DNA of 60,242 nt. It comes from Dyella sp. C11 (GTDB taxonomy: Bacteria; Pseudomonadota; Gammaproteobacteria; Xanthomonadales; Rhodanobacteraceae). The notes under the pieces are model-generated. The model was not told the origin of the DNA, made no database searches, and saw only the letters and a list, made by a program, of their open reading frames with translations. The stretch lies in contig NZ_QAVX01000028.1 of the NCBI RefSeq assembly GCF_003121485.1, positions 1 to 60,242 of the forward strand, read 5' to 3'. The translations under genes and the position numbers were made by a program. Position 1 is the first letter of the stretch. Every line of letters begins with the position of its first letter. Positions 1-60,242 of the stretch are shown one piece after another.

Positions 1-2
1 CG

Positions 3-380
3 CTGGCCACTGCCAAGACGTATACGGATGCGTCCGCGCAAACCACGCTCGCCGCCGCCAAGGCCTACACCGATGCCGCGATGGGCAACGCGCAGTCCAT
101 TTCCGATCTGCGCACGCAGATGAATGACCAGTTTGCACAGGTCAACAAGCGCATCAACGACCAGGGCGCGATGGGCGCGGCGTCCACGCAGATGGCCATC
201 AACGCGGCGGGGGCCACGGGCATCGGTCGTCTCGCCGCCGGCGTGGGCTACCAGGGTTCGCGTTCGGCATTGTCGGTGGGCTATGCCACGCCGGTGGGAA
301 CCACCGCGCACATGAGCGTGGGCGCCACCACCAGTGGTTCGCAGACCTCGGTGGGCGCCGGTTTCGGCATCGACCTTTAA
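3..380 (+). CDS. Trimeric autotransporter adhesin, C-terminal fragment (5' end outside window)
   Basis: The reading frame is open to the left edge and ends at 380, leaving 125 residues of a larger protein. The first part is an Ala/Thr-rich helical stretch with repeated KTYTDA/KAYTDA-like units, typical of the coiled-coil stalk. It is followed by the left-handed coil RTQMNDQFAQVNKRIND and then by a YadA-type anchor: alternating small and hydrophobic beta-strand residues (GIGRLAAGVGYQG, ALSVGYATP, SVGATTSGSQTSVGAGFGIDL). The anchor forms one third of a trimeric 12-strand outer-membrane barrel that exports the passenger domain. The window shows nothing about the head. A second autotransporter of the same family lies on the opposite strand at 1875-7094, so this is one member of an adhesin cluster. 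Confidence 0.9.
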   Translation: MATAKTYTDASAQTTLAAAKAYTDAAMGNAQSISDLRTQMNDQFAQVNKRINDQGAMGAASTQMAINAAGATGIGRLAAGVGYQGSRSALSVGYATPVGTTAHMSVGATTSGSQTSVGAGFGIDL

Positions 381-560
381 GAAGCACGCTTCACCAGGCG
401 GGCGGCACGCAAGGACGCGGCCCTGCCCGCCCGGTGAGCTGCGTGAGGAACGGTGAGATTGGTGCGTGTGTTGTCCGGCGCGCTTGTTACACGCTGAACA
501 CGGCCCAGGATGGGCCAGGAAGGGCACGCACGGCGAACCCTACTCGCCGATTTCTCGCAA

Positions 561-593
561 ACCCCCGGCCGTCGTGTCCGGGGGTCTTTTTTT
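561..593 (+). terminator. Rho-independent terminator
   Basis: A perfect 8-bp stem (ACCCCCGG at 561-568 with CCGGGGGT at 578-585) encloses a 9-nt loop and is followed by CTTTTTTT at 586-593. It lies 180 bp after the autotransporter stop at 380 and just before the convergent small gene 609-824. It probably ends transcription from the left-edge autotransporter. Confidence 0.85.
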
Positions 594-608
594 GTGCGCG
601 CTGCGTGC

Positions 609-824
609 TTATTGCACGCCGTAGCTGGCCAGCACGATGGTCATCTTGCCGCCAAGAAATTCCACGCGGGAAGGAAAGCCCGTGGCGTAGTGGTGTTCGC
701 GTGCCAGATGACGCGCCAGCTTGATCGCCACCGCCGGGCACAACTGGCTGCGCACCAGATGCTGGCCCATGGTGATGCACCACTGACGACCTTCGCGTTC
801 GCAGATGGAGTAAACGGATTTCAT
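609..824 (-). CDS. Small conserved-looking hypothetical protein (71 aa)
   Basis: A 71-residue protein starting MKSVYSICEREGRQWC and containing a run of short hydrophobic segments without a clear transmembrane helix or signal peptide. I do not recognise a family. Support for a real gene comes from a textbook ribosome-binding site, AGGAGGAT, six bases before the ATG at 824, in an otherwise untranslated gap. The protein has two Cys and several His/Arg residues (LARHLAREHHY), so nucleic-acid or metal binding cannot be excluded, but this is speculation. It lies between two adhesin-related transcription units, downstream of the BamE/OmpA gene on the same strand. Confidence 0.55.
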   Translation of the reverse strand: MKSVYSICEREGRQWCITMGQHLVRSQLCPAVAIKLARHLAREHHYATGFPSRVEFLGGKMTIVLASYGVQ

Positions 825-899
825 CGCACGATCCTCCTGCTCCTGATGACGACGCGCACTGCGCGCGACGCCTTTCCTTTTGTTCGTGCTTGTCGGGAA

Positions 900-1000
900 C
901 CTGCCGTAGTCGGCACCGTGACGGTGGTCGGCGCTAGGGGGGCGCGCCGTAGAGGGGTCACCGATTTCCTTGTGGCCGCCACGGTGCCGACTACGACAGG
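900..1000. repeat. Interrupted inverted repeat in intergenic gap
   Basis: Two 21-bp arms, 900-920 (containing CGTAGTCGGCACCGTG) and 980-1000 (its reverse complement), match with one mismatch and are separated by 59 bp. The pair fills the gap between the OmpA-like gene stop (1018, minus strand) and the small gene start (824). It could fold at the 3' end of the adhesin operon transcript, or be a degenerate member of the dispersed palindromic repeats seen elsewhere in the window. No U-tract follows it on the minus strand. Confidence 0.6.
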
Positions 1001-1017
1001 CTCATCGACAAGTCACA

Positions 1018-1833
1018 TCACATCCGCGCCTTGGCGGTTCCCTTCAGTTCGACGCGCCGATTGGGTGCCAGGCACGCGATCAACGCATCACGCTTCCTGT
1101 CGTTGCATTGCACGACAGGGTCGGCATCGCCACGTCCACTGACCTGCATGGCCGAAGGCGCCACGCCGCGTGAGGCCAGGTAATCCCGCACCGATTCCGC
1201 GCGTCGCTGCGACAGGGCGAGGTTGTAGCGCTCGCTGCCGATGCGGTCGGTGTAGCCGGTAATCAGGATGTCCTGGATATGGCTGGCTTCCTGCACGCGC
1301 GAGAGCAACTGGTCGAGGTTGGCGCGGCCTTCGGGCGTGAGCGTGGCGCTATCGAAGCCGAACATGGCATCGGATGAGAGCGTGACAGCCATCATCGGCG
1401 CGACAGGCGCAGGGGACGGTGGCGGAGCCGGCGGTGCAAGCAGGTTCTTGCATGCCTCCGGCTTCCAGTAATACGCCTGCGCCAGATGATGGCTGTCGAA
1501 CTGGATCTGGAACTGGCACTTGATCACGCCGCCATCGGTTTCGCGGAATGCAAGGATGTAGTTCCAGCGACGCACACCGAACACGCCTTCGCTGAAGTGC
1601 GGTGCGCCCAACAAGTCGTACAGCTGGTGCTTGGTCATGCCTGGCGCAAGCTTGCGCAGGTTTTCCACGTTGACGAACGCGCCTTCCGGCATGGTGGAGC
1701 GCGCCGGATCGGGAAAATCCGGACCCGCGTCCGCCGCTTGTGCATGCACCGGCGTGGCACCACTGGCTGCTACGGCAACGGCTGCTGCCAGCAAGGCAGG
1801 AAGCAGCCGCTTCATTCCGAAGTTCTTTCGCAT
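1018..1833 (-). CDS. Periplasmic BamE-like/OmpA-like fusion, probable autotransporter helper (TpgA-like)
   Basis: This 271-residue protein starts at the ATG at 1833, which has AAGGGGAA upstream; in-frame ATGs further upstream lack this. It has a cleavable signal peptide (MKRLLPALLAAAVAVAASG...HAQA). Residues about 50-125 resemble the BamE/SmpA fold (RKLAPGMTKHQLYDLLGAP, then VFGVRRWNYILAF). After a proline-rich linker, residues about 150-265 form an OmpA/Pal peptidoglycan-binding domain (FGFDSATLTPEGRANLDQLL, TGYTDRIGSERYNLALSQRR). This domain order is that of TpgA, the periplasmic partner of the Acinetobacter autotransporter AtaA. The gene starts 41 bp after the large autotransporter on the same strand, so an operon and a role in its secretion or anchoring are likely. 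The autotransporter link is inferred from architecture and position; the OmpA domain is clear. Confidence 0.8.
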   Translation of the reverse strand: MRKNFGMKRLLPALLAAAVAVAASGATPVHAQAADAGPDFPDPARSTMPEGAFVNVENLRKLAPGMTKHQLYDLLGAPHFSEGVFGVRRWNYILAFRETDGGVIKCQFQIQFDSHHLAQAYYWKPEACKNLLAPPAPPPSPAPVAPMMAVTLSSDAMFGFDSATLTPEGRANLDQLLSRVQEASHIQDILITGYTDRIGSERYNLALSQRRAESVRDYLASRGVAPSAMQVSGRGDADPVVQCNDRKRDALIACLAPNRRVELKGTAKARM

Positions 1834-1874
1834 GACGATTCCCCTTGATCGCAATCCGAAGTTGGCGGCGGGCA

Positions 1875-4800
1875 TTACCACTGCATGCCCGCACCGATGG
1901 CCACGCCCGCATCGCCGCGCGTGTCGGCGCTGCCGCTGAGCTTGTAGACCCAGCGTCCGCCCTGCGAGATGGTGGAGACGCCGACCGAAATGCTCGACTC
2001 ACCGCGGAACGAGCCGACGGATACCGCGGCCATGCTGCGGCCGGGTTCGTACGCTTGCGGCAACCCGGCCATCGCCATGCCGGCAGCGATGCCTGCATTC
2101 GCGCGATTGCTCACGTTCTGGATCTGGCCGTTGAGCTGGTTGAAGCGCTGGTCGGTGTAGTTCTGTGCCCAGTTCTGCGCCTGCGTGATGCCGGCGTTCA
2201 ACTGCCCCACGTTTGCCGCATCGGTGGTGGCCGTGCCGGCCGCCACGTTGTGGATGGTGGTGGCCGTGCTGCTGCCGTTGCCCAGCGTGACGCTGCTGTA
2301 GTTGGTGGTGCCGTCGCTGTTGGTGTCGTAGCGCACGTTGCCTTGCGTGGAGGTGTTGATGCTGGCCTGCATCTGGCCCAGGTTCACCGCATCGGTGGAT
2401 GCCGTACCGGCGGCCACGTTGGTGATCTGGCGCTCGTTGCCGGCGCTGCCCACGGAGACGGTATTCGCGCGATCGGCGACCGAGCCCGAACCCAGGGCGA
2501 CGGAGTTGTCGGCCGTGGCACTCGCACCGTTACCCAGCGCCACCGTGTTGCTGCCGCTCGCCGTGGCGGCAGGACCCGCGGCTACGCTGTTGGTGCCGGT
2601 TGCGGTGGAATTGGCCAGCGTGGAATTGACGGTCCAGTACTTCGCGTTGGTGTTGTTGTTGACCGTGGTGCTGCCGCCGGTGCTGATGTTCTGGATGTCG
2701 TTGTACAGGCTGTAGTTGCTGTAGATGTTGGTGGTGTCCTGCGTCCAGTGCCACATCTGCGCGCCGTTGATCGCCTGCGTGCTGGTGGAGCTGATGTCGC
2801 CCTGGTGCAGGTTGGCGATGATGGTGCCGCCCGTGACGCCGCCATCCGTGCTGCTGGTGTTGTCCAGCGTGACCGTGGTGTGCGTGTTGTCGTCGTACTG
2901 CACGGCGTTGCCGGCGACGAAGGACACCGCTTCCAGCTGTGCCAGGTTCACTGCATCGGTTGCCGCACTGCCTGCCGCAACGTTGGTGATCTGGCGTTCC
3001 TGTCCCGGCGAACCAATGGACACTTCACCCGCGGAGTTCTGCGGCGTGCTCAGGCCATACGCCGCGTAACCGGTTTGCGCACCGCGCGTGGCGGTGGAGG
3101 CGTAGCCCAGCGCCACGCTGTTGGCCACGCTGGCCGATGCATTGGCACCGATGATGGTCTGCGCATTCGCCGTGCCGCTGGCGCTGTCGCCGATCACCAC
3201 GGAGTGGCCAAGGCGTGCGGCGTAGTCGTCGGTCGGCACGCCGGTGGGATCGTTCGGATCGTTGGTGCCGTTGCCGGGGAAGGCCTGGGCCGCCGTCACC
3301 GTCGGCAATGTGTGGCTGGCGTTGGTACCGATCACCACTTCCTTCGAGCCGTTGGCGGTGGCGCCGTCGCCCATCAGCACCTGGTAATCCTGTGCGGCGT
3401 TCACGCCCCAGCACGAGGCCTGCACCACGCCGCCCAGCACATTGGCGCAGGTGGATGCCCAACCCGGCGAGCTGTTCGGCAGCAGCAGGCCCAGCAAGCC
3501 ACCGGCCGCACCGTTGTTGATGTTGGTGATGTAGCTGTCCGACTTCACCGAGCCGATCAGCGTGAGATGCGAGTTGTCGCCCGTGCCGCCGAGCACGGTT
3601 CCACCCACCGTGGTGAGCGCGGTGCCCACCGGCGTGAGGTTCACCGTGGGAATGCCGGCCACGCTCACCGTCTCGTAGCCCTGCGTGAAGTTCGCCGCAT
3701 TCACCTGCATGCCACCGCTGGTGACGAAGCCGTTGGTGTTGTTGAACAGCGCACTTGCGGTGGTACCCAGCAATGACGACGCCGTACCCACCACGCCACC
3801 GTTGCTGATGATCATGCCCGTGGGCGTCGCCGACGGACCCGGCACCACCGGCACACCGGCCGGGCTGCTGCCCGTGCCACCGCTTGCCGATGTCGTCGCC
3901 GACGACACGCCAAGCACCGAAGCCACGCCGGGCAGCGCCTTGTCGATCAGATTCGATGCGCCCGGAATCGCGTTGATCAGGTTCTGTCCCGACGACTGGC
4001 CATTGCCGGTGGCGCCCAGCTGCACGCCAGGCACGCTGTTCGCCGTATCGGCCACCGTGTTGGTGAGATTGCCCAGCAGCGACGACGCCGTGCCGCCCTG
4101 CCCGAGCACATTGGTAAGACCCGTGCCGTTCGGCTGCGACAGCACATCGCCCACGGTCGAAGTGACATTGCCGACGGTCTTGCCCACATCCGGCAATACC
4201 TTGCCGAGCGACGACGAACTGCCCGAACCCAGCACGCCACCAAGGCCGCCGGAGGTCGTGCCGGCGACTGCGCCGACGACATTGTTGAGCGCGCCCGTCA
4301 CCGGCTGCAGTACGCCGGTGGCCGTACCGGCGAGCGGCGTGCCCGCCGTCACCGCACCCACGATGCCCGTCACCGTATTGGTGACACCACTCACCGTGGA
4401 AGGAAGATTCGATACCGTGCCCGTCGCACCGCCGGACGTCGCCGAGCCAAGCACGCTGCCGACCGTCGAGGTGACGCCCGACACCACGCCGCCAACACCG
4501 CCCAGGCCCGTGCCACCCGCCACCGGGTTCAGCACGCTGCCCACCGTGGACGTCACACCCGCCACCAGGCCACCCAGGCCATTGCCCGAACCGGTATTCG
4601 CAACGCTGCCCACGACGTTGTTGATCGTCGAAGTCACCGGCTGCACAACACCCGTCGCGGTACCCGCGAGCGGCGTGCCCGCCGTAACACCACTGACCAC
4701 GCTCGACACCGTGTTGGTGGCACCGGAGACCACCGCAGGAAGATTGGAAGCGATGGCGCCGATATTGCCGAGGCCGGTGCCACCCGCCGCCGGGTTCAGC

Positions 4801-7094
4801 ACACTGCCAACGGTCGATGTCACACCGGAAACCACGCCACCGAAGTTGCCGAGACCGGCGCCACCCGTGACCGGATTCAGCACGCTGCCCACGGTCGATG
4901 TCACACCGGATACCACACCACCGACATTGCCGAGGCCCGTGCCGCCCGTCACCGGATTGAGCACGCTGCCGACGGTCGATGTCACACCGGACACCACACC
5001 GCTGACGTTGCCGAGGCCGGTGCCACCCGTTGCCGGGCTCAGCACGCTGCCGACCGTCGACGTCACACCGGAAACCACCCCACCGACGTTGCCGAGGCCC
5101 GTGCCACCCGTGCCCGGGTTCAGCACGCTGCCGACGGTCGACGTCACACCGGAAACCACGCCACCGACGTTGCCGAGGCCCGTGCCACCCGTGACCGGGT
5201 TCAGCACGCTGCCGACGGTCGACGTCACACCGGAAACCACGCCACCGACATTGCCGAGGCCCGTGCCACCCGTGACCGGATTCAGCACGCTGCCGACGGT
5301 CGACGTCACACCGGAAACCACGCCACCGACATTGCCGAGACCCGCGCCACCCGTGTCCGGGTTCAGCACGCTGCCCACGGTCGACGTCACACCAGACACC
5401 AGGCCGCCGACGTTACCGGCACCTGTCGTTGTTCCTGCAAGTGTCGTGGCGACGTCATGCAGTGTCGATTCCACCGGCGGCAACACGGTGCTGGTCACAC
5501 CCGCAACCGGCGTTCCAGCGGTCACGCCGCCAACCACACTGTTCACCGCGCCATTCACGCCATCGACCGTCGCCGGCAATGTGGATACAAGACCGTTGGA
5601 ACCCAGCACGCCGCCGAGGCCCGAACCGTTGCCCGCACCGGCAAGCGTGGTTGCCACGTTGTGCAGTGTCGATTCCACGGGTGGCAACACCGTGCTGGTC
5701 ACGCCGGCGAGCGGCGTACCTGAGGTCACACCCGCAACCACACCATTCACGGCGCCGTTCACGCCATCGACCGTGGCCGGCAGCGTGGACGTCAAGCCAG
5801 TGGAACCCAGCACGCCGCCGAGGCCGCCGCTGGTTCCCGTGCCTGCGACCGTCGTCGCCACGTTGTGCAGCGTCGATTCCACCGGCGGCAACACGGTGCC
5901 GGTGACACCGGCGAGCGGCGTGCCGGCAGTGACACCGCCAACGACACCGTTCACTGCATTGTTCACGCCATCGACAGTCGACGGCAACGTGGACACCAGG
6001 CCATTCGCTCCCAATACGCCGCCCAGCCCGGAGCCACTACCGGCACCGGCGAGCGTGCCGGTCACGTTGTGCAGCGTGGACTCCACCGGCGGCAGCACCG
6101 TGCCGGTGACACCGGCAAGCGGTGTACCGGCGGTCACGCCGCCGACAACACCGTTCACGGTGCTGCTTACGCCATCCACCGTACCGGGCAACGCGGACAC
6201 CACACCGCTCACATTGCCGGCACCCAGGCTGCCGGTGATCGGCTTCAGCGACGACACCAGTTCGCCACCCACGTGCACATTCACATTGGCATTCACCAGC
6301 GGCTTGCTGGAAAGCACCGGTACCGACAACCCGACGTGCGCGTGCGCATCCACCAGGTCGCCGTTGCTGGCGAGCACGGCGGCTTTCGCGCCCACCGTGG
6401 CATTCAGCGGCGACACGCTGGCGCCCGAGGTGCCGACAGGAATGGCCGGCGTACCGACATGGACAAGACCATCCGCCCCCACAAGCGCGGGCGCGTTGTT
6501 GTCCACCAGCGAACTGGTGACGGCGGCGTGCGTAGCAATGACCACCGAGCGGTTGCGATCGGCAACGTCGTTGTTACCAGGCAATACGGCCGACACCAGG
6601 CCCTGGCCCAGTGCGGCGACATCGACACCGTTCGTGCGCACCGGCGCGCCGGATACGGCGACACCCGAGCCCATCTGCTGGCTGGTGGGTACCACCGGTA
6701 TGGACGTCCGGACGCGGACGCCGGCGACCATGCTCTTGCGCCGCGCGGCCGACGTGGTGGATGTGGTTGCCGTGCTTCCTGCATTCGACGTACCCGTCGC
6801 ACTGGACGGTGCATTGATGTTGACGTTGACGGGCAACACGGCCTGCTGCGAAGGCGAACCGTATTTCGCGAGCAGACCCTGCAGATCATTGAGCTTGGCG
6901 TCGTCCACGCTTTGCGCGTGCGATGCCGGGTGCCAGGCCAGCGCGCAGAGCGCCAGGCCACTCAGCAGCAGGGTGCGCGTCGAGCACAGGAAGCCCATGC
7001 GGGACGCTGTGCGCTGACGCTGCGATGAAAGTTCCGAGGCCGGTACCCACGCGCGGCGTGACTCGGACCACACGAGACGATAGATGCGATTCAT
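1875..7094 (-). CDS. Trimeric autotransporter adhesin with ESPR signal and repeat-rich stalk (1739 aa)
   Basis: The start is the ATG at 7094, because the protein then begins MNRIYRLVWSESRRAWVPAS, a clear extended signal peptide region (ESPR) typical of very large autotransporters; cleavage is expected near SHAQ. The N-terminal third is unusual Gly/Val/Thr/Ser-rich repeat: first 3.75 copies of a 68-residue unit (TVDGV...TPLAGVT.TVLPPVESTLH), then eight copies of a 27-residue unit (GLGNVGGVVSGVTSTVGSVL), then degenerate copies. The C-terminal third holds YadA-like head and neck motifs (NTVALGNGASATADNSVALG, ERQITNVAAGTASTDAVNLGQ), a coiled coil (NYTDQRFNQLNGQIQNVSNR) and a YadA anchor of about 75 residues ending in W. 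Expected function is trimeric surface adhesion. The repeats are not a family I recognise. It is followed by the BamE/OmpA-like gene in a probable operon. Confidence 0.92.
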   Translation of the reverse strand: MNRIYRLVWSESRRAWVPASELSSQRQRTASRMGFLCSTRTLLLSGLALCALAWHPASHAQSVDDAKLNDLQGLLAKYGSPSQQAVLPVNVNINAPSSATGTSNAGSTATTSTTSAARRKSMVAGVRVRTSIPVVPTSQQMGSGVAVSGAPVRTNGVDVAALGQGLVSAVLPGNNDVADRNRSVVIATHAAVTSSLVDNNAPALVGADGLVHVGTPAIPVGTSGASVSPLNATVGAKAAVLASNGDLVDAHAHVGLSVPVLSSKPLVNANVNVHVGGELVSSLKPITGSLGAGNVSGVVSALPGTVDGVSSTVNGVVGGVTAGTPLAGVTGTVLPPVESTLHNVTGTLAGAGSGSGLGGVLGANGLVSTLPSTVDGVNNAVNGVVGGVTAGTPLAGVTGTVLPPVESTLHNVATTVAGTGTSGGLGGVLGSTGLTSTLPATVDGVNGAVNGVVAGVTSGTPLAGVTSTVLPPVESTLHNVATTLAGAGNGSGLGGVLGSNGLVSTLPATVDGVNGAVNSVVGGVTAGTPVAGVTSTVLPPVESTLHDVATTLAGTTTGAGNVGGLVSGVTSTVGSVLNPDTGGAGLGNVGGVVSGVTSTVGSVLNPVTGGTGLGNVGGVVSGVTSTVGSVLNPVTGGTGLGNVGGVVSGVTSTVGSVLNPGTGGTGLGNVGGVVSGVTSTVGSVLSPATGGTGLGNVSGVVSGVTSTVGSVLNPVTGGTGLGNVGGVVSGVTSTVGSVLNPVTGGAGLGNFGGVVSGVTSTVGSVLNPAAGGTGLGNIGAIASNLPAVVSGATNTVSSVVSGVTAGTPLAGTATGVVQPVTSTINNVVGSVANTGSGNGLGGLVAGVTSTVGSVLNPVAGGTGLGGVGGVVSGVTSTVGSVLGSATSGGATGTVSNLPSTVSGVTNTVTGIVGAVTAGTPLAGTATGVLQPVTGALNNVVGAVAGTTSGGLGGVLGSGSSSSLGKVLPDVGKTVGNVTSTVGDVLSQPNGTGLTNVLGQGGTASSLLGNLTNTVADTANSVPGVQLGATGNGQSSGQNLINAIPGASNLIDKALPGVASVLGVSSATTSASGGTGSSPAGVPVVPGPSATPTGMIISNGGVVGTASSLLGTTASALFNNTNGFVTSGGMQVNAANFTQGYETVSVAGIPTVNLTPVGTALTTVGGTVLGGTGDNSHLTLIGSVKSDSYITNINNGAAGGLLGLLLPNSSPGWASTCANVLGGVVQASCWGVNAAQDYQVLMGDGATANGSKEVVIGTNASHTLPTVTAAQAFPGNGTNDPNDPTGVPTDDYAARLGHSVVIGDSASGTANAQTIIGANASASVANSVALGYASTATRGAQTGYAAYGLSTPQNSAGEVSIGSPGQERQITNVAAGSAATDAVNLAQLEAVSFVAGNAVQYDDNTHTTVTLDNTSSTDGGVTGGTIIANLHQGDISSTSTQAINGAQMWHWTQDTTNIYSNYSLYNDIQNISTGGSTTVNNNTNAKYWTVNSTLANSTATGTNSVAAGPAATASGSNTVALGNGASATADNSVALGSGSVADRANTVSVGSAGNERQITNVAAGTASTDAVNLGQMQASINTSTQGNVRYDTNSDGTTNYSSVTLGNGSSTATTIHNVAAGTATTDAANVGQLNAGITQAQNWAQNYTDQRFNQLNGQIQNVSNRANAGIAAGMAMAGLPQAYEPGRSMAAVSVGSFRGESSISVGVSTISQGGRWVYKLSGSADTRGDAGVAIGAGMQW
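4779..5426 (-). repeat. Eight tandem 81-bp in-frame repeats within the autotransporter
   Basis: Eight contiguous 81-bp units encode 27 residues each (xGLGNVGGVVSGVTSTVGSV followed by LNPxxGG). The CACGCTGCC or CACACTGCC element recurs at 4800, 4881, 4962, 5043, 5124, 5205, 5286 and 5367, which gives the exact period. Units differ mainly at synonymous sites and at the PVTGG/PGTGG/PATGG positions. The array preserves frame, so unit loss or gain would change stalk length without breaking the gene. Confidence 0.95.
5427..6191 (-). repeat. 3.75 tandem 204-bp in-frame repeats within the autotransporter
   Basis: A 68-residue unit begins LPxTVDGV and contains GVTAGTPLAGVTxTVLPPVE. The landmark ACGCCATCGACC (or a close variant) falls at 5557, 5761, 5965 and 6169, exactly 204 bp apart. 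In coding order the fourth copy is cut short after 51 residues, where the 81-bp array begins. Confidence 0.93.
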
Positions 7095-7221
7095 GAGAAG
7101 TCCCCTTTTGGCCGGCGCAGCGCACGTCGTGTGTCCGCGCATACAGTCCATGCGAGCTCTACCGGCACACCTCATGTGCAACCGGCAACGCTTGGGGTTC
7201 ATTACAGCGATCGCAGCGCTT

Positions 7222-7305
7222 GCCAGATGTCCCAATCCGGCAACGACATATGCCGATCCGGCAATGCCTTGGGCAAATACGGCAGCACCCTGCACAAATC
7301 CGGCA
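7222..7305. promoter_or_regulatory. Four 21-bp direct repeats (iteron-like) upstream of the autotransporter
   Basis: Four contiguous 21-bp blocks each end in TCCGGCA or TACGGCA, at 7236-7242, 7257-7263, 7278-7284 and 7299-7305. Read towards the autotransporter (minus strand) each begins TGCCGGAT or TGCCGTAT. The period equals two helical turns, so the sites lie on one DNA face. Two further TGCCGGT sites, 20 bp apart, lie closer to the gene (about 7167 and 7187). The block lies after the AraC terminator and 128-211 bp upstream of the autotransporter start. A related 15-mer upstream of the AraC gene differs at two positions. A regulator-binding array is likely; that the AraC protein binds it is inference. 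Confidence 0.75.
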
Positions 7306-7333
7306 CAACGCAAAAAGCGCACTGCCGGACCGC

Positions 7334-7364
7334 GGGAAAAACAAAGGGCGCCATCGGCGCCCTT
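7334..7364 (-). terminator. Rho-independent terminator of the AraC-family gene
   Basis: A 9-bp stem, AAGGGCGCC (7344-7352) with GGCGCCCTT (7356-7364), closes an ATC loop. On the minus strand it is followed by a T-rich run (TTTGTTTTTC). It lies 11 bp after the AraC stop at 7375 and separates that gene from the autotransporter control region. Confidence 0.85.
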
Positions 7365-7374
7365 GTGTCCTGCC

Positions 7375-8346
7375 TCAGGCCACCTCGAAGGGTGGCGCGC
7401 GCATCAAGGTATCGCGCGGGCGCTCGCCGAACACGCGCCGGTAGTGATCAGCGAAGCGCGAGAGATCCCAAAGGCCGCAACTGAGTGCCACCGACTTCAC
7501 CGAACGGCGGCTGGCATCGGACAGCGTGAGGTTCTTGCAGGCGGTGCACAGGCGCAGCATCGACAGATAACGGTTGGGCGACACGCCCAGCAAATCGTCG
7601 AAGGCATAGCGCAAGGCGCGTTCGCTCACACCGGCGGCATTGCACAACTCGGTGATGTAGATGTCCCGCCGCAGGTTGCGCCGCATGAATTCCTCGGCGC
7701 GCTGCATGGCCAGGTAATGCGTGCGCCGGCCGCGCGAACACGGCGGCCGGTCTTCGGCGCGCGCAGACAGCGCGGCAATCAGGTGTGTTTCCAGCAGGGC
7801 ATCCAGGTCGATGTCCGACACCGAACCCTCGCCCGGCCCCTGAAGCACGCACTCACGCACGGCCTCGAGCCGGGTGCGCAACGCGCGGGCGCGGTCGTCG
7901 TCGGACAGCATGAAGAGCGAAATGGCACGCGTCGGTACGTCAGCCTGGTGTGGATTGAGTTCCAGATACTTGTTCACCAGGCGCTGCTGCGGCACCAGCA
8001 CGCCCGTCACGCTGCTGCCGGAGTTGAGCATGAATTCGCTCATGCCTTCGGGGAACACCGTAAAGGCCATGCCGGCATCCAGCGACGTGCCGTGGCACCA
8101 GCTCTCCTGCGACGTGCGATGAAGATAGCCCAGCAGGCACCAGCCCTGGGGCAGCGTAAAGCGGCCGCGGAAGGCAAAGTTCACCTCGCCACTGAAATAG
8201 ATGGCCTGCTCCGACGCGATCGAGTCGACGTGCGCCTTCGGGCCTTGCTTGCCGAGCAATACCAGCTCCAGCTCACAGACCTTAAGAATTCCGCACAACG
8301 TCACGAGATCGGGCGACTGCAGTCCGACGTCGTTCTCGACACCCAT
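7375..8346 (-). CDS. AraC-family transcriptional regulator
   Basis: A 323-residue regulator. The C-terminal region, about residues 231-310, carries two helix-turn-helix motifs: ITELCNAAGVSERALRYAF, then VKSVALSCGLWDLSRFADHY followed by FGERP, the standard AraC/XylS signature. The N-terminal 200 residues would be the sensing/dimerisation domain; no ligand is evident. I place the start at the ATG at 8346 because AGGGGGG precedes it by 7 bases. The longer frame to 8415 would need a TTG start and has no such site. The gene sits between a trimeric autotransporter and the tad pilus operon, facing away from the latter. A 15-bp sequence upstream of it resembles the 21-bp repeats before the autotransporter, which suggests autoregulation and adhesin control (inference). 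Confidence 0.88.
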   Translation of the reverse strand: MGVENDVGLQSPDLVTLCGILKVCELELVLLGKQGPKAHVDSIASEQAIYFSGEVNFAFRGRFTLPQGWCLLGYLHRTSQESWCHGTSLDAGMAFTVFPEGMSEFMLNSGSSVTGVLVPQQRLVNKYLELNPHQADVPTRAISLFMLSDDDRARALRTRLEAVRECVLQGPGEGSVSDIDLDALLETHLIAALSARAEDRPPCSRGRRTHYLAMQRAEEFMRRNLRRDIYITELCNAAGVSERALRYAFDDLLGVSPNRYLSMLRLCTACKNLTLSDASRRSVKSVALSCGLWDLSRFADHYRRVFGERPRDTLMRAPPFEVA

Positions 8347-8960
8347 TGATTGCCCCCCTGAGGCATACCGATCCATGCACTCAATAATCCACTGTTCGAT
8401 TTTCCCCGGTGACAAGGTGCATTAAAGAATTTGCACGCCTCGTCCCAATGCACATATTCGGCAATGCCAGATTTGGCTGAAATGCCACCCGTGAGTTTGT
8501 GATTCAGATCACACAATTTGGATTGGCGCCTGCCGTTTTTGTGCAAGCAATCACGCACACCCGAACAAGACTGTGGGCGTACACCACTCCGTCCAGGAAG
8601 GCCGGAATGTACATGCACGGGGGATTTCATGGGCTGCGAAAATCGCGACTTTAAGGTTCGCGTCAGTTATTCGTCATTAACTGTCGTGAAACCGGCATTC
8701 ACAAACATCACGATTTCTCACAGCGTCGATTTTCCGTCGAAAGTACTTATTTGACGGACTCCCGCAGCCATTATTTTCTCGATCCAATAAGCCATTCGGC
8801 CTATTAGAACGATGAAAGGCATGGCATGTGCATTCGTTCGATTAGTCCGAATGGACTAGTTACGAAGTGCTTAGTCGTTTTATCGCCCAGTCGATAACCG
8901 CTGGCAGGCTTTTCAAATCGACTTAATCAGAGCGTAAGGCTCAAAACGGGAGACACGAAA
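8347..8960. other. Long divergent intergenic region between the AraC gene and flp
   Basis: This stretch of 614 bp has no convincing gene. It is visibly more AT-rich than its surroundings, especially 8640-8950. It must hold the AraC promoter and the flp/tad promoter, giving flp a potentially long leader. A copy of the repeat found before the autotransporter lies at 8443-8463. I could not find a convincing -35/-10 or sigma-54 pair for flp by eye. The short ORF at 8518-8754 has no ribosome site or recognisable features. Confidence 0.6.
8443..8463. promoter_or_regulatory. Single copy of the 21-bp operator-like motif upstream of the AraC gene
   Basis: The 15-mer TGCACATATTCGGCA at 8449-8463 matches TGCACAAATCCGGCA at 7291-7305 at 13 of 15 positions. 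It lies about 100 bp upstream of the AraC start, where an autoregulatory site would be expected. Shared occurrence at only these two promoters, as far as I could read, supports one common binding protein. Confidence 0.6.
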
Positions 8961-9176
8961 ATGAACGCAATGGTTCGCAATTTCCTCGTCGAAGAAGACG
9001 GTGTTACCGCCATTGAATATGGCGTGCTCGCGGCCATTGTTGCCGCGGCCATTGTTGCCGGGTTCTCCACGCCATTACACGACTTGTTCCAGACCATTTT
9101 CAGCCAGCTGACCACGGCAGTCGGCGGCGGAACGGGCACCGGGACAGGAACCGGCACGGGTACAGGGACGGGCTAA
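8961..9176 (+). CDS. flp: Flp-family type IVb pilin with Gly-Thr tail
   Basis: A 71-residue prepilin. After the short leader ending EEDG, cleavage after G14 would give a mature N-terminus VTAIEYGVLAAIVAAAIVAG, the Flp signature with Glu at position 5 and Tyr at 6. This is the major subunit of the tad-exported pilus. GGGAGACAC precedes the ATG. The C-terminus is odd: after LTTAVGG it runs as GTGTGTGTGTG to the stop. Successive Gly-Thr pairs use different codons, so the tail looks selected as protein rather than produced by simple nucleotide slippage. The gene is first in the tad operon, which runs uninterrupted on the same strand to about 20.6 kb. Confidence 0.93.
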   Translation: MNAMVRNFLVEEDGVTAIEYGVLAAIVAAAIVAGFSTPLHDLFQTIFSQLTTAVGGGTGTGTGTGTGTGTG

Positions 9177-9254
9177 GAAATACGTGGCGGAGGGCGACGT
9201 ACCGAATCATCGGGGCCGGCCAGGGACGGCCACACGGCTTCCGGGGGGAATGTC

Positions 9255-9797
9255 ATGGGTGCACTGCTTCCAATGCTCGCAACGGTGCTTGGCGCGCTGG
9301 TCGTGCCCAGTGACCTGTATGCGCGCCGGGTACCCAATGCCTGGCTGATCGCCGCGCTGGGCATTGCCAGCGTGGCTGCCGCTGCGCAGTTTCTTGCTGG
9401 TGTCACCCATCCGGTTTGGCCGTCCATACCTGGATTGCTGACCGGCCTGGCAAGCATGCTTCCTTTCTACGCCTTGCGCTGGATGGGCGCGGGCGACGTA
9501 AAGCTGTTTGCCACGCTCGGCTTCCTGCTGGGTGTGCGAGCCCTGCTCCCTATCTGGATCATCGGCTGCCTGCTGACCGGCGTGCACGCCGTGGCGGTGC
9601 TGCTGTTGCGGCGGCCGCGTTTTGCCTACGGGCCTACGGTGTCGCTGATTCGCCAACATATGTATGCGTCGTCCCTGTGGCAGCGTTCGATGCTGGCGCG
9701 CCAGGGGCGCGTGGGCTTGCCACATGCCGCGTACCTGGGCATTGGCACGCTGGTCGTGGTGATGCATCCGGAGCTGATGGCCTGGAGGACGCCGTGA
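9255..9797 (+). CDS. cpaA: Type IV prepilin peptidase (CpaA/TadV, A24 family)
   Basis: A 180-residue integral membrane aspartic peptidase that removes the leader from the Flp pilin and TadE/TadG-type pseudopilins. The two catalytic Asp motifs are present: D20 in PSDLYARRVPNAW and D81 in GAGDVKLFATLG. Several hydrophobic helices surround them. The family is usually 150-180 residues, so this is full length; it lacks the N-methyltransferase domain of PilD, as expected for CpaA. GGGGGGAATG precedes the ATG. Its stop overlaps the GTG start of the next gene by 4 bp, indicating translational coupling. Confidence 0.92.
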   Translation: MGALLPMLATVLGALVVPSDLYARRVPNAWLIAALGIASVAAAAQFLAGVTHPVWPSIPGLLTGLASMLPFYALRWMGAGDVKLFATLGFLLGVRALLPIWIIGCLLTGVHAVAVLLLRRPRFAYGPTVSLIRQHMYASSLWQRSMLARQGRVGLPHAAYLGIGTLVVVMHPELMAWRTP

Positions 9798-10294
9798 ACC
9801 GGCGCCACCCACCGTCCCGCCCGGCACGCCAGCGTGGCGTCGCGGCTATCGAGTTCGCGCTGATCTTCCTGCTTGGCGTGCTGCCGCTGCTGCTGATTTC
9901 CTTCACGGGCGCGATGATTTTCGCCGCCCAGCAATCCCTGTCGCTGGCCTCGGCCGAAGGCGCCCGCGCCGCGCTTCAATACGGCACCACGGCACAGCGG
10001 CAAAGCAATGCCTGCTACGCGGCGCAACGCTCCATGTCGTGGCTGCTGGCGTTTTCCGGGGACACCCCCAACTGCGGCACGCCGACGGCGCCCGGCGGCG
10101 CCTATACAGCCATTGCCGTGTCGGCGGCTTCGGCCTGCCCCAGCAACGCAACGATGCAGTGCATCACCGTGGTGACCTCCTTCAATTACAACGCGCACCC
10201 GTTTGTTCCCGGCGTCAGCGCGCTGTACGGCTGGCTCATGACTTCCAACCTCAGCAGCACGGCCACCGTGCAGCTGGATCTCTCGGGCAGCTGA
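9794..10294 (+). CDS. tadE: TadE-like minor pilin/pseudopilin
   Basis: A 166-residue protein starting at a GTG that overlaps the cpaA stop (GTGA) with GGAGGAC just before it. The N-terminus RQRGVAAIEFALIFLLGVLP is the TadE signature: a basic leader, a G-V cleavage site, Glu20 and a single membrane helix. A periplasmic domain with three or four Cys follows. TadE proteins are processed by the prepilin peptidase and are needed for Flp pilus assembly. The start is not covered by a longer ATG-initiated frame that makes biological sense. Confidence 0.88.
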   Translation: MNRRHPPSRPARQRGVAAIEFALIFLLGVLPLLLISFTGAMIFAAQQSLSLASAEGARAALQYGTTAQRQSNACYAAQRSMSWLLAFSGDTPNCGTPTAPGGAYTAIAVSAASACPSNATMQCITVVTSFNYNAHPFVPGVSALYGWLMTSNLSSTATVQLDLSGS

Positions 10295-10324
10295 CGAGAC
10301 AACGAGAACCGGAGACGCTTTCAG

Positions 10325-11305
10325 ATGCACAACGTGTCACGCATCGCCGCCATCTTGCTGGTCGTCCTCGCGACGGTGCTGGCCATGGTCGCCTTTACGC
10401 TCGGCAGGCGCCATCAGGAAGCCGATGCGATGAAAGCCGTCGCAGCACCCACGGCGCCGGCTGTACCCGCTCCACCGGCCAACGTGGCGCGCGTGGTGGT
10501 GGCTGCGCAGATGCTCCCGGGAGGGGAAGTGATCCGCGCCACGTCGCTGCGCGAAATCCCGGCCCCCTCCATGCCCGAAGGCAGTTTTGCCCAGCCCGAA
10601 TTGCTGGTGGGCGAAGTGCCACGCGTGAACATTCCCGAAGGCACCGTGATCACCGCGTCGCTTTTGTCCAACCCCATCGCCATGCAGCTGCGTCCCGGTG
10701 AACGCGCTCTCGCGGTGCCGGTCGATGAAATCTCGGGCGTCGGCTATCGCGTGCAGCCCGGTGACTACGTGGATGTGGTGCTGACGCTGAAGACGGCGGA
10801 ACCGATGCCCAACAACCTGGCCAAGGATCAGTCGCAGACCCGACTGATCGCTTCGCGCCTGCGCGTGCTTGCCTACGGTGCGCGCGACCTGCCGCATGTC
10901 GGCGCCGCACCAGCCGTAAAGACCGACCAGGCCGAACCGCCAGCCAGGATGGCCGTGCTCGCCGTGCCGCTGGCCGACATCGATCCGCTCGTGCTTGGCG
11001 CACACAGCGGCCGGCTGTCGCTTGCCCTGCGTCATCCTGGCGATGACGGCATGCCCAGCGACATGCTGTTTCCCATGCCGGCCACGGTGCTGTCGCCACG
11101 CAACGATCTCAATGCGGAACAACGTGGCTGGCTGGCGCTTCCGGAAAACCGCGCCTATGCAGGCGTGGCAGAACCGGGCCTGATCGGGCGTTCCAAGACC
11201 AGTGCTCCACCCTGGACGCCGCGGCGAACGGCACCGCCCGGGCTTGAAATCATCCGTGGCACCACCGCTTCGTCGATGCGCGCCCAGCCGCCGGTGACGC
11301 CATGA
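10325..11305 (+). CDS. cpaB: Flp pilus assembly protein CpaB (RcpC)
   Basis: A 326-residue periplasmic protein with an N-terminal membrane anchor (residues about 7-27). An SAF/RcpC domain follows: ARVVVAAQMLPGGEVIRATS, then LREIPAPSMPEGSF and NIPEGTVITASLL. RPGERALAVPVDEISGVGYRVQPGDYVDVVLTL is the typical CpaB C-terminal core. It is thought to stabilise or gate the CpaC secretin. It overlaps the next gene by 4 bp (ATGA). Length matches the family. Confidence 0.9.
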   Translation: MHNVSRIAAILLVVLATVLAMVAFTLGRRHQEADAMKAVAAPTAPAVPAPPANVARVVVAAQMLPGGEVIRATSLREIPAPSMPEGSFAQPELLVGEVPRVNIPEGTVITASLLSNPIAMQLRPGERALAVPVDEISGVGYRVQPGDYVDVVLTLKTAEPMPNNLAKDQSQTRLIASRLRVLAYGARDLPHVGAAPAVKTDQAEPPARMAVLAVPLADIDPLVLGAHSGRLSLALRHPGDDGMPSDMLFPMPATVLSPRNDLNAEQRGWLALPENRAYAGVAEPGLIGRSKTSAPPWTPRRTAPPGLEIIRGTTASSMRAQPPVTP

Positions 11306-12606
11306 TCCATGCGCATCGCTTCACCATCGCCCTGCTGGCCGGCATGACACTGCTTGCGGGTTACGCCAGCGCCACCACCGACGCCTCCATCGTGTTGCAG
11401 GTGCATGAGCAACGGCCGTGGCATGTGCCGACGGACATTGAGCGCGTGGCCATTGCCGATCCTTCCGTTACCGACATCGTGATGCTGAAGGGCCAGCGCG
11501 ACGCGCTCCTGGTGGGCAAACATGCCGGCGAAACCACGCTGCTGCTGTGGCGTCGTGGCGATACCACGCCGCAACGCCTGGCCGTGCAGGTACACAGTGC
11601 CGGTCAAACCGCATTGCAGAACAACAGCGGCCTGCAGATTTCCGTGCAGGACAACGAAGCCGTGCTGCGCGGCCAGGCCGACAGCATGCTCGAACACGAG
11701 CGCGGCGTGGCCGCGGCCACGAATGCCGTGGGCGACAAGGGCGCGGTGATCGACGCGTCCAGCGTCGCCAGCGGCGGCGTGGTGCAGGTGGAAGTGAAAT
11801 TGGTGGAGTTCGACAAGACGGTGATGAGCCAGATCGGCCTCAACTTCCAGGCCGTGAACAATGGCTTCAGCTATGGCTTCAGCTCGCCGTTATCGAGCAC
11901 GACCACCACGGGCAGCGCCCTTTCCTCCGCGTTCAACCTGGTGATGGGTCACACCAGCGCCAACGGCAACCATTCGTGGAATGCCAATCTCGATTTGCTG
12001 CAAACCGACGGCATGGCGCGCGTGCTGGCCGAGCCCACCCTGGTGGCGTTGTCGGGCCAGAGTGCGAGCTTCCTCTCGGGCGGCGAATTGCCGATCCCGG
12101 AACCGCAGGGCCTTGGCACCACCACCATCATCTATAAGCCGTTCGGCATCGGCCTCACCGTGACGCCGACCGTGCTCGCGCCCGATCGCATCGCGTTGAA
12201 GGTGGCACCGGAAGCGAGCGACCTGGATTACACCAACGCCGTGGTGGCCAACGGTGTCTCCGTACCGGCGATCACCACGCGCCGCGCAGACACCACGGTA
12301 GAGCTGGGAGACGGCGAAACCTTCGTCATCGGCGGACTGGTGAGCCAGAACATCAGCAGCCAGGTGGACAAGATCCCCCTGCTGGGTGACATCCCGATCA
12401 TCGGCTCGTTCTTTCGCGACCTGAAATACAGCCGCCAGGACAAGGAGCTGGTGCTGATCGTGACGCCGCACCTGGTGCGGCCGATCGCCAAGGCCACCAA
12501 GCTGCCTCTGCCAGGCGAACGGGAACAGCGAAACAACCTGCCAGTGTGGGGCTCGTGGCTGCTCAACCCGGTGGGCTCCGATCAATTGCCGGGGTTCTCG
12601 CGCTGA
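11302..12606 (+). CDS. cpaC: Flp pilus secretin CpaC (RcpA)
   Basis: A 434-residue outer-membrane secretin through which the Flp pilus emerges. There is a signal peptide ending near GYASA, an N-terminal secretin/TonB short region (HVPTDIERVAIADPSVTDIV) and a BON-like segment (VLRGQADSMLEHERGVAAA). The C-terminal secretin domain, residues about 155-395, includes ALSGQSASFLSGGELPIPE, ITTRRADTTVELGDGETFVI and VDKIPLLGDIPIIGSFFR, the family hallmarks. Length is normal. It is translationally coupled to cpaB by an ATGA overlap and followed 10 bp later by cpaE. Confidence 0.93.
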   Translation: MIHAHRFTIALLAGMTLLAGYASATTDASIVLQVHEQRPWHVPTDIERVAIADPSVTDIVMLKGQRDALLVGKHAGETTLLLWRRGDTTPQRLAVQVHSAGQTALQNNSGLQISVQDNEAVLRGQADSMLEHERGVAAATNAVGDKGAVIDASSVASGGVVQVEVKLVEFDKTVMSQIGLNFQAVNNGFSYGFSSPLSSTTTTGSALSSAFNLVMGHTSANGNHSWNANLDLLQTDGMARVLAEPTLVALSGQSASFLSGGELPIPEPQGLGTTTIIYKPFGIGLTVTPTVLAPDRIALKVAPEASDLDYTNAVVANGVSVPAITTRRADTTVELGDGETFVIGGLVSQNISSQVDKIPLLGDIPIIGSFFRDLKYSRQDKELVLIVTPHLVRPIAKATKLPLPGEREQRNNLPVWGSWLLNPVGSDQLPGFSR

Positions 12607-12616
12607 GGACATGGCC

Positions 12617-13897
12617 ATGCAGGCAAATCCCACGGTGGTGACCTTGACCAAGCCGGCGCTCGATTCGACGCTGTTGCTGTATTCGCCGGACGAGAACAAC
12701 GCACAGCGCTTTTCCGCGCGCCTGCGCAGCCTGGTGATGCTGTCGTGGTGCGACAGCAACCAGTTCTCCGCAAGTCGCCGCGTGCTGGATGCACACCAGG
12801 CCCGCCTGGTGCTGCTGGACTTCTCCAAGGGTTACACCGATGCGTCCGCCGAGATCGCGCGCCAGTTGATGGCGCTCGATCCGGGGCTTGTGCTGCTGGG
12901 CATCGGTTCGGCGGCGTCGGATCGCGGCGCTGGCGTGCTGTGCGCCATGCGCGCAGGCCTGCGCGACTTCATCGACATCGATGCGGGCGACGACGAAATA
13001 CTCGATCAACTGAAGACCGCGCTGGTTCAATGGCGCACGGCGGCGGATGGCCAGCCCGCGCGGGCCGTGAAGCGCGGGCAGCTGGTGCTCATATGCGGCG
13101 TGCGGCCCGGCCTGGGCAGCAGCACGCTCACCGCCCACCTGGGTGCGCTCGCCGCGTCGATCAAGCCTTCGGCCGTGGCACCCGCGAGCGCCAACAACGT
13201 GATGCTGCTGGACCTGGGGCATTCGAGCGGTGATGTGAGCCTTTACCTGGGCACCGGAGGCGACTTCCATTTCGACGACGCCTTGCGCAACGCCAACCGC
13301 ATCGACGCCACGCTGGTGCGCACGGCCGTGCCGCGCCACGTCAGCGGCGTGGCTGTACTGGGACAGCCGCGGGAACGCAACATCAGCCTGGGTGGTGCGG
13401 AAGTCGGTCCGTTGCTCGAACGCCTTCTCACCATGTTCGACCTGGTGCTGTGCGACCTCGACAGCCGCATGCTGGACGACGTTGCCCACACCTTGCTGAA
13501 GATGGCCGACGAAATCTGGCTGGTCACCGACCAGTCGATTGGTTCGATGGTGGCGCTCGACGCCTGCCTGCGCCAGCTGGAACGGGCGCAGGCGCGCGAC
13601 CTGCGCGTGTCGCTGGTGGTGAACCGCCACGACGAGGCATGCGGCATCAGCGGAGCGCGCATCGCCGAGCGCTTCAGCGTGCCGCTGCTGGCTACCTTGC
13701 CGGAACGCTCGCGACCGCTGCGCACCACCGCAAATCGTGGCTCGCTGCTGCACGAAACCGCGCCGAACGACCTGTACGTCCGTGCGCTTGCTCCACTCCT
13801 TGACCGATTCCGGCTGCGCACGAAGCGCGACGCCGGCAGGGGCGGCTTGAGGATGTTGATCAACCGACTGGGGGGCAACCTATGGAAACGCCGCTGA
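12617..13897 (+). CDS. cpaE: Flp pilus assembly protein CpaE (MinD/ParA-like, degenerate Walker A)
   Basis: A 426-residue protein with an N-terminal receiver-like region and a C-terminal SIMIBI ATPase domain. In Tad systems CpaE/TadZ localises the machinery to a pole. The start is set at 12617, where GAGG lies 8 bases upstream; the ATG at 12611 is only 2 bases from it. The deviant Walker A motif at residues 161-170 reads GVRPGLGSST, so the signature Lys is Arg and no Lys is present. ATP binding may be altered or lost, as in some TadZ proteins. Walker B-like NNVMLLDLGHSSGD follows. It overlaps cpaF by 16 bp. Confidence 0.88.
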   Translation: MQANPTVVTLTKPALDSTLLLYSPDENNAQRFSARLRSLVMLSWCDSNQFSASRRVLDAHQARLVLLDFSKGYTDASAEIARQLMALDPGLVLLGIGSAASDRGAGVLCAMRAGLRDFIDIDAGDDEILDQLKTALVQWRTAADGQPARAVKRGQLVLICGVRPGLGSSTLTAHLGALAASIKPSAVAPASANNVMLLDLGHSSGDVSLYLGTGGDFHFDDALRNANRIDATLVRTAVPRHVSGVAVLGQPRERNISLGGAEVGPLLERLLTMFDLVLCDLDSRMLDDVAHTLLKMADEIWLVTDQSIGSMVALDACLRQLERAQARDLRVSLVVNRHDEACGISGARIAERFSVPLLATLPERSRPLRTTANRGSLLHETAPNDLYVRALAPLLDRFRLRTKRDAGRGGLRMLINRLGGNLWKRR

Positions 13898-15246
13898 ATT
13901 CCTCAAGCACATTGCTGGCCGCCGCACTGCGACGCGCCGATGTGTCCGCCCGCCTGGATGGACCGGAGCTGCCGTTCGACCAGACGCAGCAGTTCCAGGA
14001 CGTGCTGTCGGCCGCGCACGAATTCCTGCTCAACCGCATCGAAGACCAGCGCATCGATATTGCGTCGTGGTCGCGTACCACGGTCACCAAGTACGTGGAG
14101 ACGGAAACCGCCAGCTTCGTGCAGGAGTGGCGCATTCCGGTCAACGAATCGGAGATGCAGCAGGTGTCCGGCGCGCTGGTGAAGGAACTGACCGGCTTCG
14201 GGCCACTGGATGATCTTCTGCTCGACGCCGAAGTCGAAGACATCCTGATCAACGGCCACGACGACGTCTACGTGTCGCGCAAGGGCGTGCTTCGCCGCGA
14301 GAACATCCGCTTCAGCGACAACCATCATCTGCTGCGCATCGTGCGCCGCATCCTTGCGCCGCTGGGCCGTCGACTGGACGACTCCAATCCGATGGTGGAC
14401 GCGCGCCTGCCCAACGGTGGACGCCTGAACGCCATCATCGAGCCTCTCTCGGTCGCCGGTCCCTGCGTGTCCATCCGCAAATTCCGCAAGGACCCGTTCA
14501 CGCCCGAGGAGCTGCAGGAAAAAGGCACGTTCGACCACGCCATCCGCAAGCTGCTGGAAGCCATGGTGCTGGGTCGCTGCAACATCATCGTTTCCGGTGG
14601 CACCAGCTCGGGCAAGACATCGCTGCTCAACGCGCTGGCCAGTTTCATTCCGCCGCACGAGCGCGTGATCACGGTGGAGGACACGGCAGAACTGTCGCTC
14701 AACCATCCGCACGTGGTGCGACTGGAAAGTCGCCTCGGCAGTTTCGATGGCGAAGGTGCGGTGAGCATTCGCGACCTGGTGCGCAACAGCCTGCGCATGC
14801 GCCCCGACCGCATCGTGGTGGGTGAGGTACGCGGCACCGAAGTGCTGGAAATGCTGCAGGCGATGAACACCGGCCACGACGGATCGATGTCCACCATCCA
14901 TGCCAATTCCGCGCGCGATGCGCTCTATCGCCTGGAAATGCTCGCGGGTTTCGCCGGCTTTCAGGGCAGCGAGAACAGCCTGCGCCGCCAGATTGCCAGC
15001 GCGGTGGATTTCATCGTGCAGATTGCGCGCCTGAGCAACGGTCGCCGCGTGATCTCGTCCATCACCGAAGTCACCGGCGTGGGCGACAACGTGATCACCA
15101 CGCAGGACATGTATCGCCATGATCCTTTCGTCGATCGCGATGGCAAGGATGTCGATCGCTGGATGAGCCTTGGCCTGCAGCCGCATACCACGAAGCTCGA
15201 ACCCTTCCGCCAGATGCTGCGCGAGTCCAACGGCCCCTTCGCATGA
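13882..15246 (+). CDS. cpaF: Flp pilus assembly ATPase CpaF (TadA)
   Basis: A 454-residue secretion ATPase of the VirB11/PulE superfamily that powers Flp pilus polymerisation. Walker A is GGTSSGKT at residues 239-246. The Asp box (RVITVEDTAELSL), Walker B (RMRPDRIVVGEVRGTEVLEM) and His box (GHDGSMSTIHANSARDALYR) all follow in order. The N-terminal domain carries DILINGHDDVYVSRKGVL, typical of CpaF. Length is normal. GGGGGGCAACCT precedes the ATG, which lies inside the 3' end of cpaE; the stop overlaps tadB by 4 bp. Confidence 0.95.
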   Translation: METPLNSSSTLLAAALRRADVSARLDGPELPFDQTQQFQDVLSAAHEFLLNRIEDQRIDIASWSRTTVTKYVETETASFVQEWRIPVNESEMQQVSGALVKELTGFGPLDDLLLDAEVEDILINGHDDVYVSRKGVLRRENIRFSDNHHLLRIVRRILAPLGRRLDDSNPMVDARLPNGGRLNAIIEPLSVAGPCVSIRKFRKDPFTPEELQEKGTFDHAIRKLLEAMVLGRCNIIVSGGTSSGKTSLLNALASFIPPHERVITVEDTAELSLNHPHVVRLESRLGSFDGEGAVSIRDLVRNSLRMRPDRIVVGEVRGTEVLEMLQAMNTGHDGSMSTIHANSARDALYRLEMLAGFAGFQGSENSLRRQIASAVDFIVQIARLSNGRRVISSITEVTGVGDNVITTQDMYRHDPFVDRDGKDVDRWMSLGLQPHTTKLEPFRQMLRESNGPFA

Positions 15247-16175
15247 TCCAGGCGCTCGCCCTCGCCAGCTTCGTGCTGCTGATGCTCGCTGGTGCGGTGG
15301 AGCTTTGGTGGGGCAGCGCTTTGCGTCTGCAGCAGCGTCGCAACCTGGAAAGCATCGAGCAGCGACTGGTGGCGCGCGTGCCGGCAGACACGCGGGGATT
15401 GCCCCCGTCGTTACCGGCCGCGCCACGGCGCCGCCCGGCGGGCAAGCAGGCGGATGAATTCCTGATGCGCGCCAACCTGCCCAGGGACCGCGCGATCTGG
15501 CTGGCACTGATCGGTCCCGGCGTGTTGCTCACGCTGCTGGCGTGGTGGCGCATCGGCAGCGCATGGTCGCTGCCGCTGATGGCCAGCCTGTACACGGTCG
15601 TGCTGTGGCTGTGGCTGCGTCATCGCATCGAACAGCAGCAACAGCGGATGCTGGCGCAGCTTCCCGATTTCCTCGACGGCATGATCCGCATGACGAGCGT
15701 GGGCAACAGTCTGCCCATGGCTTTCCAGAGCACCACCAAATCCGTCGCCATGCCACTGCGGGATGTGCTCGACCGCACGCTGTCGTCCATGCACGCGGGT
15801 GCGGATCTCGACCAGGCACTGGCCATGGCGACGCGTCCGTACGCCCTCGAAGAGTTTTCTTTGCTGCACGCCGTGTTCGGCATCGGGATGCGCATTGGTG
15901 GGCGCGCGGACCACATCCTTCAACGCATGGGCGACTTCATGCGCGATCACGCGGCTGCGCGGGCCGAACTGAGGGCAGTGACGTCGGAAACGCGCATGTC
16001 GGCCTGGGTACTGGCGTTCCTTCCCATTGCTGTGTCGACTTTCATGACGCTGATTGATCCGACCTTCTTCAAGCCGATGTTCTTCACCACCATCGGGCAC
16101 AAATTCTTGCTGGTGGCGCGTGTGCTGGAGGTCACCGGCGGCCTGCTGCTGTATCGGCTGGCCAAATCGCTCTGA
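15243..16175 (+). CDS. tadB: Flp pilus inner-membrane platform protein TadB
   Basis: A 310-residue type II secretion F-domain membrane protein. It has an N-terminal helix, two central helices (IWLALIGPGVLLTLLAWW and SLPLMASLYTVVLWLWLR) and a C-terminal pair. The cytoplasmic GspF domain includes QLPDFLDGMIRMTSVGNSL and ALEEFSLLHAVFGIGMRIGG. With TadC it forms the platform that couples the CpaF ATPase to pilin extraction. It starts in a 4-bp ATGA overlap with cpaF. Confidence 0.92.
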   Translation: MIQALALASFVLLMLAGAVELWWGSALRLQQRRNLESIEQRLVARVPADTRGLPPSLPAAPRRRPAGKQADEFLMRANLPRDRAIWLALIGPGVLLTLLAWWRIGSAWSLPLMASLYTVVLWLWLRHRIEQQQQRMLAQLPDFLDGMIRMTSVGNSLPMAFQSTTKSVAMPLRDVLDRTLSSMHAGADLDQALAMATRPYALEEFSLLHAVFGIGMRIGGRADHILQRMGDFMRDHAAARAELRAVTSETRMSAWVLAFLPIAVSTFMTLIDPTFFKPMFFTTIGHKFLLVARVLEVTGGLLLYRLAKSL

Positions 16176-16206
16176 CAAGAACCATATCGCGGGCAGGGGG
16201 TGTGTC

Positions 16207-17160
16207 GTGGAAGTGGGCTGGATCATGATTGCCGCCGTTGTTGCGCTTGCCTCGGGCCTGTTCCTGCTGGCGGGTGAAGCCGTGCGCCACTACCGGCAAC
16301 GGCGGCAGGAGGCGCGCGTGATGGACCGTGCGCTGCTCGGCCCACCCGCACCGCGCGAGGCAGGCGACGCCGACGAACCGGAAGAACACGGGTGGCGGCT
16401 GCTCGTGCGCTGGCTCGACACCCTGGGCAAGCGCTTCGAGGCGGGGCGTATTGGCCAGGCGCTGATCACGCCGGAAGACCGCCTGCTGCTGGGACAAATC
16501 AACCACAACACGGCACAGGGACGCGCCGTGTTTCTCGGCATGCGGCTTGCCCTGGCCATGGTGGTGCCACTGCCGGTGATGCTGTGGATGGCGCCCACCG
16601 GCTTTCGTGCCGTGGTCATTTTCATGGGCGCGATGGCGGTGGGCATCATCGTGCCCAAGATCGTGCTGAGCAACGTTGCTGCACGCTTGCGCAAGCGGGC
16701 CGACGACGAACTTCCCTTGCTGATCGATCTGCTCCGCCTGCTGCAGGGCGTGGGCTTCAGCGTGGACCAGAGCCTGCAGATGGTGTCCGACCGTTTTCAG
16801 GAAGCCATGCCACTGATGAGCCGCGAGCTTCGCGATGCCAACGCGCAATACCTGCATGGCCGATCGCGCATGCAGTCGCTGCATCGCCTGTGCGAATTCG
16901 ACAACGACGGCTTGAAAAGCCTGGTGCAGATCCTGGTGCAGGTGCACGAACACGGCGGGGCCGTGCAGGAACCGTTGCGCCAGTTCGGTGATCGCCTGCG
17001 TGAGCAACGCAAGATGCGCATGAAGGAACTGAGCGGAAAGCTCTCGGTGAAGATGACCGTGGTGATGATGCTGACACTGATTCCGGCGCTGATGACCGTG
17101 CTGGCTGGCCCGGCGGTGATTTCGCTGATCACCTCGATGGGCAAACTGAAAGGACACTGA
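16207..17160 (+). CDS. tadC: Flp pilus inner-membrane platform protein TadC
   Basis: A 317-residue paralogue of TadB. I choose the GTG at 16207 because CAGGGGG lies 6-7 bases upstream and the protein then starts with a membrane helix (MIAAVVALASGLFLLAGEAV). The GspF domain has ELPLLIDLLRLLQGVGFSVD and FGDRLREQRKMRMKELSGKL, followed by the C-terminal helix pair MTVVMMLTLIPALMTVLAGP. Length and topology fit TadC. It follows tadB by 31 bp and precedes tadD by 2 bp. Confidence 0.92.
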   Translation: MEVGWIMIAAVVALASGLFLLAGEAVRHYRQRRQEARVMDRALLGPPAPREAGDADEPEEHGWRLLVRWLDTLGKRFEAGRIGQALITPEDRLLLGQINHNTAQGRAVFLGMRLALAMVVPLPVMLWMAPTGFRAVVIFMGAMAVGIIVPKIVLSNVAARLRKRADDELPLLIDLLRLLQGVGFSVDQSLQMVSDRFQEAMPLMSRELRDANAQYLHGRSRMQSLHRLCEFDNDGLKSLVQILVQVHEHGGAVQEPLRQFGDRLREQRKMRMKELSGKLSVKMTVVMMLTLIPALMTVLAGPAVISLITSMGKLKGH

Positions 17161-17162
17161 TC

Positions 17163-18002
17163 ATGCTTGCTCGCTCCTCTTCTGCCCGCCTTGTCATCGC
17201 CCTGGTTGGCTGCCTACTGCTTGCCGCATGCGGCAAGACACTGGGCGGCTATCCCAATCGCGCACCAACGCCATCGCTGGTCGCGCCGGGCGCGAACGCG
17301 CGCGACGACAAGACCGTATACATGGATCTGATTCGCCAGATGCAGCAGCAGGGTGCGTACTACGCGTCGCTGGCGCATATCGATGCCTATCGGCAGCGCT
17401 TTGGCGATACGCCGGAGCTGCGTCGTCGCCAGGCCGATGCCTTCCGTGCCACAGGACAGCTGGATGCGGCGCGAACGATCTATCGCGGCCTGCTCAACGG
17501 GGACCAGGCTGCAGCGGCATGGCACGGCCTTGGCCTGGTGGAGGCCCAGTCGGGCAATGCGTCTGCCGCGGATGTCGCACTGCTCAAGGCGAGCGAACTG
17601 GAACCCGTAAATGCGGCCTACCTGAGCGATCTCGGTTACGCACGCCTGTGCAACGGCGAGACGGCATCCGCGAAAGACCCGTTGGCCATGGCCGCCGAGC
17701 TCGATCCGACCAATGCGAAGATGATTGCCAACCTGGCGCTGTGGGCCATGCTGACCGGCGACAACACCCGTGCTGACGCGATCATGCAACGTGGCCAGCT
17801 TCCGGTGGAAACACAGAACGGTGTCCGCCAGCTGGCAATGCAACTGGCAGCGCGCCGACCACGCACAGCCGCTTCGAGCAGTCAGCCGACGGCCGCCCCG
17901 ATGAACGTGGCAAACACGCCGGCCAACGCCAACACCAACGTGCCCGCCAGCATGCTCCAGCGCTTCACCACCGATGCCACCGCTTACGAGGCACGTCCAT
18001 GA
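17163..18002 (+). CDS. tadD: TadD, tetratricopeptide-repeat lipoprotein
   Basis: A 279-residue lipoprotein. The lipobox is LLLAAC with C23 as the lipidated residue. Residues about 75-190 form at least three TPR-like helix pairs (LDAARTIYRGLLNGDQAAAA, AADVALLKASELEPVNAAYL, ASAKDPLAMAAELDPTNAKM). TadD-type pilotins help assemble or localise the CpaC secretin. The C-terminal 60 residues are Ala/Thr/Asn-rich and probably disordered. AAAGGA precedes the ATG by 8 bases, and the stop overlaps the next gene by 4 bp. Confidence 0.88.
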   Translation: MLARSSSARLVIALVGCLLLAACGKTLGGYPNRAPTPSLVAPGANARDDKTVYMDLIRQMQQQGAYYASLAHIDAYRQRFGDTPELRRRQADAFRATGQLDAARTIYRGLLNGDQAAAAWHGLGLVEAQSGNASAADVALLKASELEPVNAAYLSDLGYARLCNGETASAKDPLAMAAELDPTNAKMIANLALWAMLTGDNTRADAIMQRGQLPVETQNGVRQLAMQLAARRPRTAASSSQPTAAPMNVANTPANANTNVPASMLQRFTTDATAYEARP

Positions 18003-18415
18003 TTTTCTCGAAGACGACTGCATACCGAAGGTTTGGTCTTGCATCCCTGCTTGTCTGTGCGACGTGCTCACTGCATGCACAGCAAACGCCCATCACCGGC
18101 CAGATGCTTGCGCCAGTCACACCGGCGCCGGCGGAACCGGCAGCGGCACCAGCAGCACCCGTCGCCGTGCCGCAGGCAACCGACGCCGGCAACAACACGA
18201 ATACCTCAACGGACGTTGGCGACGTGACGCATCAGCTGTTGAGCATGCAGGCTCAAGGGACCCGCGCCGGAAAGCAGCTACCCATTCCCGGCCAGGAAGC
18301 CTCGGCGAGCTACCAGCGTTACCTGAAGAGTTTCGATCACCCGATCCCGCAATTCTTCGACGGCACCGTTTCAAAAAATCAAAGTGGTTCGACTGGTTCC
18401 TCCGGAGCACCCTGA
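17999..18415 (+). CDS. DUF3613-domain protein of the tad locus
   Basis: A 138-residue exported protein with a signal peptide (GLASLLVCATCSLHAQ), an Ala/Pro-rich linker and a conserved C-terminal block: VTHQLLSMQAQGTRAGKQLP, then SYQRYLKSFDHPIPQFF. This matches DUF3613, a short family found mainly inside tad operons of beta- and gammaproteobacteria. The function is unknown; a periplasmic accessory role in pilus assembly follows from its constant position next to tadD. It is coupled to tadD by an ATGA overlap. Confidence 0.8.
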   Translation: MIFSKTTAYRRFGLASLLVCATCSLHAQQTPITGQMLAPVTPAPAEPAAAPAAPVAVPQATDAGNNTNTSTDVGDVTHQLLSMQAQGTRAGKQLPIPGQEASASYQRYLKSFDHPIPQFFDGTVSKNQSGSTGSSGAP

Positions 18416-18419
18416 CACC

Positions 18420-20564
18420 ATGCGCCCATCATCGACCCGGCATGAGGCAATGCGTCCGATACGTTCGGACGTGACGTCGTCAATCATGCAGCGTGGCGCC
18501 ACCGGCTTCGCGATGCTGCTGATGCTTGTATCCATGCTGGGCATGCTTGGCCTGATGGAGATCGGCTATCTGTATTGGGCCAAGCGCGACACGCAGAAAG
18601 TGGCGGACCTCGCTGCACTGGCGGGCGCGCAGGACTTGAATGCGTGCGTACCTGGCAACCAAGGCAATACGGCGGCCAGCGGCAATGCGCGCACGGAGAA
18701 CGGATTCACGCAGACGCTCACGGTCACATGCGGCACGTGGGACCCGGTGGCCAATGCGGGCATCGTCGATCATTTCAGCGCCACACCAGCTGGCGGTACG
18801 CCCAACGCGGTGAAAGTGCTGGCGCAGCGACCCGTGCTTCCCATCTGGGGCATGGCGGGCGCGTTCCCTGATGTCTCTGCCGAAGCGGTCGCCTCTGGCC
18901 TGCAGCCCATTGCCGTGTTCTCCATTGGCAGCACTCTCGCAACCGTGGATGGAAGCGCCCCGCTGGGCCAATTGCTGGCGGGCATCGGGATCCAGCTGTC
19001 CGGCGTGTCACTGGTGGGTTACAACGGGCTGGCGACCGCCAAGATCACCCCCGCGGGCCTGCTGCAGCAACTGGGCGTAGCCGTGCCCTCGGACATCACG
19101 GTTGGCGGCCTGAATCAATTGCTCGCTGCGTCGGTGCAGGCACATGCACTTATCGACGTGCTCAACGCCGTAGTGAACGCCGCGGGACAACAACAACTGC
19201 TCAGCACCAACGCGACGCTGGTAAACGCACTCACCACCCAGCTCGGTACGGCGCCAGGCAAGGTGACACTGGGCTCGACGGGCACCGCCAATGCACCCGG
19301 CAGCCTGTTCGCGCAGATCACGGCACCCGATTCTGCAGCGCAGACCGCGTTGAACGCGCAGGTCGATGCGCTACAGGTCATTGCGACAGCCATCGGTGTG
19401 GCGACGGGCCAGCATGCGGCTCAACTGACATTGGGTACGCCTGCATCGGTTCTCGGGCTCAATATCAACACGGCAGTCGCCGTTGTCGAACCACCTTCCA
19501 TCGGTATCGGTGGTGTGGGTACCACCGCGTCGACGTCACAGATCCGCGCCTTCATCGAAGTCACCCTTTCCACCAACAGCATTCCCTTGATCGGCACGCT
19601 GGCAAGCACATTGGCCCATACGTCCATCAGCCTTGACGTTCCCATTGCGGTGGACCTGGTGAATGCAAAGGCGACACTCAACAGTTTGTGCACGGACGCA
19701 GCGCCGCCCCAGCACGCAACATTCGGCGTCACGTCGTCCATCCTCAACATGTGCGTGGGCGGCATCACCCAGGCCAATGCATTCAGCACGGCGGGAAGCT
19801 GCAGCCAGATACCCGTCACAAACACCAATCCCATGCTGCAGGTGAAGGTGGATAACTTGCTGGTGTCCACCGGCAAACCTTTTTCGTTCACCGGACTGAC
19901 TGCCAACGGCACCGGCACACTGGCGGTCGGCGACAGCGCGAACATTCCTTCGGACGGCACGGCCCTGAACATCGGCACGACGCTTGGCAACATGTTCAAT
20001 GCCTTGTTGCCGGCGCTGGTGCTGCAAACCTCGACAGGCTCCCCCAATTCGATGTCGGGCGCACTGGCCGCAGATCTTTGGCAGAACACCACTTCGTACA
20101 ACAAGGGACTTACACCCAACCTCAATCAGCTGAACGCTGCACTTGGCCAGCTGAACACGGACTCGACTGCACTGAAGACATTCCTGCAAGGCACCCCGCA
20201 GCAGGTGACCGATATCCTAGGCAGCGCGTTGACGCTCAATGTTTCCGGCCTGCTTTCGGGCGTGACGGGCGTGCTGGGCGGGGTAACCAATCTGCTCGGC
20301 AATACGCTGCTGACCGTGGGCTGCGTGGCGTCATCGAGTGCCTGCATCGCACTCATCCAGAACGCCATGAACGGGGGCACCACATCCCAGCCCAACGTGC
20401 TGGCCCCTGTGCTTGGGTTGGCCACGCAACTTTTGCAGGCCCCGCTCAACGCGCTGGGGCAGTCCTTGACGACATTTCTCACCAGCGAGCTCGGCATCGA
20501 CCTGGGCGTGAGCACGGTCAACCTGCAGTCATTGCAATGTCATGGTGTGCAATTGGTCTATTAG
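18420..20564 (+). CDS. tadG: TadG-like pilus-associated protein (large)
   Basis: A 714-residue protein whose N-terminus, after a short basic leader, is the TadE/TadG-like signature QRGATGFAMLLMLVSMLGML followed by KRDTQKVADLAALAGAQDLN. The remaining ~640 residues are a low-charge periplasmic domain rich in Ala, Thr, Leu, Asn and Gly, with scattered Cys. TadG proteins are membrane-anchored minor components of Flp pilus assembly. The domain is as long as in Burkholderia-type TadG proteins. The ATG at 18420 is chosen because it lies 4 bp after the DUF3613 stop; a GTG at 18384 and ATGs at 18450 and 18486 are alternatives. It is the last tad gene here. Confidence 0.85.
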   Translation: MRPSSTRHEAMRPIRSDVTSSIMQRGATGFAMLLMLVSMLGMLGLMEIGYLYWAKRDTQKVADLAALAGAQDLNACVPGNQGNTAASGNARTENGFTQTLTVTCGTWDPVANAGIVDHFSATPAGGTPNAVKVLAQRPVLPIWGMAGAFPDVSAEAVASGLQPIAVFSIGSTLATVDGSAPLGQLLAGIGIQLSGVSLVGYNGLATAKITPAGLLQQLGVAVPSDITVGGLNQLLAASVQAHALIDVLNAVVNAAGQQQLLSTNATLVNALTTQLGTAPGKVTLGSTGTANAPGSLFAQITAPDSAAQTALNAQVDALQVIATAIGVATGQHAAQLTLGTPASVLGLNINTAVAVVEPPSIGIGGVGTTASTSQIRAFIEVTLSTNSIPLIGTLASTLAHTSISLDVPIAVDLVNAKATLNSLCTDAAPPQHATFGVTSSILNMCVGGITQANAFSTAGSCSQIPVTNTNPMLQVKVDNLLVSTGKPFSFTGLTANGTGTLAVGDSANIPSDGTALNIGTTLGNMFNALLPALVLQTSTGSPNSMSGALAADLWQNTTSYNKGLTPNLNQLNAALGQLNTDSTALKTFLQGTPQQVTDILGSALTLNVSGLLSGVTGVLGGVTNLLGNTLLTVGCVASSSACIALIQNAMNGGTTSQPNVLAPVLGLATQLLQAPLNALGQSLTTFLTSELGIDLGVSTVNLQSLQCHGVQLVY

Positions 20565-20581
20565 TTGGATGGCCAAGACCC

Positions 20582-20609
20582 TTGACCGCATCGGGGAGAC
20601 CCTTAGACT
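20582..20609 (+). promoter_or_regulatory. Candidate sigma-70 promoter for the DUF2968 gene
   Basis: TTGACC (20582-20587) and TAGACT (20604-20609) are separated by 16 bp, giving 5/6 and 4/6 matches to the consensus. Transcription would start near 20616, some 75 bp before the ATG at 20692. It lies just after tadG and would make the DUF2968 gene an independent unit. Confidence 0.5.
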
Positions 20610-20691
20610 GTCCCGAATGTCCAGGCAAGGGCTGGAATCGCGGATACGTGCGGTTTCCGGGGCCGGTCACGATCAAATGGGGAATTACGGG

Positions 20692-21432
20692 ATGAAGGTT
20701 TTGACTCGCAACGCGAGCTCGCGTCGTGTGCTGTTCGCGATGGGCACCCTGGTGCTGATGGCCACCTCGGCCTGTGCCAGCGCGCCGGCGACAACCAACA
20801 ATCCCATGCCGCCCTCGCCCGAGGCTGCAACGGTATCCACGCAGCCACGCGTGCCGCTGAGCACGGTGGAAAGCCTCCGCCAGCTGATCGACAACCACCA
20901 GCTCACCGAAGTGCGCACCACGTACAACAGCACCTACGGCGCGAGCCTGCTGTTCCGCCCGGAAACGCTGGGCTATTACGTGGTGCTGTTCCACGGCAAG
21001 GAGTTCTGGCGCGTGATGCAGACCGACTCCTTCGACGATGCAGAAAGCCTGTATCGTACGTTCGTGTCGCAGACGCAGACGCTGGGCCAGGTGGAAATCG
21101 ACACCATGCGCCTGGATGCCGGCAACAAGTACGCCGAGCACATGATCTCGGTGAACGAGGCCAAGCTGCATGCCTTGCAGCAGGACGCCAACAACCAGCA
21201 GCAACAGGCACAGCAGGTGGCTGCGCAGCAGGAACAGGCGCGCCAGCAGGCCGTGTCGCTTTCCAGCGACCTGCACAACACCAACGCGCAGCTCGATGCG
21301 GTGAAGCAGCAGATCAAGGCCCTGGAGGCCGTGCAGTCCAACCCGAACCTGGTACTGCCCACGCCGGCGCCGGCGACGACCTCGGCACCGGTGGCTCAGC
21401 CGACGCAGCAGCCACCCGCCGCGTCGCCTTGA
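20692..21432 (+). CDS. DUF2968-domain protein, probable lipoprotein
   Basis: A 246-residue exported protein. It starts MKVLTRNASSRRVLFAMG and has a hydrophobic segment ending in TSAC, a slightly atypical lipobox. The body has LSTVESLRQLIDNHQLTEVR and YYVVLFHGKEFWRVMQTD, which match the DUF2968 family as I know it. Then comes a strongly predicted coiled coil rich in Gln (DANNQQQQAQQVAAQQEQAR) and a Pro/Ala tail. The function is unknown; the fold suggests a periplasmic envelope-associated coiled-coil protein. GGGGAATTACGGG precedes the ATG, and a candidate promoter lies upstream. Confidence 0.75.
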   Translation: MKVLTRNASSRRVLFAMGTLVLMATSACASAPATTNNPMPPSPEAATVSTQPRVPLSTVESLRQLIDNHQLTEVRTTYNSTYGASLLFRPETLGYYVVLFHGKEFWRVMQTDSFDDAESLYRTFVSQTQTLGQVEIDTMRLDAGNKYAEHMISVNEAKLHALQQDANNQQQQAQQVAAQQEQARQQAVSLSSDLHNTNAQLDAVKQQIKALEAVQSNPNLVLPTPAPATTSAPVAQPTQQPPAASP

Positions 21433-21456
21433 TCCAACGCCACACGCTCCATTTCG

Positions 21457-21487
21457 AACCGCCGCATCCTCACGGATAGCGGCGGTT
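21457..21487. terminator. Hairpin between convergent genes
   Basis: AACCGCCGC (21457-21465) pairs with GCGGCGGTT (21479-21487). The loop contains a further 4-bp ATCC/GGAT stem. It lies between the stops of the convergent DUF2968 (21432) and DUF6624 (21488) genes and can serve both. The following plus-strand sequence (TCAGTTTC) is only moderately T-rich. Confidence 0.6.
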
Positions 21488-22207
21488 TCAGTTTCTGGCG
21501 GGCTCCACGGCGTAAGTGGCGCGAAGTGCGCATTCGTAATCGCCACTCGGCATGAGGCCCATGCCACTGCGCCGTTCATCCAGGTGCGCCGCGTCCTCCA
21601 CCGGTTCCATGTGCATGTCGCCGGGTTTCGACGGATCGCCGGTGAACTGCGAGCCGTAGAGCTGTGGCTTGCCCTGGTTGATGCGCACGCGATCCACCAG
21701 CATGGCGTAGTCGGAGGGGCGAATGGTGCCGTCCTTTGCGCGTGGTTCAAGCTGGGCCAGCACGCTGGACTGGAAGGCGGGATCGCGGTCGGCGTGCTGC
21801 ACAAGCAGCCAGGCATCCATCACACCCTGTTTGCCCACCTGGGTCGGCAAGGGAAAGCCGGCGCGCGCCACAACGCCTTTCAGCCACGAGGTATTGGCGG
21901 CATCCACGCTGGCAACCGCCTCGGCCTCCTTGCTGTCGGCGCGCAATCCGGCGGCCATCCATGCATCTCTCGCCTGCTGGTCTTTCTTCACGCGATCGCT
22001 CAACGCGTCACGCAGCGCAGGGGCTGACAAAGCGTGATCGTCATCACGCTTTGTCGCCAGCGAAGACGCGCGGTGTGCGCGTATCCACGCTGCCGCGGCA
22101 GGACAGGACACGGCTACGCGGCGCAGTTCGTCATCCTCGGACTGGGCATGTGCGGTTGAAGAAAACAGCGCCACGAGCAGCCATATCGATGCATTCCATA
22201 GTGTCAT
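21488..22207 (-). CDS. Secreted DUF6624-like protein
   Basis: A 239-residue protein with a signal peptide (MTLWNASIWLLVALFSSTAHAQ). The C-terminal half reads GFPLPTQVGKQGVMDAWLLV, QHADRDPAFQSSVLAQL and YAMLVDRVRINQGKPQLYGS, which resembles the DUF6624 family. Its biochemical role is unknown. The ATG at 22207 is chosen because AAGG lies 9 bases upstream; ATGs at 22216 and 22240 have poorer sites. It is convergent with the DUF2968 gene and divergent from the first S10 peptidase gene. Confidence 0.7.
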   Translation of the reverse strand: MTLWNASIWLLVALFSSTAHAQSEDDELRRVAVSCPAAAAWIRAHRASSLATKRDDDHALSAPALRDALSDRVKKDQQARDAWMAAGLRADSKEAEAVASVDAANTSWLKGVVARAGFPLPTQVGKQGVMDAWLLVQHADRDPAFQSSVLAQLEPRAKDGTIRPSDYAMLVDRVRINQGKPQLYGSQFTGDPSKPGDMHMEPVEDAAHLDERRSGMGLMPSGDYECALRATYAVEPARN

Positions 22208-22353
22208 CGTCGCCATCCTTGCGCATGAACTTGCCGGCATCGTAACCCGCTTTTCGTCAGCACAAAGCAAGCTACCCAGTACTTTTGTCACGGTCGCCCC
22301 AGCACGCCCGTACGCATACTCGGGACTTTGAGCCTGATCCAACGGGGATTTTC

Positions 22354-23898
22354 ATGCGTCACCTCTTCACCCTGCTGATGGTGGGCAGCCTTGCGCTGTC
22401 GCCGTGTTCCATGACGTTGGCCAAGGACGCGCCAACCGACCAGAAAACCACCACCAGCAAGGATGACGAGATCAAGGCGCCCACCACCGAAACGGCGGTG
22501 CGCACCAAGCACAGCGTGAGCGTCAACGGCCGTTCGGTGTCGTACACGGCCACGGCAGGCACGGTGATCATCCGCGACGACAAGGGCGAGCCGCAGGCCA
22601 GCGTGTTCTATGTGGCCTACACCGTGGACAACGGCAAGCCGGAGAAGCGCCCGGTGACGTTCCTTTACAACGGTGGTCCGGGTTCGTCGTCCATGTGGCT
22701 GCACATGGGTTCGTTCGGCCCGGTGCGCATTGCCACCGACAGCCCCGCCGCCACCGCGCCGGCGCCGTACAAGCTGGTGCCCAACAGCGACAGCCTGCTC
22801 GACAAGACCGACCTGGTCTTCATCGATGCGGTGGGCACGGGTTATTCGCGCCCGCTCGGCAAGGCCGAAGGCAAGGATTTCTGGGGCGTGGACCAGGACG
22901 TGTCGGCGTTCTCGCGCGCCATCCAGCGCTACGTGACGATCAACAACCGCTGGAATTCGCCGAAGTTCCTCTACGGCGAAAGCTACGGCACCACGCGTTC
23001 CGGCGCGCTTGCCGATGCGCTGCAGGACAAGGGCATGTCGCTCAACGGCGTGATCATCATGTCGTCCATCCTCAACTACGGCGTGCGCAACCCGGGCTAC
23101 GACGAGATGTACATCGGCTACGTGCCGAGCTACGCCGCCGCAGCGTGGTATCACAACAAGCTCGCCAACAAGCCGGCGGACCTGAAGACCTATCTCGACC
23201 AGGTGCGCGCGTTTGCTCGTGGTCCGTATGCCACCGCACTCGCCAAGGGCCAGGATGTCCCGCCTGCGGAAGCCGATGCCGTTGCACGCCAGCTCGCTGC
23301 CTTCACCGGCATGTCACCGGAGTACATCAAGGAAGCGAACCTGCGTGTGGAGCCGTCGCGCTTCCGCAAGGAACTGCTGCGCGATGAACGTCGCACCATC
23401 GGTCGCTACGACGCGCGCTTCGAAGGCGTGGACGAAGACGCGGCCGGTGAGACGCCAGACTACGATGCATCGGATACGGGTATCAGCGGCGCGTTCATCA
23501 GCGCGTTCAACGATTACGTGAACAACCAGCTCAACTACCACAGCGATCTCGACTATCGCCCGACCTTTGGCGACATCGGCAAGAACTGGGACTGGAAACA
23601 CCAGGCAGCCGGCATCAAGCGCCCGCTGCAGACCGCCTACGTGGCAGGCGATCTCGCACATGCCATGCGCACCAATCCCAACCTGCAGTTGCTGTCGATC
23701 AACGGCTACTACGACTTTGCGACGCCGTTCTTCATTACCGAGTACGACATTGCACACATGAACCTGGAGCCGTCGCTTCGCAGCAACGTGCATTTCCTGT
23801 ACTACCCGTCGGGCCACATGATTTACCTCAACACCGAAGCGCTGCAGCAGCTCAAGGGTGATCTGGCGCGGTATTACGACGCGACGGTGCATCCGTAA
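22354..23898 (+). CDS. Secreted serine carboxypeptidase-like protein (S10 family), copy 1
   Basis: A 514-residue exported protein with a signal peptide (RHLFTLLMVGSLALSPCSMT). The S10 elements are all present: oxyanion/strand region VTFLYNGGPGSSSMWLHMGS, nucleophile S210 in YGESYGTTRSG, D454 in NGYYDFATPF and H488 in PSGHMIYLN. Expected activity is removal of C-terminal residues from peptides in the periplasm or outside the cell; substrate unknown. GGGGATTTTC precedes the ATG at 22354. A second S10 gene follows in the same orientation with closely similar motifs and the same 34-residue Asp-His spacing, so the pair arose by tandem duplication. Confidence 0.9.
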   Translation: MRHLFTLLMVGSLALSPCSMTLAKDAPTDQKTTTSKDDEIKAPTTETAVRTKHSVSVNGRSVSYTATAGTVIIRDDKGEPQASVFYVAYTVDNGKPEKRPVTFLYNGGPGSSSMWLHMGSFGPVRIATDSPAATAPAPYKLVPNSDSLLDKTDLVFIDAVGTGYSRPLGKAEGKDFWGVDQDVSAFSRAIQRYVTINNRWNSPKFLYGESYGTTRSGALADALQDKGMSLNGVIIMSSILNYGVRNPGYDEMYIGYVPSYAAAAWYHNKLANKPADLKTYLDQVRAFARGPYATALAKGQDVPPAEADAVARQLAAFTGMSPEYIKEANLRVEPSRFRKELLRDERRTIGRYDARFEGVDEDAAGETPDYDASDTGISGAFISAFNDYVNNQLNYHSDLDYRPTFGDIGKNWDWKHQAAGIKRPLQTAYVAGDLAHAMRTNPNLQLLSINGYYDFATPFFITEYDIAHMNLEPSLRSNVHFLYYPSGHMIYLNTEALQQLKGDLARYYDATVHP

Positions 23899-23926
23899 TC
23901 AGGAACATCTCGACGGCCTCTCATGG

Positions 23927-24010
23927 CCGTCATCCCCGCGCAGGCGGGGATCCAGCGCCTTGAGGCGTTGAACGAAAGGCACTGGATTCCCGCCTTCGCG
24001 GGAATGACGG
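23927..24010. repeat. Dispersed palindromic repeat (GTCATTCCCGC family)
   Basis: The left arm around 23927-23954 (CCGTCATCCCCGC...GCGGGGATCCAG) and the right arm 23982-24010 (CTGGATTCCCGCC...CGGGAATGACGG) form an imperfect inverted repeat. Each arm is itself a small dyad. Related elements occur at 36263-36368 and 51972-52106. It lies between the two S10 genes and is REP-like. Confidence 0.8.
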
Positions 24011-24066
24011 TGAGGACAACAACATCATCGCCAGCTTCGTGGCACGGTTTTCAGGAAATCAGTGAC

Positions 24067-25626
24067 ATGCGTACGATCTCAATCGCCTCACTCGCCTTCG
24101 CCATCACCCTGGCCCTGGGCACGCTTCCGCTCCACGCCGCCGACACCCCCAAGGACGCCCCCAAATCCGAACAGGGCGACAAGGACAAGAGCGCCGACGA
24201 CAACACACAGCCGACACCACCCGAACACGCGTCCGTCACCAAACACAGCGTGCGCGTAGGCAACCGCACCATCAGCTACACCGCAACGGCGGGACGCCTC
24301 ACCATTCGCGATGAGAAGGGCAAGCCGACGGTGAGCTTCTTCTATGTCGCGTACACGGCGGATGGCAGCAAGGACAAGAAGCGCCCGGTCACGTTCTTCT
24401 ACAACGGCGGTCCGGGCTCCTCATCCATGTGGCTGCACATGGGTTCATTTGGCCCGGTACGCGTGGCCAACGATGGTGACAAGCCGATTCCACCCGCGCC
24501 CTATCACTGGGTGCCGAACGACCAGAGCCTGCTCGACAAGACCGACCTCGTCTTCATCGATGCGCCGGGCACGGGTTACTCGCGACTCGTCGGCAAGGCG
24601 GAAGGCAAGGATGTGTGGGGCGTGGACCAGGACGCGGATGCGTTCACCAAATTCATCACGCGCTATGTCAGCGTCAACAATCGCTGGAACTCGCCCAAGT
24701 TCCTGTTTGGCGAAAGCTACGGCACCACGCGTTCGGCGGTGCTGGTGAAGTCGCTGCAGGACGCAGGCATGGAGTTCAACGGCGTCGTGCTGATGTCGTC
24801 CATCCTCGATTTCTCCGTGGCGGCGCCCGGCATCGACCACGGCTACGTCGTCAATCTGCCCACGGAAGCGGCCATTGCCTGGTATCACAACAAGGTGCCG
24901 AACAAGCCCGCGGACATCAAAACCTTCCTTGCCGAGGTGCGCCGCTTTGCGTCGGGTGACTACACGCTGGCACTGGCCAAGGGCGATGCCATCGACCCGG
25001 CCGAAGCCGATCGCGTGGCCAACCAGATGAGTCGCTATCTTGGCCTGTCGCCGCAGTACATCAAGGAAGCGAACCTGCGCGTGAATCCCAGCCGATTCCG
25101 CAAGGAACTGCTGCGAGACCAGCGATTGACGGTCGGACGTCTGGACGGCCGTTTCCAGGGCATCGACCCTGACGCCGCCGGTGAAACGCCTGATGGCGAC
25201 ACTGCCAGCGACGCCATCACGGGCGCCTACGTGGCCGCGTTCAATCAATATGCGGCGAACGAGCTGAAGTTCACCGACGATCGCGCCTACCTTCCCAACA
25301 ACTACGGCGCCATCGGCCGCAACTGGGACTGGAAGCGCAAGAAAAACGGCGGCTGGTTGCAGGCCACCTATGTGGGCGACGACCTGGGCGACGCCATGCG
25401 CCGCAACCCGCATCTGAAGGTATTTTCCGCGAACGGTTACTATGACCTGGCCACGCCGTTCTACGCGACCGAGTTCGACCTGACCCATCTCGGGCTGGAG
25501 CCGGCGGAACGCAAGAACGTCACTTACGGCTTTTATCCTTCCGGTCACATGATCTATCTCGATCAGACTTCGCTGGAAGAAGCGAAGGCCGACCTTTCCC
25601 GTTTCTACGATGATGCCGCACCGTGA
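24067..25626 (+). CDS. Secreted serine carboxypeptidase-like protein (S10 family), copy 2
   Basis: A 519-residue paralogue of the preceding protein with its own signal peptide (ISIASLAFAITLALGTLPLH). A Lys/Asp/Thr-rich linker follows. The triad is S217 in FGESYGTTRS, D460 in NGYYDLATPF and H494 in PSGHMIYLD. The start at 24067 is supported by CAGGAAAT upstream and by the signal peptide; the frame extends upstream only through repeat sequence. The stop overlaps the GTG of the following phosphoesterase gene by 4 bp, so the two are translationally coupled. Confidence 0.9.
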   Translation: MRTISIASLAFAITLALGTLPLHAADTPKDAPKSEQGDKDKSADDNTQPTPPEHASVTKHSVRVGNRTISYTATAGRLTIRDEKGKPTVSFFYVAYTADGSKDKKRPVTFFYNGGPGSSSMWLHMGSFGPVRVANDGDKPIPPAPYHWVPNDQSLLDKTDLVFIDAPGTGYSRLVGKAEGKDVWGVDQDADAFTKFITRYVSVNNRWNSPKFLFGESYGTTRSAVLVKSLQDAGMEFNGVVLMSSILDFSVAAPGIDHGYVVNLPTEAAIAWYHNKVPNKPADIKTFLAEVRRFASGDYTLALAKGDAIDPAEADRVANQMSRYLGLSPQYIKEANLRVNPSRFRKELLRDQRLTVGRLDGRFQGIDPDAAGETPDGDTASDAITGAYVAAFNQYAANELKFTDDRAYLPNNYGAIGRNWDWKRKKNGGWLQATYVGDDLGDAMRRNPHLKVFSANGYYDLATPFYATEFDLTHLGLEPAERKNVTYGFYPSGHMIYLDQTSLEEAKADLSRFYDDAAP

Positions 25627-27320
25627 GTAAGCTCAATCCCCCGCATTCCCCCGATACCGACGATCAATCACCCGAAGACCCCTCGCGCCGCCGCCTGCTT
25701 GGCGGACTGGCGTTGGGTGGCGCGGCCCTGGCCATCGGTGGCACCGAAGCTCTCGCCGCCGCTGGCAAGGGCACGGCGTCGTCTGTCGCGCCCGCCGCCA
25801 TCGACGAAGCACTGCGCAAGCAGGTTCAGCAGGTGGTGGTGATCTATCTGGAGAACCGCAGCTTCAACAACCTGTTCGCCAACTTCCCCGGCGTGGAAAA
25901 GCCGCTCAGCGCGCTCAAGCCCGAGGAATACCTGCAGCGCGACCGCGACGGTTCCGTGCTGAAAAACCTGCCGCCGATCTGGCACGGCATGGCGCCGCAC
26001 AAGCAGACGGTGAACCACCGCGACTACCAGGTGATGCAGGAAGATCTGCTCGGCCTGCCGAACGCGCCGTGGGCACTGCGCACCGGCAGTGGCGAACCGC
26101 TGCCGCACGGCGTGGTGACGCGTGACTTGGTGCATGCGTTCTACGAGAACCAGCGCCAGATCAACGGCGGCAAGAACGATGGCTTCGTCGCCTGGGGCGA
26201 TACCGGCGCCATGGTGATGGGCCACTACGACGACAGCGCATCCAACCTGCGTCTGTGGCAGCTCGCGCGCCAGTACACGCTGTGCGACAACTGGTTCATG
26301 GGCACGTTCGGTGGCTCGTTCCTCAACCACCAATACCTGGTAGCTGCGCAACCGCCGTTCTATCCCGATGCGGACAAGAGCCCTGCGCAGTTCAACATCG
26401 CCGTGACCGAAAGCGGCAAGGCGGACGATCCGCGCCTGAAGCTTTCCCACGAATCGCCCACCAGTGCGATGGAAGGCAAGCCGAAGTTCGCTTCGCGCAG
26501 CCAGCTCACGCCCGACTTCTGGGCCGTGAACACCATGATGCCGCCGTACCAGCCGACCAGCACGCAATCGGGCAAGAACCCGCTGCTCGCCGCGGGAGAC
26601 AGCCCCAATGCGTTGCCGCCGCAGGTGCACAAGAACATCGGCGACATGCTTTCCGCCAAGAACGTGGATTGGGCGTGGTACGCCGGTGCGTGGCAGATGG
26701 CGCTGGATGGCAAGGGCGACGGCGACGAACACCAGTTCCCGCAACGTCCGAATTTCCAGATCCATCACCAGCCGCTGAACTACTTCAAGAGTCTCGCGCC
26801 CGGCACGGAAGCGCGTGCAAAGCACCTGCGCGATGGCGGCGTGGGCGAAACGTCGAAGACGAATCGCTTCATCGCCGATATCGAAGCCAATCGCCTGCCC
26901 GCCGTGAGCTTCTACAAGCCGCAGGGCGATCTCAACATGCACGCCGGTTATTCGGACGTGGATACGGGCGACCGTCATGTCATGGCCATCGTCGACGCCT
27001 TGCAGAAATCGCCCTCGTGGAAACACACGCTGCTGGTCATCACCGTCGACGAAAACGGCGGCTGGTGGGATCACGTGGCACCACCCAAGGGCGACCGCTG
27101 GGGACCGGGCTCGCGCATTCCCGCGCTGGTCGTGTCACCGCTGGCCAAGAAGGGCCACGTGGATCACACGATCTACGACACGGGCTCCATTGCGCGTTTC
27201 CTCACGCGCCGTTTCGGCCTGGAGAAACTGCCCGGCCTCACCATGCGCGAAGAGGCCATGATCGCCGCCGGTGGCCCGCCGCCCGGCGACCTGACCAACG
27301 CGCTGGATCTCGGCGTGTAA
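25623..27320 (+). CDS. Tat-exported phosphoesterase, acid phosphatase/phospholipase C type
   Basis: A 565-residue protein of the PF04185-like phosphoesterase family (AcpA acid phosphatases and phospholipases C). A twin-arginine signal, SRRRLLGGLALGGAALAIGG, lies at residues 21-40. The catalytic N-terminal motif is VVVIYLENRSFNNLF (E77, N78), and the metal-binding C-terminal region reads TLLVITVDENGGWWDHVAPP. The expected reaction is hydrolysis of phosphomonoesters or phospholipid head groups in the periplasm or outside. AcpA-type acid phosphatase is my preferred reading. It starts at a GTG inside the stop of the second S10 gene. Confidence 0.86.
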   Translation: MSKLNPPHSPDTDDQSPEDPSRRRLLGGLALGGAALAIGGTEALAAAGKGTASSVAPAAIDEALRKQVQQVVVIYLENRSFNNLFANFPGVEKPLSALKPEEYLQRDRDGSVLKNLPPIWHGMAPHKQTVNHRDYQVMQEDLLGLPNAPWALRTGSGEPLPHGVVTRDLVHAFYENQRQINGGKNDGFVAWGDTGAMVMGHYDDSASNLRLWQLARQYTLCDNWFMGTFGGSFLNHQYLVAAQPPFYPDADKSPAQFNIAVTESGKADDPRLKLSHESPTSAMEGKPKFASRSQLTPDFWAVNTMMPPYQPTSTQSGKNPLLAAGDSPNALPPQVHKNIGDMLSAKNVDWAWYAGAWQMALDGKGDGDEHQFPQRPNFQIHHQPLNYFKSLAPGTEARAKHLRDGGVGETSKTNRFIADIEANRLPAVSFYKPQGDLNMHAGYSDVDTGDRHVMAIVDALQKSPSWKHTLLVITVDENGGWWDHVAPPKGDRWGPGSRIPALVVSPLAKKGHVDHTIYDTGSIARFLTRRFGLEKLPGLTMREEAMIAAGGPPPGDLTNALDLGV

Positions 27321-27333
27321 ACCGGAACCCCTC

Positions 27334-27407
27334 TGTGGGAGCGCACCCTGTGCGCGACAGTCCTTGCCTGAGGGTGAGGCCAGTCGCGCACAGGGTGCGC
27401 TCCCACA
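27334..27407. repeat. Large perfect palindromic repeat (GAGCGCACCCTGTGCGC family)
   Basis: Arms 27334-27358 and 27383-27407 are exact 25-bp reverse complements (TGTGGGAGCGCACC...GCGCGAC) around a 24-nt loop. It lies just after the phosphoesterase gene. It may act as a 3' transcript stabiliser or terminator-like structure. Close relatives lie at 27975-28056, 39423-39503, 53937-54003 and 56791-56859. Confidence 0.9.
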
Positions 27408-27511
27408 AGGAAAAATGCGCGAGATCCGACACGGCGCCGGGACTTCGCACGAACGATCCGCTCACATGCCCGGTGACATACTCCGCCCGCCATTCTAGGG
27501 AGAGAGTCACC

Positions 27512-27829
27512 ATGCGCCACCATGCTCTGCTTTTCGCCGCACTCGCCTCACTTGCTGCCTCCGCTGCCTATGCGCAGTCGGGACTGGGCAATATCGCCAA
27601 CCAGGCGCAGATGCAGCTGAAGAACTTCGACATTGCCGACAAGAACAAGGACGGCTTGTTGACGAAGGAGGAAGCCGAGAATGGCCCGGTACCCTTCATC
27701 CGCGCGCACTTCGACGCCATCGACAAGAATCATCGCGGCGCGGTGTCGAAGCAGGATGTGATCGAGTATGTGCAGTCGTTGCAGCGAGGCCGGTCGGCAG
27801 AACCAGCGGCCGCAGCTTCGACGCATTGA
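27512..27829 (+). CDS. Secreted EF-hand protein
   Basis: A 105-residue exported protein with signal peptide RHHALLFAALASLAASAAYA. One canonical 12-residue EF-hand loop, DKNKDGLLTKEE at residues 43-54, has all calcium ligands. The second, DKNHRGAVSKQD at 71-82, is degenerate: Arg replaces the usual Asp/Asn at loop position 5, and position 12 is Asp. So one strong calcium site is expected. AGGGAGAG precedes the ATG. A calcium-dependent partner or sensor among the nearby secreted enzymes is possible but only suggested by proximity. Confidence 0.85.
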   Translation: MRHHALLFAALASLAASAAYAQSGLGNIANQAQMQLKNFDIADKNKDGLLTKEEAENGPVPFIRAHFDAIDKNHRGAVSKQDVIEYVQSLQRGRSAEPAAAASTH

Positions 27830-27909
27830 GGCTGTGAGTTGCTGGCGCCGAGCGCGCCACGACGAGGCACTCAACGAGAGTCGCACATCACACACGCAGC
27901 CCGACTTAA

Positions 27910-27947
27910 CTCCCTCTCCCCGCTGGGGAGAGGGTTGGGGTGAGGGG
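27910..27947. repeat. CTCTCCCC-type palindromic repeat
   Basis: CCCTCTCCCC pairs with GGGGAGAGGG across a GCT centre, with a GGTTGGGGTGAGG extension. Members of this family also lie in the 28583-28779 tandem block, near 32593-32628 and at 49560-49600, always between genes. Confidence 0.75.
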
Positions 27948-27974
27948 TCAGCCCCGCGATACCTTTCCCGTCTC

Positions 27975-28056
27975 TGTAGGAGCGCACCCTGTGCGCGACA
28001 ACCTCACAACGCGATACAGCGACACGGCGCGGTCGCGCACAAGATGCGCTCCTACA
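27975..28056. repeat. Palindromic repeat (GAGCGCACCCTGTGCGC family), near-perfect
   Basis: The left arm 27975-27999 and right arm 28032-28056 match with one or two differences (CCCTG against CAAGAT). The loop is 32 nt. It is the same family as 27334-27407, only about 570 bp away. Confidence 0.85.
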
Positions 28057-28582
28057 AGGGAACGTGGCGACATGGATCGAGGCGCGGGCAAGCCCTGAGT
28101 GTCGCTTTCGCTTTTTGCTTTGGCTCTTTCCCGGGGGCCCCGTATGACAGCGGCGGGCGGGTGAAGGATCAGCCCGCAGGGTGGCTGGCATGGATGCCAG
28201 CCAGTTTGTCGTCAGGGCAGGATGCCCTGTCGACAAACCCCGTAACCCGCACGCGAACCTGGAGGCCGAAGGCCGGAAGGCGCGTCATCCGGGGTGCCCT
28301 TCTCTTTGGTTACTTTCTGACGCGAAGCTAATCCCCGTGGGACTTGGGCAAGCAAGGGAAAGTGACCCGGCCTCCGGCAGGAGGTCGGAAGCCCGCGGCA
28401 GGCGAGCCAGGTTGCGGAGAAGCTGCAATCGAGCGACAAGCCAAAGGCAAAGTCACTGGATTACCGGCCTGTGGGCCGTTGAAAAGCGCCTCCGGCCTAC
28501 GCCGGGATGACAGTGAGGGGATAGCGAGGTCATCGCAAGAATGGCCGTAGGCGCAGGAAACGTGACCGCGAGCACCTTCCCC

Positions 28583-28779
28583 TTACCCCAACCCTCTCCC
28601 CAGAGGGGAGAGGGAGCAAAAGCAGGCACGACGAATAGAAAGGGTGAGGCTAGGTTGACCCCTCACCCCAACCCTCTCCCCAGAGGGGAGAGGGAGCAAA
28701 AGCAGGCACGACGAATAGAAAGGGTGAGGCTAGGTTGACTCCTCACCCCAACCCTCTCCCCGGCGGAGACAGGGAGCAA
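28583..28779. repeat. Tandem 80-bp duplication carrying a CTCTCCCC palindrome
   Basis: The block starting CAGAGGGGAGAGGGAGCAAA at 28601 recurs exactly at 28681, so the period is 80 bp. Two full copies are followed by a diverged partial third up to about 28779 (CGGCGGAGACAGGGAGCAAA). Each unit contains a palindrome plus an identical 40-bp non-palindromic spacer. The two full copies are almost identical, which implies a recent duplication. Confidence 0.9.
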
Positions 28780-28868
28780 AAAGCGGCGCCGGCGGGGTGA
28801 CCATCCGCACCCGCGGCCACCACCCCACCAATGGCATACTCGGGATTCCCGCTTTTGGAGTTCCCCCG

Positions 28869-30731
28869 ATGCGCCCGTTCCACGTCCTCGCCTTCGGCGC
28901 CCTCGCGCTGCCGCTGAGCGCCTTTGCCGCTGATCCGCATTCCTACGCCCAGCCCGACCAGGTCCGCGTGACTCATCTGGACCTGGATCTGAAGGTCGAT
29001 TTTCCGCACAAGGAACTCGACGGCCAGGCCACGCTGAAGCTGGACTGGAAGGACCCCAAGGCCCAGTCGCTGGTGCTCGATACCCGCGACCTGAAGATCG
29101 CCAGCATCGAAGGCATCGACGCGGCCGGCAAGGCGAGCGCGCTGAAGTACGCGCTGGCGCCGAGCGACAAGGAGCTGGGCAGCAAGCTCACCATTGCCAC
29201 GCCGCAGCATCCGGCGCAGGTGCGCATCACCTACTCCACCGCACCGACGGCATCGGGCCTGCAGTGGCTCACGCCGGAACAGACGGCGGACAAGAAGCTG
29301 CCCTTCATGTTCTCGCAGTCCGAATCCATCCACGCTCGCTCGTGGGTGCCGCTGCAGGATTCGCCGGCCATCCGCTTCACCTACAACGCCCGCGTCACCG
29401 CACCGAAGGATGTGCGCGTAGTGATGAGCGCGCTCAATGATGCCAACCATCCGCTCGATGGCAGCTTCAGCTTCAACCAGCCGCACCCGATTCCCTCGTA
29501 CCTGCTCGCCATCGCGGCGGGCGACATCGCGGCGAAGGAAACCGGCCCGCGTTCGGCCGTCTATGCGGAGCCGAGCATCGTCGGCAAGGCGGCGAAGGAA
29601 TTCGAGGACACTGAGAAACTGATCAAGACGGCTGAAACCTTGTACGGCCCGTACGCGTGGGGTCGCTACGACCTGCTGGTGCTGCCGCCGTCGTTCCCGT
29701 TCGGCGGCATGGAAAACCCGAACATGACGTTCGCCACGCCGACGCTGCTGGTGGGCGACAAGAGCCTGGTGTCGGTGATCTCGCATGAGCTGGCGCATTC
29801 GTGGTCGGGCAACCTCGTCACCAGCGGCGCATGGCGCGACATCTGGCTCAACGAGGGCTTCACCACCTACGTGCAGGGCCGCATCACGGAAGCGGTGTAC
29901 GGCAAGACGCTGGCCGACGAGGAAGCACTGATTTCCGCGCGCGGCCTGCAGAAGTCCATCAAGGACAACGCCATTCCGGAAAATGCGCAGCGTCTCGCAC
30001 CCACGCCCGGCATCGGCGCCGACGACTCGATCTCCGAAGTGCCGTACGACAAGGGCAGCTGGTTCCTGCGTACGCTGGAACAGCGCTTTGGCCGCGAAAC
30101 GTTCGATGCGTACCTGAAGGGCTATTTCGCGCACTTCGCGTTCCAGAGCATCACCACGGAACAGATGCTCGATTACCTGAAGGCGAATCTGTTCGACAAG
30201 AACCCGGGCAAGATGAGCTGGGATGAAGTGAAGCAGTGGGTGTACGACCCGGGCATTCCGAAGGATGCACCGCTGCCGGATTCGCCGCGCTTCAACGCGA
30301 TCGACAAGGAGCGCACATCCTTCCTTGCCGGCTCGCTCGCCGCCGACAAGCTCGATGCGAAGGGCTGGAACACGCAGGAATGGATGTACTTCCTCGATGG
30401 CCTGCCGGACGTGACGCCGCTGGACAAGATCAAGCAGATCGACGCCGCGTGGCATCTCACCGGCACGCCGAATGCCGAGATCGGCATGCGCTGGTACAGC
30501 CATGCCATCGCCGCGGGTGACAAGGATGTGTGGCCGGCAGCTGCCGAGCACATGACGCGCATTGGCCGCCTGTATCTCACGCTGCCGCTGTACAAGGCCT
30601 TCGTGAAGACGCCGGACGGTCTCGCCTACGCGCAGCAGGTTTATGCGAAGGCCAAGAGTGGCTACCACCCGCTGACGCAGCAGGCTGTCGAGTCGATCTT
30701 CGAGAAAGCGAAGAAGAACAGCAGCAAGTAA
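28869..30731 (+). CDS. Secreted M1-family zinc aminopeptidase
   Basis: A 620-residue enzyme with a signal peptide (RPFHVLAFGALALPLSAFAA). The exopeptidase motif GGMENPNMTF lies before the zinc site HELAH at residues 306-310, with E329 in WLNEGFTTYVQGR, the expected spacing. The size and C-terminal helical domain resemble leukotriene-A4-hydrolase-like aminopeptidases rather than PepN. Expected role: releasing N-terminal residues from peptides in the periplasm. TTTGGAG lies 8 bases before the ATG at 28869; the frame continues upstream into repeats, so longer starts are rejected. Confidence 0.92.
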   Translation: MRPFHVLAFGALALPLSAFAADPHSYAQPDQVRVTHLDLDLKVDFPHKELDGQATLKLDWKDPKAQSLVLDTRDLKIASIEGIDAAGKASALKYALAPSDKELGSKLTIATPQHPAQVRITYSTAPTASGLQWLTPEQTADKKLPFMFSQSESIHARSWVPLQDSPAIRFTYNARVTAPKDVRVVMSALNDANHPLDGSFSFNQPHPIPSYLLAIAAGDIAAKETGPRSAVYAEPSIVGKAAKEFEDTEKLIKTAETLYGPYAWGRYDLLVLPPSFPFGGMENPNMTFATPTLLVGDKSLVSVISHELAHSWSGNLVTSGAWRDIWLNEGFTTYVQGRITEAVYGKTLADEEALISARGLQKSIKDNAIPENAQRLAPTPGIGADDSISEVPYDKGSWFLRTLEQRFGRETFDAYLKGYFAHFAFQSITTEQMLDYLKANLFDKNPGKMSWDEVKQWVYDPGIPKDAPLPDSPRFNAIDKERTSFLAGSLAADKLDAKGWNTQEWMYFLDGLPDVTPLDKIKQIDAAWHLTGTPNAEIGMRWYSHAIAAGDKDVWPAAAEHMTRIGRLYLTLPLYKAFVKTPDGLAYAQQVYAKAKSGYHPLTQQAVESIFEKAKKNSSK

Positions 30732-30737
30732 GCCGCA

Positions 30738-30767
30738 CGCGCGCCTCCTTGCAAAAGGAGGCGCGCG
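30738..30767 (+). terminator. Strong GNRA-capped hairpin after the M1 aminopeptidase gene
   Basis: A perfect 13-bp GC-rich stem (30738-30750 with 30755-30767) is closed by a GCAA tetraloop, 7 bp after the stop codon. No U-tract follows, so it may be a processing or stability element rather than a classic intrinsic terminator. The alpha/beta hydrolase gene begins 40 bp later on the same strand. Confidence 0.7.
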
Positions 30768-30806
30768 ACGCCATCGATAGCCGCGTTCCCCATTACTGGT
30801 TTGCTT

Positions 30807-31814
30807 ATGGCCACCAAGAAATCGACGACCGTCACCACGCCCGCCTCGACGCGCCCGCTCTGGCAGCGGCTTGCCTTGCGGCGATTGAAATTCCTCGGCG
30901 TCGTGGCGCTTGTGCTCGTCGTCCTGCTGGGTGGTTCCTACCTGTTCGCGCCGCAGTGGCTGATGACCGCCGACTTCAAGCGCCAGGCCATGGCCGCGCA
31001 CGTGGAAAAGCATTCCGTGCAGGTGGGCGACACCAAATGGGTGTACTACGAAGGCGGCGAAGGTCCCACCATCCTGATGCTGCACGGTTTTGCCGCCAGC
31101 AAGGAGGTGTGGCTCAAGCAGCTGGAACTGCTGTCGCCGCATTTCCACGTGATCGCGCCTGATCTCCCGGGCTGGGGCGAATCCACGCGCGTGGATGGCG
31201 CCAGCTACAACATCGATGCACAGGTGGCACGCCTGCAGGGCTTCATCGATACGCTGCATCTGGGCAAGGTGATCTTGGTCGGTCACTCGATGGGCGGCGC
31301 CATTGCCGGCGTGTACGCCGCTGAGCATCCCGATCACGTGGCCGAACTGGCACTGCTCGATTCGTTTGGCCTGAAGTACAACGAGAACGACTTCTCGCGC
31401 CTGGCCATGTCCGGCACGAATCCGTTCGTGTTCGACAACCGCGAGCAGTTTGCGAAGGCCACGGGGTGGGCATTCGTGAAGCCGCTGGATATTCCTGGCC
31501 GCTTCCAGGACGTGCTGATCAAGCGCAACCAGGACAGCCGTGCCTTCATCGACCGCACGTTCACCGAGCTGCGCGATCCGTCGCAGTACCTGTCGCTGCA
31601 GAATCGCCTTGACCAACTGCAGATGCCGGTGCTTGGCATGTGGTGCCACGACGACAAGATCATCGACGTATCCGCGCTGGACAACTTGCGCAACGGCCTG
31701 AAGAACGCCGGCGCCATCAGCACCAGCATGCTGATGGGCTGCAACCACATGCCCATCGTCGAGAAGCCGGACGAGACGGCGCGCATCATCACGCAGTTCG
31801 CCCTTTCGCACTGA
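30807..31814 (+). CDS. Membrane-anchored alpha/beta hydrolase
   Basis: A 335-residue protein. An N-terminal cytoplasmic basic stretch and one helix (about residues 29-47, LGVVALVLVVLLGG) anchor it. The hydrolase core has ILMLHGFAASKEVW (HG oxyanion motif), nucleophile elbow VGHSMGG (Ser about 161), acid MWCHDDKIIDVS and His in GCNHMPIVEKP. It resembles lipases/esterases and C-C bond hydrolases of the same fold; the substrate is not evident. The start is the ATG at 30807; a TTG six bases earlier is less likely. No good ribosome site is seen, so it may depend on the upstream M1 gene. Confidence 0.85.
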   Translation: MATKKSTTVTTPASTRPLWQRLALRRLKFLGVVALVLVVLLGGSYLFAPQWLMTADFKRQAMAAHVEKHSVQVGDTKWVYYEGGEGPTILMLHGFAASKEVWLKQLELLSPHFHVIAPDLPGWGESTRVDGASYNIDAQVARLQGFIDTLHLGKVILVGHSMGGAIAGVYAAEHPDHVAELALLDSFGLKYNENDFSRLAMSGTNPFVFDNREQFAKATGWAFVKPLDIPGRFQDVLIKRNQDSRAFIDRTFTELRDPSQYLSLQNRLDQLQMPVLGMWCHDDKIIDVSALDNLRNGLKNAGAISTSMLMGCNHMPIVEKPDETARIITQFALSH

Positions 31815-31821
31815 AGCAACA

Positions 31822-31848
31822 GGCCGGATGGCGTTCAGCCATCCGGCC
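31822..31848. terminator. Bidirectional hairpin between convergent genes
   Basis: GGCCGGATGGC (31822-31832) and GCCATCCGGCC (31838-31848) form a perfect 11-bp stem with a 5-nt loop. It sits between the stops of the hydrolase (31814) and the methyltransferase-like gene (31863). Neither side has a long T run. Confidence 0.65.
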
Positions 31849-31862
31849 CGTGACGTCCATTG

Positions 31863-32441
31863 TTACAGCACGCCCGGAATCAGCGCCTTCGTTCGCAGCA
31901 TGTACTGCTCGTAGGCGGCACCGAAGCTCTCCCGCATCCAGCGCTCTTCCAGTCGCAGCTTGAACCAGAACGACGCGGCCACGATGGCGACGCAGATCAA
32001 TCCGCGCCATTCGCCAATGGCCATCGCCGTGCCGAAGAACGCCAGCAACAGCCCTGTGTAGATCGGATGGCGCACGAAGCGATACGGGCCACGTTGAATC
32101 AGTTCGTGGTCCTGCTTCACCTGCACCACGGAGCTCCAGTTGCGCCCCAGCACGTAACGCGCCCAGCACGCGAACGCCACGCCGATCCATGTGACAAGTG
32201 CGCCGAGCAACGCCGTTTCCAGCCATGCGGGATACATGCGCTCGCCCAGCCATGAGGCGCGAAACCACTGACCGGGGCCGATCAACCACACCGCGACGGC
32301 CAGCGGCAGCCAGTACTTGAGGATGCGAGGCAACACGCTCTCGCCACGCTGCGCGTTTTTCACGCGCCGCCATCCCCACAACCAGTACAGCCCGAACACC
32401 AGCCAGGCTGTCTTGATGATCCCTTCAATCGGTAGTTCCAT
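31863..32441 (-). CDS. Isoprenylcysteine carboxyl methyltransferase-like membrane protein
   Basis: A 192-residue protein with about five hydrophobic helices. The conserved C-terminal region reads RNWSSVVQVKQDHELIQRGP, YRFVRHPIYTG and RLEERWMRESFGAAYEQYML. This is the SAM-binding signature shared by ICMT, phospholipid methyltransferases and NnrU-like proteins. The methyl acceptor in bacteria is generally unknown. The ATG at 32441 is preferred because GAGGGG lies 7 bases upstream; an ATG at 32447 would touch that site. Confidence 0.8.
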   Translation of the reverse strand: MELPIEGIIKTAWLVFGLYWLWGWRRVKNAQRGESVLPRILKYWLPLAVAVWLIGPGQWFRASWLGERMYPAWLETALLGALVTWIGVAFACWARYVLGRNWSSVVQVKQDHELIQRGPYRFVRHPIYTGLLLAFFGTAMAIGEWRGLICVAIVAASFWFKLRLEERWMRESFGAAYEQYMLRTKALIPGVL

Positions 32442-32592
32442 GACCATTCCCCTCGTGGATGGATTGCCAAAGACTCGGGTCTGAGCGGCGCGACGGCAAG
32501 TGACAGCCGTCACGCGGTCTTTGTGCATGTCTTAGACGTTTGGCCACAAAAGCAGCCGAATGAAACAGGAAAGAAGCAAAGGAACCGTGCAG

Positions 32593-32628
32593 CTCCCTCT
32601 CCCCTGCGGGCGACCCGAAGGGGAGAGG
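32593..32628. repeat. CTCTCCCC-type palindromic repeat
   Basis: CTCCCTCTCCCC and its partner GGGGAGAGG flank a GC-rich centre. It occupies the gap between the methyltransferase-like gene and the stop of the sigma-operon secreted protein. Confidence 0.7.
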
Positions 32629-32698
32629 AAGTAAAAGCGCTCAGCGCTTTCGCTCGAACCAAATCCTTCTCGCGCCCAAAGCTTTCAAGAATGCGAAC

Positions 32699-33271
32699 TT
32701 AGCGCGAGAAATCCATGTTCACTGGCGCAGCGGGCAGCGTGTGAGGCTGTTTGCCGGTGGTCGGCACGGTCTTGTCGACCACGTCGAAGGCAAGTCCGTC
32801 GGCCCATACCTCGCCCTTGTTCTGCAGCAGCAGGCCAAAGGCGATGTCGCGCGCCTGCTCGGGCACATCCAGCACCACGTCGAAATGCTGCCACGTCTTG
32901 TCGCCCTGCGGGGCACGGTCGTCCATGTTGTCGAAGGCCACCGACTTCCTGTCGGCGCCATCCACGCGCATCCACAACTGGCCCTTGCCGGCATCCTTCG
33001 TGCGCAGGTAACCCGAGAGGCGTACGCGCTTGCCCTGATAAGTGGACGCATCGATGGTCTGCATCAGCGTGGCGAAACCGGCGCTGTCGGCCTTGGCGCG
33101 AAGGAACGCGCTGGTAGCGCCCGAAGTGCGCGTGGATGATTCAGTACCGGTGTCAAAATCGCTGGAAGGCGCACCGTTGACGTACATGAACCAGCCGGAA
33201 GGCGTGGCTGCGTGTGCGGCACCCGCAAGCCCGGCGGCGAGCAACATCGCTGTCGCGAAGAGGTTCTTCAT
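32699..33271 (-). CDS. Secreted beta-rich protein of the sigma-factor operon
   Basis: A 190-residue exported protein with signal peptide KNLFATAMLLAAGLAGAAHA. The mature part has the pattern TLMQTIDASTYQGKRVRLSG, GQLWMRVDGADRKSVAFDNM and WQHFDVVLDVPEQARDIAFG, followed by LLLQNKGEVWADGLAFDVV. The same pattern is found in jelly-roll, carbohydrate-binding-like domains attached to various bacterial proteins. I cannot name its ligand. AAGGA lies 7 bases before the ATG, which overlaps the stop of the anti-sigma gene (ATGA). Its position suggests it is co-expressed with the sigma/anti-sigma pair. Confidence 0.75.
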   Translation of the reverse strand: MKNLFATAMLLAAGLAGAAHAATPSGWFMYVNGAPSSDFDTGTESSTRTSGATSAFLRAKADSAGFATLMQTIDASTYQGKRVRLSGYLRTKDAGKGQLWMRVDGADRKSVAFDNMDDRAPQGDKTWQHFDVVLDVPEQARDIAFGLLLQNKGEVWADGLAFDVVDKTVPTTGKQPHTLPAAPVNMDFSR

Positions 33272-33633
33272 GGAGCATTCCTTGTCGTGTGCTGAAGCGG
33301 TTCGCTGGTGACGTTGAGCAGGAAGCGGTCGACGTCGCTGGGTGGTGGCGTGACGTCCATGCGCAGGAGTTCGATGCGGGCTACGCCGGCGTCGTAACCC
33401 GCCATGGCGTGGCCAGCGGGCGCAGGGCGGTCGAATGAAACGTGCGTGCCCGCCCAGAGCAGCACCGACGCTGCCATGGCGGCAGGCCACATCGCGCGGC
33501 GATACCAGCGGCGCGACGACGCTGCGTTGTCGGCCGCGCGCAGGATGCGTGCATCCACGATGGGCGAAGGGGCTTCGTGCGATGCCTTGCGGTACGCGCC
33601 GAGCAGATCGTCCATGTCCTCGCTCATCGCCAT
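33268..33633 (-). CDS. Putative anti-sigma factor (single-pass membrane protein)
   Basis: A 121-residue protein with a cytoplasmic N-terminus (MAMSEDMDDLLGAYRKASHE), one membrane helix at about 47-63 (MWPAAMAASVLLWAGTHVSF) and a short periplasmic tail. It directly follows and overlaps an ECF sigma gene, which is the reason for the assignment. No zinc-binding HxxxCxxC anti-sigma motif is visible, so it belongs to a non-ZAS class or is a different regulator. The ATG at 33633 has GAGG 10 bases upstream; the ATG at 33627 in the ATGA overlap is an alternative. Confidence 0.65.
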   Translation of the reverse strand: MAMSEDMDDLLGAYRKASHEAPSPIVDARILRAADNAASSRRWYRRAMWPAAMAASVLLWAGTHVSFDRPAPAGHAMAGYDAGVARIELLRMDVTPPPSDVDRFLLNVTSEPLQHTTRNAP

Positions 33634-34301
33634 GGCTGCAAGGCCTCGCGCAGTTTCTGCTGCGCGTAGCGCAGGCGGCTTTTCACGGTTTCGCGGGTGG
33701 TGCCCGTGGCCATGGCGATGTCCTCGAGCGAGAGCTCGCCCTCGGCCTTCATCAGGAACGCTTCGCGCTGCGGCAATGGCAGCGCCTGCACGGCGTCGAT
33801 CAGGGCCTTGCCGAGCGCATCGTTGTCCAGGTGCCGGTCGGGCGCGTGCAGCAACGGTGCCGCCTGTTGCTCCAGCACATCGTCGCTGTTGTCGTATGCA
33901 TCCACGGCATCGGGCGCGTGGCGACCCAGCACGCGCCAGCGATCCGCCGCGCGACGATGCGCAATGCCGAACAGCCATGCAGCGAAAGGTGCGCTGGGTT
34001 CGTAGCGATCCTTGCCATGCACCACGGCCATCCAGACATCCTGGAAGACTTCCTCGGCCTCGCTGGCCTTGCCGGCCAGGCGCAGCGTGTAGCGATGCAG
34101 CTTTTCCCGGTAGCGGGCGTACAGGACGCGAAACGCGTGGGCATCGCCCTGGCGATAGCGCTGCATGCATTCGGCATCGGTCATCGCCGAAGTCTCGGCG
34201 ATGCGCTCGACGTGCGGAGGGTTCAACTGCGACTGGACATGCGCCAGCGCTTGCGCGCAGGCCTGCAACCAGTCCGTAGGCAGTGCAGTGGCAACCGACA
34301 T
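33624..34301 (-). CDS. RNA polymerase ECF-type sigma factor
   Basis: A 225-residue sigma-70-family factor. Region 2 is seen at about residues 50-115 (FRVLYARYREKLHRYTLRLA, ASEAEEVFQDVWMAV, FAAWLFGIAHRRAADRWR). Region 4 is at about 165-220 (VQALPLPQREAFLMKAEGEL, SLEDIAMATGTTRETVKSRL). An extra ~39 residues precede the usual start; an internal ATG at 34184 would remove them, but AAAGGA lies well placed before the ATG at 34301. It directs transcription of an unknown regulon, probably including its own operon with the membrane protein and secreted protein downstream. Confidence 0.88.
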   Translation of the reverse strand: MSVATALPTDWLQACAQALAHVQSQLNPPHVERIAETSAMTDAECMQRYRQGDAHAFRVLYARYREKLHRYTLRLAGKASEAEEVFQDVWMAVVHGKDRYEPSAPFAAWLFGIAHRRAADRWRVLGRHAPDAVDAYDNSDDVLEQQAAPLLHAPDRHLDNDALGKALIDAVQALPLPQREAFLMKAEGELSLEDIAMATGTTRETVKSRLRYAQQKLREALQPWR

Positions 34302-34369
34302 GGCGTCCTTTCCCTGAGCGATACATCCATGATCGCCGGGAACGCGCCAATGGGGTTAAAGCGTGTGTC

Positions 34370-35140
34370 TCAATCGGCCACGTCGGCGATGAGTCGGTCC
34401 AGCTCGGTCTTCAACCAGGCGCCGTTGAGGCGCAGCCAGTCGCGCTGTTCGCGCCATTCCGGAAACAGGCCTTCCACCTGTTGCCAGAAGCGTGGCGCGT
34501 GGCTGCGTACTTTCAGATGGCACAGCTCATGCGCCAGCACGTACTTCAAGGCGTTCGGCGGAGCCAGTGCCAGCGCGAGATCGAGGTTGATGCGGTCACG
34601 CGTATCGAGGCTGCCCCACAGGCTCTTCATCGGACGCACGCGCAAGGCCGTCGGCGCCAGGCCCAGTTGCGGCACGTAGGTGGCGATCCAGCGCGCCACA
34701 TCGCGACGAATCTGCTGTTCGAAGTACGAGGCGAGCAAGCCACGCGCCACCGGTAACGCGCGTGTATGCGGACGCGGAATGATCAAGGTCAGCGTGCCTT
34801 CGCCGGCTTCGACGCGCGGATACGGACCTTCCGCCCAGTCGAGCTGCACGGTTTCGCCACGCAGCGGAAATTCGGTGGGCGTACCCACGCGAAGCGGCGG
34901 CAACGGTTTGACGATGAGGTGCAACTCATCGAGCTTGCGTTCGAGCCAGTCGGCGTGATGACGAAGGAACGCACTCACCTGCGCCGGATGCGTGCCGTGC
35001 GGATACGACACGCGCGCGCCCTTGGGCGTCACCGTCAAACGCAATCGACGTGCGCGCGGGTGGGCGGACTTGAGCACACGAATGGTGCTGCCGCTTGTGG
35101 TGGCCAATTCCAGCCAATCGCCTTCTAAGTGCTGCGTCAT
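34370..35140 (-). CDS. YgjP-like (DUF45) zinc metallopeptidase
   Basis: A 256-residue cytoplasmic protein. The zinc motif HELCH lies at residues 204-208, followed by LKVRSHAPRFWQQVEGLFPE, the signature of the YgjP/M48-like DUF45 family. Upstream, MKSLWGSLDTRDRINLDLAL is also typical. The family is usually 230-260 residues. Its physiological substrate is unknown. It lies alone between the sigma operon and rdgC, on the same strand as both. Confidence 0.85.
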   Translation of the reverse strand: MTQHLEGDWLELATTSGSTIRVLKSAHPRARRLRLTVTPKGARVSYPHGTHPAQVSAFLRHHADWLERKLDELHLIVKPLPPLRVGTPTEFPLRGETVQLDWAEGPYPRVEAGEGTLTLIIPRPHTRALPVARGLLASYFEQQIRRDVARWIATYVPQLGLAPTALRVRPMKSLWGSLDTRDRINLDLALALAPPNALKYVLAHELCHLKVRSHAPRFWQQVEGLFPEWREQRDWLRLNGAWLKTELDRLIADVAD

Positions 35141-35260
35141 GTCCCCGCCCTAACTGCTTGGCGTCCAGGCCGACCAAATCCAAAGGGGAACCAGTGTCCC
35201 AGAGGAGATGTGGGGGGAGCATGCAGGCTTCGCAAGACGAGCCCATGACCATACGCGCCG

Positions 35261-35317
35261 ACCATACGCCCTGTGCGTATGGTGCTGAGCCTGCTGGCGC
35301 TCACGGGCGCCAGCAGG
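35261..35317 (-). terminator. Two adjacent hairpins downstream of rdgC
   Basis: CCTGCTGGCGC (35290-35300) with GCGCCAGCAGG (35307-35317) is an 11-bp perfect stem. ACCATACGC (35261-35269) with GCGTATGGT (35275-35283) is a second 9-bp stem. Both lie within 65 bp of the rdgC stop (35326). There is no U-tract, so they may be Rho-dependent or stability structures. Confidence 0.5.
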
Positions 35318-35325
35318 GCTCCGGC

Positions 35326-36243
35326 TCAGGCCTCGGCGGGACGCGGCAGGCCGAACCACTCTTCCAGCTTGCCCAGCAGACGCTCCAGCTCCAGCGTGAG
35401 GAGGGCGAAGGTGGCATCGGCCTCGGCAGCGGCGTCCGGGTGGCTGTCGCCCAGCTCTTCGGTGACCACGTCCAGGAACTTCAGCTTGCGGACGATCCGA
35501 TCCTCGCCCAGCACGAAGCTCATGCGCTCATCGAAGGTGAGACCCAACTGGAACACCTGCTTGCCGTTGCGAAGGTGCTCCTTCACTTCCTCGCCGTCCA
35601 GGTCCTGGCGGCGACACTTGGCGATGGCGCCGGTGGCCGTGGCGGGGTCGCGCAGCTCCACTTCGTCGCCCAGCGCCAGCCCGGCCGGCAGGTTGCCGTT
35701 GGCGAGCCAGTCGGTCATGAGCACGCGCGGGCCTTCTTCCGGCGCCAGCGGGACGGCCGGGAAGCTGCCCAGCGCCTCACGCATCTGCGTGAGCGTGTTC
35801 TCAGCGGACTTGCGACTGGAGGTGTCCAGCACCAGCCAGCCGTTTTTCTTGTCCACGTAGGCACGCTGGCGCGAGCTGCGGATGAAGGCGCGCGGCACCA
35901 GTTCGTTGAGCACGTCTTCCTTCAGGCGCTTGCGCTCGCGACCGCCGACCTTGCGGCCTTCTTCTTCGGCGATTTTCTGCACACGGCGGTGAAGTTCGTC
36001 GTTCACCACGGCGCCGGGGAGCAGCTTGTCCTCGCTGCCCACGGTGACCATGGTGCAGGCATGCACCACGTGGGTGAGCGCGGCTTCGTCGCCACGACCC
36101 ACCGGCGGCACGAAACCCTTGGTACCCATTTCCATGGGACCGCAGGGGCGCAGGCGGTAATCGCCCAACACCTCGTCCAGGCGGTTCAGGTCATCGGAAA
36201 CGTGGGGGGAAAAGCGGAACAGCGTGAGATTGCGGAAGAACAT
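35326..36243 (-). CDS. rdgC: Recombination-associated protein RdgC
   Basis: A 305-residue protein beginning MFFRNLTLFRFSPHVSDDLN, the RdgC N-terminal signature; length matches the family (about 300). Internal conserved blocks include LRPCGPMEMGTKGFVPPVGR, PGAVVNDELHRRVQKIAEEE and LGLTFDERMSFVLGEDRIV. RdgC forms a ring-shaped dimer around double-stranded DNA and modulates RecA activity. The start at 36243 follows AGGT at 6 bases; the upstream in-frame extension runs through a REP-like repeat and is rejected. Confidence 0.95.
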   Translation of the reverse strand: MFFRNLTLFRFSPHVSDDLNRLDEVLGDYRLRPCGPMEMGTKGFVPPVGRGDEAALTHVVHACTMVTVGSEDKLLPGAVVNDELHRRVQKIAEEEGRKVGGRERKRLKEDVLNELVPRAFIRSSRQRAYVDKKNGWLVLDTSSRKSAENTLTQMREALGSFPAVPLAPEEGPRVLMTDWLANGNLPAGLALGDEVELRDPATATGAIAKCRRQDLDGEEVKEHLRNGKQVFQLGLTFDERMSFVLGEDRIVRKLKFLDVVTEELGDSHPDAAAEADATFALLTLELERLLGKLEEWFGLPRPAEA

Positions 36244-36262
36244 TCGGTACCTGTGCTTTATG

Positions 36263-36368
36263 CCGTCATTCCGGCGCAAGCCGGAATCCAGCGCCTCAGA
36301 ACCTGAAGCGGCGGGGTTGCATCATCGATGTGCCCCGCACCTGGATCCCGGCCTGCGCCGGGATGACG
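36263..36368. repeat. Dispersed palindromic repeat (GTCATTCCGGC family)
   Basis: CCGTCATTCCGGC...GCCGGAATCCAG (from 36263) and CTGGATCCCGGCC...CCGGGATGACG (36341-36368) form an inverted pair. It fills the gap between the aminotransferase stop and the rdgC start, both on the minus strand. Confidence 0.8.
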
Positions 36369-36398
36369 AGTAGGAAAGTTTTGGCTTTGGCTTGGCGA

Positions 36399-37598
36399 TC
36401 AGCGACTCACCGCCGCCACCGCATTCACCACCGTGTCCAGATTCGCACGGTTGAGCGCTGCAACGCAGATGCGGCCGGTGCCGACGGCGTAAATGGCGTA
36501 TTCCTCGCGCAGGCGGTCCACCTGTTCCTTGGACAGGCCCGAGTAGGAGAACATGCCCGCCTGCTCCTGGATGAAGCCGAAGTGCGAGGCGCCCACGGCA
36601 GCCAGCTTCTCGACCATGCCGGCACGCATCGCGTGGATGCGCTCGCGCATCTCACCCAGCTCCTGCTCCCACATCGCCTTGAGTTCGGCGCTGCCGAGCA
36701 CGGTCGAAACCAGCGCGCCGCCGTGGGTGGAGGGGCTGGAGTAGTTGGAACGGATGGTGCGCTTGACCAGCGACTGCACGCGCAGCGTTTCCTGGCGGTC
36801 CTTGCCCACCACGGACAGGGCGCCCACGCGCTCGCCGTATAGCGAGAACGACTTGGAGTACGAATTGGCGACCACGAACGCGTCGATGCCGGAGGCCGCG
36901 AACAGGCGAACGGCGGTGGCATCGGCGTCGATGCCGACGTCGAAGCCCTGGTAGGCCATGTCGATGAAGGGCATGAGGCCGCGGTCCTTCACCAGGTCCA
37001 CCACCTGCTGCCACTGCTCGGCGTTCAAATCCACGCCGGTCGGGTTGTGGCAGCACGCGTGCAGCAGCACCACGGTGCCCGGCTCAAGCTTGCCGAGATC
37101 GGCCAGCATGCCGGCGAAATCCAGGCCGTGCGTGGCGGCGTCGTAGTAGGCGTAAGTCACCACGTCGAAACCGGCAGAGCCGAACACCACGCGGTGGTTT
37201 TCCCAGCTCGGGTTGCTGATGGCGATGGTGGCCTTGGGCAGGATCTGCTTGAGCAGGTCCGCGCCAATGCGCAGCGCGCCGCTGCCACCGATGGTCTGCG
37301 AGGTCGCCACGCGACCGGCGGCCAGCAGCGGCGAGTCTTCGCCGAACACCAGCTTCTGGGTGGTGAGGTTGTAGGCCGGCATGCCGTCGATGGGGAGATA
37401 GCCGCGCGGCTTGGCTTCCTGCGCGAGCTTCTGCTCCACCTGCTGCACGGCGCGCATCAACGGGATGCGGCCCTGCTCGTCGTAATAGATGCCCACGCCC
37501 AGGTTGACCTTGTTCGGACGCGTATCGGCCACGAAGGCCTCGGTGAGACCCAGGATCGGATCGCCCGGGACCATTTCAACGGATGCAAAGAGAGACAC
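36399..37598 (-). CDS. Aromatic/aspartate class I aminotransferase
   Basis: A 399-residue PLP-dependent enzyme. The GTG start at 37598 gives VSLFASVEMVPGDPILGLTE, aligned with AspC/TyrB family N-termini; the longer frame runs antisense through ttcA. Features include ISNPSWENHRVVFGSAGFD, LLHACCHNPTGVDL, the PLP lysine K249 in VANSYSKSFSLYGERVG and a C-terminal substrate-binding Arg region (YAVGTGRICVAALN). It transfers amino groups between aspartate or aromatic amino acids and 2-oxoglutarate; the sequence does not settle AspC versus TyrB. It begins 4 bp after the ttcA stop, so the two form an operon. Confidence 0.9.
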   Translation of the reverse strand: MSLFASVEMVPGDPILGLTEAFVADTRPNKVNLGVGIYYDEQGRIPLMRAVQQVEQKLAQEAKPRGYLPIDGMPAYNLTTQKLVFGEDSPLLAAGRVATSQTIGGSGALRIGADLLKQILPKATIAISNPSWENHRVVFGSAGFDVVTYAYYDAATHGLDFAGMLADLGKLEPGTVVLLHACCHNPTGVDLNAEQWQQVVDLVKDRGLMPFIDMAYQGFDVGIDADATAVRLFAASGIDAFVVANSYSKSFSLYGERVGALSVVGKDRQETLRVQSLVKRTIRSNYSSPSTHGGALVSTVLGSAELKAMWEQELGEMRERIHAMRAGMVEKLAAVGASHFGFIQEQAGMFSYSGLSKEQVDRLREEYAIYAVGTGRICVAALNRANLDTVVNAVAAVSR

Positions 37599-37602
37599 GG
37601 CG

Positions 37603-38490
37603 TTACTCGGCTGATTCGTGAGAAAGAGACGACTCGTCCGGCGAACCGGCAAGCCACTGGTGCGCAGCGGCGCGGGCGACACCTTCGCGTGCGCCAAGCG
37701 ACGCGAAGTCAAACAGGTTGCGGTCGGCGAGCTGGGACGGTGACACGCTGCCCAGCGCGCGGAAGATGTTCTCGGCACGGCCGGGCTGGGTGGTTTCCCA
37801 GTCCTCCATCATGCGCTTTACCGCCTTGCGCTGCAGGTTTTCCTGCGACCCGCAAAGATTGCACGGAATGATGGGAAATGCGCGTGCCTCGGCGTATTGG
37901 GCGATGTCGCTTTCCTTGCAGTACGCCAGCGGGCGGATCACCACGTGGCGGCCATCGTCCGAACGCAACTTGGGCGGCATGGCCTTCAGCTGCGCCTGGT
38001 AGAACAGGTTCAGGAAAAACGTGCCCAGGATGTCGTCGCGATGATGTCCCAGCGCGATCTTGGTGACGCCGTTGGCCGCTGCCCAGTGGTACAGCGCGCC
38101 GCGCCGCAGGCGCGAGCACAGGCTGCACATAGTCTTTCCTTCCGGAATGACGCGCGTGACGGTGGAATACGTGTCCTGCTCGATGATGTGGAACGGCACG
38201 CCGCGCGCGGCGAGGTATCCCGGCAGCACATGGGCGGGGAACCCTGGCTGCTTCTGGTCCAGGTTAACCGCGACGATCTCGAAGCGCACGGGCGCCCTGG
38301 CCTGCAACGACAGCAGGACATCCAGCAGCGTGTAGGAATCCTTGCCCCCGGACAGGCACACCATCACCTTGTCGCCGTCCTCGATCATGTTGAAGTCGGC
38401 AACGGCCTGGCCTACCTGATGGCGCAGGCGCTTGGCCAGCTTGGCGGCCTCGTGGTGCTGCTTGCGGATGGCGTCGGGCTGGGCGGACAT
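37603..38490 (-). CDS. ttcA: tRNA 2-thiocytidine(32) synthetase TtcA
   Basis: A 295-residue PP-loop ATPase that thiolates C32 of certain tRNAs using an iron-sulfur cluster. The PP-loop is SGGKDS at residues 47-52. Cys pairs are C122/C125 ([12 protein letters not shown]) and C210/C213 ([12 protein letters not shown]), as in E. coli TtcA. Other blocks: [20 protein letters not shown] and [19 protein letters not shown]. The start is the ATG giving [17 protein letters not shown]; the frame continues upstream into the divergent ydcH-like gene and is not used. Confidence 0.95.
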
Positions 38491-38517
38491 GGATCGTTCG
38501 GAGCGAAGTGGCCCCCT

Positions 38518-38559
38518 ATTGTAGCGACCTGACCGCCCCGGGTCCGACAGCGCTACACT
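38518..38559. promoter_or_regulatory. Divergent promoter region of ttcA and the YdcH-like gene
   Basis: A TACAAT -10-like hexamer faces ttcA (38523 to 38518 on the minus strand). A TACACT hexamer faces the YdcH-like gene (38554-38559). Both sit in the same CGCTAC context. Neither has a convincing -35, so the calls rest on the -10 match and position. Confidence 0.4.
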
Positions 38560-38589
38560 GGCCGGGTTTTCCGCCGCCGTGTCCCCATC

Positions 38590-38796
38590 ATGCAGGTTCA
38601 GGACCAAGCCGAGATCGCTCACATGCTGGCTGAATTGCGGGTCGAGCACCGCGATCTCGATGTGGCCATCGAGCACCTGGCCGTATCGCTGAGCCGCGAC
38701 GAGCTGCAGCTCACCCGGCTGAAGAAGCGCAAGCTGCTGCTGAAGGACCACATCGCACGGCTGGAAAGCAAGCTCATCCCCGACCTGGACGCCTGA
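38590..38796 (+). CDS. YdcH-family (DUF465) small protein
   Basis: A 68-residue, almost entirely helical protein: [20 protein letters not shown], then [20 protein letters not shown]. This is the DUF465/YdcH pattern (length 65-80). The likely structure is a short antiparallel coiled coil; function is unknown in any organism I can name. It is transcribed divergently from ttcA and precedes the GNAT gene by 19 bp, probably in one transcript. Confidence 0.85.
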
Positions 38797-38815
38797 CGTC
38801 CCTCCCGGAGCGCCG

Positions 38816-39412
38816 ATGTCCGTGCTGACGCCTGTCGTGCTGGAGGACGCCTTCGTCGCCCTCGAACCCCTGACGTCCGACCACGCTCCCGCCCTCGAAG
38901 CGGCGGCGTCAGACGGCGAACTGTGGAACCTGTGGTTCACCAGCGCCCCGGCGCCAGGCGAAGCCGCCGGCTACATCGCCAAGGCGCTGGCCGGCCACCA
39001 GGCCGGCCTGATGCTGCCGTTCGTCGTACGCGAGAAAAGCAGCGGCGAGATCGTCGGCACCACACGCTTCTACGACTTCGTGAACGATCCACGCCGCGTG
39101 GCGATCGGCTACACGTGGTACGCGAAACGCTGGCAGAAAAGCCATCTCAATACCGCGTGCAAGCGCCTGCTGCTCAGGCATGCGTTCGAAACGCTGGGCT
39201 GCGTGGCGGTGGAATTCCATACCGACCACCGCAACCTCGATTCACAACGCGCCATCGAGCGCCTGGGCGCACAACGCGAAGGCGTACTGCGCAACCACAA
39301 GCGACGCCCCGATGGCACGCTGCGCAACACGGTGTGCTTCAGCATCATCGACAGCGAGTGGGCCGATGTATCGCGCTGGCTGTCACTGCGACTGGAACGG
39401 CTGGCCAGCTGA
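38816..39412 (+). CDS. GNAT-family N-acetyltransferase
   Basis: A 198-residue RimJ/RimL-type acetyltransferase. Hallmarks are [60 protein letters not shown] (acetyl-CoA loop region) and [20 protein letters not shown] followed by [18 protein letters not shown]. Close families act on protein N-termini or small amines; the acceptor here is unknown. It is downstream of the YdcH-like gene and convergent with pssA. Confidence 0.85.
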
Positions 39413-39422
39413 CATTTCCCCG

Positions 39423-39503
39423 TGTGGGAGCGCACCCTGTGCGCGACAGCAGCCTTCAACCTCAACGCTTCGCTGGGTTGTCGCCCACAAGTGGGCTCCT
39501 GCA
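39423..39503. repeat. Palindromic repeat (GAGCGCACCCTGTGCGC family), degenerate right arm
   Basis: The left arm 39423-39447 is identical in sequence to that at 27334-27358. The right arm (39480-39503, GTCGCCCACAAGTGGGCTCC) is diverged. It lies between the convergent GNAT and pssA genes, a common location for this family here. Confidence 0.75.
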
Positions 39504-39518
39504 AAAGCGATGTTCTCG

Positions 39519-40913
39519 TCAGAGCAATCGCCCCAACAGGCGATCCAGACGCACACGCCGCAAACGCTTCAGCAGCTTGCGTACTTCCGGCGGATAACTG
39601 CGCGCGCCCGGCAGATCACGGTAATGCGCGACACGCGTTGCGCATTGACGCAACCGCTGCCATTCCGCTTCATGCTGTCCGGTGAGCTTGCCCCACGGAT
39701 CGCGCAGCAGCAGGCCGTTTTCCAGATCCAGTGCCCAGGCGCGCGGGTTGAGGTTGTTGCCGGTCAACACCGCGGTCTCGTCGTCCACGAACAAGCCCTT
39801 GAGGTGGTACGTGTTGTCGCCATCGCGCCACAACCACAGGTTGAGCTGGCCATGGTCGATGGCGCGCTGATGCGAGCGGGCAAAGCGGCGCAGGTTGGCT
39901 TCGTACAGATAGGGCAGCAAGCCGATGCGGCTGAAAGGCTGCTCCGGCGGAATGTAGAAATCGTTGGCGGTCTTGTCGCCCACCATGATGTCCAGCTGGC
40001 AACCGCGACGAAGCAACTGGCCGATGACCGCACGCACGGGACGCGGCAGATTGAAGTACGGCGTCAACAGGATCACGCGCTTCTGCGCACGCCGCAGCAA
40101 GCCGAGCAGCGTTTCGTTGAGCGCATTGTCGTTGCGGCCAAAACCCGCCAGCGGAATCACCGTGATGTCACCGTGGCGCGGCACTTCGCTTTCGCCCACG
40201 TACTGCGCTTCCTGCAGCGACTGGCGCAACCGGCGAATCGGCTCCTGCAGATCGCGCGAACGCGGTTGCGGCAGATGATCCAGGCGCGGCACGGCGTCGC
40301 TGCCCTGGAATTGGCCGTCCACATAGGCCGCCATGCTGTCCGCCAGCGGCTTGTGGCGAATCACGTGATAGCGATCGAGACGATAGCGGCCGTGCTTGGC
40401 CAGATAGACATCGTTGAGGCTGGCACCGCTGTAGAGCACGGTGTCGTCGATGATGAAGCCTTTCAGGTGCAGCACGCCAAACAGCTCACGCGTCTGCACG
40501 GGCACGCCGCGTATCACCACGCCGTCGCCGAAGCGCTCGGCGAATTTGCGGTACATCGCCGCATTGCCTTCGCTGGTGCCCTTGCCGATAAGCCCGCGAC
40601 GCGCGCGATGCCAGTCGACGTACACCTCGATGGAAAGATCCGGGCGCACGCTGCGCGCACCGTGCAATGCTTCGAGCACTTCGCGGCCGGCATCGTCGTC
40701 CTGCAGATACAGCGCCACCAGCACAATGCGTCGATGCGCCTGCGCAATCAGCGAGAGCAGGGTTTCCCGAAACGCTGCCGGACCTTCCAGCGTGGTGATC
40801 GCTTCCGGCGGCACGGCGAAATTCACGTGGCCGGACAAGTCGAGCGCACGCCGCCGACGCGGCGAAAACAGTCGGCGGGCGATGCTGCGTGGCGAGGGAA
40901 GCGGTCGATTCAT
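39519..40913 (-). CDS. pssA: Phosphatidylserine synthase, PssA type (phospholipase D superfamily)
   Basis: A 464-residue enzyme making phosphatidylserine from CDP-diacylglycerol and serine, the first committed step to phosphatidylethanolamine. It has two HKD motifs: HLKGFIID at 149-156 and HLKGLFVD at 370-377. It also matches long stretches of E. coli PssA as I recall it: SGASLNDVYLAKH, VGDKTANDFYIP and LTGNNLNPRAWALDLEN. The C-terminus is basic (KLLKRLRRVRLDRLLGRLL), as in that peripheral-membrane enzyme. Length is slightly above the usual 451 because of an N-terminal basic extension. Confidence 0.95.
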   Translation of the reverse strand: MNRPLPSPRSIARRLFSPRRRRALDLSGHVNFAVPPEAITTLEGPAAFRETLLSLIAQAHRRIVLVALYLQDDDAGREVLEALHGARSVRPDLSIEVYVDWHRARRGLIGKGTSEGNAAMYRKFAERFGDGVVIRGVPVQTRELFGVLHLKGFIIDDTVLYSGASLNDVYLAKHGRYRLDRYHVIRHKPLADSMAAYVDGQFQGSDAVPRLDHLPQPRSRDLQEPIRRLRQSLQEAQYVGESEVPRHGDITVIPLAGFGRNDNALNETLLGLLRRAQKRVILLTPYFNLPRPVRAVIGQLLRRGCQLDIMVGDKTANDFYIPPEQPFSRIGLLPYLYEANLRRFARSHQRAIDHGQLNLWLWRDGDNTYHLKGLFVDDETAVLTGNNLNPRAWALDLENGLLLRDPWGKLTGQHEAEWQRLRQCATRVAHYRDLPGARSYPPEVRKLLKRLRRVRLDRLLGRLL

Positions 40914-40965
40914 GCGGACATGGTAATCAACCGGACTTGAATGGTGGAGCGCACGCTTGGCGCTT

Positions 40966-40999
40966 CGGCGCCGACGCCGTCAAGGCGATGTCGGCGCCG
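40966..40999 (-). terminator. Candidate hairpin after the efflux operon
   Basis: CGGCGCCGAC (40966-40975) and GTCGGCGCCG (40990-40999) form a 10-bp inverted repeat with a 14-nt loop. It lies 29 bp after the HlyD-like gene stop (41028) and upstream of pssA on the same strand. No U-tract is present. Confidence 0.45.
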
Positions 41000-41027
41000 T
41001 GTGCACAAGCCGTGCTTTGACAGGGAC

Positions 41028-42059
41028 TTACTGCGTGGCAGCGTGTTCCTTGTCGAGCACGCGGCGCGGCTGCACGTCGATGCTCACCGTCATGCCGGCG
41101 GAGAGGATCAGCCCCTTCGGCTCGCTCGCCTCATCGATGTCCACGCGCACCGGTACGCGCTGCGCCAGGCGCACCCAGTTGAAGGTGGGATTGACGTCGG
41201 CCAGCAGGTCCTTGCCGGTGGGGTTGTCGCGATCGGTGATGCCGCGCGCCACGCCGGTGATGTGGCCCTTGAGCTTGATGCCGCCGCTGAGCATGCGGAT
41301 ATCCACCGGATCACCCACGCGCAGGTGCGGGAGCTTGGTTTCCTCGAAATAGCCGTAGATGTAGTAGCTGTGGCGATCGATCAGCGCCAGACGCGGACTG
41401 CCGGTGGCGGCGTAGTCGCCCACGCGCACGTCGAGGTTGGTGACATAGCCGTCCACCGGCGCGCGGACTTCCGTGCGCTCCAGATCGAGCTTGGCGCGAT
41501 CCACCGCCACCTGCGCCTGTACCACGGCGGCTTCGGCCTGCTGGCGCGTCGCGTGTGCCTGGTTGCCGCTGGCCTGCGCCTGTTCCCACACCGCACGCGC
41601 AGTAGCGGCAGCGGACTTGGCGTCGGTGCGTTCTTCCTTCGGCACCACGTCGGCCAGCTCCTGGCGACGCTGCGCCTGCTCCTGGCGCATCTCGTACTCG
41701 GCCTTGCGCGCGGTGGCGCTGGCAAGCACCGCATCGATATTGGCACCCGCGGCGATGGCGGCAGCCTTGGCCGCGTTGAGGTTGGCTTCCGCCTGCGCCA
41801 GCGCGATGTGGTAGCGCTCCGGATCGATCTCGAAGAGCACGTCGCCCTTCTTCACTTCCTGGTTGTCGATGACCGGCACGCGCGTCACCAGGCCGGAGAC
41901 ATCCGGTGCGATGCGTATCACTTCCGCGCGCACGCGACCGTCGCGTGTCCAGGGCGAATACAGGTAATGCCGCCATAGCGCATGGCAGAGCACCAAGGCC
42001 ACGATGACGACAACCGCGGTGATGGCGAATCGGAGCAGGGCTTGGGGTTCGAGTTTCAT
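41028..42059 (-). CDS. HlyD/EmrA-type membrane fusion protein (AaeA-like)
   Basis: A 343-residue periplasmic adaptor of an efflux system. It has one N-terminal membrane helix (LLRFAITAVVVIVALVLCHA) and the lipoyl half-motifs RIAPDVSGLVTRVPVIDNQE and VRAPVDGYVTNLDVRVGDYA. A long coiled-coil hairpin between them is Ala/Gln/Glu-rich. A beta-barrel region follows (SYYIYGYFEETKLPHLRVGD). It is last in the operon marR, FUSC, DUF1656, hlyD, the order of aaeXAB-like systems that export aromatic acids. No outer-membrane factor gene is nearby. Confidence 0.88.
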   Translation of the reverse strand: MKLEPQALLRFAITAVVVIVALVLCHALWRHYLYSPWTRDGRVRAEVIRIAPDVSGLVTRVPVIDNQEVKKGDVLFEIDPERYHIALAQAEANLNAAKAAAIAAGANIDAVLASATARKAEYEMRQEQAQRRQELADVVPKEERTDAKSAAATARAVWEQAQASGNQAHATRQQAEAAVVQAQVAVDRAKLDLERTEVRAPVDGYVTNLDVRVGDYAATGSPRLALIDRHSYYIYGYFEETKLPHLRVGDPVDIRMLSGGIKLKGHITGVARGITDRDNPTGKDLLADVNPTFNWVRLAQRVPVRVDIDEASEPKGLILSAGMTVSIDVQPRRVLDKEHAATQ

Positions 42060-42062
42060 AGG

Positions 42063-42263
42063 TTATGGGTACAGGATCAGGCCAGCCGCGCCGAACAGCA
42101 CGAAGAACATCGCGACGCGGAACAAGGAGGGATGCCAGACATAGCGGTACAAACCGTAGCGGCCAATGATGGTGTCGATAACCCACAGTACGAGCAGGCA
42201 GCCCAGGTAGATGAGCAGCAGGCCCGGCACGAGGGCATCGGCGAGAGCGACTTCACGCGGCAT
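42063..42263 (-). CDS. DUF1656 small membrane protein (AaeX-like)
   Basis: A 66-residue protein with two hydrophobic helices (LVPGLLLIYLGCLLVLWVID and SLFRVAMFFVLFGAAGLIL). This matches DUF1656, the small partner regularly found between FUSC transporters and HlyD adaptors. It overlaps the 3' end of the FUSC gene by 11 bp and stops 3 bp before the HlyD start, so all are co-translated. Confidence 0.85.
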   Translation of the reverse strand: MPREVALADALVPGLLLIYLGCLLVLWVIDTIIGRYGLYRYVWHPSLFRVAMFFVLFGAAGLILYP

Positions 42264-44394
42264 GGCCGGTCTCCGGTGCCTTGACGATATAGGGTGTCAG
42301 CGCGGAATCATCGTCGCGCAACGCGGTACGCAATTGCAGCAGGTCCGCCAGCGCCGGCTGGCAGCTCGCGCGTGATTGCGGCAACGTTTGAGTAGTCAGC
42401 ACGATGGCGTGATCGACGGCTTCGTCGGCCGCCTGCCAGCGCACCTTGTCGGGTTCGTCATAGAGCCGCGCCAGCGCATCGACGGCACGCTGCATGCTTT
42501 CCAGAAGCGGCGGTGGCAGATCCGCGTGTGCCATGTCCTGGCGCAATTCGATGATGGCGCGGCCGCTGTCGTGCACGGCAAGCGCCCACGAGAACAGCAC
42601 GTGCGATTCCTCGCTGCCCTGGCGCGTGAACTGCACGATCTGGTGGTACAGGTCGCGATTCACGCTTTCGAAGCGATAAAGGATGCCGTCCATGGGTGCC
42701 GTGGCGGCGAACACCACCTGTCGACGCAATTGCACCAGCTGACGGCGACGCAGCCACTGCGTGCCGATCACCGTGGGAATGATCATGAAGGCTGCACCGC
42801 TCGCCATCAGGCCCAGCAACGCGGCGATGCTGTCGTTGAGGAAGCGCTCGGGCGAATACACCATCGGGTTCTTCAAGGCGAGGATGTACGCAAAGCCGAG
42901 CGAATAGCCCGCGCCGACGCCCGGCAAGGTCACCGCACGCGTGGTGAGGTACGGTCCCAGCGCCAGCAGCGGCGCCGAAACCAGTATCAGCATCACGAAG
43001 CCATCGCTGCCCGGCATCAACCGGAACAACACGAAGAATGCCGCGATCAGGCCGGCCAGATAGGCAAACCATGTATTGGCCGTCGCAGCCAACGGTGACG
43101 GCGACGACGCAAGGAGACCGCTGAATACCGTGGCCAGCAGCAACGCACTGAGACCGAACGGCCAGCCCGTTTCCACCCAGAAGATACTCAGCGTGGCCAT
43201 GGTGAAGAAGGTACGCACGATGGCAATGAGCGGTGCGGCGTAGTCGTTCGCGCGCTTGAAATCCACGCGCTCCACCGAGCGACCCAGCACGCCCTGCGTC
43301 TCGCGCAGCGTCGCTTCCAGCGAGGTGAAGTCGCGAAGTTCGGCGGCAAAGCGCCGGATTAGCGTGGTGCCGCTGTCGAATTCCAGCAGCAGTTCCGGGT
43401 CCTGCCGCAGGTCTTCGCGCAGCTCTGCCGCCAGCGGGGCCAGTTTCGGCTCGCAGGCTTCCAGGCGCGTCGCCAGCAAGCGCGGAATGGGCTCTTCGGA
43501 AGGATCGGGGCTCAGTGCCTCGCCAACCGGCGCGTACAGCTTGATCAGCGCCGCTGCCGTGCGCGGATGATTGTTGCGTTGCAGGCGGTTGATCAGGTGA
43601 TGCAGCGACTGGAAGCTGGTGGCCGCCGCCATGTAGCGCAGGTTGAGCAACTGCATGCGACTGCTGCGCGCACGCGCCTCGGGATCTTCGAAGATCACCG
43701 ACGAGCGAAGGTCTTCGATCTGCACCGCCGCGCGCACGAAGCGCAGATGGATGCCCTCCATTTCCGCGCGGGGAATCGCGCCGCCCAGGCTGCCGCGGGC
43801 GAAATCGATGAAGTGCTTGTAGTGCTCGCGAGAAATGCGCCGAAGCACCTGTCGCAAGCGCACCGGCAGCACCACGTCGCTCACCAGGCCCGCCACGATG
43901 ATGCCAAGCATCACCTCGCTCACACGCGACACCGCCGAATCGAACACGGCCGTGGGGTGATCGATGGCCGGCAACACCACGATGAAAGCGGTATAGCCTG
44001 CCAGCACGAAGCCGTAGGACATGAAGTTGCGGTAGAGCACCGCGCCGCCCGCACACAATGCCACCCATAGCGACATGCTGAGCAGGAACAGTTCGCGCTG
44101 CTGCGGAAACGCCGCAATCAGCAGCACGCCAACCAGGCTGCCCGTGCACGTGCCCAGCGCGCGGTAGAAGCTTTTCGCCAGTACGGTACCGCTTTGCGGA
44201 TGCATCACGATGGATACCGTGACCATGGTGGTCGACGGCTGTTCCAGCTGGAACACCATGGTGATCCACGCGGCGAGATAGAACGCGATGAGGCTCTTCA
44301 GCACGAAGATCCACGCCTGCGATTCTTCCGCCGCGAACTCGCGCAGCCATGGCGGATTGCGCCAGGCAGAAATGTCGGTAGGGACAGCCGACAT
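42253..44394 (-). CDS. FUSC-family efflux transporter (AaeB-like)
   Basis: A 713-residue inner-membrane protein with two blocks of about five or six helices. The first (LIAFYLAAWITMVFQLEQPS, ALGTCTGSLVGVLLIAAF) and second (PFGLSALLLATVFSGLLASS, GYSLGFAYILALKNPMVYSP) are separated by a large cytoplasmic domain. This is the fusaric acid resistance/AaeB architecture. It probably exports aromatic carboxylic acids with the HlyD-like adaptor. It begins 2 bp after the marR stop. Confidence 0.9.
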   Translation of the reverse strand: MSAVPTDISAWRNPPWLREFAAEESQAWIFVLKSLIAFYLAAWITMVFQLEQPSTTMVTVSIVMHPQSGTVLAKSFYRALGTCTGSLVGVLLIAAFPQQRELFLLSMSLWVALCAGGAVLYRNFMSYGFVLAGYTAFIVVLPAIDHPTAVFDSAVSRVSEVMLGIIVAGLVSDVVLPVRLRQVLRRISREHYKHFIDFARGSLGGAIPRAEMEGIHLRFVRAAVQIEDLRSSVIFEDPEARARSSRMQLLNLRYMAAATSFQSLHHLINRLQRNNHPRTAAALIKLYAPVGEALSPDPSEEPIPRLLATRLEACEPKLAPLAAELREDLRQDPELLLEFDSGTTLIRRFAAELRDFTSLEATLRETQGVLGRSVERVDFKRANDYAAPLIAIVRTFFTMATLSIFWVETGWPFGLSALLLATVFSGLLASSPSPLAATANTWFAYLAGLIAAFFVLFRLMPGSDGFVMLILVSAPLLALGPYLTTRAVTLPGVGAGYSLGFAYILALKNPMVYSPERFLNDSIAALLGLMASGAAFMIIPTVIGTQWLRRRQLVQLRRQVVFAATAPMDGILYRFESVNRDLYHQIVQFTRQGSEESHVLFSWALAVHDSGRAIIELRQDMAHADLPPPLLESMQRAVDALARLYDEPDKVRWQAADEAVDHAIVLTTQTLPQSRASCQPALADLLQLRTALRDDDSALTPYIVKAPETGHAA

Positions 44395-44396
44395 AG

Positions 44397-44891
44397 TCAG
44401 GCGCGCTCCAATCGGTCGAGGTATTTCTTGAGCAGGCGCTCAAGCTGCGTGATGTCGCGCGGGGCCAACCCATCCACCTGCCATTTCAGCAGCTCGCAGA
44501 TCTCCGGCAGCAGGTTCTCGATGAGAGCCAAGCCTTCGTCGGTAAGGGTGAGCGTGACCTTGCGACGATCCTCTTCGCTGGCGTTTCGCGCAATCAGACC
44601 TTTGTCGGCAAGCTCGTTGGTGAGTCGCGTGATATTGGCCGACTTCTCACCGGCCGCGTCGGCCAGCTCGGTGGGATGCAGCGAATAGCCGTCCGTTCCA
44701 TAGAGCATCATCAGCAGGTTGTATTCCGGATGATTGATGCCGTACGGGCGCAGCAACGCGTTGGTGTCGTCCTGCACGCGTCGGTAAATGTGCTTGATCA
44801 GCCGGACAAGAATCGCCGGCTCCCGCGGAAACACGGGATATCGCTGACGGGTAACCGCCAGGCGTTGCTCGGTGGGAAGAAAGCTGCTCAT
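44397..44891 (-). CDS. MarR-family regulator of the efflux operon
   Basis: A 164-residue winged-helix regulator. The recognition region reads SLHPTELADAAGEKSANITR, then LTNELADKGLIARNASEEDR and the wing RKVTLTLTDEGLALIENLL. Being first in the operon, with palindromes just upstream, it most likely represses its own transcript and is released by an aromatic ligand. The start is the ATG at 44891; upstream in-frame codons run through the AT-rich operator. The ribosome site is weak, which may keep repressor levels low. Confidence 0.9.
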   Translation of the reverse strand: MSSFLPTEQRLAVTRQRYPVFPREPAILVRLIKHIYRRVQDDTNALLRPYGINHPEYNLLMMLYGTDGYSLHPTELADAAGEKSANITRLTNELADKGLIARNASEEDRRKVTLTLTDEGLALIENLLPEICELLKWQVDGLAPRDITQLERLLKKYLDRLERA

Positions 44892-44909
44892 GGCACGCGG
44901 CCCAGATAG

Positions 44910-44934
44910 TACATATATGTAATATATACATGTA
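44910..44934. promoter_or_regulatory. Candidate MarR operator palindromes
   Basis: TACATATATGTA at 44910-44921 is a perfect 12-bp palindrome, and TACATGTA at 44927-44934 is a second one on nearly the same face of the helix. They lie 19-43 bp before the marR start in the only strongly AT-rich patch nearby. This fits MarR autoregulation. Confidence 0.6.
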
Positions 44935-44983
44935 AATTTTATGCCCGCCCTCACGGGTATGCAAGAGCCTCAACCTGCGCGCG

Positions 44984-45010
44984 TGAAAAAGGCGCCACGA
45001 GGGCGCCTTT
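44984..45010 (-). terminator. Rho-independent terminator of the DUF4156 gene
   Basis: AAAGGCGCC (44988-44996) with GGCGCCTTT (45002-45010) forms a 9-bp stem with a 5-nt loop. On the minus strand it ends in TTTTTCAC. It follows the DUF4156 stop (45080) by about 70 bp. Confidence 0.8.
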
Positions 45011-45036
45011 CGGGAGTGCTGGCGAGTTGTCCACCC

Positions 45037-45059
45037 TCGCCCCGGCAAAACCGGGGCGA
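45037..45059 (-). other. Extra hairpin between the DUF4156 stop and its terminator
   Basis: TCGCCCCGG (45037-45045) and CCGGGGCGA (45051-45059) form a 9-bp stem with a CAAAA loop. It lacks a U-tract and may protect the mRNA 3' end. Confidence 0.5.
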
Positions 45060-45079
45060 TGCAGTCACGCGCTATCCGA

Positions 45080-45502
45080 TCAGTTGCCCTTGACCGGATA
45101 CGTTTCGAAACCGCCAGGCGCCGTGCCTGCCGGCGGCGGATTCGGGTTCGCCGGGTTGGCCGGACGACCCGCCGGGGCCAGGTTGGCGTTGCCACACTGA
45201 TAAGCGCCCCACGGCTGCGAACCGTCGGTGGGGTCGCCCAGCGGCTTGATGGTGTCGGCGTGCATCTTGGCCGCTTCGTTGCGTGCCATGACTTCCAGCT
45301 CGTCGCGCACCTTGATGTCGTTGCGGTCGATCGGGCCGACGTGATCCATCACCGACACCGTGACCTTGCCCAGGTCACGGCAGGAAGACACATCGCCGCT
45401 CCAGGCCGTGCGGACGTTCTTCCCGGCATCGTCCAGCGTAATGCCATAGGTGCACGCGCCGAGCAGCGCGATGGGAACGAGCAACAGCAGGGTCTTGCGC
45501 AT
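45080..45502 (-). CDS. DUF4156-like lipoprotein
   Basis: A 140-residue lipoprotein with lipobox LLGAC (C17). The mature part has CRDLGKVTVSVMDHVGPIDR, ARNEAAKMHADTIKPLG and WGAYQCGN, which resembles the DUF4156 (YjfI/RcsF-like envelope) family. Two Cys residues could form a disulfide. The Pro/Asn-rich C-terminus is probably disordered. Function is unknown; it may sense or respond to envelope state. It is monocistronic, with hairpins on both sides. Confidence 0.72.
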   Translation of the reverse strand: MRKTLLLLVPIALLGACTYGITLDDAGKNVRTAWSGDVSSCRDLGKVTVSVMDHVGPIDRNDIKVRDELEVMARNEAAKMHADTIKPLGDPTDGSQPWGAYQCGNANLAPAGRPANPANPNPPPAGTAPGGFETYPVKGN

Positions 45503-45519
45503 GGATAGCTCCGCGACAT

Positions 45520-45556
45520 GAAAATGAAAAAGGCCGGGCGGTTGCCCGCCCGGCCT
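45520..45556 (-). terminator. Rho-independent terminator of the M16 peptidase gene
   Basis: AGGCCGGGCGG (45531-45541) with CCGCCCGGCCT (45546-45556) is an 11-bp stem with a TTGC loop. On the minus strand it runs into TTTTCATTTTC. It separates the M16 gene from the DUF4156 gene. Confidence 0.85.
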
Positions 45557-45611
45557 CCATCCTAACCCGGGGATGTGAACAGTTCCCCTTTGCAGACTCC
45601 GAAAGCGCAGG

Positions 45612-48494
45612 TTACTTCGACGGTTTTGCTGCCACCGGCTTGCCGTCGCCGTCGATCACCTGCACGTCGCCCAGGTTCAGCGCGCGCACCGGCGCCTCGA
45701 TCTTCTTGAGATCGCCCACGATCACCCAGGTGAGTGCGTTGGGCTTGATGATCTCCTTGATCGCGCCTTCCGCGTCGGGCTGCGTGACCGCTTCGGTACG
45801 TGCCTTGAGCGTCTGCACGTAATCGTCCGGACGGTTGTACTGGACGATCTCGCTCATCGCACCGAGCACTTCGGCGGCGGTCTCGAAGCTGCCCGGCAGC
45901 CCGCGGACGTTGGAGTCCTTGATCTTGTCCACTTCCTGCTCGGTGAGCGGACGACCGGCAACCACCTCGTTGGCTTCCTTGGCCACTTCGTGCGCCGATT
46001 CCGCCGTCTTGTCGGTCTGCACCGGGGCGTACATCAGGAACGGCCGCTGGCCGATGGCATCGCGCATGAAGCTGAAGGCGCCATACGCCCAACGCTTGTC
46101 CTCGCGCAGGTTCATGTTGAGACGCGAGGTGAAGCTGCCACCGAACGCGCCGTTGGCCACGTCGATGGCCAGCTCGTTTGGCGCCTTGCTGGATGGTGCC
46201 AGCAGGCCGGCAAGGATCAACGACTGCGGCGCATCCGGCTTGTCGATGAGGAACACACGCGGCTTCGGCTGCGCCGACACGACGGCGATGTTCTTCTTCG
46301 GCACGGCGCTGGACGGTGCCTGCCAATCGCCGAACACGGCATCGAGCTGCGGGATGATCTGCTGCAGCGTGGTGTCGCCGGCCACCATGATCTTCACGTT
46401 GTCCGGGCGCAGCCAGTCACGCTGGAACGCCGACAGGTCCGACGCCTGCATGGCCTTGATGGCTTCTTCCGTACCCGAGCCGGTGAACGGAATGCCGTAC
46501 GCGTGGTTGGCGCCGTACAGCAGCGGCGGCAGCGTGCGCAGGGCGAGCGCGGTGGGCTGCGTCTTCTCCTGGGCAATACCGGCCAGCCACTGGCCGCGAA
46601 TGCGCTCGATGTCATCCGACTTGAACGCCGGATTGCGCACGATGTCGGCGAACAGCGCCAGCGACGGCTGCAGCTGATCGTTCAGCGCATTGAGCGATGC
46701 CGAGCATGCGTCCAGGCCGCAACCGATGCGCGTGATCGCACCCAGGCGCTGCTTGCGCTTGGACACTTCCACGGAATCGAGATCCTTGGTGCTCTCGTTC
46801 ATCAGCGTGGTGGTGAAGCTGGCGGTGCCGAGCTTGTGGCCCTGGTCGGCCGCGTAGCCGGCATCGAACATCAGCTGGATATGCGTCACCGGAATGGTGT
46901 GGCGCTGCGCCAGCACCACTTCGATGCCGTTCTTGAGCTTGCCGCGCTCCAGCGTGGGGAATTTCAGGTCCGGGAACTGCGCCACCTGCGGCACACCCTT
47001 GCTGCGGTCCACCTGGTTCTTGCCCACGGTGTAGTCGTGCCTGGCGGGCGTGACGGCGGTGGGACGGCCTTCCTGCTTGCCCAGCGCAACGACCTTGGCG
47101 TCTTCCGTATCCGGATTGAAGTCATTGCCGGCCGGCAACACGGTCAACAGGTAATCGCCCTTGCTGAGCCACTTGTCGGATGCGGCCTTCACGCTCGCCG
47201 ACGTGGCGGCGTTGGCGCGCGCCAGGTCCTTCTTGTACGCACCCGGATCGCCGCGATAGACCTGACCTTCGGCCAGGATCACCGCCTTGCCACCGAAGCC
47301 GCCGACCTTCTCCAGGCCGCGCACGAAGCCGGCGCGGTTGCCGATCTTGGCGCGCTCCAGTTCGTCGGCGGTCGGGCCGTCGGCGAGGAATTTCTTCAGC
47401 TCTTCGGCAATGACGGCTTCCACCTTGGCCGGGTCCACGCCTTCCTTCACGTCGGCCTGGATCTGGAACTGGCTGGCCAGCGCGAACGGCGAAATGCTGG
47501 CGGAAACGTCGTCGACCAGTTTGTCCTGGTAGACCAGGCGCTGATAAAGGCGCGAAGTCTTGCCGCCGCCGAGCACGGTGGAGGCAAGGTCGAGCTGGAT
47601 GGCGTCATCCGTGCCCAGCTGCGGCACCACCCAGGTGCGATAGATGCGCGGCTGCGCCACGTGGTCGTGCTGCACGCCCCGCGTGGACTTGGTCAGCGGC
47701 GTGATCCACGCCTGCTGGCGCGGCACCGGCGGACCTGCCGGAATGTCGCCGAAATACTTCTCGGCCTTGGCCTTCGCTTCCGCGACGGTGATGTCGCCGG
47801 CCAGCACCAGGGTGGTGTTGGCTGCGCCGTAGTAATCGTGGAACCACTGCTTCACATCGCCCAGCGACGCCTTGTCCAGGTCTTCCATCGAGCCGATGGT
47901 TTCGTGCTGGTACGGGTGGTTGGACGGATACGTGTTGTAGAGGATGTTCTGGTCGACGCGGCCGTAGGGACGGTTTTCGTCCTGGCGCTTTTCGTTCTGC
48001 ACCACACCGCGCTGCGTATCGAGCTCCTTCTGCCCGATCGCGCCCAGCAGGTGGCCCATGCGGTCCGACTCCATCCACAGCGCCATGTCGAGCGCGGTGG
48101 TCGGCACGGTCTCGAAATAGTTGGTGCGGTCGAACCAGGTGGTGCCGTTCATGTCGGTGGCGCCCGCCAGCTCGAACGGCTGGAAGTACGTGCCCTTGTG
48201 GTTCTCCGAGCCGGAGAACATCAGGTGCTCGAACAAGTGCGCGAAGCCCGTCTTGCCCGTCGGTTCATCGGCCGAGCCCACGTGATACCAGATGCTCACC
48301 GCGACCACGGGTGCCTTGTGGTCTTCATGCACCACCACGGTCAGGCCGTTGGGCAGGGTGAAACGGGTAAAGGCGATATCCGGAACGGCCTGCGTGGACT
48401 CAGCGGCGGCAGCCTGGGGCAGCGCAACCGCGGGGAGGCCAGCCGTCATGCTGAGCACGCCTGCGACAAGCAGGGCGAGGGGCTTTCTTGCCAT
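45612..48494 (-). CDS. Secreted M16-family zinc peptidase (two-domain, pitrilysin-like)
   Basis: A 960-residue exported protein with a signal peptide (MARKPLALLVAGVLSMTAGL). The inverted zinc motif HLFEH lies at residues 86-90 in GFAHLFEHLMFSGSENHKGT. A second, catalytically degenerate M16 domain forms the C-terminal half (LKNGIEVVLAQRHTIPVTHI, LNMNLREDKRWAYGAFSFMR). Such clamshell enzymes degrade short peptides in the periplasm. The ATG at 48494 has AGGAG 7 bases upstream; the adjacent GTG at 48497 is less suitable. Confidence 0.93.
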   Translation of the reverse strand: MARKPLALLVAGVLSMTAGLPAVALPQAAAAESTQAVPDIAFTRFTLPNGLTVVVHEDHKAPVVAVSIWYHVGSADEPTGKTGFAHLFEHLMFSGSENHKGTYFQPFELAGATDMNGTTWFDRTNYFETVPTTALDMALWMESDRMGHLLGAIGQKELDTQRGVVQNEKRQDENRPYGRVDQNILYNTYPSNHPYQHETIGSMEDLDKASLGDVKQWFHDYYGAANTTLVLAGDITVAEAKAKAEKYFGDIPAGPPVPRQQAWITPLTKSTRGVQHDHVAQPRIYRTWVVPQLGTDDAIQLDLASTVLGGGKTSRLYQRLVYQDKLVDDVSASISPFALASQFQIQADVKEGVDPAKVEAVIAEELKKFLADGPTADELERAKIGNRAGFVRGLEKVGGFGGKAVILAEGQVYRGDPGAYKKDLARANAATSASVKAASDKWLSKGDYLLTVLPAGNDFNPDTEDAKVVALGKQEGRPTAVTPARHDYTVGKNQVDRSKGVPQVAQFPDLKFPTLERGKLKNGIEVVLAQRHTIPVTHIQLMFDAGYAADQGHKLGTASFTTTLMNESTKDLDSVEVSKRKQRLGAITRIGCGLDACSASLNALNDQLQPSLALFADIVRNPAFKSDDIERIRGQWLAGIAQEKTQPTALALRTLPPLLYGANHAYGIPFTGSGTEEAIKAMQASDLSAFQRDWLRPDNVKIMVAGDTTLQQIIPQLDAVFGDWQAPSSAVPKKNIAVVSAQPKPRVFLIDKPDAPQSLILAGLLAPSSKAPNELAIDVANGAFGGSFTSRLNMNLREDKRWAYGAFSFMRDAIGQRPFLMYAPVQTDKTAESAHEVAKEANEVVAGRPLTEQEVDKIKDSNVRGLPGSFETAAEVLGAMSEIVQYNRPDDYVQTLKARTEAVTQPDAEGAIKEIIKPNALTWVIVGDLKKIEAPVRALNLGDVQVIDGDGKPVAAKPSK

Positions 48495-48818
48495 CACGAC
48501 ACTCCTGTTTTTCGACGAATGAACACACCGAGGCTAGCCACGCCCCGGAACCTTGGCAAATGACCAATGGCAGGGTGGACCACAGCCGACGCGCTTCGTT
48601 CGACGTAAAAGCCTGACGTCGCAGGTATTCCCGCCGTCCGGACGGTGTCCGCGTCCTGTCCGGGTCTGGCCGGCCGGTGTCCGCGGACAGCCACGGCACG
48701 CCGGAACCCAGGAAATATCCATAACAAATACAAGTACTTGATGAGAAGACAGGGCTTGGCACGGGGCTTGCCATATCTATCTCGCAGGACCCTCACCCCC
48801 ATCATCGGAGACATGATC
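48495..48818. other. Divergent intergenic region, M16 peptidase / small membrane protein
   Basis: A 324-bp gap. It contains GC-rich imperfect repeats of GTCCGGA/TGTCCGC type (about 48635-48695), then an AT-rich stretch with the palindrome CAAGTACTTG at 48731-48740. Promoters for both flanking genes must lie here. ORFs in the gap lack ribosome sites and are treated as noise. Confidence 0.5.
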
Positions 48819-49019
48819 ATGAAATTCGAAGCCTTTATGCTGCGCGGCCTTTTCGTTGCTTGCCTGCTGGTTTGCGGACTCGTGCTGGGTGCCATGGTGA
48901 ACGCCTCCCCGGAAGCCATTCGCCTCGCCGCCGCCGGCACCGCTGGCCAGGTCATCGCCCCCACCGCTTGCGCACTGCCGCCCGACGGCGTGGTGTGCCC
49001 GCGCATCTCCAACGGCTGA
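48819..49019 (+). CDS. Small single-pass exported or membrane protein (66 aa)
   Basis: The protein starts MKFEAFMLRGLFVACLLVCG and continues LVLGAMVNASPEAIRLAAAG, so it has one hydrophobic helix or an uncleaved/cleavable signal. A short tail holds two Cys residues (PTACALPPDGVVCPRISNG) that could form a disulfide. CGGAG lies 8 bases before the ATG at 48819; an earlier ATG at 48813 is too close to that site. I do not recognise a family. Its well-placed start and position before trmL make it a plausible real small gene. Confidence 0.55.
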   Translation: MKFEAFMLRGLFVACLLVCGLVLGAMVNASPEAIRLAAAGTAGQVIAPTACALPPDGVVCPRISNG

Positions 49020-49048
49020 GCAGGGACGCTCATCCGTTGCACGGCCAT

Positions 49049-49077
49049 TTCGCAGGTGATGGGAGAAACCTGATAAT
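49049..49077 (+). promoter_or_regulatory. Promoter of trmL giving a probable leaderless mRNA
   Basis: TTCGCA (49049-49054) and GATAAT (49072-49077) are separated by 17 bp, with 4/6 and 5/6 matches. The trmL ATG is at 49084, only 6 bases after the -10, so transcription would begin at or next to the start codon. Confidence 0.55.
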
Positions 49078-49083
49078 GGCCGG

Positions 49084-49551
49084 ATGCTGCATGTCATTCT
49101 CTTTCGACCCGAAATACCGCCCAACACCGGCAACGCGATCAGGCTGTGCGCCAACACCGGCGCCTCGTTGCACCTGATCCGACCCCTGGGCTTCGAGCTG
49201 GACGATGCGCGCCTGCGCCGTGCAGGCCTGGACTACCACGAGTACGCGCGACTGGCCGTCCACGACGATCTCGCCAGTTGCCTGGAAAGCATCGGACAGC
49301 CTCGCGTGTTCGCCTTCTCCACGCGCGGGCGCGTGGCCCACGTGGATGCGCGCTTCGTGGAAGGCGACGCCTTGTTGTTCGGCTGCGAAACCGCCGGGTT
49401 GCCCGGCGATGTGCTCGATGCCATTCCCGAGGCACGGCGCCTGCGGCTGCCGATGCGACCGGATAGCCGCAGCCTCAATCTCTCCAACACGGTGGCCATT
49501 GCGGTGTATGAGGCATGGCGGCAGATGGGTTTCGTGGGCGCGGCACCCTGA
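49084..49551 (+). CDS. trmL: tRNA (cytidine/uridine-34 2'-O)-methyltransferase TrmL
   Basis: A 155-residue SPOUT methyltransferase that 2'-O-methylates the wobble base of leucine tRNAs. It begins [20 protein letters not shown] and has [20 protein letters not shown]. The knot region reads [39 protein letters not shown] and [12 protein letters not shown]. All family landmarks are present at the usual spacing and length. No Shine-Dalgarno sequence precedes the ATG, consistent with the leaderless promoter described separately. Confidence 0.95.
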
Positions 49552-49559
49552 AGCTTTAG

Positions 49560-49600
49560 CTCCCTCACCCCTTCGGGGAGAGGGCTGGGGTGGGGGGCGG
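49560..49600. repeat. CTCTCCCC-type palindromic repeat
   Basis: CTCCCTCACCCC and GGGGAGAGGGCTGGGGTGGG flank a TTC centre. It lies just after trmL and could help end that transcript. It is the fifth locus with this family in the window. Confidence 0.65.
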
Positions 49601-49669
49601 GTGCTTGCGATGCCGCCACACTCGAGCGAGCACCACTGGCCGCATGACACGACCCGCTACAATCCCCGC

Positions 49670-50317
49670 ATGACGTCACCCTCTTCCCTCTTGCCCCGCC
49701 CGCTGCGCGCCCTCGCCGGCCGCGCGCTGGAAACGGCGCTGAACCATACGCTATCCCTCGACCCGGAAACCGTCGGCCGTCTCTCGGCGCTCGACGGCCG
49801 CAGCGTGCAGCTGCACCTGCGCGGGCCCGAACTGGCCCTGTCGGTGACGGTGGAAGGCGAACGCCTGAAAGTCGGCCCCGCTCAGGACGACAACCACCTC
49901 CGCGTTGCCGCCACGCCGGGCAGCCTGCTCGCCATGCTGGTGAAGCGTGACGATGAAGGCGTGGCGCCGGGCAAGGTGGAGATTGCCGGCGATGCCGATC
50001 TCGCCCGACGCCTGGAAAAACTCGCCAGCAAATTCGCGCCGGATTTCGAGGAAGCCTTTGCCCGCACCTTCGGCGATGTGATTGGCGTGCCGCTGGCCAA
50101 AGCCGTACGCAACGGCCTGGCTCATGCGAAAGAGACGGCCAGCCATCTCACCACCGACACCGCCGACTGGTTGCGCGATGAAGCCCGCGTGGCGGCGGCG
50201 CCGGGTGAAGTGGAAGGTTTTCTCGATGGCGTGGACGATCTGCGCGAACGCACCGAACGTCTCGAATCGCGGCTGGCACGATTGGAACAACGCATGAAGA
50301 AGGGACCCGCCGCGTGA
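49670..50317 (+). CDS. ubiJ: Ubiquinone biosynthesis accessory factor UbiJ (SCP2 domain)
   Basis: A 215-residue cytoplasmic protein. Residues about 15-120 form an SCP2-like lipid-binding domain ([60 protein letters not shown]). The C-terminus is a coiled coil ([20 protein letters not shown]). UbiJ scaffolds the soluble Ubi complex and binds ubiquinone intermediates. Its stop overlaps ubiB by 4 bp. TACAAT lies 6 bases before the ATG at 49670, and no ribosome site is seen, hinting at a short-leader or leaderless mRNA. Confidence 0.88.
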
Positions 50318-51963
50318 GCACACCCCTGAAGGTCGTGCCGCGCGTGATGCGCGTGGCTTCCGTGCTGCTCGCCTATCGCCTTGATGAATTTGTCGCTGCC
50401 GCGCACCTGTTTCGTCCGCTGAAGCTGGTGCGCCCGTTCGTGGCGCGCCCGCGCACCGACGTCACGAATCTCTCGCGTGGCGCGCGCCTGCGCCTGGCAC
50501 TCACGGAACTTGGGCCCATCTTCGTCAAGGCCGGACAGGTCCTCTCCACCCGCCGCGACCTGGTGCCCGCCGACATCGCCGACGAACTGGCGCAGTTGCA
50601 GGATCAGGTGCCGCCGTTCCCCGGTGCACAGGCGCGCGCCATCGTCGAACTGGAATTGCGCGCACCGATTACCACGCTCTACGCCAGCTGCGACGAAACG
50701 CCGCTTGCTTCTGCCTCCATCGCCCAGGTGCACGCCGCCACCTTGCACGATGGCAGCGCCGTGGTGGTGAAAGTGCTGCGCCCGGGCATCGACAAGCAGA
50801 TCGAGCGCGACATCAAGTTGCTGCATTCGCTCGGCGAACTGGCCCAGCGCTGGCACCCCAACGCCGACAAGATCCGCCCGCTCGACGTGGTCGCCGAAGT
50901 CGAGAAGATGCTGGAAAACGAGCTGGACCTGCAGCGCGAAGGCGCCAGCGCCAGCCTGCTGCGCCGCAACTTCGAGAGCGGACAGGATCTGTACGTCCCT
51001 GCCGTGAACTGGGATTTGACCTCCGCACGCGTGCTCACCCTGGAACGCGTCTACGGCGTGAGTTGCGATGACATCGCCTCCATCGACGCGGCCGGCATCG
51101 ATCGCAAGGCACTCGCCGTGAAAGGCGTGCGGCTGTTCTACGAACAGGTGTTCCGGGACAACTTCTTCCACGCCGACGCGCATCCCGGCAACATCTGGGT
51201 GGATACGGCGCGCGTCGAGGACGCACGCTTTATCGCGCTCGATTTCGGCATCATGGGGTCGCTGCCGGAACAGGACCAGTACTGGCTGGCGCAGAACTTC
51301 ATCGCACTGTTCGAGCGCGACTACGCGCGCATCGCGCAGCTGCACGTGGATGCCGGCTGGATGCCTTCAACGGTTCGCATTGACGAACTCACCGCCGCCG
51401 TGCGCACCGTGTGCGAGCCGTATTTCACGCGCCCGCTTTCGCAGATTTCGCTGGCCGAACTGGTGGTGAAGCTGTTCCAGACGGCGCGACGTTATGAGCT
51501 GACGCTGCAGCCGCAACTGATCCTGCTGCAAAAGACGCTGCTCAATATTGAAGGCGTGGGCCGCATGCTCGATCCGGAGATCGACATCTGGGCCGTGGCG
51601 CACCCCGTGCTCAAGCGCATCCTGCGCGAGCGTTACAGTCCGCGCCGAACGCTGCGCGAAGTGCGCAAGCGTTTGCCGGAATGGTTCCACGCGGCGCCGC
51701 AATTTCCGGAGCTGGTGCGCGATGCGTTGCGACAGGTGGCCAAGGGCGAACGACACGCCGTTGCCGATCCGGCGGAACTCGCCCAGCAGCGTGACGAGGC
51801 ACAGCGCACGCGGCGCTCGCTGTCGTTTGGGTTGCTGGGTGCCAGTTTGTTGGTTGGCAGTGCGGTGTTGTGGACGCAGCATGGGGAGCATGGCATGTGG
51901 CATGCGTCTGTCGCAGCAATAGTCGGTTTGATCGCCTTCGCTGCAGGCTGGCCTCGCCGTTAA
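50314..51963 (+). CDS. ubiB: Ubiquinone biosynthesis regulatory kinase-like protein UbiB
   Basis: A 549-residue ABC1/ADCK atypical kinase required for ubiquinone synthesis. Motifs: KxGQ ([18 protein letters not shown]), the Ala-rich loop [27 protein letters not shown], the catalytic [11 protein letters not shown] and ALDFGIMG (DFG). The C-terminus has two membrane helices ([35 protein letters not shown]). Length is normal. It overlaps ubiJ; the third usual partner, ubiE, is not in the window. Confidence 0.95.
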
Positions 51964-51971
51964 TTCCCCCT

Positions 51972-52106
51972 CGCCGTCATCCCGGCGAAGGCCGGAGGCG
52001 CTCTTCAACGGCCGAAGGGCCGGTCATCCAGTGACTTTCGTCCGTACTCGCGAACGGCATAAAGAGCAAAGTCACTGGATTCCGGCCTTCGCCGGAATGA
52101 CGGTGA
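51972..52106. repeat. Dispersed palindromic repeat (GTCATCCCGGC family)
   Basis: CGCCGTCATCCCGGC...GGCCGGA (from 51972) and ATTCCGGCC...GCCGGAATGACGG (to about 52106) form an inverted pair. CAGTGACTTT and AAAGTCACTG make an inner dyad. It lies between ubiB and truC. Confidence 0.8.
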
Positions 52107-52154
52107 GGAAGCTCGGAAGTCGCTTGCAAATCACACCCTCATCGAACGCTCCCC

Positions 52155-52856
52155 ATGCTCGACATCCTCTATCAAGACGACGCCCTCATCGCGGTGAACA
52201 AGCCCGCGGGCCTCGCCGTGCACCGCTCCAAGATGGTGGGCAACGCCGAGGAATTCCTCATCGACCTGCTTCGGGAGCAGGTCGGCGGCACGACATACCT
52301 CGCACACCGCCTCGATCGCGCCACCAGTGGCGTACTGCTGGTAGCGCGCTCTTCGGAGATCGCCGCCGCGCTGGGCGAGCAGTTCATGGGCCGCGACGTG
52401 CACAAGCAATACCTCGCCGTGGTGCGCGGCTGGCCGGAGCCGGAAGAAGCACTGATTGACTACGCCCTGCCCGGCTCGCGCGATTCGGGCCCGCGGCGCG
52501 AAGCCAGCACCAGCTATCGCCGGCTCGCCACCATCGAAGTGCCCATCGAACTGGGACGCTATCCCCAGCAGCGCTACGCCTTCGTACTTGCCGAACCACA
52601 TACCGGCCGCTTCCGCCAGATCCGCAAGCACCTGGCGCACATCCATCACCCGATCATCGGTGACTGCCAGCACGGCCGCAGCGACCACAACCGCCTGTAC
52701 AAGCAGTACTTCAGCTGCCATCGCATGCTGCTGCACGCCTGGCGGCTGAGCTTTGCGCATCCCGTTTCCGGGGAGCCCATGCGGATCGAAGCTCCATTGG
52801 ATGCCGCCTACCAGGCGCTGCTCGAACGCTTTGGCTGGTCCCTGCCCCCGTCGTGA
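52155..52856 (+). CDS. truC: tRNA pseudouridine(65) synthase TruC
   Basis: A 233-residue RluA-family pseudouridine synthase. Catalytic Asp is D54 in YLAHRLDRATSGVLLVA. Other landmarks: LIAVNKPAGLAVHRSKM (N-terminal), EPHTGRFRQIRKHLAHIHHP and IIGDCQHGRSDHNRLYKQYF, the latter distinguishing TruC from RluA/C/D. No S4 domain is present, as expected for TruC. It isomerises U65 in the T-stem of certain tRNAs. It is followed by another translation-related gene, arfB. Confidence 0.92.
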   Translation: MLDILYQDDALIAVNKPAGLAVHRSKMVGNAEEFLIDLLREQVGGTTYLAHRLDRATSGVLLVARSSEIAAALGEQFMGRDVHKQYLAVVRGWPEPEEALIDYALPGSRDSGPRREASTSYRRLATIEVPIELGRYPQQRYAFVLAEPHTGRFRQIRKHLAHIHHPIIGDCQHGRSDHNRLYKQYFSCHRMLLHAWRLSFAHPVSGEPMRIEAPLDAAYQALLERFGWSLPPS

Positions 52857-52905
52857 TGCGGCGCGTCGTGGCGGGGTGTCACGGTCGCCCGCTAAACTTC
52901 GCCCC

Positions 52906-53328
52906 ATGCTCACGATCAGTCGATCCATCGTTCTGCCCGAGACCGAGCTGACCGAGCGTTTCCTTCGCGCCGACGGTCCCGGTGGCCAGCACGTCAACCG
53001 CACCGAAAGCGCCGTGGAACTGCGCTTCGATGTCGCGCGTTCGCCGTCGCTGCCGGAACCGCTGCGCGCGCGGCTGCTGGCCCGTCGCGATCGTCGCCTC
53101 ACCGACGACGGCGTGCTGGTGATCCAGGCGCGTCGATTCCGCGACCAGAGCCGCAACCGCGACGATGCACGCGAACGCCTGGTCGAGATCATCCGCGGTG
53201 CGCTCGTGGTACCCAAGGCGCGCATCGCCACCAACCCCACCCGCGGCTCGAAGGAACGGCGTCTCGCCGGCAAGACTCAACGCGGCAAGATCAAGCAAAC
53301 ACGGGCGCGTGACTGGAGTCGTGCATGA
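52906..53328 (+). CDS. arfB: Alternative ribosome-rescue factor ArfB (peptidyl-tRNA hydrolase)
   Basis: A 140-residue protein that frees peptidyl-tRNA from stalled ribosomes lacking a stop codon. The GGQ motif is at residues 26-28 (GPGGQHVNRTESAVELRF). The basic C-terminal tail that enters the empty mRNA channel reads TRGSKERRLAGKTQRGKIKQ. Short length and tail separate it from RF1/RF2. TAAACT lies 7 bases before the ATG with no ribosome site, again suggesting a very short leader. Its stop overlaps the acyltransferase gene by 4 bp. Confidence 0.93.
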   Translation: MLTISRSIVLPETELTERFLRADGPGGQHVNRTESAVELRFDVARSPSLPEPLRARLLARRDRRLTDDGVLVIQARRFRDQSRNRDDARERLVEIIRGALVVPKARIATNPTRGSKERRLAGKTQRGKIKQTRARDWSRA

Positions 53329-53921
53329 GCACGCCGATGCTCCCCCCTGCCCCCCCCGAAGCTCCCAAGCTCAAGAGTAAGTTCTGGCCCTGGCTGGCGC
53401 GCTGCCTGCTGCGCCTTTCCGGCTGGAAGCTGCTTGGCGAGCTGCCGAACGAGCCCAAGCTGATCATCATCGGCGCGCCACACTCGTCGTATTGGGACGG
53501 CTATTTCGGCCTGCTGATGAAGATCGGCATTGGCGTGGACATCAACATCATGATCAAGCGCGAGGTGCTGGACGGCCCGCTGGGCCTCATCCTGCGCCCC
53601 ATCGGCATGATTCCCATCAACCGCAGTGCGGCCCTCAATGTGGTCGACCAGATGGTGCAGCGGTTCCAGGAAAAGGACCGCATGTGGCTGGGCATTACGC
53701 CCGAAGGCACGCGCAAGAAGGTCACGCACTGGAAGTCGGGCTTCCTGCGCATTGCGCACGATGCCAACGTGCCTATCCAGACGCTGTTCCTGGATTATCC
53801 GAGCAAGACGTTCCGGTTCGGACCGGTCGTGCGCGCCACGGACGATCACGACGCGGACATGGCGAAGATTCGCCCACTGTTCTCGCCTTACCAGGGCAAG
53901 CATCGCAACGCGAACGGTTGA
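53325..53921 (+). CDS. PlsC-like lysophospholipid acyltransferase
   Basis: A 198-residue acyltransferase. The catalytic HxxxxD motif is H53 to D58 in APHSSYWDGYFGLLMK. The substrate motif is LGITPEGTRKKVTHWKSGF. A proline-rich N-terminus precedes WPWLARCLLRLSGWKLLGEL. This shorter subfamily is often annotated as 1-acyl-glycerol-3-phosphate acyltransferase; the true acceptor is not established. It is coupled to arfB by an overlap and convergent with the LysR gene. Confidence 0.85.
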   Translation: MSTPMLPPAPPEAPKLKSKFWPWLARCLLRLSGWKLLGELPNEPKLIIIGAPHSSYWDGYFGLLMKIGIGVDINIMIKREVLDGPLGLILRPIGMIPINRSAALNVVDQMVQRFQEKDRMWLGITPEGTRKKVTHWKSGFLRIAHDANVPIQTLFLDYPSKTFRFGPVVRATDDHDADMAKIRPLFSPYQGKHRNANG

Positions 53922-53936
53922 GTCCGAGCTGCTTTT

Positions 53937-54003
53937 TGTAGGAGCGCACTTGTGCGCGACCGTTCGGCTGAAGCGCACGGTCGCGCACAAGTGCGCTCCT
54001 ACA
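53937..54003. repeat. Perfect 27-bp-arm palindromic repeat between convergent genes
   Basis: Arms 53937-53963 and 53977-54003 are exact reverse complements (TGTAGGAGCGCACTTGTGCG...) with a 13-nt loop. It lies between the stops of the acyltransferase (53921) and the LysR gene (54013). It probably acts as a bidirectional transcription barrier. Confidence 0.92.
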
Positions 54004-54012
54004 GGTGAATCA

Positions 54013-55047
54013 TTAGCGCTCCGAGTGCCCCGACTCGTCGTAGTCGCGATGCGTCAGCAAGCCGGGCTTCACCAGATCGATGAATGCCCGCGCCTCCGGG
54101 GTCAGAAACTTGCCCTTGCGCATCACCACGCCGTAACTGCGCTGCGGGAAATACTGCTTCATGTTTCGGACGGCCAAACGCTCGCGGTCGGCGTCGGTGA
54201 TGCAGATACCGGTGACGATGGAAATGCCCAGGCCCATCGCCACGTATTCCTTGATCACGTCCCAGCCGCCTACTTCGATGGCGACGCGATAAGGCACCTG
54301 TCGCTGCTGGAACACCAGGTCCACCAGGCGATAGGTGGAAAGGCGCTGCGGCGGCAGGATCAGGCCGTAGGGCGAGAGATCCTGCACCGTGATGGTGGCT
54401 TTCGATGCCAGTGGATGATCCGGCGGCATGATCAGCATCGGGTCGTAGTGATGCACCGGCGCCCACGCGATGTCGTTGGGCACGTCGAGCATCGAGCCCA
54501 CGGCGAAATCCGCTTCGTCGGCGCGCAGCAGCGCCATGCCGTCCTTGCCGGTCACGTTGGCCAGCTGCAGCTGCACGTCGGGGAAACGCTCGCGATAGCG
54601 GCGCACCAGATCCGGCAGCAGGTACTGGATGGTGGAACTGCCGGCGGCGATGGTGAGCCGGCCGCCCTGCATGCCCTTCACCTTGGCCTGGAAATCCCGG
54701 TCCAGGTTTTCCCAGCCCTCCACCAACGGCCGGGCCAGCTCGTAAAGCGCCTCGCCCGCGTCGGTCAGGTTGATACGGCGGCGGCGACGCTCCAGCAGGC
54801 TCACGCCCAGCTCCCGTTCCAGTGCCTGAAGCTGAAGGCTCACGGTGGGCTGAGACAGGAAAAGGGCCTCCGCGGCGCGCGTCAGCGTGCCGAGTTTCAC
54901 CGTGTAGACGAAGGCCCGCATCTGCTTCTGGCGGTTGCCTTTGTAGTAGAACCGCTCGTCTTTCTCGGCCAAACCATTCGCAGGCGTACGTCGCCTGGAA
55001 CCGGTTGAACGGCTCTTCTGGGGCTTGTTCAGCGGTTTCCTGGCCAT
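54013..55047 (-). CDS. LysR-family regulator, probable regulator of aceBA
   Basis: A 344-residue regulator. The helix-turn-helix starts at M43: MRAFVYTVKLGTLTRAAEAL, FLSQPTVSLQLQALERELGV. The effector domain is CysB/CbbR-like (GRLTIAAGSSTIQYLLPDLV, ADFAVGSMLDVPNDIAWAPV, EYVAMGLGISIVTGICIT). A 42-residue basic N-terminal extension (ending ERFYYKGNRQKQ) is unusual for LysR proteins. AAGG lies 7 bases before its ATG, so it is likely translated. It is divergent from aceB with a dyad in between, so control of the glyoxylate shunt is inferred. Confidence 0.88.
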   Translation of the reverse strand: MARKPLNKPQKSRSTGSRRRTPANGLAEKDERFYYKGNRQKQMRAFVYTVKLGTLTRAAEALFLSQPTVSLQLQALERELGVSLLERRRRRINLTDAGEALYELARPLVEGWENLDRDFQAKVKGMQGGRLTIAAGSSTIQYLLPDLVRRYRERFPDVQLQLANVTGKDGMALLRADEADFAVGSMLDVPNDIAWAPVHHYDPMLIMPPDHPLASKATITVQDLSPYGLILPPQRLSTYRLVDLVFQQRQVPYRVAIEVGGWDVIKEYVAMGLGISIVTGICITDADRERLAVRNMKQYFPQRSYGVVMRKGKFLTPEARAFIDLVKPGLLTHRDYDESGHSER

Positions 55048-55079
55048 TTTCCAGCCTTATGACTCAAATGGTTAGAAAA

Positions 55080-55100
55080 GATATTAAGAAAGATAATATC
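55080..55100. promoter_or_regulatory. Candidate LysR operator between the regulator gene and aceB
   Basis: GATATTA (55080-55086) and TAATATC (55094-55100) are a perfect 7-bp dyad separated by 7 nt. It contains T-N11-A, the LysR box format. It lies 33 bp before the regulator start and 78 bp before aceB in an AT-rich gap. Confidence 0.6.
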
Positions 55101-55177
55101 AAAAATTGAAACATTTGCTTTGTCAAAGCCAATTTCCGTGACCTAGTGTCATCCCATCGTCATCACGGAGATTCGCC

Positions 55178-56776
55178 ATGGCTGTCCCCAAGGAACGCGT
55201 TGTGCCCTCGCCGGCACAGGTGCTCGGTGCCACCCACCTGGAGCATGTGGCCATCCTTACGCCGGAGGCCCTGGCCTTCCTGGCCGAACTCCATCGCCAG
55301 TTCGACGCCCGGCGCCTGGAACTGCTGGCGGCCCGCACCGAGCGACAGGCGCGATACGACGCCGGCGAGCTGCCGGACTTCCGCACTGACACCGTCGCCA
55401 TCCGCGACGGCCAGTGGACGGTGGCAGCCATCCCGCAGGCCCTGCGCGACCGCCGCGTGGAAATCACCGGCCCGGTCGAACGCAAGATGATCATCAACGC
55501 GCTCAATTCCGGTGCCAAGGTGTTCATCGCGGACTTCGAGGATTCCTCGGCGCCTACCTTCGCCAACCAGATGGACGGCCAGATCAACCTGCGCGACGCG
55601 GTGAATGGCGCCATCGAATACACCTCGCCCGAGGGCAAGCCTTACCGCGTGAACGCCAACCCGGCGGTGCTGGTGGTGCGTCCGCGCGGCTGGCATCTGC
55701 CGGAACGCCACATCACGGTCGACGACGAGCCGATGTCGGGAGCCCTAGTGGATTTCGGCCTGTTCGCCTTCCACAACGCACGCACGCTACAGGCGCGCGA
55801 TCGCGGCCCCTATGTCTACCTGCCCAAGCTGCAGTCGATGGAAGAAGCCGCGCTGTGGGACGACGTGATGGCCACGACCGAAGCCGCGCTCGACCTGCCG
55901 CCCAACTGCATGAAAGCCACCGTGCTGATCGAGACGCTGCCGGCCGCATTCCAGATGCACGAGATCCTGCATGCGCTGCGTGGCCGCGTGGTCGGCCTCA
56001 ACTGCGGCCGCTGGGATTACATCTTTTCCTACCTCAAGACCTTCCGCGGTCATCGCGATCGCCTGCTGCCGGATCGCAGCCAGGTGCTGATGACGGTGCC
56101 TTTCCTGAAGTCGTACTCGGAGCTGTTGATCCAGACCTGCCATCGCCGCGGCGCCTTCGCCATGGGCGGCATGGCGGCGCAGATTCCGATCAAGGGCGAC
56201 GAAGTGGCCAACGAAGCCGCGCTGGCCAAGGTGCGTGCCGACAAGCTGCGCGAAGTGCAGGCCGGCCACGACGGCACCTGGGTGGCGCATCCCGCGCTGG
56301 TGCCGGTGGCGCAGGAAGTGTTCGACAAGTACATGCCTTCGCCCAACCAGCTCAACGTGACGCGCAGCGACGTCAACGTTGGCCGCAATCAGCTCATCGC
56401 ACCGTGCAGCGGCACCATCACGCGGGCCGGCTTCGACAACAACGTGGAAGTGGCCTTGCGCTACACCGCGTCGTGGCTGGACGGGCAGGGCTGCGTGCCC
56501 ATCCATCACCTGATGGAAGACGCCGCCACCGCGGAAATCGCACGCTCGCAGATCTGGCAATGGCTGCATTGCGGCCCGCTGGAATTCACCGATCACGCGC
56601 CGATCGATTTTGCCCTGTTCGATCACGCACTCACCAAGCACACGCATCGCCTGATCGAAAGCCAGGGCCCGTACGCGCATCGCGCGGAACAGGCCGCAGC
56701 CTTGCTCAGGCAGCTCACGCACGCCGAGGAACTCGGCGACTTCCTCACCCTGGCGGCCTATCGCCAGATCGATTGA
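55178..56776 (+). CDS. aceB: Malate synthase A
   Basis: A 532-residue enzyme condensing glyoxylate with acetyl-CoA to give malate, the second step of the glyoxylate shunt. Landmarks: AKVFIADFEDSSAPTFANQM near residue 113, RGWHLPERHITVDDEPMSGA, KATVLIETLPAAFQMHEILH and GLNCGRWDYIFSYLKTF. The length fits the A isoform (about 530), not the longer G isoform. CGGAG lies 7 bases before the ATG. It is followed after 115 bp by aceA on the same strand. Confidence 0.97.
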   Translation: MAVPKERVVPSPAQVLGATHLEHVAILTPEALAFLAELHRQFDARRLELLAARTERQARYDAGELPDFRTDTVAIRDGQWTVAAIPQALRDRRVEITGPVERKMIINALNSGAKVFIADFEDSSAPTFANQMDGQINLRDAVNGAIEYTSPEGKPYRVNANPAVLVVRPRGWHLPERHITVDDEPMSGALVDFGLFAFHNARTLQARDRGPYVYLPKLQSMEEAALWDDVMATTEAALDLPPNCMKATVLIETLPAAFQMHEILHALRGRVVGLNCGRWDYIFSYLKTFRGHRDRLLPDRSQVLMTVPFLKSYSELLIQTCHRRGAFAMGGMAAQIPIKGDEVANEAALAKVRADKLREVQAGHDGTWVAHPALVPVAQEVFDKYMPSPNQLNVTRSDVNVGRNQLIAPCSGTITRAGFDNNVEVALRYTASWLDGQGCVPIHHLMEDAATAEIARSQIWQWLHCGPLEFTDHAPIDFALFDHALTKHTHRLIESQGPYAHRAEQAAALLRQLTHAEELGDFLTLAAYRQID

Positions 56777-56790
56777 TCACGACGCCTTCC

Positions 56791-56859
56791 TGTAGGAGCG
56801 CACTTGTGCGCGACCACGGGCATCACCGCACATGGGTCGCGCACAAGTGCGCTCCTACA
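56791..56859. repeat. Perfect palindromic repeat inside the aceB-aceA gap
   Basis: Arms 56791-56815 and 56835-56859 are exact 25-bp reverse complements (TGTAGGAGCGCACTTGTGCG...) around a 19-nt loop. It starts 15 bp after the aceB stop and ends 32 bp before the aceA start. In the transcript it would be a very stable hairpin between two co-transcribed genes. Confidence 0.93.
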
Positions 56860-56891
56860 TCGAAATAAGCGAACGCCACGGAGTCATCACC

Positions 56892-58196
56892 ATGAAGAAC
56901 ACGCTGCCCACCGCCGAACAGATCGCGCTCGACTGGAAGAACAATCCTCGCTGGGAAGGTGTCCAGCGCAACTACAGCGCGGACGACGTGGCCAGGTTGC
57001 GCGGCACCGTGGGCGTGGAGCACTCGCTCGCACGCCGAGGCGCGGAGCGTTTGTGGAAATCGCTGCACAAGGAAGACTTCGTCAACGCGCTGGGCGCGCT
57101 GACCGGCAACCAGGCCATGCAGCAGGTGAAGGCCGGCTTGCAGGCGATCTACCTCAGCGGCTGGCAGGTGGCTGCCGACGCGAACCTGGCCGGCGAAATG
57201 TATCCCGACCAGTCGCTGTATCCGGCCAACTCGGTGCCGTCGGTGGTCAAGCGCATCAACAACACGCTGCTGCGTGCCGATCAACTGCATCACGCGGAAG
57301 GCCAGAACGACATCGACTGGATGGTGCCCATCGTGGCCGATGCGGAAGCGGGTTTCGGCGGCGTACTGAACGCGTTCGAGCTGATGAAGGCGATGATCGA
57401 GGCAGGCGCCGCCGGCGTGCACTTCGAAGACCAGCTGGCGTCGGTGAAGAAGTGCGGCCACATGGGTGGCAAGGTGCTGGTGCCGACGCGCGAAGCGGTG
57501 GACAAACTCAATGCCGCACGCCTCGCCGCGGACGTGGCTGGCGTGCCAACGCTGATCGTGGCGCGCACCGATGCGGATGCCGCTGACTTGCTCACCTCCG
57601 ACATCGACGACAACGACAAGCCGTTCATCACCGGCGAGCGCACGGTGGAAGGTTTCTTCCGCGTGCGTCCGGGCCTTGACCAGGCGATCAGTCGCGGTCT
57701 CGCGTACGCGCCGTATGCCGATCTCGTGTGGTGCGAGACCAGCAAGCCGAACCTGGAAGAAGCACGCAAGTTCGCCGAAGCCATCCACGCGAAATATCCG
57801 GGCAAGCTGCTGGCGTACAACTGCTCGCCGAGCTTCAACTGGAAGAAGAACCTCGACGACGCCACCATCGCCAAATTCCAGAAGGAACTGGGCGCGATGG
57901 GTTACAAGTTCCAGTTCATTACGCTGGCCGGTTTCCACAGCCTTAACTACGGCATGTTCGATCTGGCTTATGGTTATGCCCGTCGCCAGATGAGCGCCTT
58001 CGTGGAATTGCAGGAGAAGGAATTCGCCGCTGCCGAGCGTGGCTTCACCGCGGTGAAGCATCAGCGCGAAGTGGGTACGGGTTATTTCGATGCCGTGACG
58101 CAAGCGATCCAGCAGGGACAGTCGTCCACCACCGCGCTCAAGGGTTCCACCGAAGAGGCACAGTTCCACGCCTCGCGTCAGGCCAGCGCCGCCTGA
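56892..58196 (+). CDS. aceA: Isocitrate lyase
   Basis: A 434-residue enzyme splitting isocitrate into succinate and glyoxylate, the first step of the glyoxylate shunt. The active-site signature KKCGH lies at residues 186-190 ([14 protein letters not shown]). Others are [40 protein letters not shown] and [15 protein letters not shown]. Length matches the E. coli-type enzyme. GGAG lies 9 bases before the ATG at 56892; the upstream extension would read through the palindromic repeat and is rejected. Confidence 0.97.
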
Positions 58197-58308
58197 CGTT
58201 GAATCCCATTGCGTGAGCCGACAAGGACGTCGGCGCGTGCGTGGGGAGCGCGGCCCTGTCCAGCGCCCCCGCGCATGCTCGCAGGGATCGTGTCACGCAC
58301 CTCCGCCG

Positions 58309-60099
58309 TTACGGTGTTTGTTCCGGCGGCACCAGCGCGATCACCAGCCAGCCCGGCCTGGGTTCCAGCTCACGCTTCACCGACGCCACGCGCAGCGCGC
58401 CCTTTTCCTCGACACCGAACAGCAGCACCGTCGGCGATCCGTATTGTTCGATGAAGTTCGGCCAGTCGAAAGTCGCGGTAAGTCGCGTCGACTTGATGCG
58501 CCAGCCTTCCGCCAGACGCTCCATGAAGCGCTCATGCGTCATCTCGGCCTCGAACAGCGCGGGGGCGCCAAGATCGCCACCGAGCTGCACGCGACTCCCG
58601 GTGATATGCGTGTCCTCGTTGTTCAGGCGATAGACCTTGCCGCGCCCGAATTCCTGGCGGTAATAGACGCAGGCCAGTGCGTTGCGTTCGCGGTTGGTGG
58701 ACATTGCGAGAAGACGTCCCATGCCGGTGAGATCGAGATGCCGCTCCGCGTACGACGACGCGGGATAGCCGAAGAATGTCTGCAGCCCTTCCATGCGCGC
58801 GTGCTTGATGCCATCCCAATGCTCAGCGGCGACGACCACACGAAAGCCGGCATCGGTCAATGCACGCGCCACCACGCGCGCGGCGGTATCCGAACCGTAA
58901 ATCAGCACGCCCGTGGGATCGGGCTCGGCAACCTTCAGCCATCGCGCCAGCGGGCGGGCCGTCGCGCTCTGCAGCACGACGGTGCCGATGATCAGGATGA
59001 AAACGAGTGGCACGATTTCATTCGCGCCTTCCATGCCCAAGGCTTCAAGCTTCAAGGCGAACAGCGCCGACACCGCAGCCGCCACGATGCCACGTGGCGC
59101 CACCCAGGCAATCAACGCACGCTCGCGCCAGCTCAGCGTGCTGCCGATGCTGGCCAACACGGCGGTGACCGGACGCACCACCAGCTGCGCCACGATGAAG
59201 ATGGCGATGCCCGACCACAGCATGCCATCCGGCAAGGGCCAGCTCAGGCGAGCGGCAAGCAGGATGAACAAGGTCGACACCAGCAAGGTGGTGAGGTTTT
59301 CCTTGAAGTCGAGAATGTCGTCGATATGCACGCCACGCATGTTGCCCAGCGCGATGCCCATCACCGTCACAGTCAACAGGCCCGACTCGTGCGTGATGGC
59401 ATTGGACAGCGAGAACGCAAGCAGCACGGCAACCAGCGTGCCGAAATTCTGCAGGTACTCGGGAATCAACTGGCGGCGCAACAGGAACGCGAGCAGCCAC
59501 GCAGCGAGCAAACCGATCACCACGCCACTGGCGATGACGGCGAGAAACACGCCGACGGTATGACCCTGTTGTCGCGACACGATGGCTTCATAGACCAGCA
59601 CGGCGAACAACGCGCCCAACGGATCGATCACGATGCCTTCCCAGCGCAGCGTGTTGGCGATACGCGCGTTGGGGCGCACGGTGCGCAGCATGGGCGCGAT
59701 CACCGTCGGGCCGGTGACACAGGTGAGCGCACCAAACAGCAGCGCCACTTCCCAACTGAGACCGGCGAGGTAGTGCGCCGCCACGCCCAGCATGAACACC
59801 GCAACGATGGCGCCGTACGTCACCAGGCCGCGCACGGCGCGACCGATGTCAGGCAGTTCGCTGAAGCGCAGCGTCAGGCTTCCTTCGAACAGGATCACCG
59901 CCACCGCCAGCGACACCACCGGGAACAACAGCGGGCCCAGCAACGCATCCGGTTTCAGCACCCCAGCCACGGGCCCCATGAGGATGCCGGCCAACAGCAG
60001 GAACAGGATGGCCGGCAGCTTTACGCGCCATGCCAGCCATTGGGCAAGAAAGCCCACGCCCAGGATGCATACCAGGAGCAGTCCGAGATCGATCGTCAT
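58309..60099 (-). CDS. Cation:proton antiporter (CPA1/NhaP type) with TrkA-N-like domain
   Basis: A 596-residue membrane protein. Residues 1 to about 385 form roughly 12 helices with the transporter motifs LFGALTCVTGPTVIAPMLR and RWEGIVIDPLGALFAVLVYE. The cytoplasmic C-terminus begins with a nucleotide-binding-like stretch (GVLIYGSDTAARVVARALTD). It probably exchanges Na+ or K+ for protons, with the C-terminal domain sensing nucleotide. AGGA lies 7 bases before the ATG at 60099. It is convergent with aceA. Confidence 0.88.
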   Translation of the reverse strand: MTIDLGLLLVCILGVGFLAQWLAWRVKLPAILFLLLAGILMGPVAGVLKPDALLGPLLFPVVSLAVAVILFEGSLTLRFSELPDIGRAVRGLVTYGAIVAVFMLGVAAHYLAGLSWEVALLFGALTCVTGPTVIAPMLRTVRPNARIANTLRWEGIVIDPLGALFAVLVYEAIVSRQQGHTVGVFLAVIASGVVIGLLAAWLLAFLLRRQLIPEYLQNFGTLVAVLLAFSLSNAITHESGLLTVTVMGIALGNMRGVHIDDILDFKENLTTLLVSTLFILLAARLSWPLPDGMLWSGIAIFIVAQLVVRPVTAVLASIGSTLSWRERALIAWVAPRGIVAAAVSALFALKLEALGMEGANEIVPLVFILIIGTVVLQSATARPLARWLKVAEPDPTGVLIYGSDTAARVVARALTDAGFRVVVAAEHWDGIKHARMEGLQTFFGYPASSYAERHLDLTGMGRLLAMSTNRERNALACVYYRQEFGRGKVYRLNNEDTHITGSRVQLGGDLGAPALFEAEMTHERFMERLAEGWRIKSTRLTATFDWPNFIEQYGSPTVLLFGVEEKGALRVASVKRELEPRPGWLVIALVPPEQTP

Positions 60100-60222
60100 G
60101 CACGGTCCTTCGCGATCGCAGTGAAGCTATCGGACCACGCACAACGAACCGCCGTCCATCGCGTCATCACGACGGGGAACGGCGGCCAAAACGTTGGTAG
60201 GGGGGCCAAGCCCCGGTATCGG

Positions 60223-60242
60223 CTGTCTCGTATACACATCTG
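60223..60242. other. Probable Nextera/Tn5 mosaic-end adapter at contig end
   Basis: The sequence CTGTCTCGTATACACATCTG matches the 19-base Tn5 mosaic end used in Nextera libraries at 18 of 19 positions (G for T at 60230), plus the next adapter base G. It is flush with the end of the window. It should be treated as library adapter rather than genome. Confidence 0.85.

Follow-up and report, generated by a model that had tools for sequence, protein, structure and literature searches.

A predicted AraC/XylS-type activator of its own gene, a Tad pilus operon and a giant trimeric autotransporter adhesin in Dyella sp. C11

An AraC-family protein of the soil bacterium Dyella sp. C11 is best read as a class II activator of the AraC/XylS type that is dedicated to three targets, namely its own gene, a Tad pilus operon and a giant adhesin gene. 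On the strength of sequence comparison, we give this reading a probability of roughly 0.82. The window (the whole stretch of 60,242 nucleotides that was analysed) is a single contig (C20) of a genome of 4.73 Mb in 46 contigs. Its minus strand carries, in order, araC, a terminator-like stem, four 21-bp blocks, the adhesin and a BamE+OmpA ORF; beyond the araC upstream region, the plus strand carries flp and then the tad genes (Table 1). The position of araC between two attachment systems, together with the conserved array before the adhesin promoter, suggests that a single regulator may turn on both the pilus and the giant adhesin.

Table 1. Features of the araC, adhesin and flp/tad region, in positions of the window
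Feature	Positions	Strand	Basis
BamE+OmpA ORF, overlaps adhesin stop	1018..1881	-	Pfam OmpA 3e-22, BamE 6.3e-16
Giant trimeric autotransporter adhesin, 1739 aa; ESPR signal, YadA stalk/head	1875..7094	-	translation; Pfam
-10-like TGTAAT, putative adhesin promoter, 36 bp after copy 4 start	7201..7206	-	conserved place in 32 non-redundant arrays
Array copy 4 (promoter-proximal), TGCCGGATTGGGACA	7228..7242	-	pattern search and comparison
Array copy 3, TGCCGGATCGGCATA	7249..7263	-	pattern search and comparison
Array copy 2, TGCCGTATTTGCCCA	7270..7284	-	pattern search and comparison
Array copy 1 (distal), TGCCGGATTTGTGCA	7291..7305	-	pattern search and comparison
Terminator-like hairpin 3' of araC	7344..7364	-	stem scan
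araC, AraC-family regulator, 323 aa, ATG start; stop codon 7375-7377	7378..8346	-	Pfam HTH_18 1.7e-18, HTH_AraC; AlphaFold model
-10-like TTTAAT, araC promoter, 37 bp after A-site start	8421..8426	-	read from sequence; similar hexamers at 36-37 bp in many relatives
A-site, putative operator at araC promoter, TGCCGAATATGTGCA	8449..8463	-	comparison
T-site, perfect match, putative operator facing flp/tad, TGCCGTTTTTGTGCA	8531..8545	+	comparison
Weak -10-like AAGACT, tad promoter, 36 bp after T-site start	8567..8572	+	comparison
Flp/Fap pilin, head of tad cluster	8961..9176	+	Pfam Flp_Fap 5.1e-12
tad/cpa genes: prepilin peptidase, RcpC/CpaB, secretin, CpaE-position ORF, ATPase, T2SSF protein	9255..16175	+	Pfam

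The adhesin has the make-up of a type Vc trimeric autotransporter (ESPR with YadA-type stalk and head repeats): ESPR scored 42.6 bits (cut-off 25), the YadA stalk 70.3 (cut-off 28.4) and the YadA head 24.6, slightly under its cut-off of 25. For the C-terminal membrane anchor, no Pfam anchor model matched at E 0.01, and the NCBIfam Vomp C-terminal model gave 53.1 bits over 1636-1737 (cut-off 500). The BamE+OmpA ORF is a probable operon partner of the adhesin; TpgA is described as a peptidoglycan-binding helper of the adhesin AtaA in Acinetobacter (PMC6604945). On the other side of araC, Pfam recognized all of the expected components of a tad/flp pilus locus (Flp pilin, prepilin peptidase, RcpC/CpaB, secretin, ATPase and T2SSF protein), and the CpaE-position ORF had no Pfam match. 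The terminator-like stem belongs to a class that was not above shuffle expectation (one found vs. a shuffle mean of 2.4).

The sequence-only reading had described four blocks between araC and the adhesin (7222-7242, 7243-7263, 7264-7284 and 7285-7305), at exact 21-bp spacing and each terminating in T[C/A]CGGCA, and our analysis bears this out: the four-copy pattern TGCCG/N16 had one mismatch-free match in the window (with a second, register-shifted match at two mismatches) and none, with up to two mismatches allowed, in 100 dinucleotide-preserving shuffles of the window. Read toward the adhesin, the blocks take the form TGCCG[G/T]ATxxGxxxA, and linkers of 6 bp separate copies 1 to 4. Neither the TGTAAT hexamer downstream of the array nor the T-site figured in that earlier description. 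It did report two minus-strand TGCCGGT sites nearer the adhesin, which exist (7181-7187 and 7161-7167, 20 bp apart); we do not count them as operators, because they lie beyond the -10 and are poorly conserved in four Dyella relatives (L012, L013, L015 and L016), only L016 keeping two TGCCGG.

Under the mechanism that we propose, AraC would bind the 15-bp site TGCCGnATTTGTGCA through two helix-turn-helix motifs in successive major grooves, in the manner of AraC/XylS proteins. At the adhesin promoter, the four sites would be aligned on one face of the DNA, every two helical turns; copy 4, judging from the position of the -10, would overlap the -35 region, and it ends 21 bp short of the -10, so that AraC bound there would touch RNA polymerase (class II activation), while the upstream copies 1-3 may recruit or stabilize the promoter-proximal AraC. 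We infer the identity of AraC as the binder, the sign of its effect (activation) and the cooperative filling of the four sites. The geometry of a class II operator (direct repeats, with the proximal site over the -35 and near the -10) was found in the window and in 32 non-redundant arrays, the overlap with the -35 being deduced from where the -10 lies. Within its own genome (4.73 Mb), the refined pair pattern matched only this array (three overlapping matches; reversed control 0). Full single sites of the form TGCCGNWWNYGTGYA occurred five times in the same 4.73 Mb, three of them at the locus (array copy 1, the A-site and the T-site). The two others (C23 and C41) were considered as further targets and rejected: they have no convincing -10 at +36 and may be there by chance, since the reversed control itself gave three matches.

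The A-site and the T-site would extend this scheme to the other two promoters, with the single A-site, in a similar geometry, serving araC itself (autoregulation) and the single, oppositely facing T-site serving the flp/tad operon. The sequence-only reading had noted that the 15-mer at the A-site agrees with the fourth block (7291-7305) at 13 of 15 positions, as we also find by eye. Many relatives have a TxxAAT-like hexamer after the A-site and a weak xAxxxT after the T-site, both at 36-37 bp. In the alignment of the tad -10 (36 T rows), the last T column alone exceeded 0.55 bits, which makes this -10 the softest part of the picture. The T-site tends to occur where tad is linked to araC: a site matching at least 12 of 13 positions was found in 26 of 40 tad-linked loci vs. 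none of 27 others, and one matching at least 10 of 13 in 39 of 40 vs. 10 of 27 loci without tad (mononucleotide shuffles reached a score of 12 in 2 of 670 and at least 10 in 55 of 670). Four adhesin-bearing loci without tad beside araC (L094, L095, L096 and L117) are without a T-site. One locus with a distant AraC and tad (L111) has none either, which counts against the proposed regulon.

Five tad clusters unlinked to araC served as an outside test. One AraC-bearing genome, with its tad cluster 57 kb from araC (G052), has a T-site matching 13 of 13 positions before flp, and three genomes with no AraC relative at E<=1e-30 (G080, G115 and G188) have no tad site scoring at least 12 (best 11, 10 and 10). 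The fifth (G135) bears AraC and has no site at its tad cluster, which counts against the proposed regulon. At the level of gene content, the tad secretin (E<=1e-60) was found in all 8 AraC-bearing members of the genus in the family sample (18 genomes) vs. none of the 10 others, and AraC was present in 19 of the 22 genomes of the family with a tad secretin. Between the T-site and flp, GGGGG followed by ATG (GTG in two loci) stands at 8619-8631 in the window; of 39 tad-linked loci, 27 have it, at 78-107 bp from where the T-site starts. It is a candidate for a translated leader or a strong ribosome site ahead of flp. Of these two, we rejected a leader peptide, the encoded peptides (by eye) not being conserved outside near relatives.

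The A- and T-sites are mutually inverted, with their centres 82 bp apart in the window, and the inverted pair is kept upstream of araC in most family-one tad-linked relatives. This pairing, together with the fact that sites overlapping a -35 can exclude polymerase, is what one might expect if AraC represses, or alternates between repression and activation like E. coli AraC, for example by looping between the A- and T-sites. We consider this unlikely: the distance between A- and T-sites differs among relatives, and the distance from site to -10 is the same as that at which AggR activates. A promoter scan of 7060-9000 also found no sigma-70-like promoters, as expected of activator-dependent promoters, although this is a weak point (shuffle mean 0.7). 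AraC acting as an activator at all three promoters is the reading that we retain.

The sequence-only reading had named the absence of the repeats from orthologous loci as grounds for giving it up; on the contrary, the array is present in all 9 AraC-bearing genomes among the 20 of the genus that were searched, as well as outside the genus, a second family included. AraC relatives were also sought in 197 genomes of the family (48 with a relative at E<=1e-30) and in 398 of the order (69 at E<=1e-50), and 80 regions around them, of up to 13 kb each, were fetched, making 81 loci with the window. Four exact TGCCG at 21-bp spacing lie shortly downstream of araC in 33 of the 81 loci, down to about 49% identity and in two families, and additional loci have three exact copies and one altered copy. 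The first family is represented by Fulvimonas, Rhodanobacter and Frateuria, among others; the second family is, we infer, the Xanthomonadaceae (Stenotrophomonas and Pseudoxanthomonas).

For an alignment, 42 arrays were picked by hand (AraC loci with three or four copies plus three unlinked arrays) and collapsed to 32 that were less than 80% identical over 186 bp; one locus with only three copies (L118) was realigned manually to make the third copy the proximal one, which put its -10 in place, and in another (L092) the first copy is spaced at 20 rather than 21 bp. The average information was 1.89 bits in the TGCCG columns, 0.49 in the linkers and 0.21 in the flanks, the first of these figures being circular because TGCCG served as the anchor. 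The -10 played no part in the anchoring: 36 bp on from the start of the proximal TGCCG begins a hexamer, mostly T[G/T/C][T/A]AAT (1.8/0.7/0.8/2.0/1.6/2.0 bits), with T first in 31 of the 32 arrays and AAT at the end in 30 (the others are TGTACT and TGTAGT). Among rows of the g11 type (g11 and L097), 7 of 21 have TCTAAT at the usual distance from an array of two or three copies, but these seven are no independent evidence for the -10, because their search required one.

Where the adhesin has decayed, the array may outlast it or precede another gene. Three loci (L132, L133 and L134) retain a four-copy array though the downstream adhesin ORF is eroded or absent, and in four g11 loci (L098, L101, L102 and L148) the adhesin is broken or gone and small arrays precede a gene that we take, from its sequence, to be LdcA-like; L095 has one site only. 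We count all of these loci against the proposal. Raw automatic counts placed an array in 38 of 41 rows positive for a trimeric autotransporter and in 8 of 26 negative rows, by a flawed detection that missed one adhesin with ESPR present (L081), gave one doubtful positive (L146) and, through its -10 filter, missed L139.

More distant AraCs (36-41%) form a clade of nine rows (support 100/100), of which eight, all but L115, were inspected for an array. Seven of these loci (L113, L114, L116, L141, L154, L155 and L156) have a large downstream adhesin-like ORF, six of them with an MN[RK]IYSKVWN ESPR start. Read by eye, the DNA preceding this ORF has three sites at spacings of 20 and 22 bp, TGCCR or TTCCR and some of them degenerate, and TTCAAT or TTGAAT at 36 bp from where the last site starts. 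No array was seen by eye in the sequence of the remaining member (L142), nor before the adhesin of a 35% relative outside the clade (L152), and both loci weigh against the proposal.

A three-copy pattern made of TGCCG only matched 185 of the 197 family genomes and was judged too weak, and the order was scanned with a stricter one (TGCCGNWW at 21 bp), which matched 36 of 398 genomes (reversed control 1, G221). Three of the 36 (G416, G417 and G426) owe their matches to simple tandem repeats of 7 or 21 bp; the remaining 33 array genomes comprise 32 of the 69 with AraC and 1 of the 329 without. These loci and genomes are related, some nearly identical, so the counts are not independent events and we attach no probability to them. 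In two genomes (G002 and G009), where the search for an adhesin start next to araC found none, the array precedes an ESPR adhesin that lies about 25 and 7 kb away, respectively, on the araC contig; a third (G446) likewise has it before an adhesin. In these three genomes, then, the array goes with the adhesin and not with araC.

The one exception (G015) has two arrays in a 330-contig assembly in which the AraC search gave one weak match only. Arrays without a close AraC relative would be expected if another DNA-binding protein used them and the adjoining AraC were a mere passenger, an explanation that we hold to be very improbable, given that AraC is present in 32 of the 33 array genomes, that a site lies at the promoter of araC itself and that altered arrays accompany paralogous AraCs. 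The array as a functionless neutral tandem duplication is scarcely credible, since, even though slippage can make tandem units of equal length and simple repeats account for the pattern matches of three other genomes, the copies hold to a position-specific sequence from genus to genus, with divergence in the linkers and flanks, and the phase of the -10 is preserved. Control of the adhesin by AraC, as first proposed, is supported by the conserved array and -10 and by array genomes being, bar one, a subset of those bearing AraC; for autoregulation and for control of tad, the support comes from the single sites, which are conserved and stand in a similar relation to a -10. Judged by comparative evidence of this kind, the original proposal appears largely right.

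In two genomes (G007 and G015; L192 array index 3559 and L190 array index 4794), a gene encoding a small CxxC-rich protein is also preceded by three-copy arrays with the usual -10. This gene is a possible second target; it was not found in the Dyella sp. C11 genome by a search run without a positive control.

The four named relatives found for the regulator itself are all from Dyella (D. kyungheensis, 87% identity; Dyella sp. ASV24, 87%; AtDHG13, 84%; D. jiangningensis, 72%). It has the C-terminal domain of the AraC/XylS family (about 100 aa with two HTH motifs; HTH_18 67.1 bits, cut-off 33.6), and its AlphaFold model combines two helix-turn-helix motifs with a cupin-like N-domain, which corresponds to the N-terminal effector/dimerisation domain of that family. 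The C-terminal domain of the model superposed on 3mn2_A with an rmsd of 2.4 over 108 residues, and ToxT was the top full-length fold match, with Rns also among the matches; by sequence, known structures matched were HTH-domain structures only. CuxR, an AraC-like activator, has c-di-GMP as its ligand; AraC is only 11% identical to CuxR (5nla), with BgaR (10.5) tied. JGI annotation names relatives of AraC as an EutR-type ethanolamine activator. AraC resembles EutR in the HTH domain, over the C-terminal part, but its score there (65.7 bits) is far under the curated cut-off (319), as was the best score to any NCBIfam named equivalog (AndR, 85.4 vs. 350), and we reject the EutR identity. The automatic label, which these scores call into question, is probably a misannotation.

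The XylS sites at Pm have a 21-bp period, and Rns and ToxT are AraC-family activators of adhesive structures. XylS is described as binding at Pm to two direct 15-bp repeats, read by two HTH motifs (PMC5481539), the second of which overlaps the -35 (PMC4225500), a geometry that the Dyella array matches. The systems differ in that Pm has two sites and the Dyella array four, in that the XylS boxes (TGCA and GGNTA) differ from the Dyella sites, and in that XylS responds to benzoic acid derivatives and controls aromatic degradation. AggR sites are reported 21-22 bp before the -10, compared with 21 in the Dyella array; they differ in being AT-rich and in that one correctly placed site is described as enough (PMC6392122). 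The Yersinia regulator VirF/LcrF, also of the AraC family, is described as activating yadA, a trimeric autotransporter gene (PMC5977175, PMC3962397), but it serves a type III secretion regulon and has AT-rich sites of about 40 bp at the promoters that it binds directly (PMC3962397). No AraC regulator of trimeric autotransporters or of tad matching this module appeared in the titles and abstracts among the matches listed from the open-licence literature, nor in passages of PMC5234846. The proposed regulatory mechanism is of a known kind, and the regulon and the four-site operator seem new.

The analysis predicts exact base positions for the regulator, operators and promoters that would join two attachment machines, in two families, and the code TGCCGnATTTGTGCA plus 36 bp to the -10 lets further adhesin targets be read from sequence. 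Promoters with one to four sites also form a natural series for studying how site number affects the response to an AraC-type regulator. As a tentative and rather doubtful extension, the AraC clade and its paralogues may form a separate regulator family that pairs with giant trimeric autotransporters, and the threshold at which each adhesive structure switches on would depend on how many phased sites (1-4) it has. As the level of active regulator rose, the one-site genes araC and tad and the four-site giant adhesin would then fire in a set order. That level would be set, through the CuxR/ToxT-like N-domain, by a surface or cell-density signal, for example c-di-GMP or a fatty acid of the DSF type.

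Some minor features of the window deserve mention. By eye, ORF ends resembling the BamE+OmpA ORF come after the adhesins of three other loci (L094, L117 and L120). The adhesin gene contains internal tandem repeats at 4765-5418 (81 bp x 8.1, 90% matches) and 5458-6202 (204 bp x 3.7, 78%), the number of which may differ between strains. At 28579-28781, an 80-bp unit is repeated 2.5 times (95% matches); it is rich in CCCTCACCCCAACCCTCTCCCC and looks like an intergenic repeat element.
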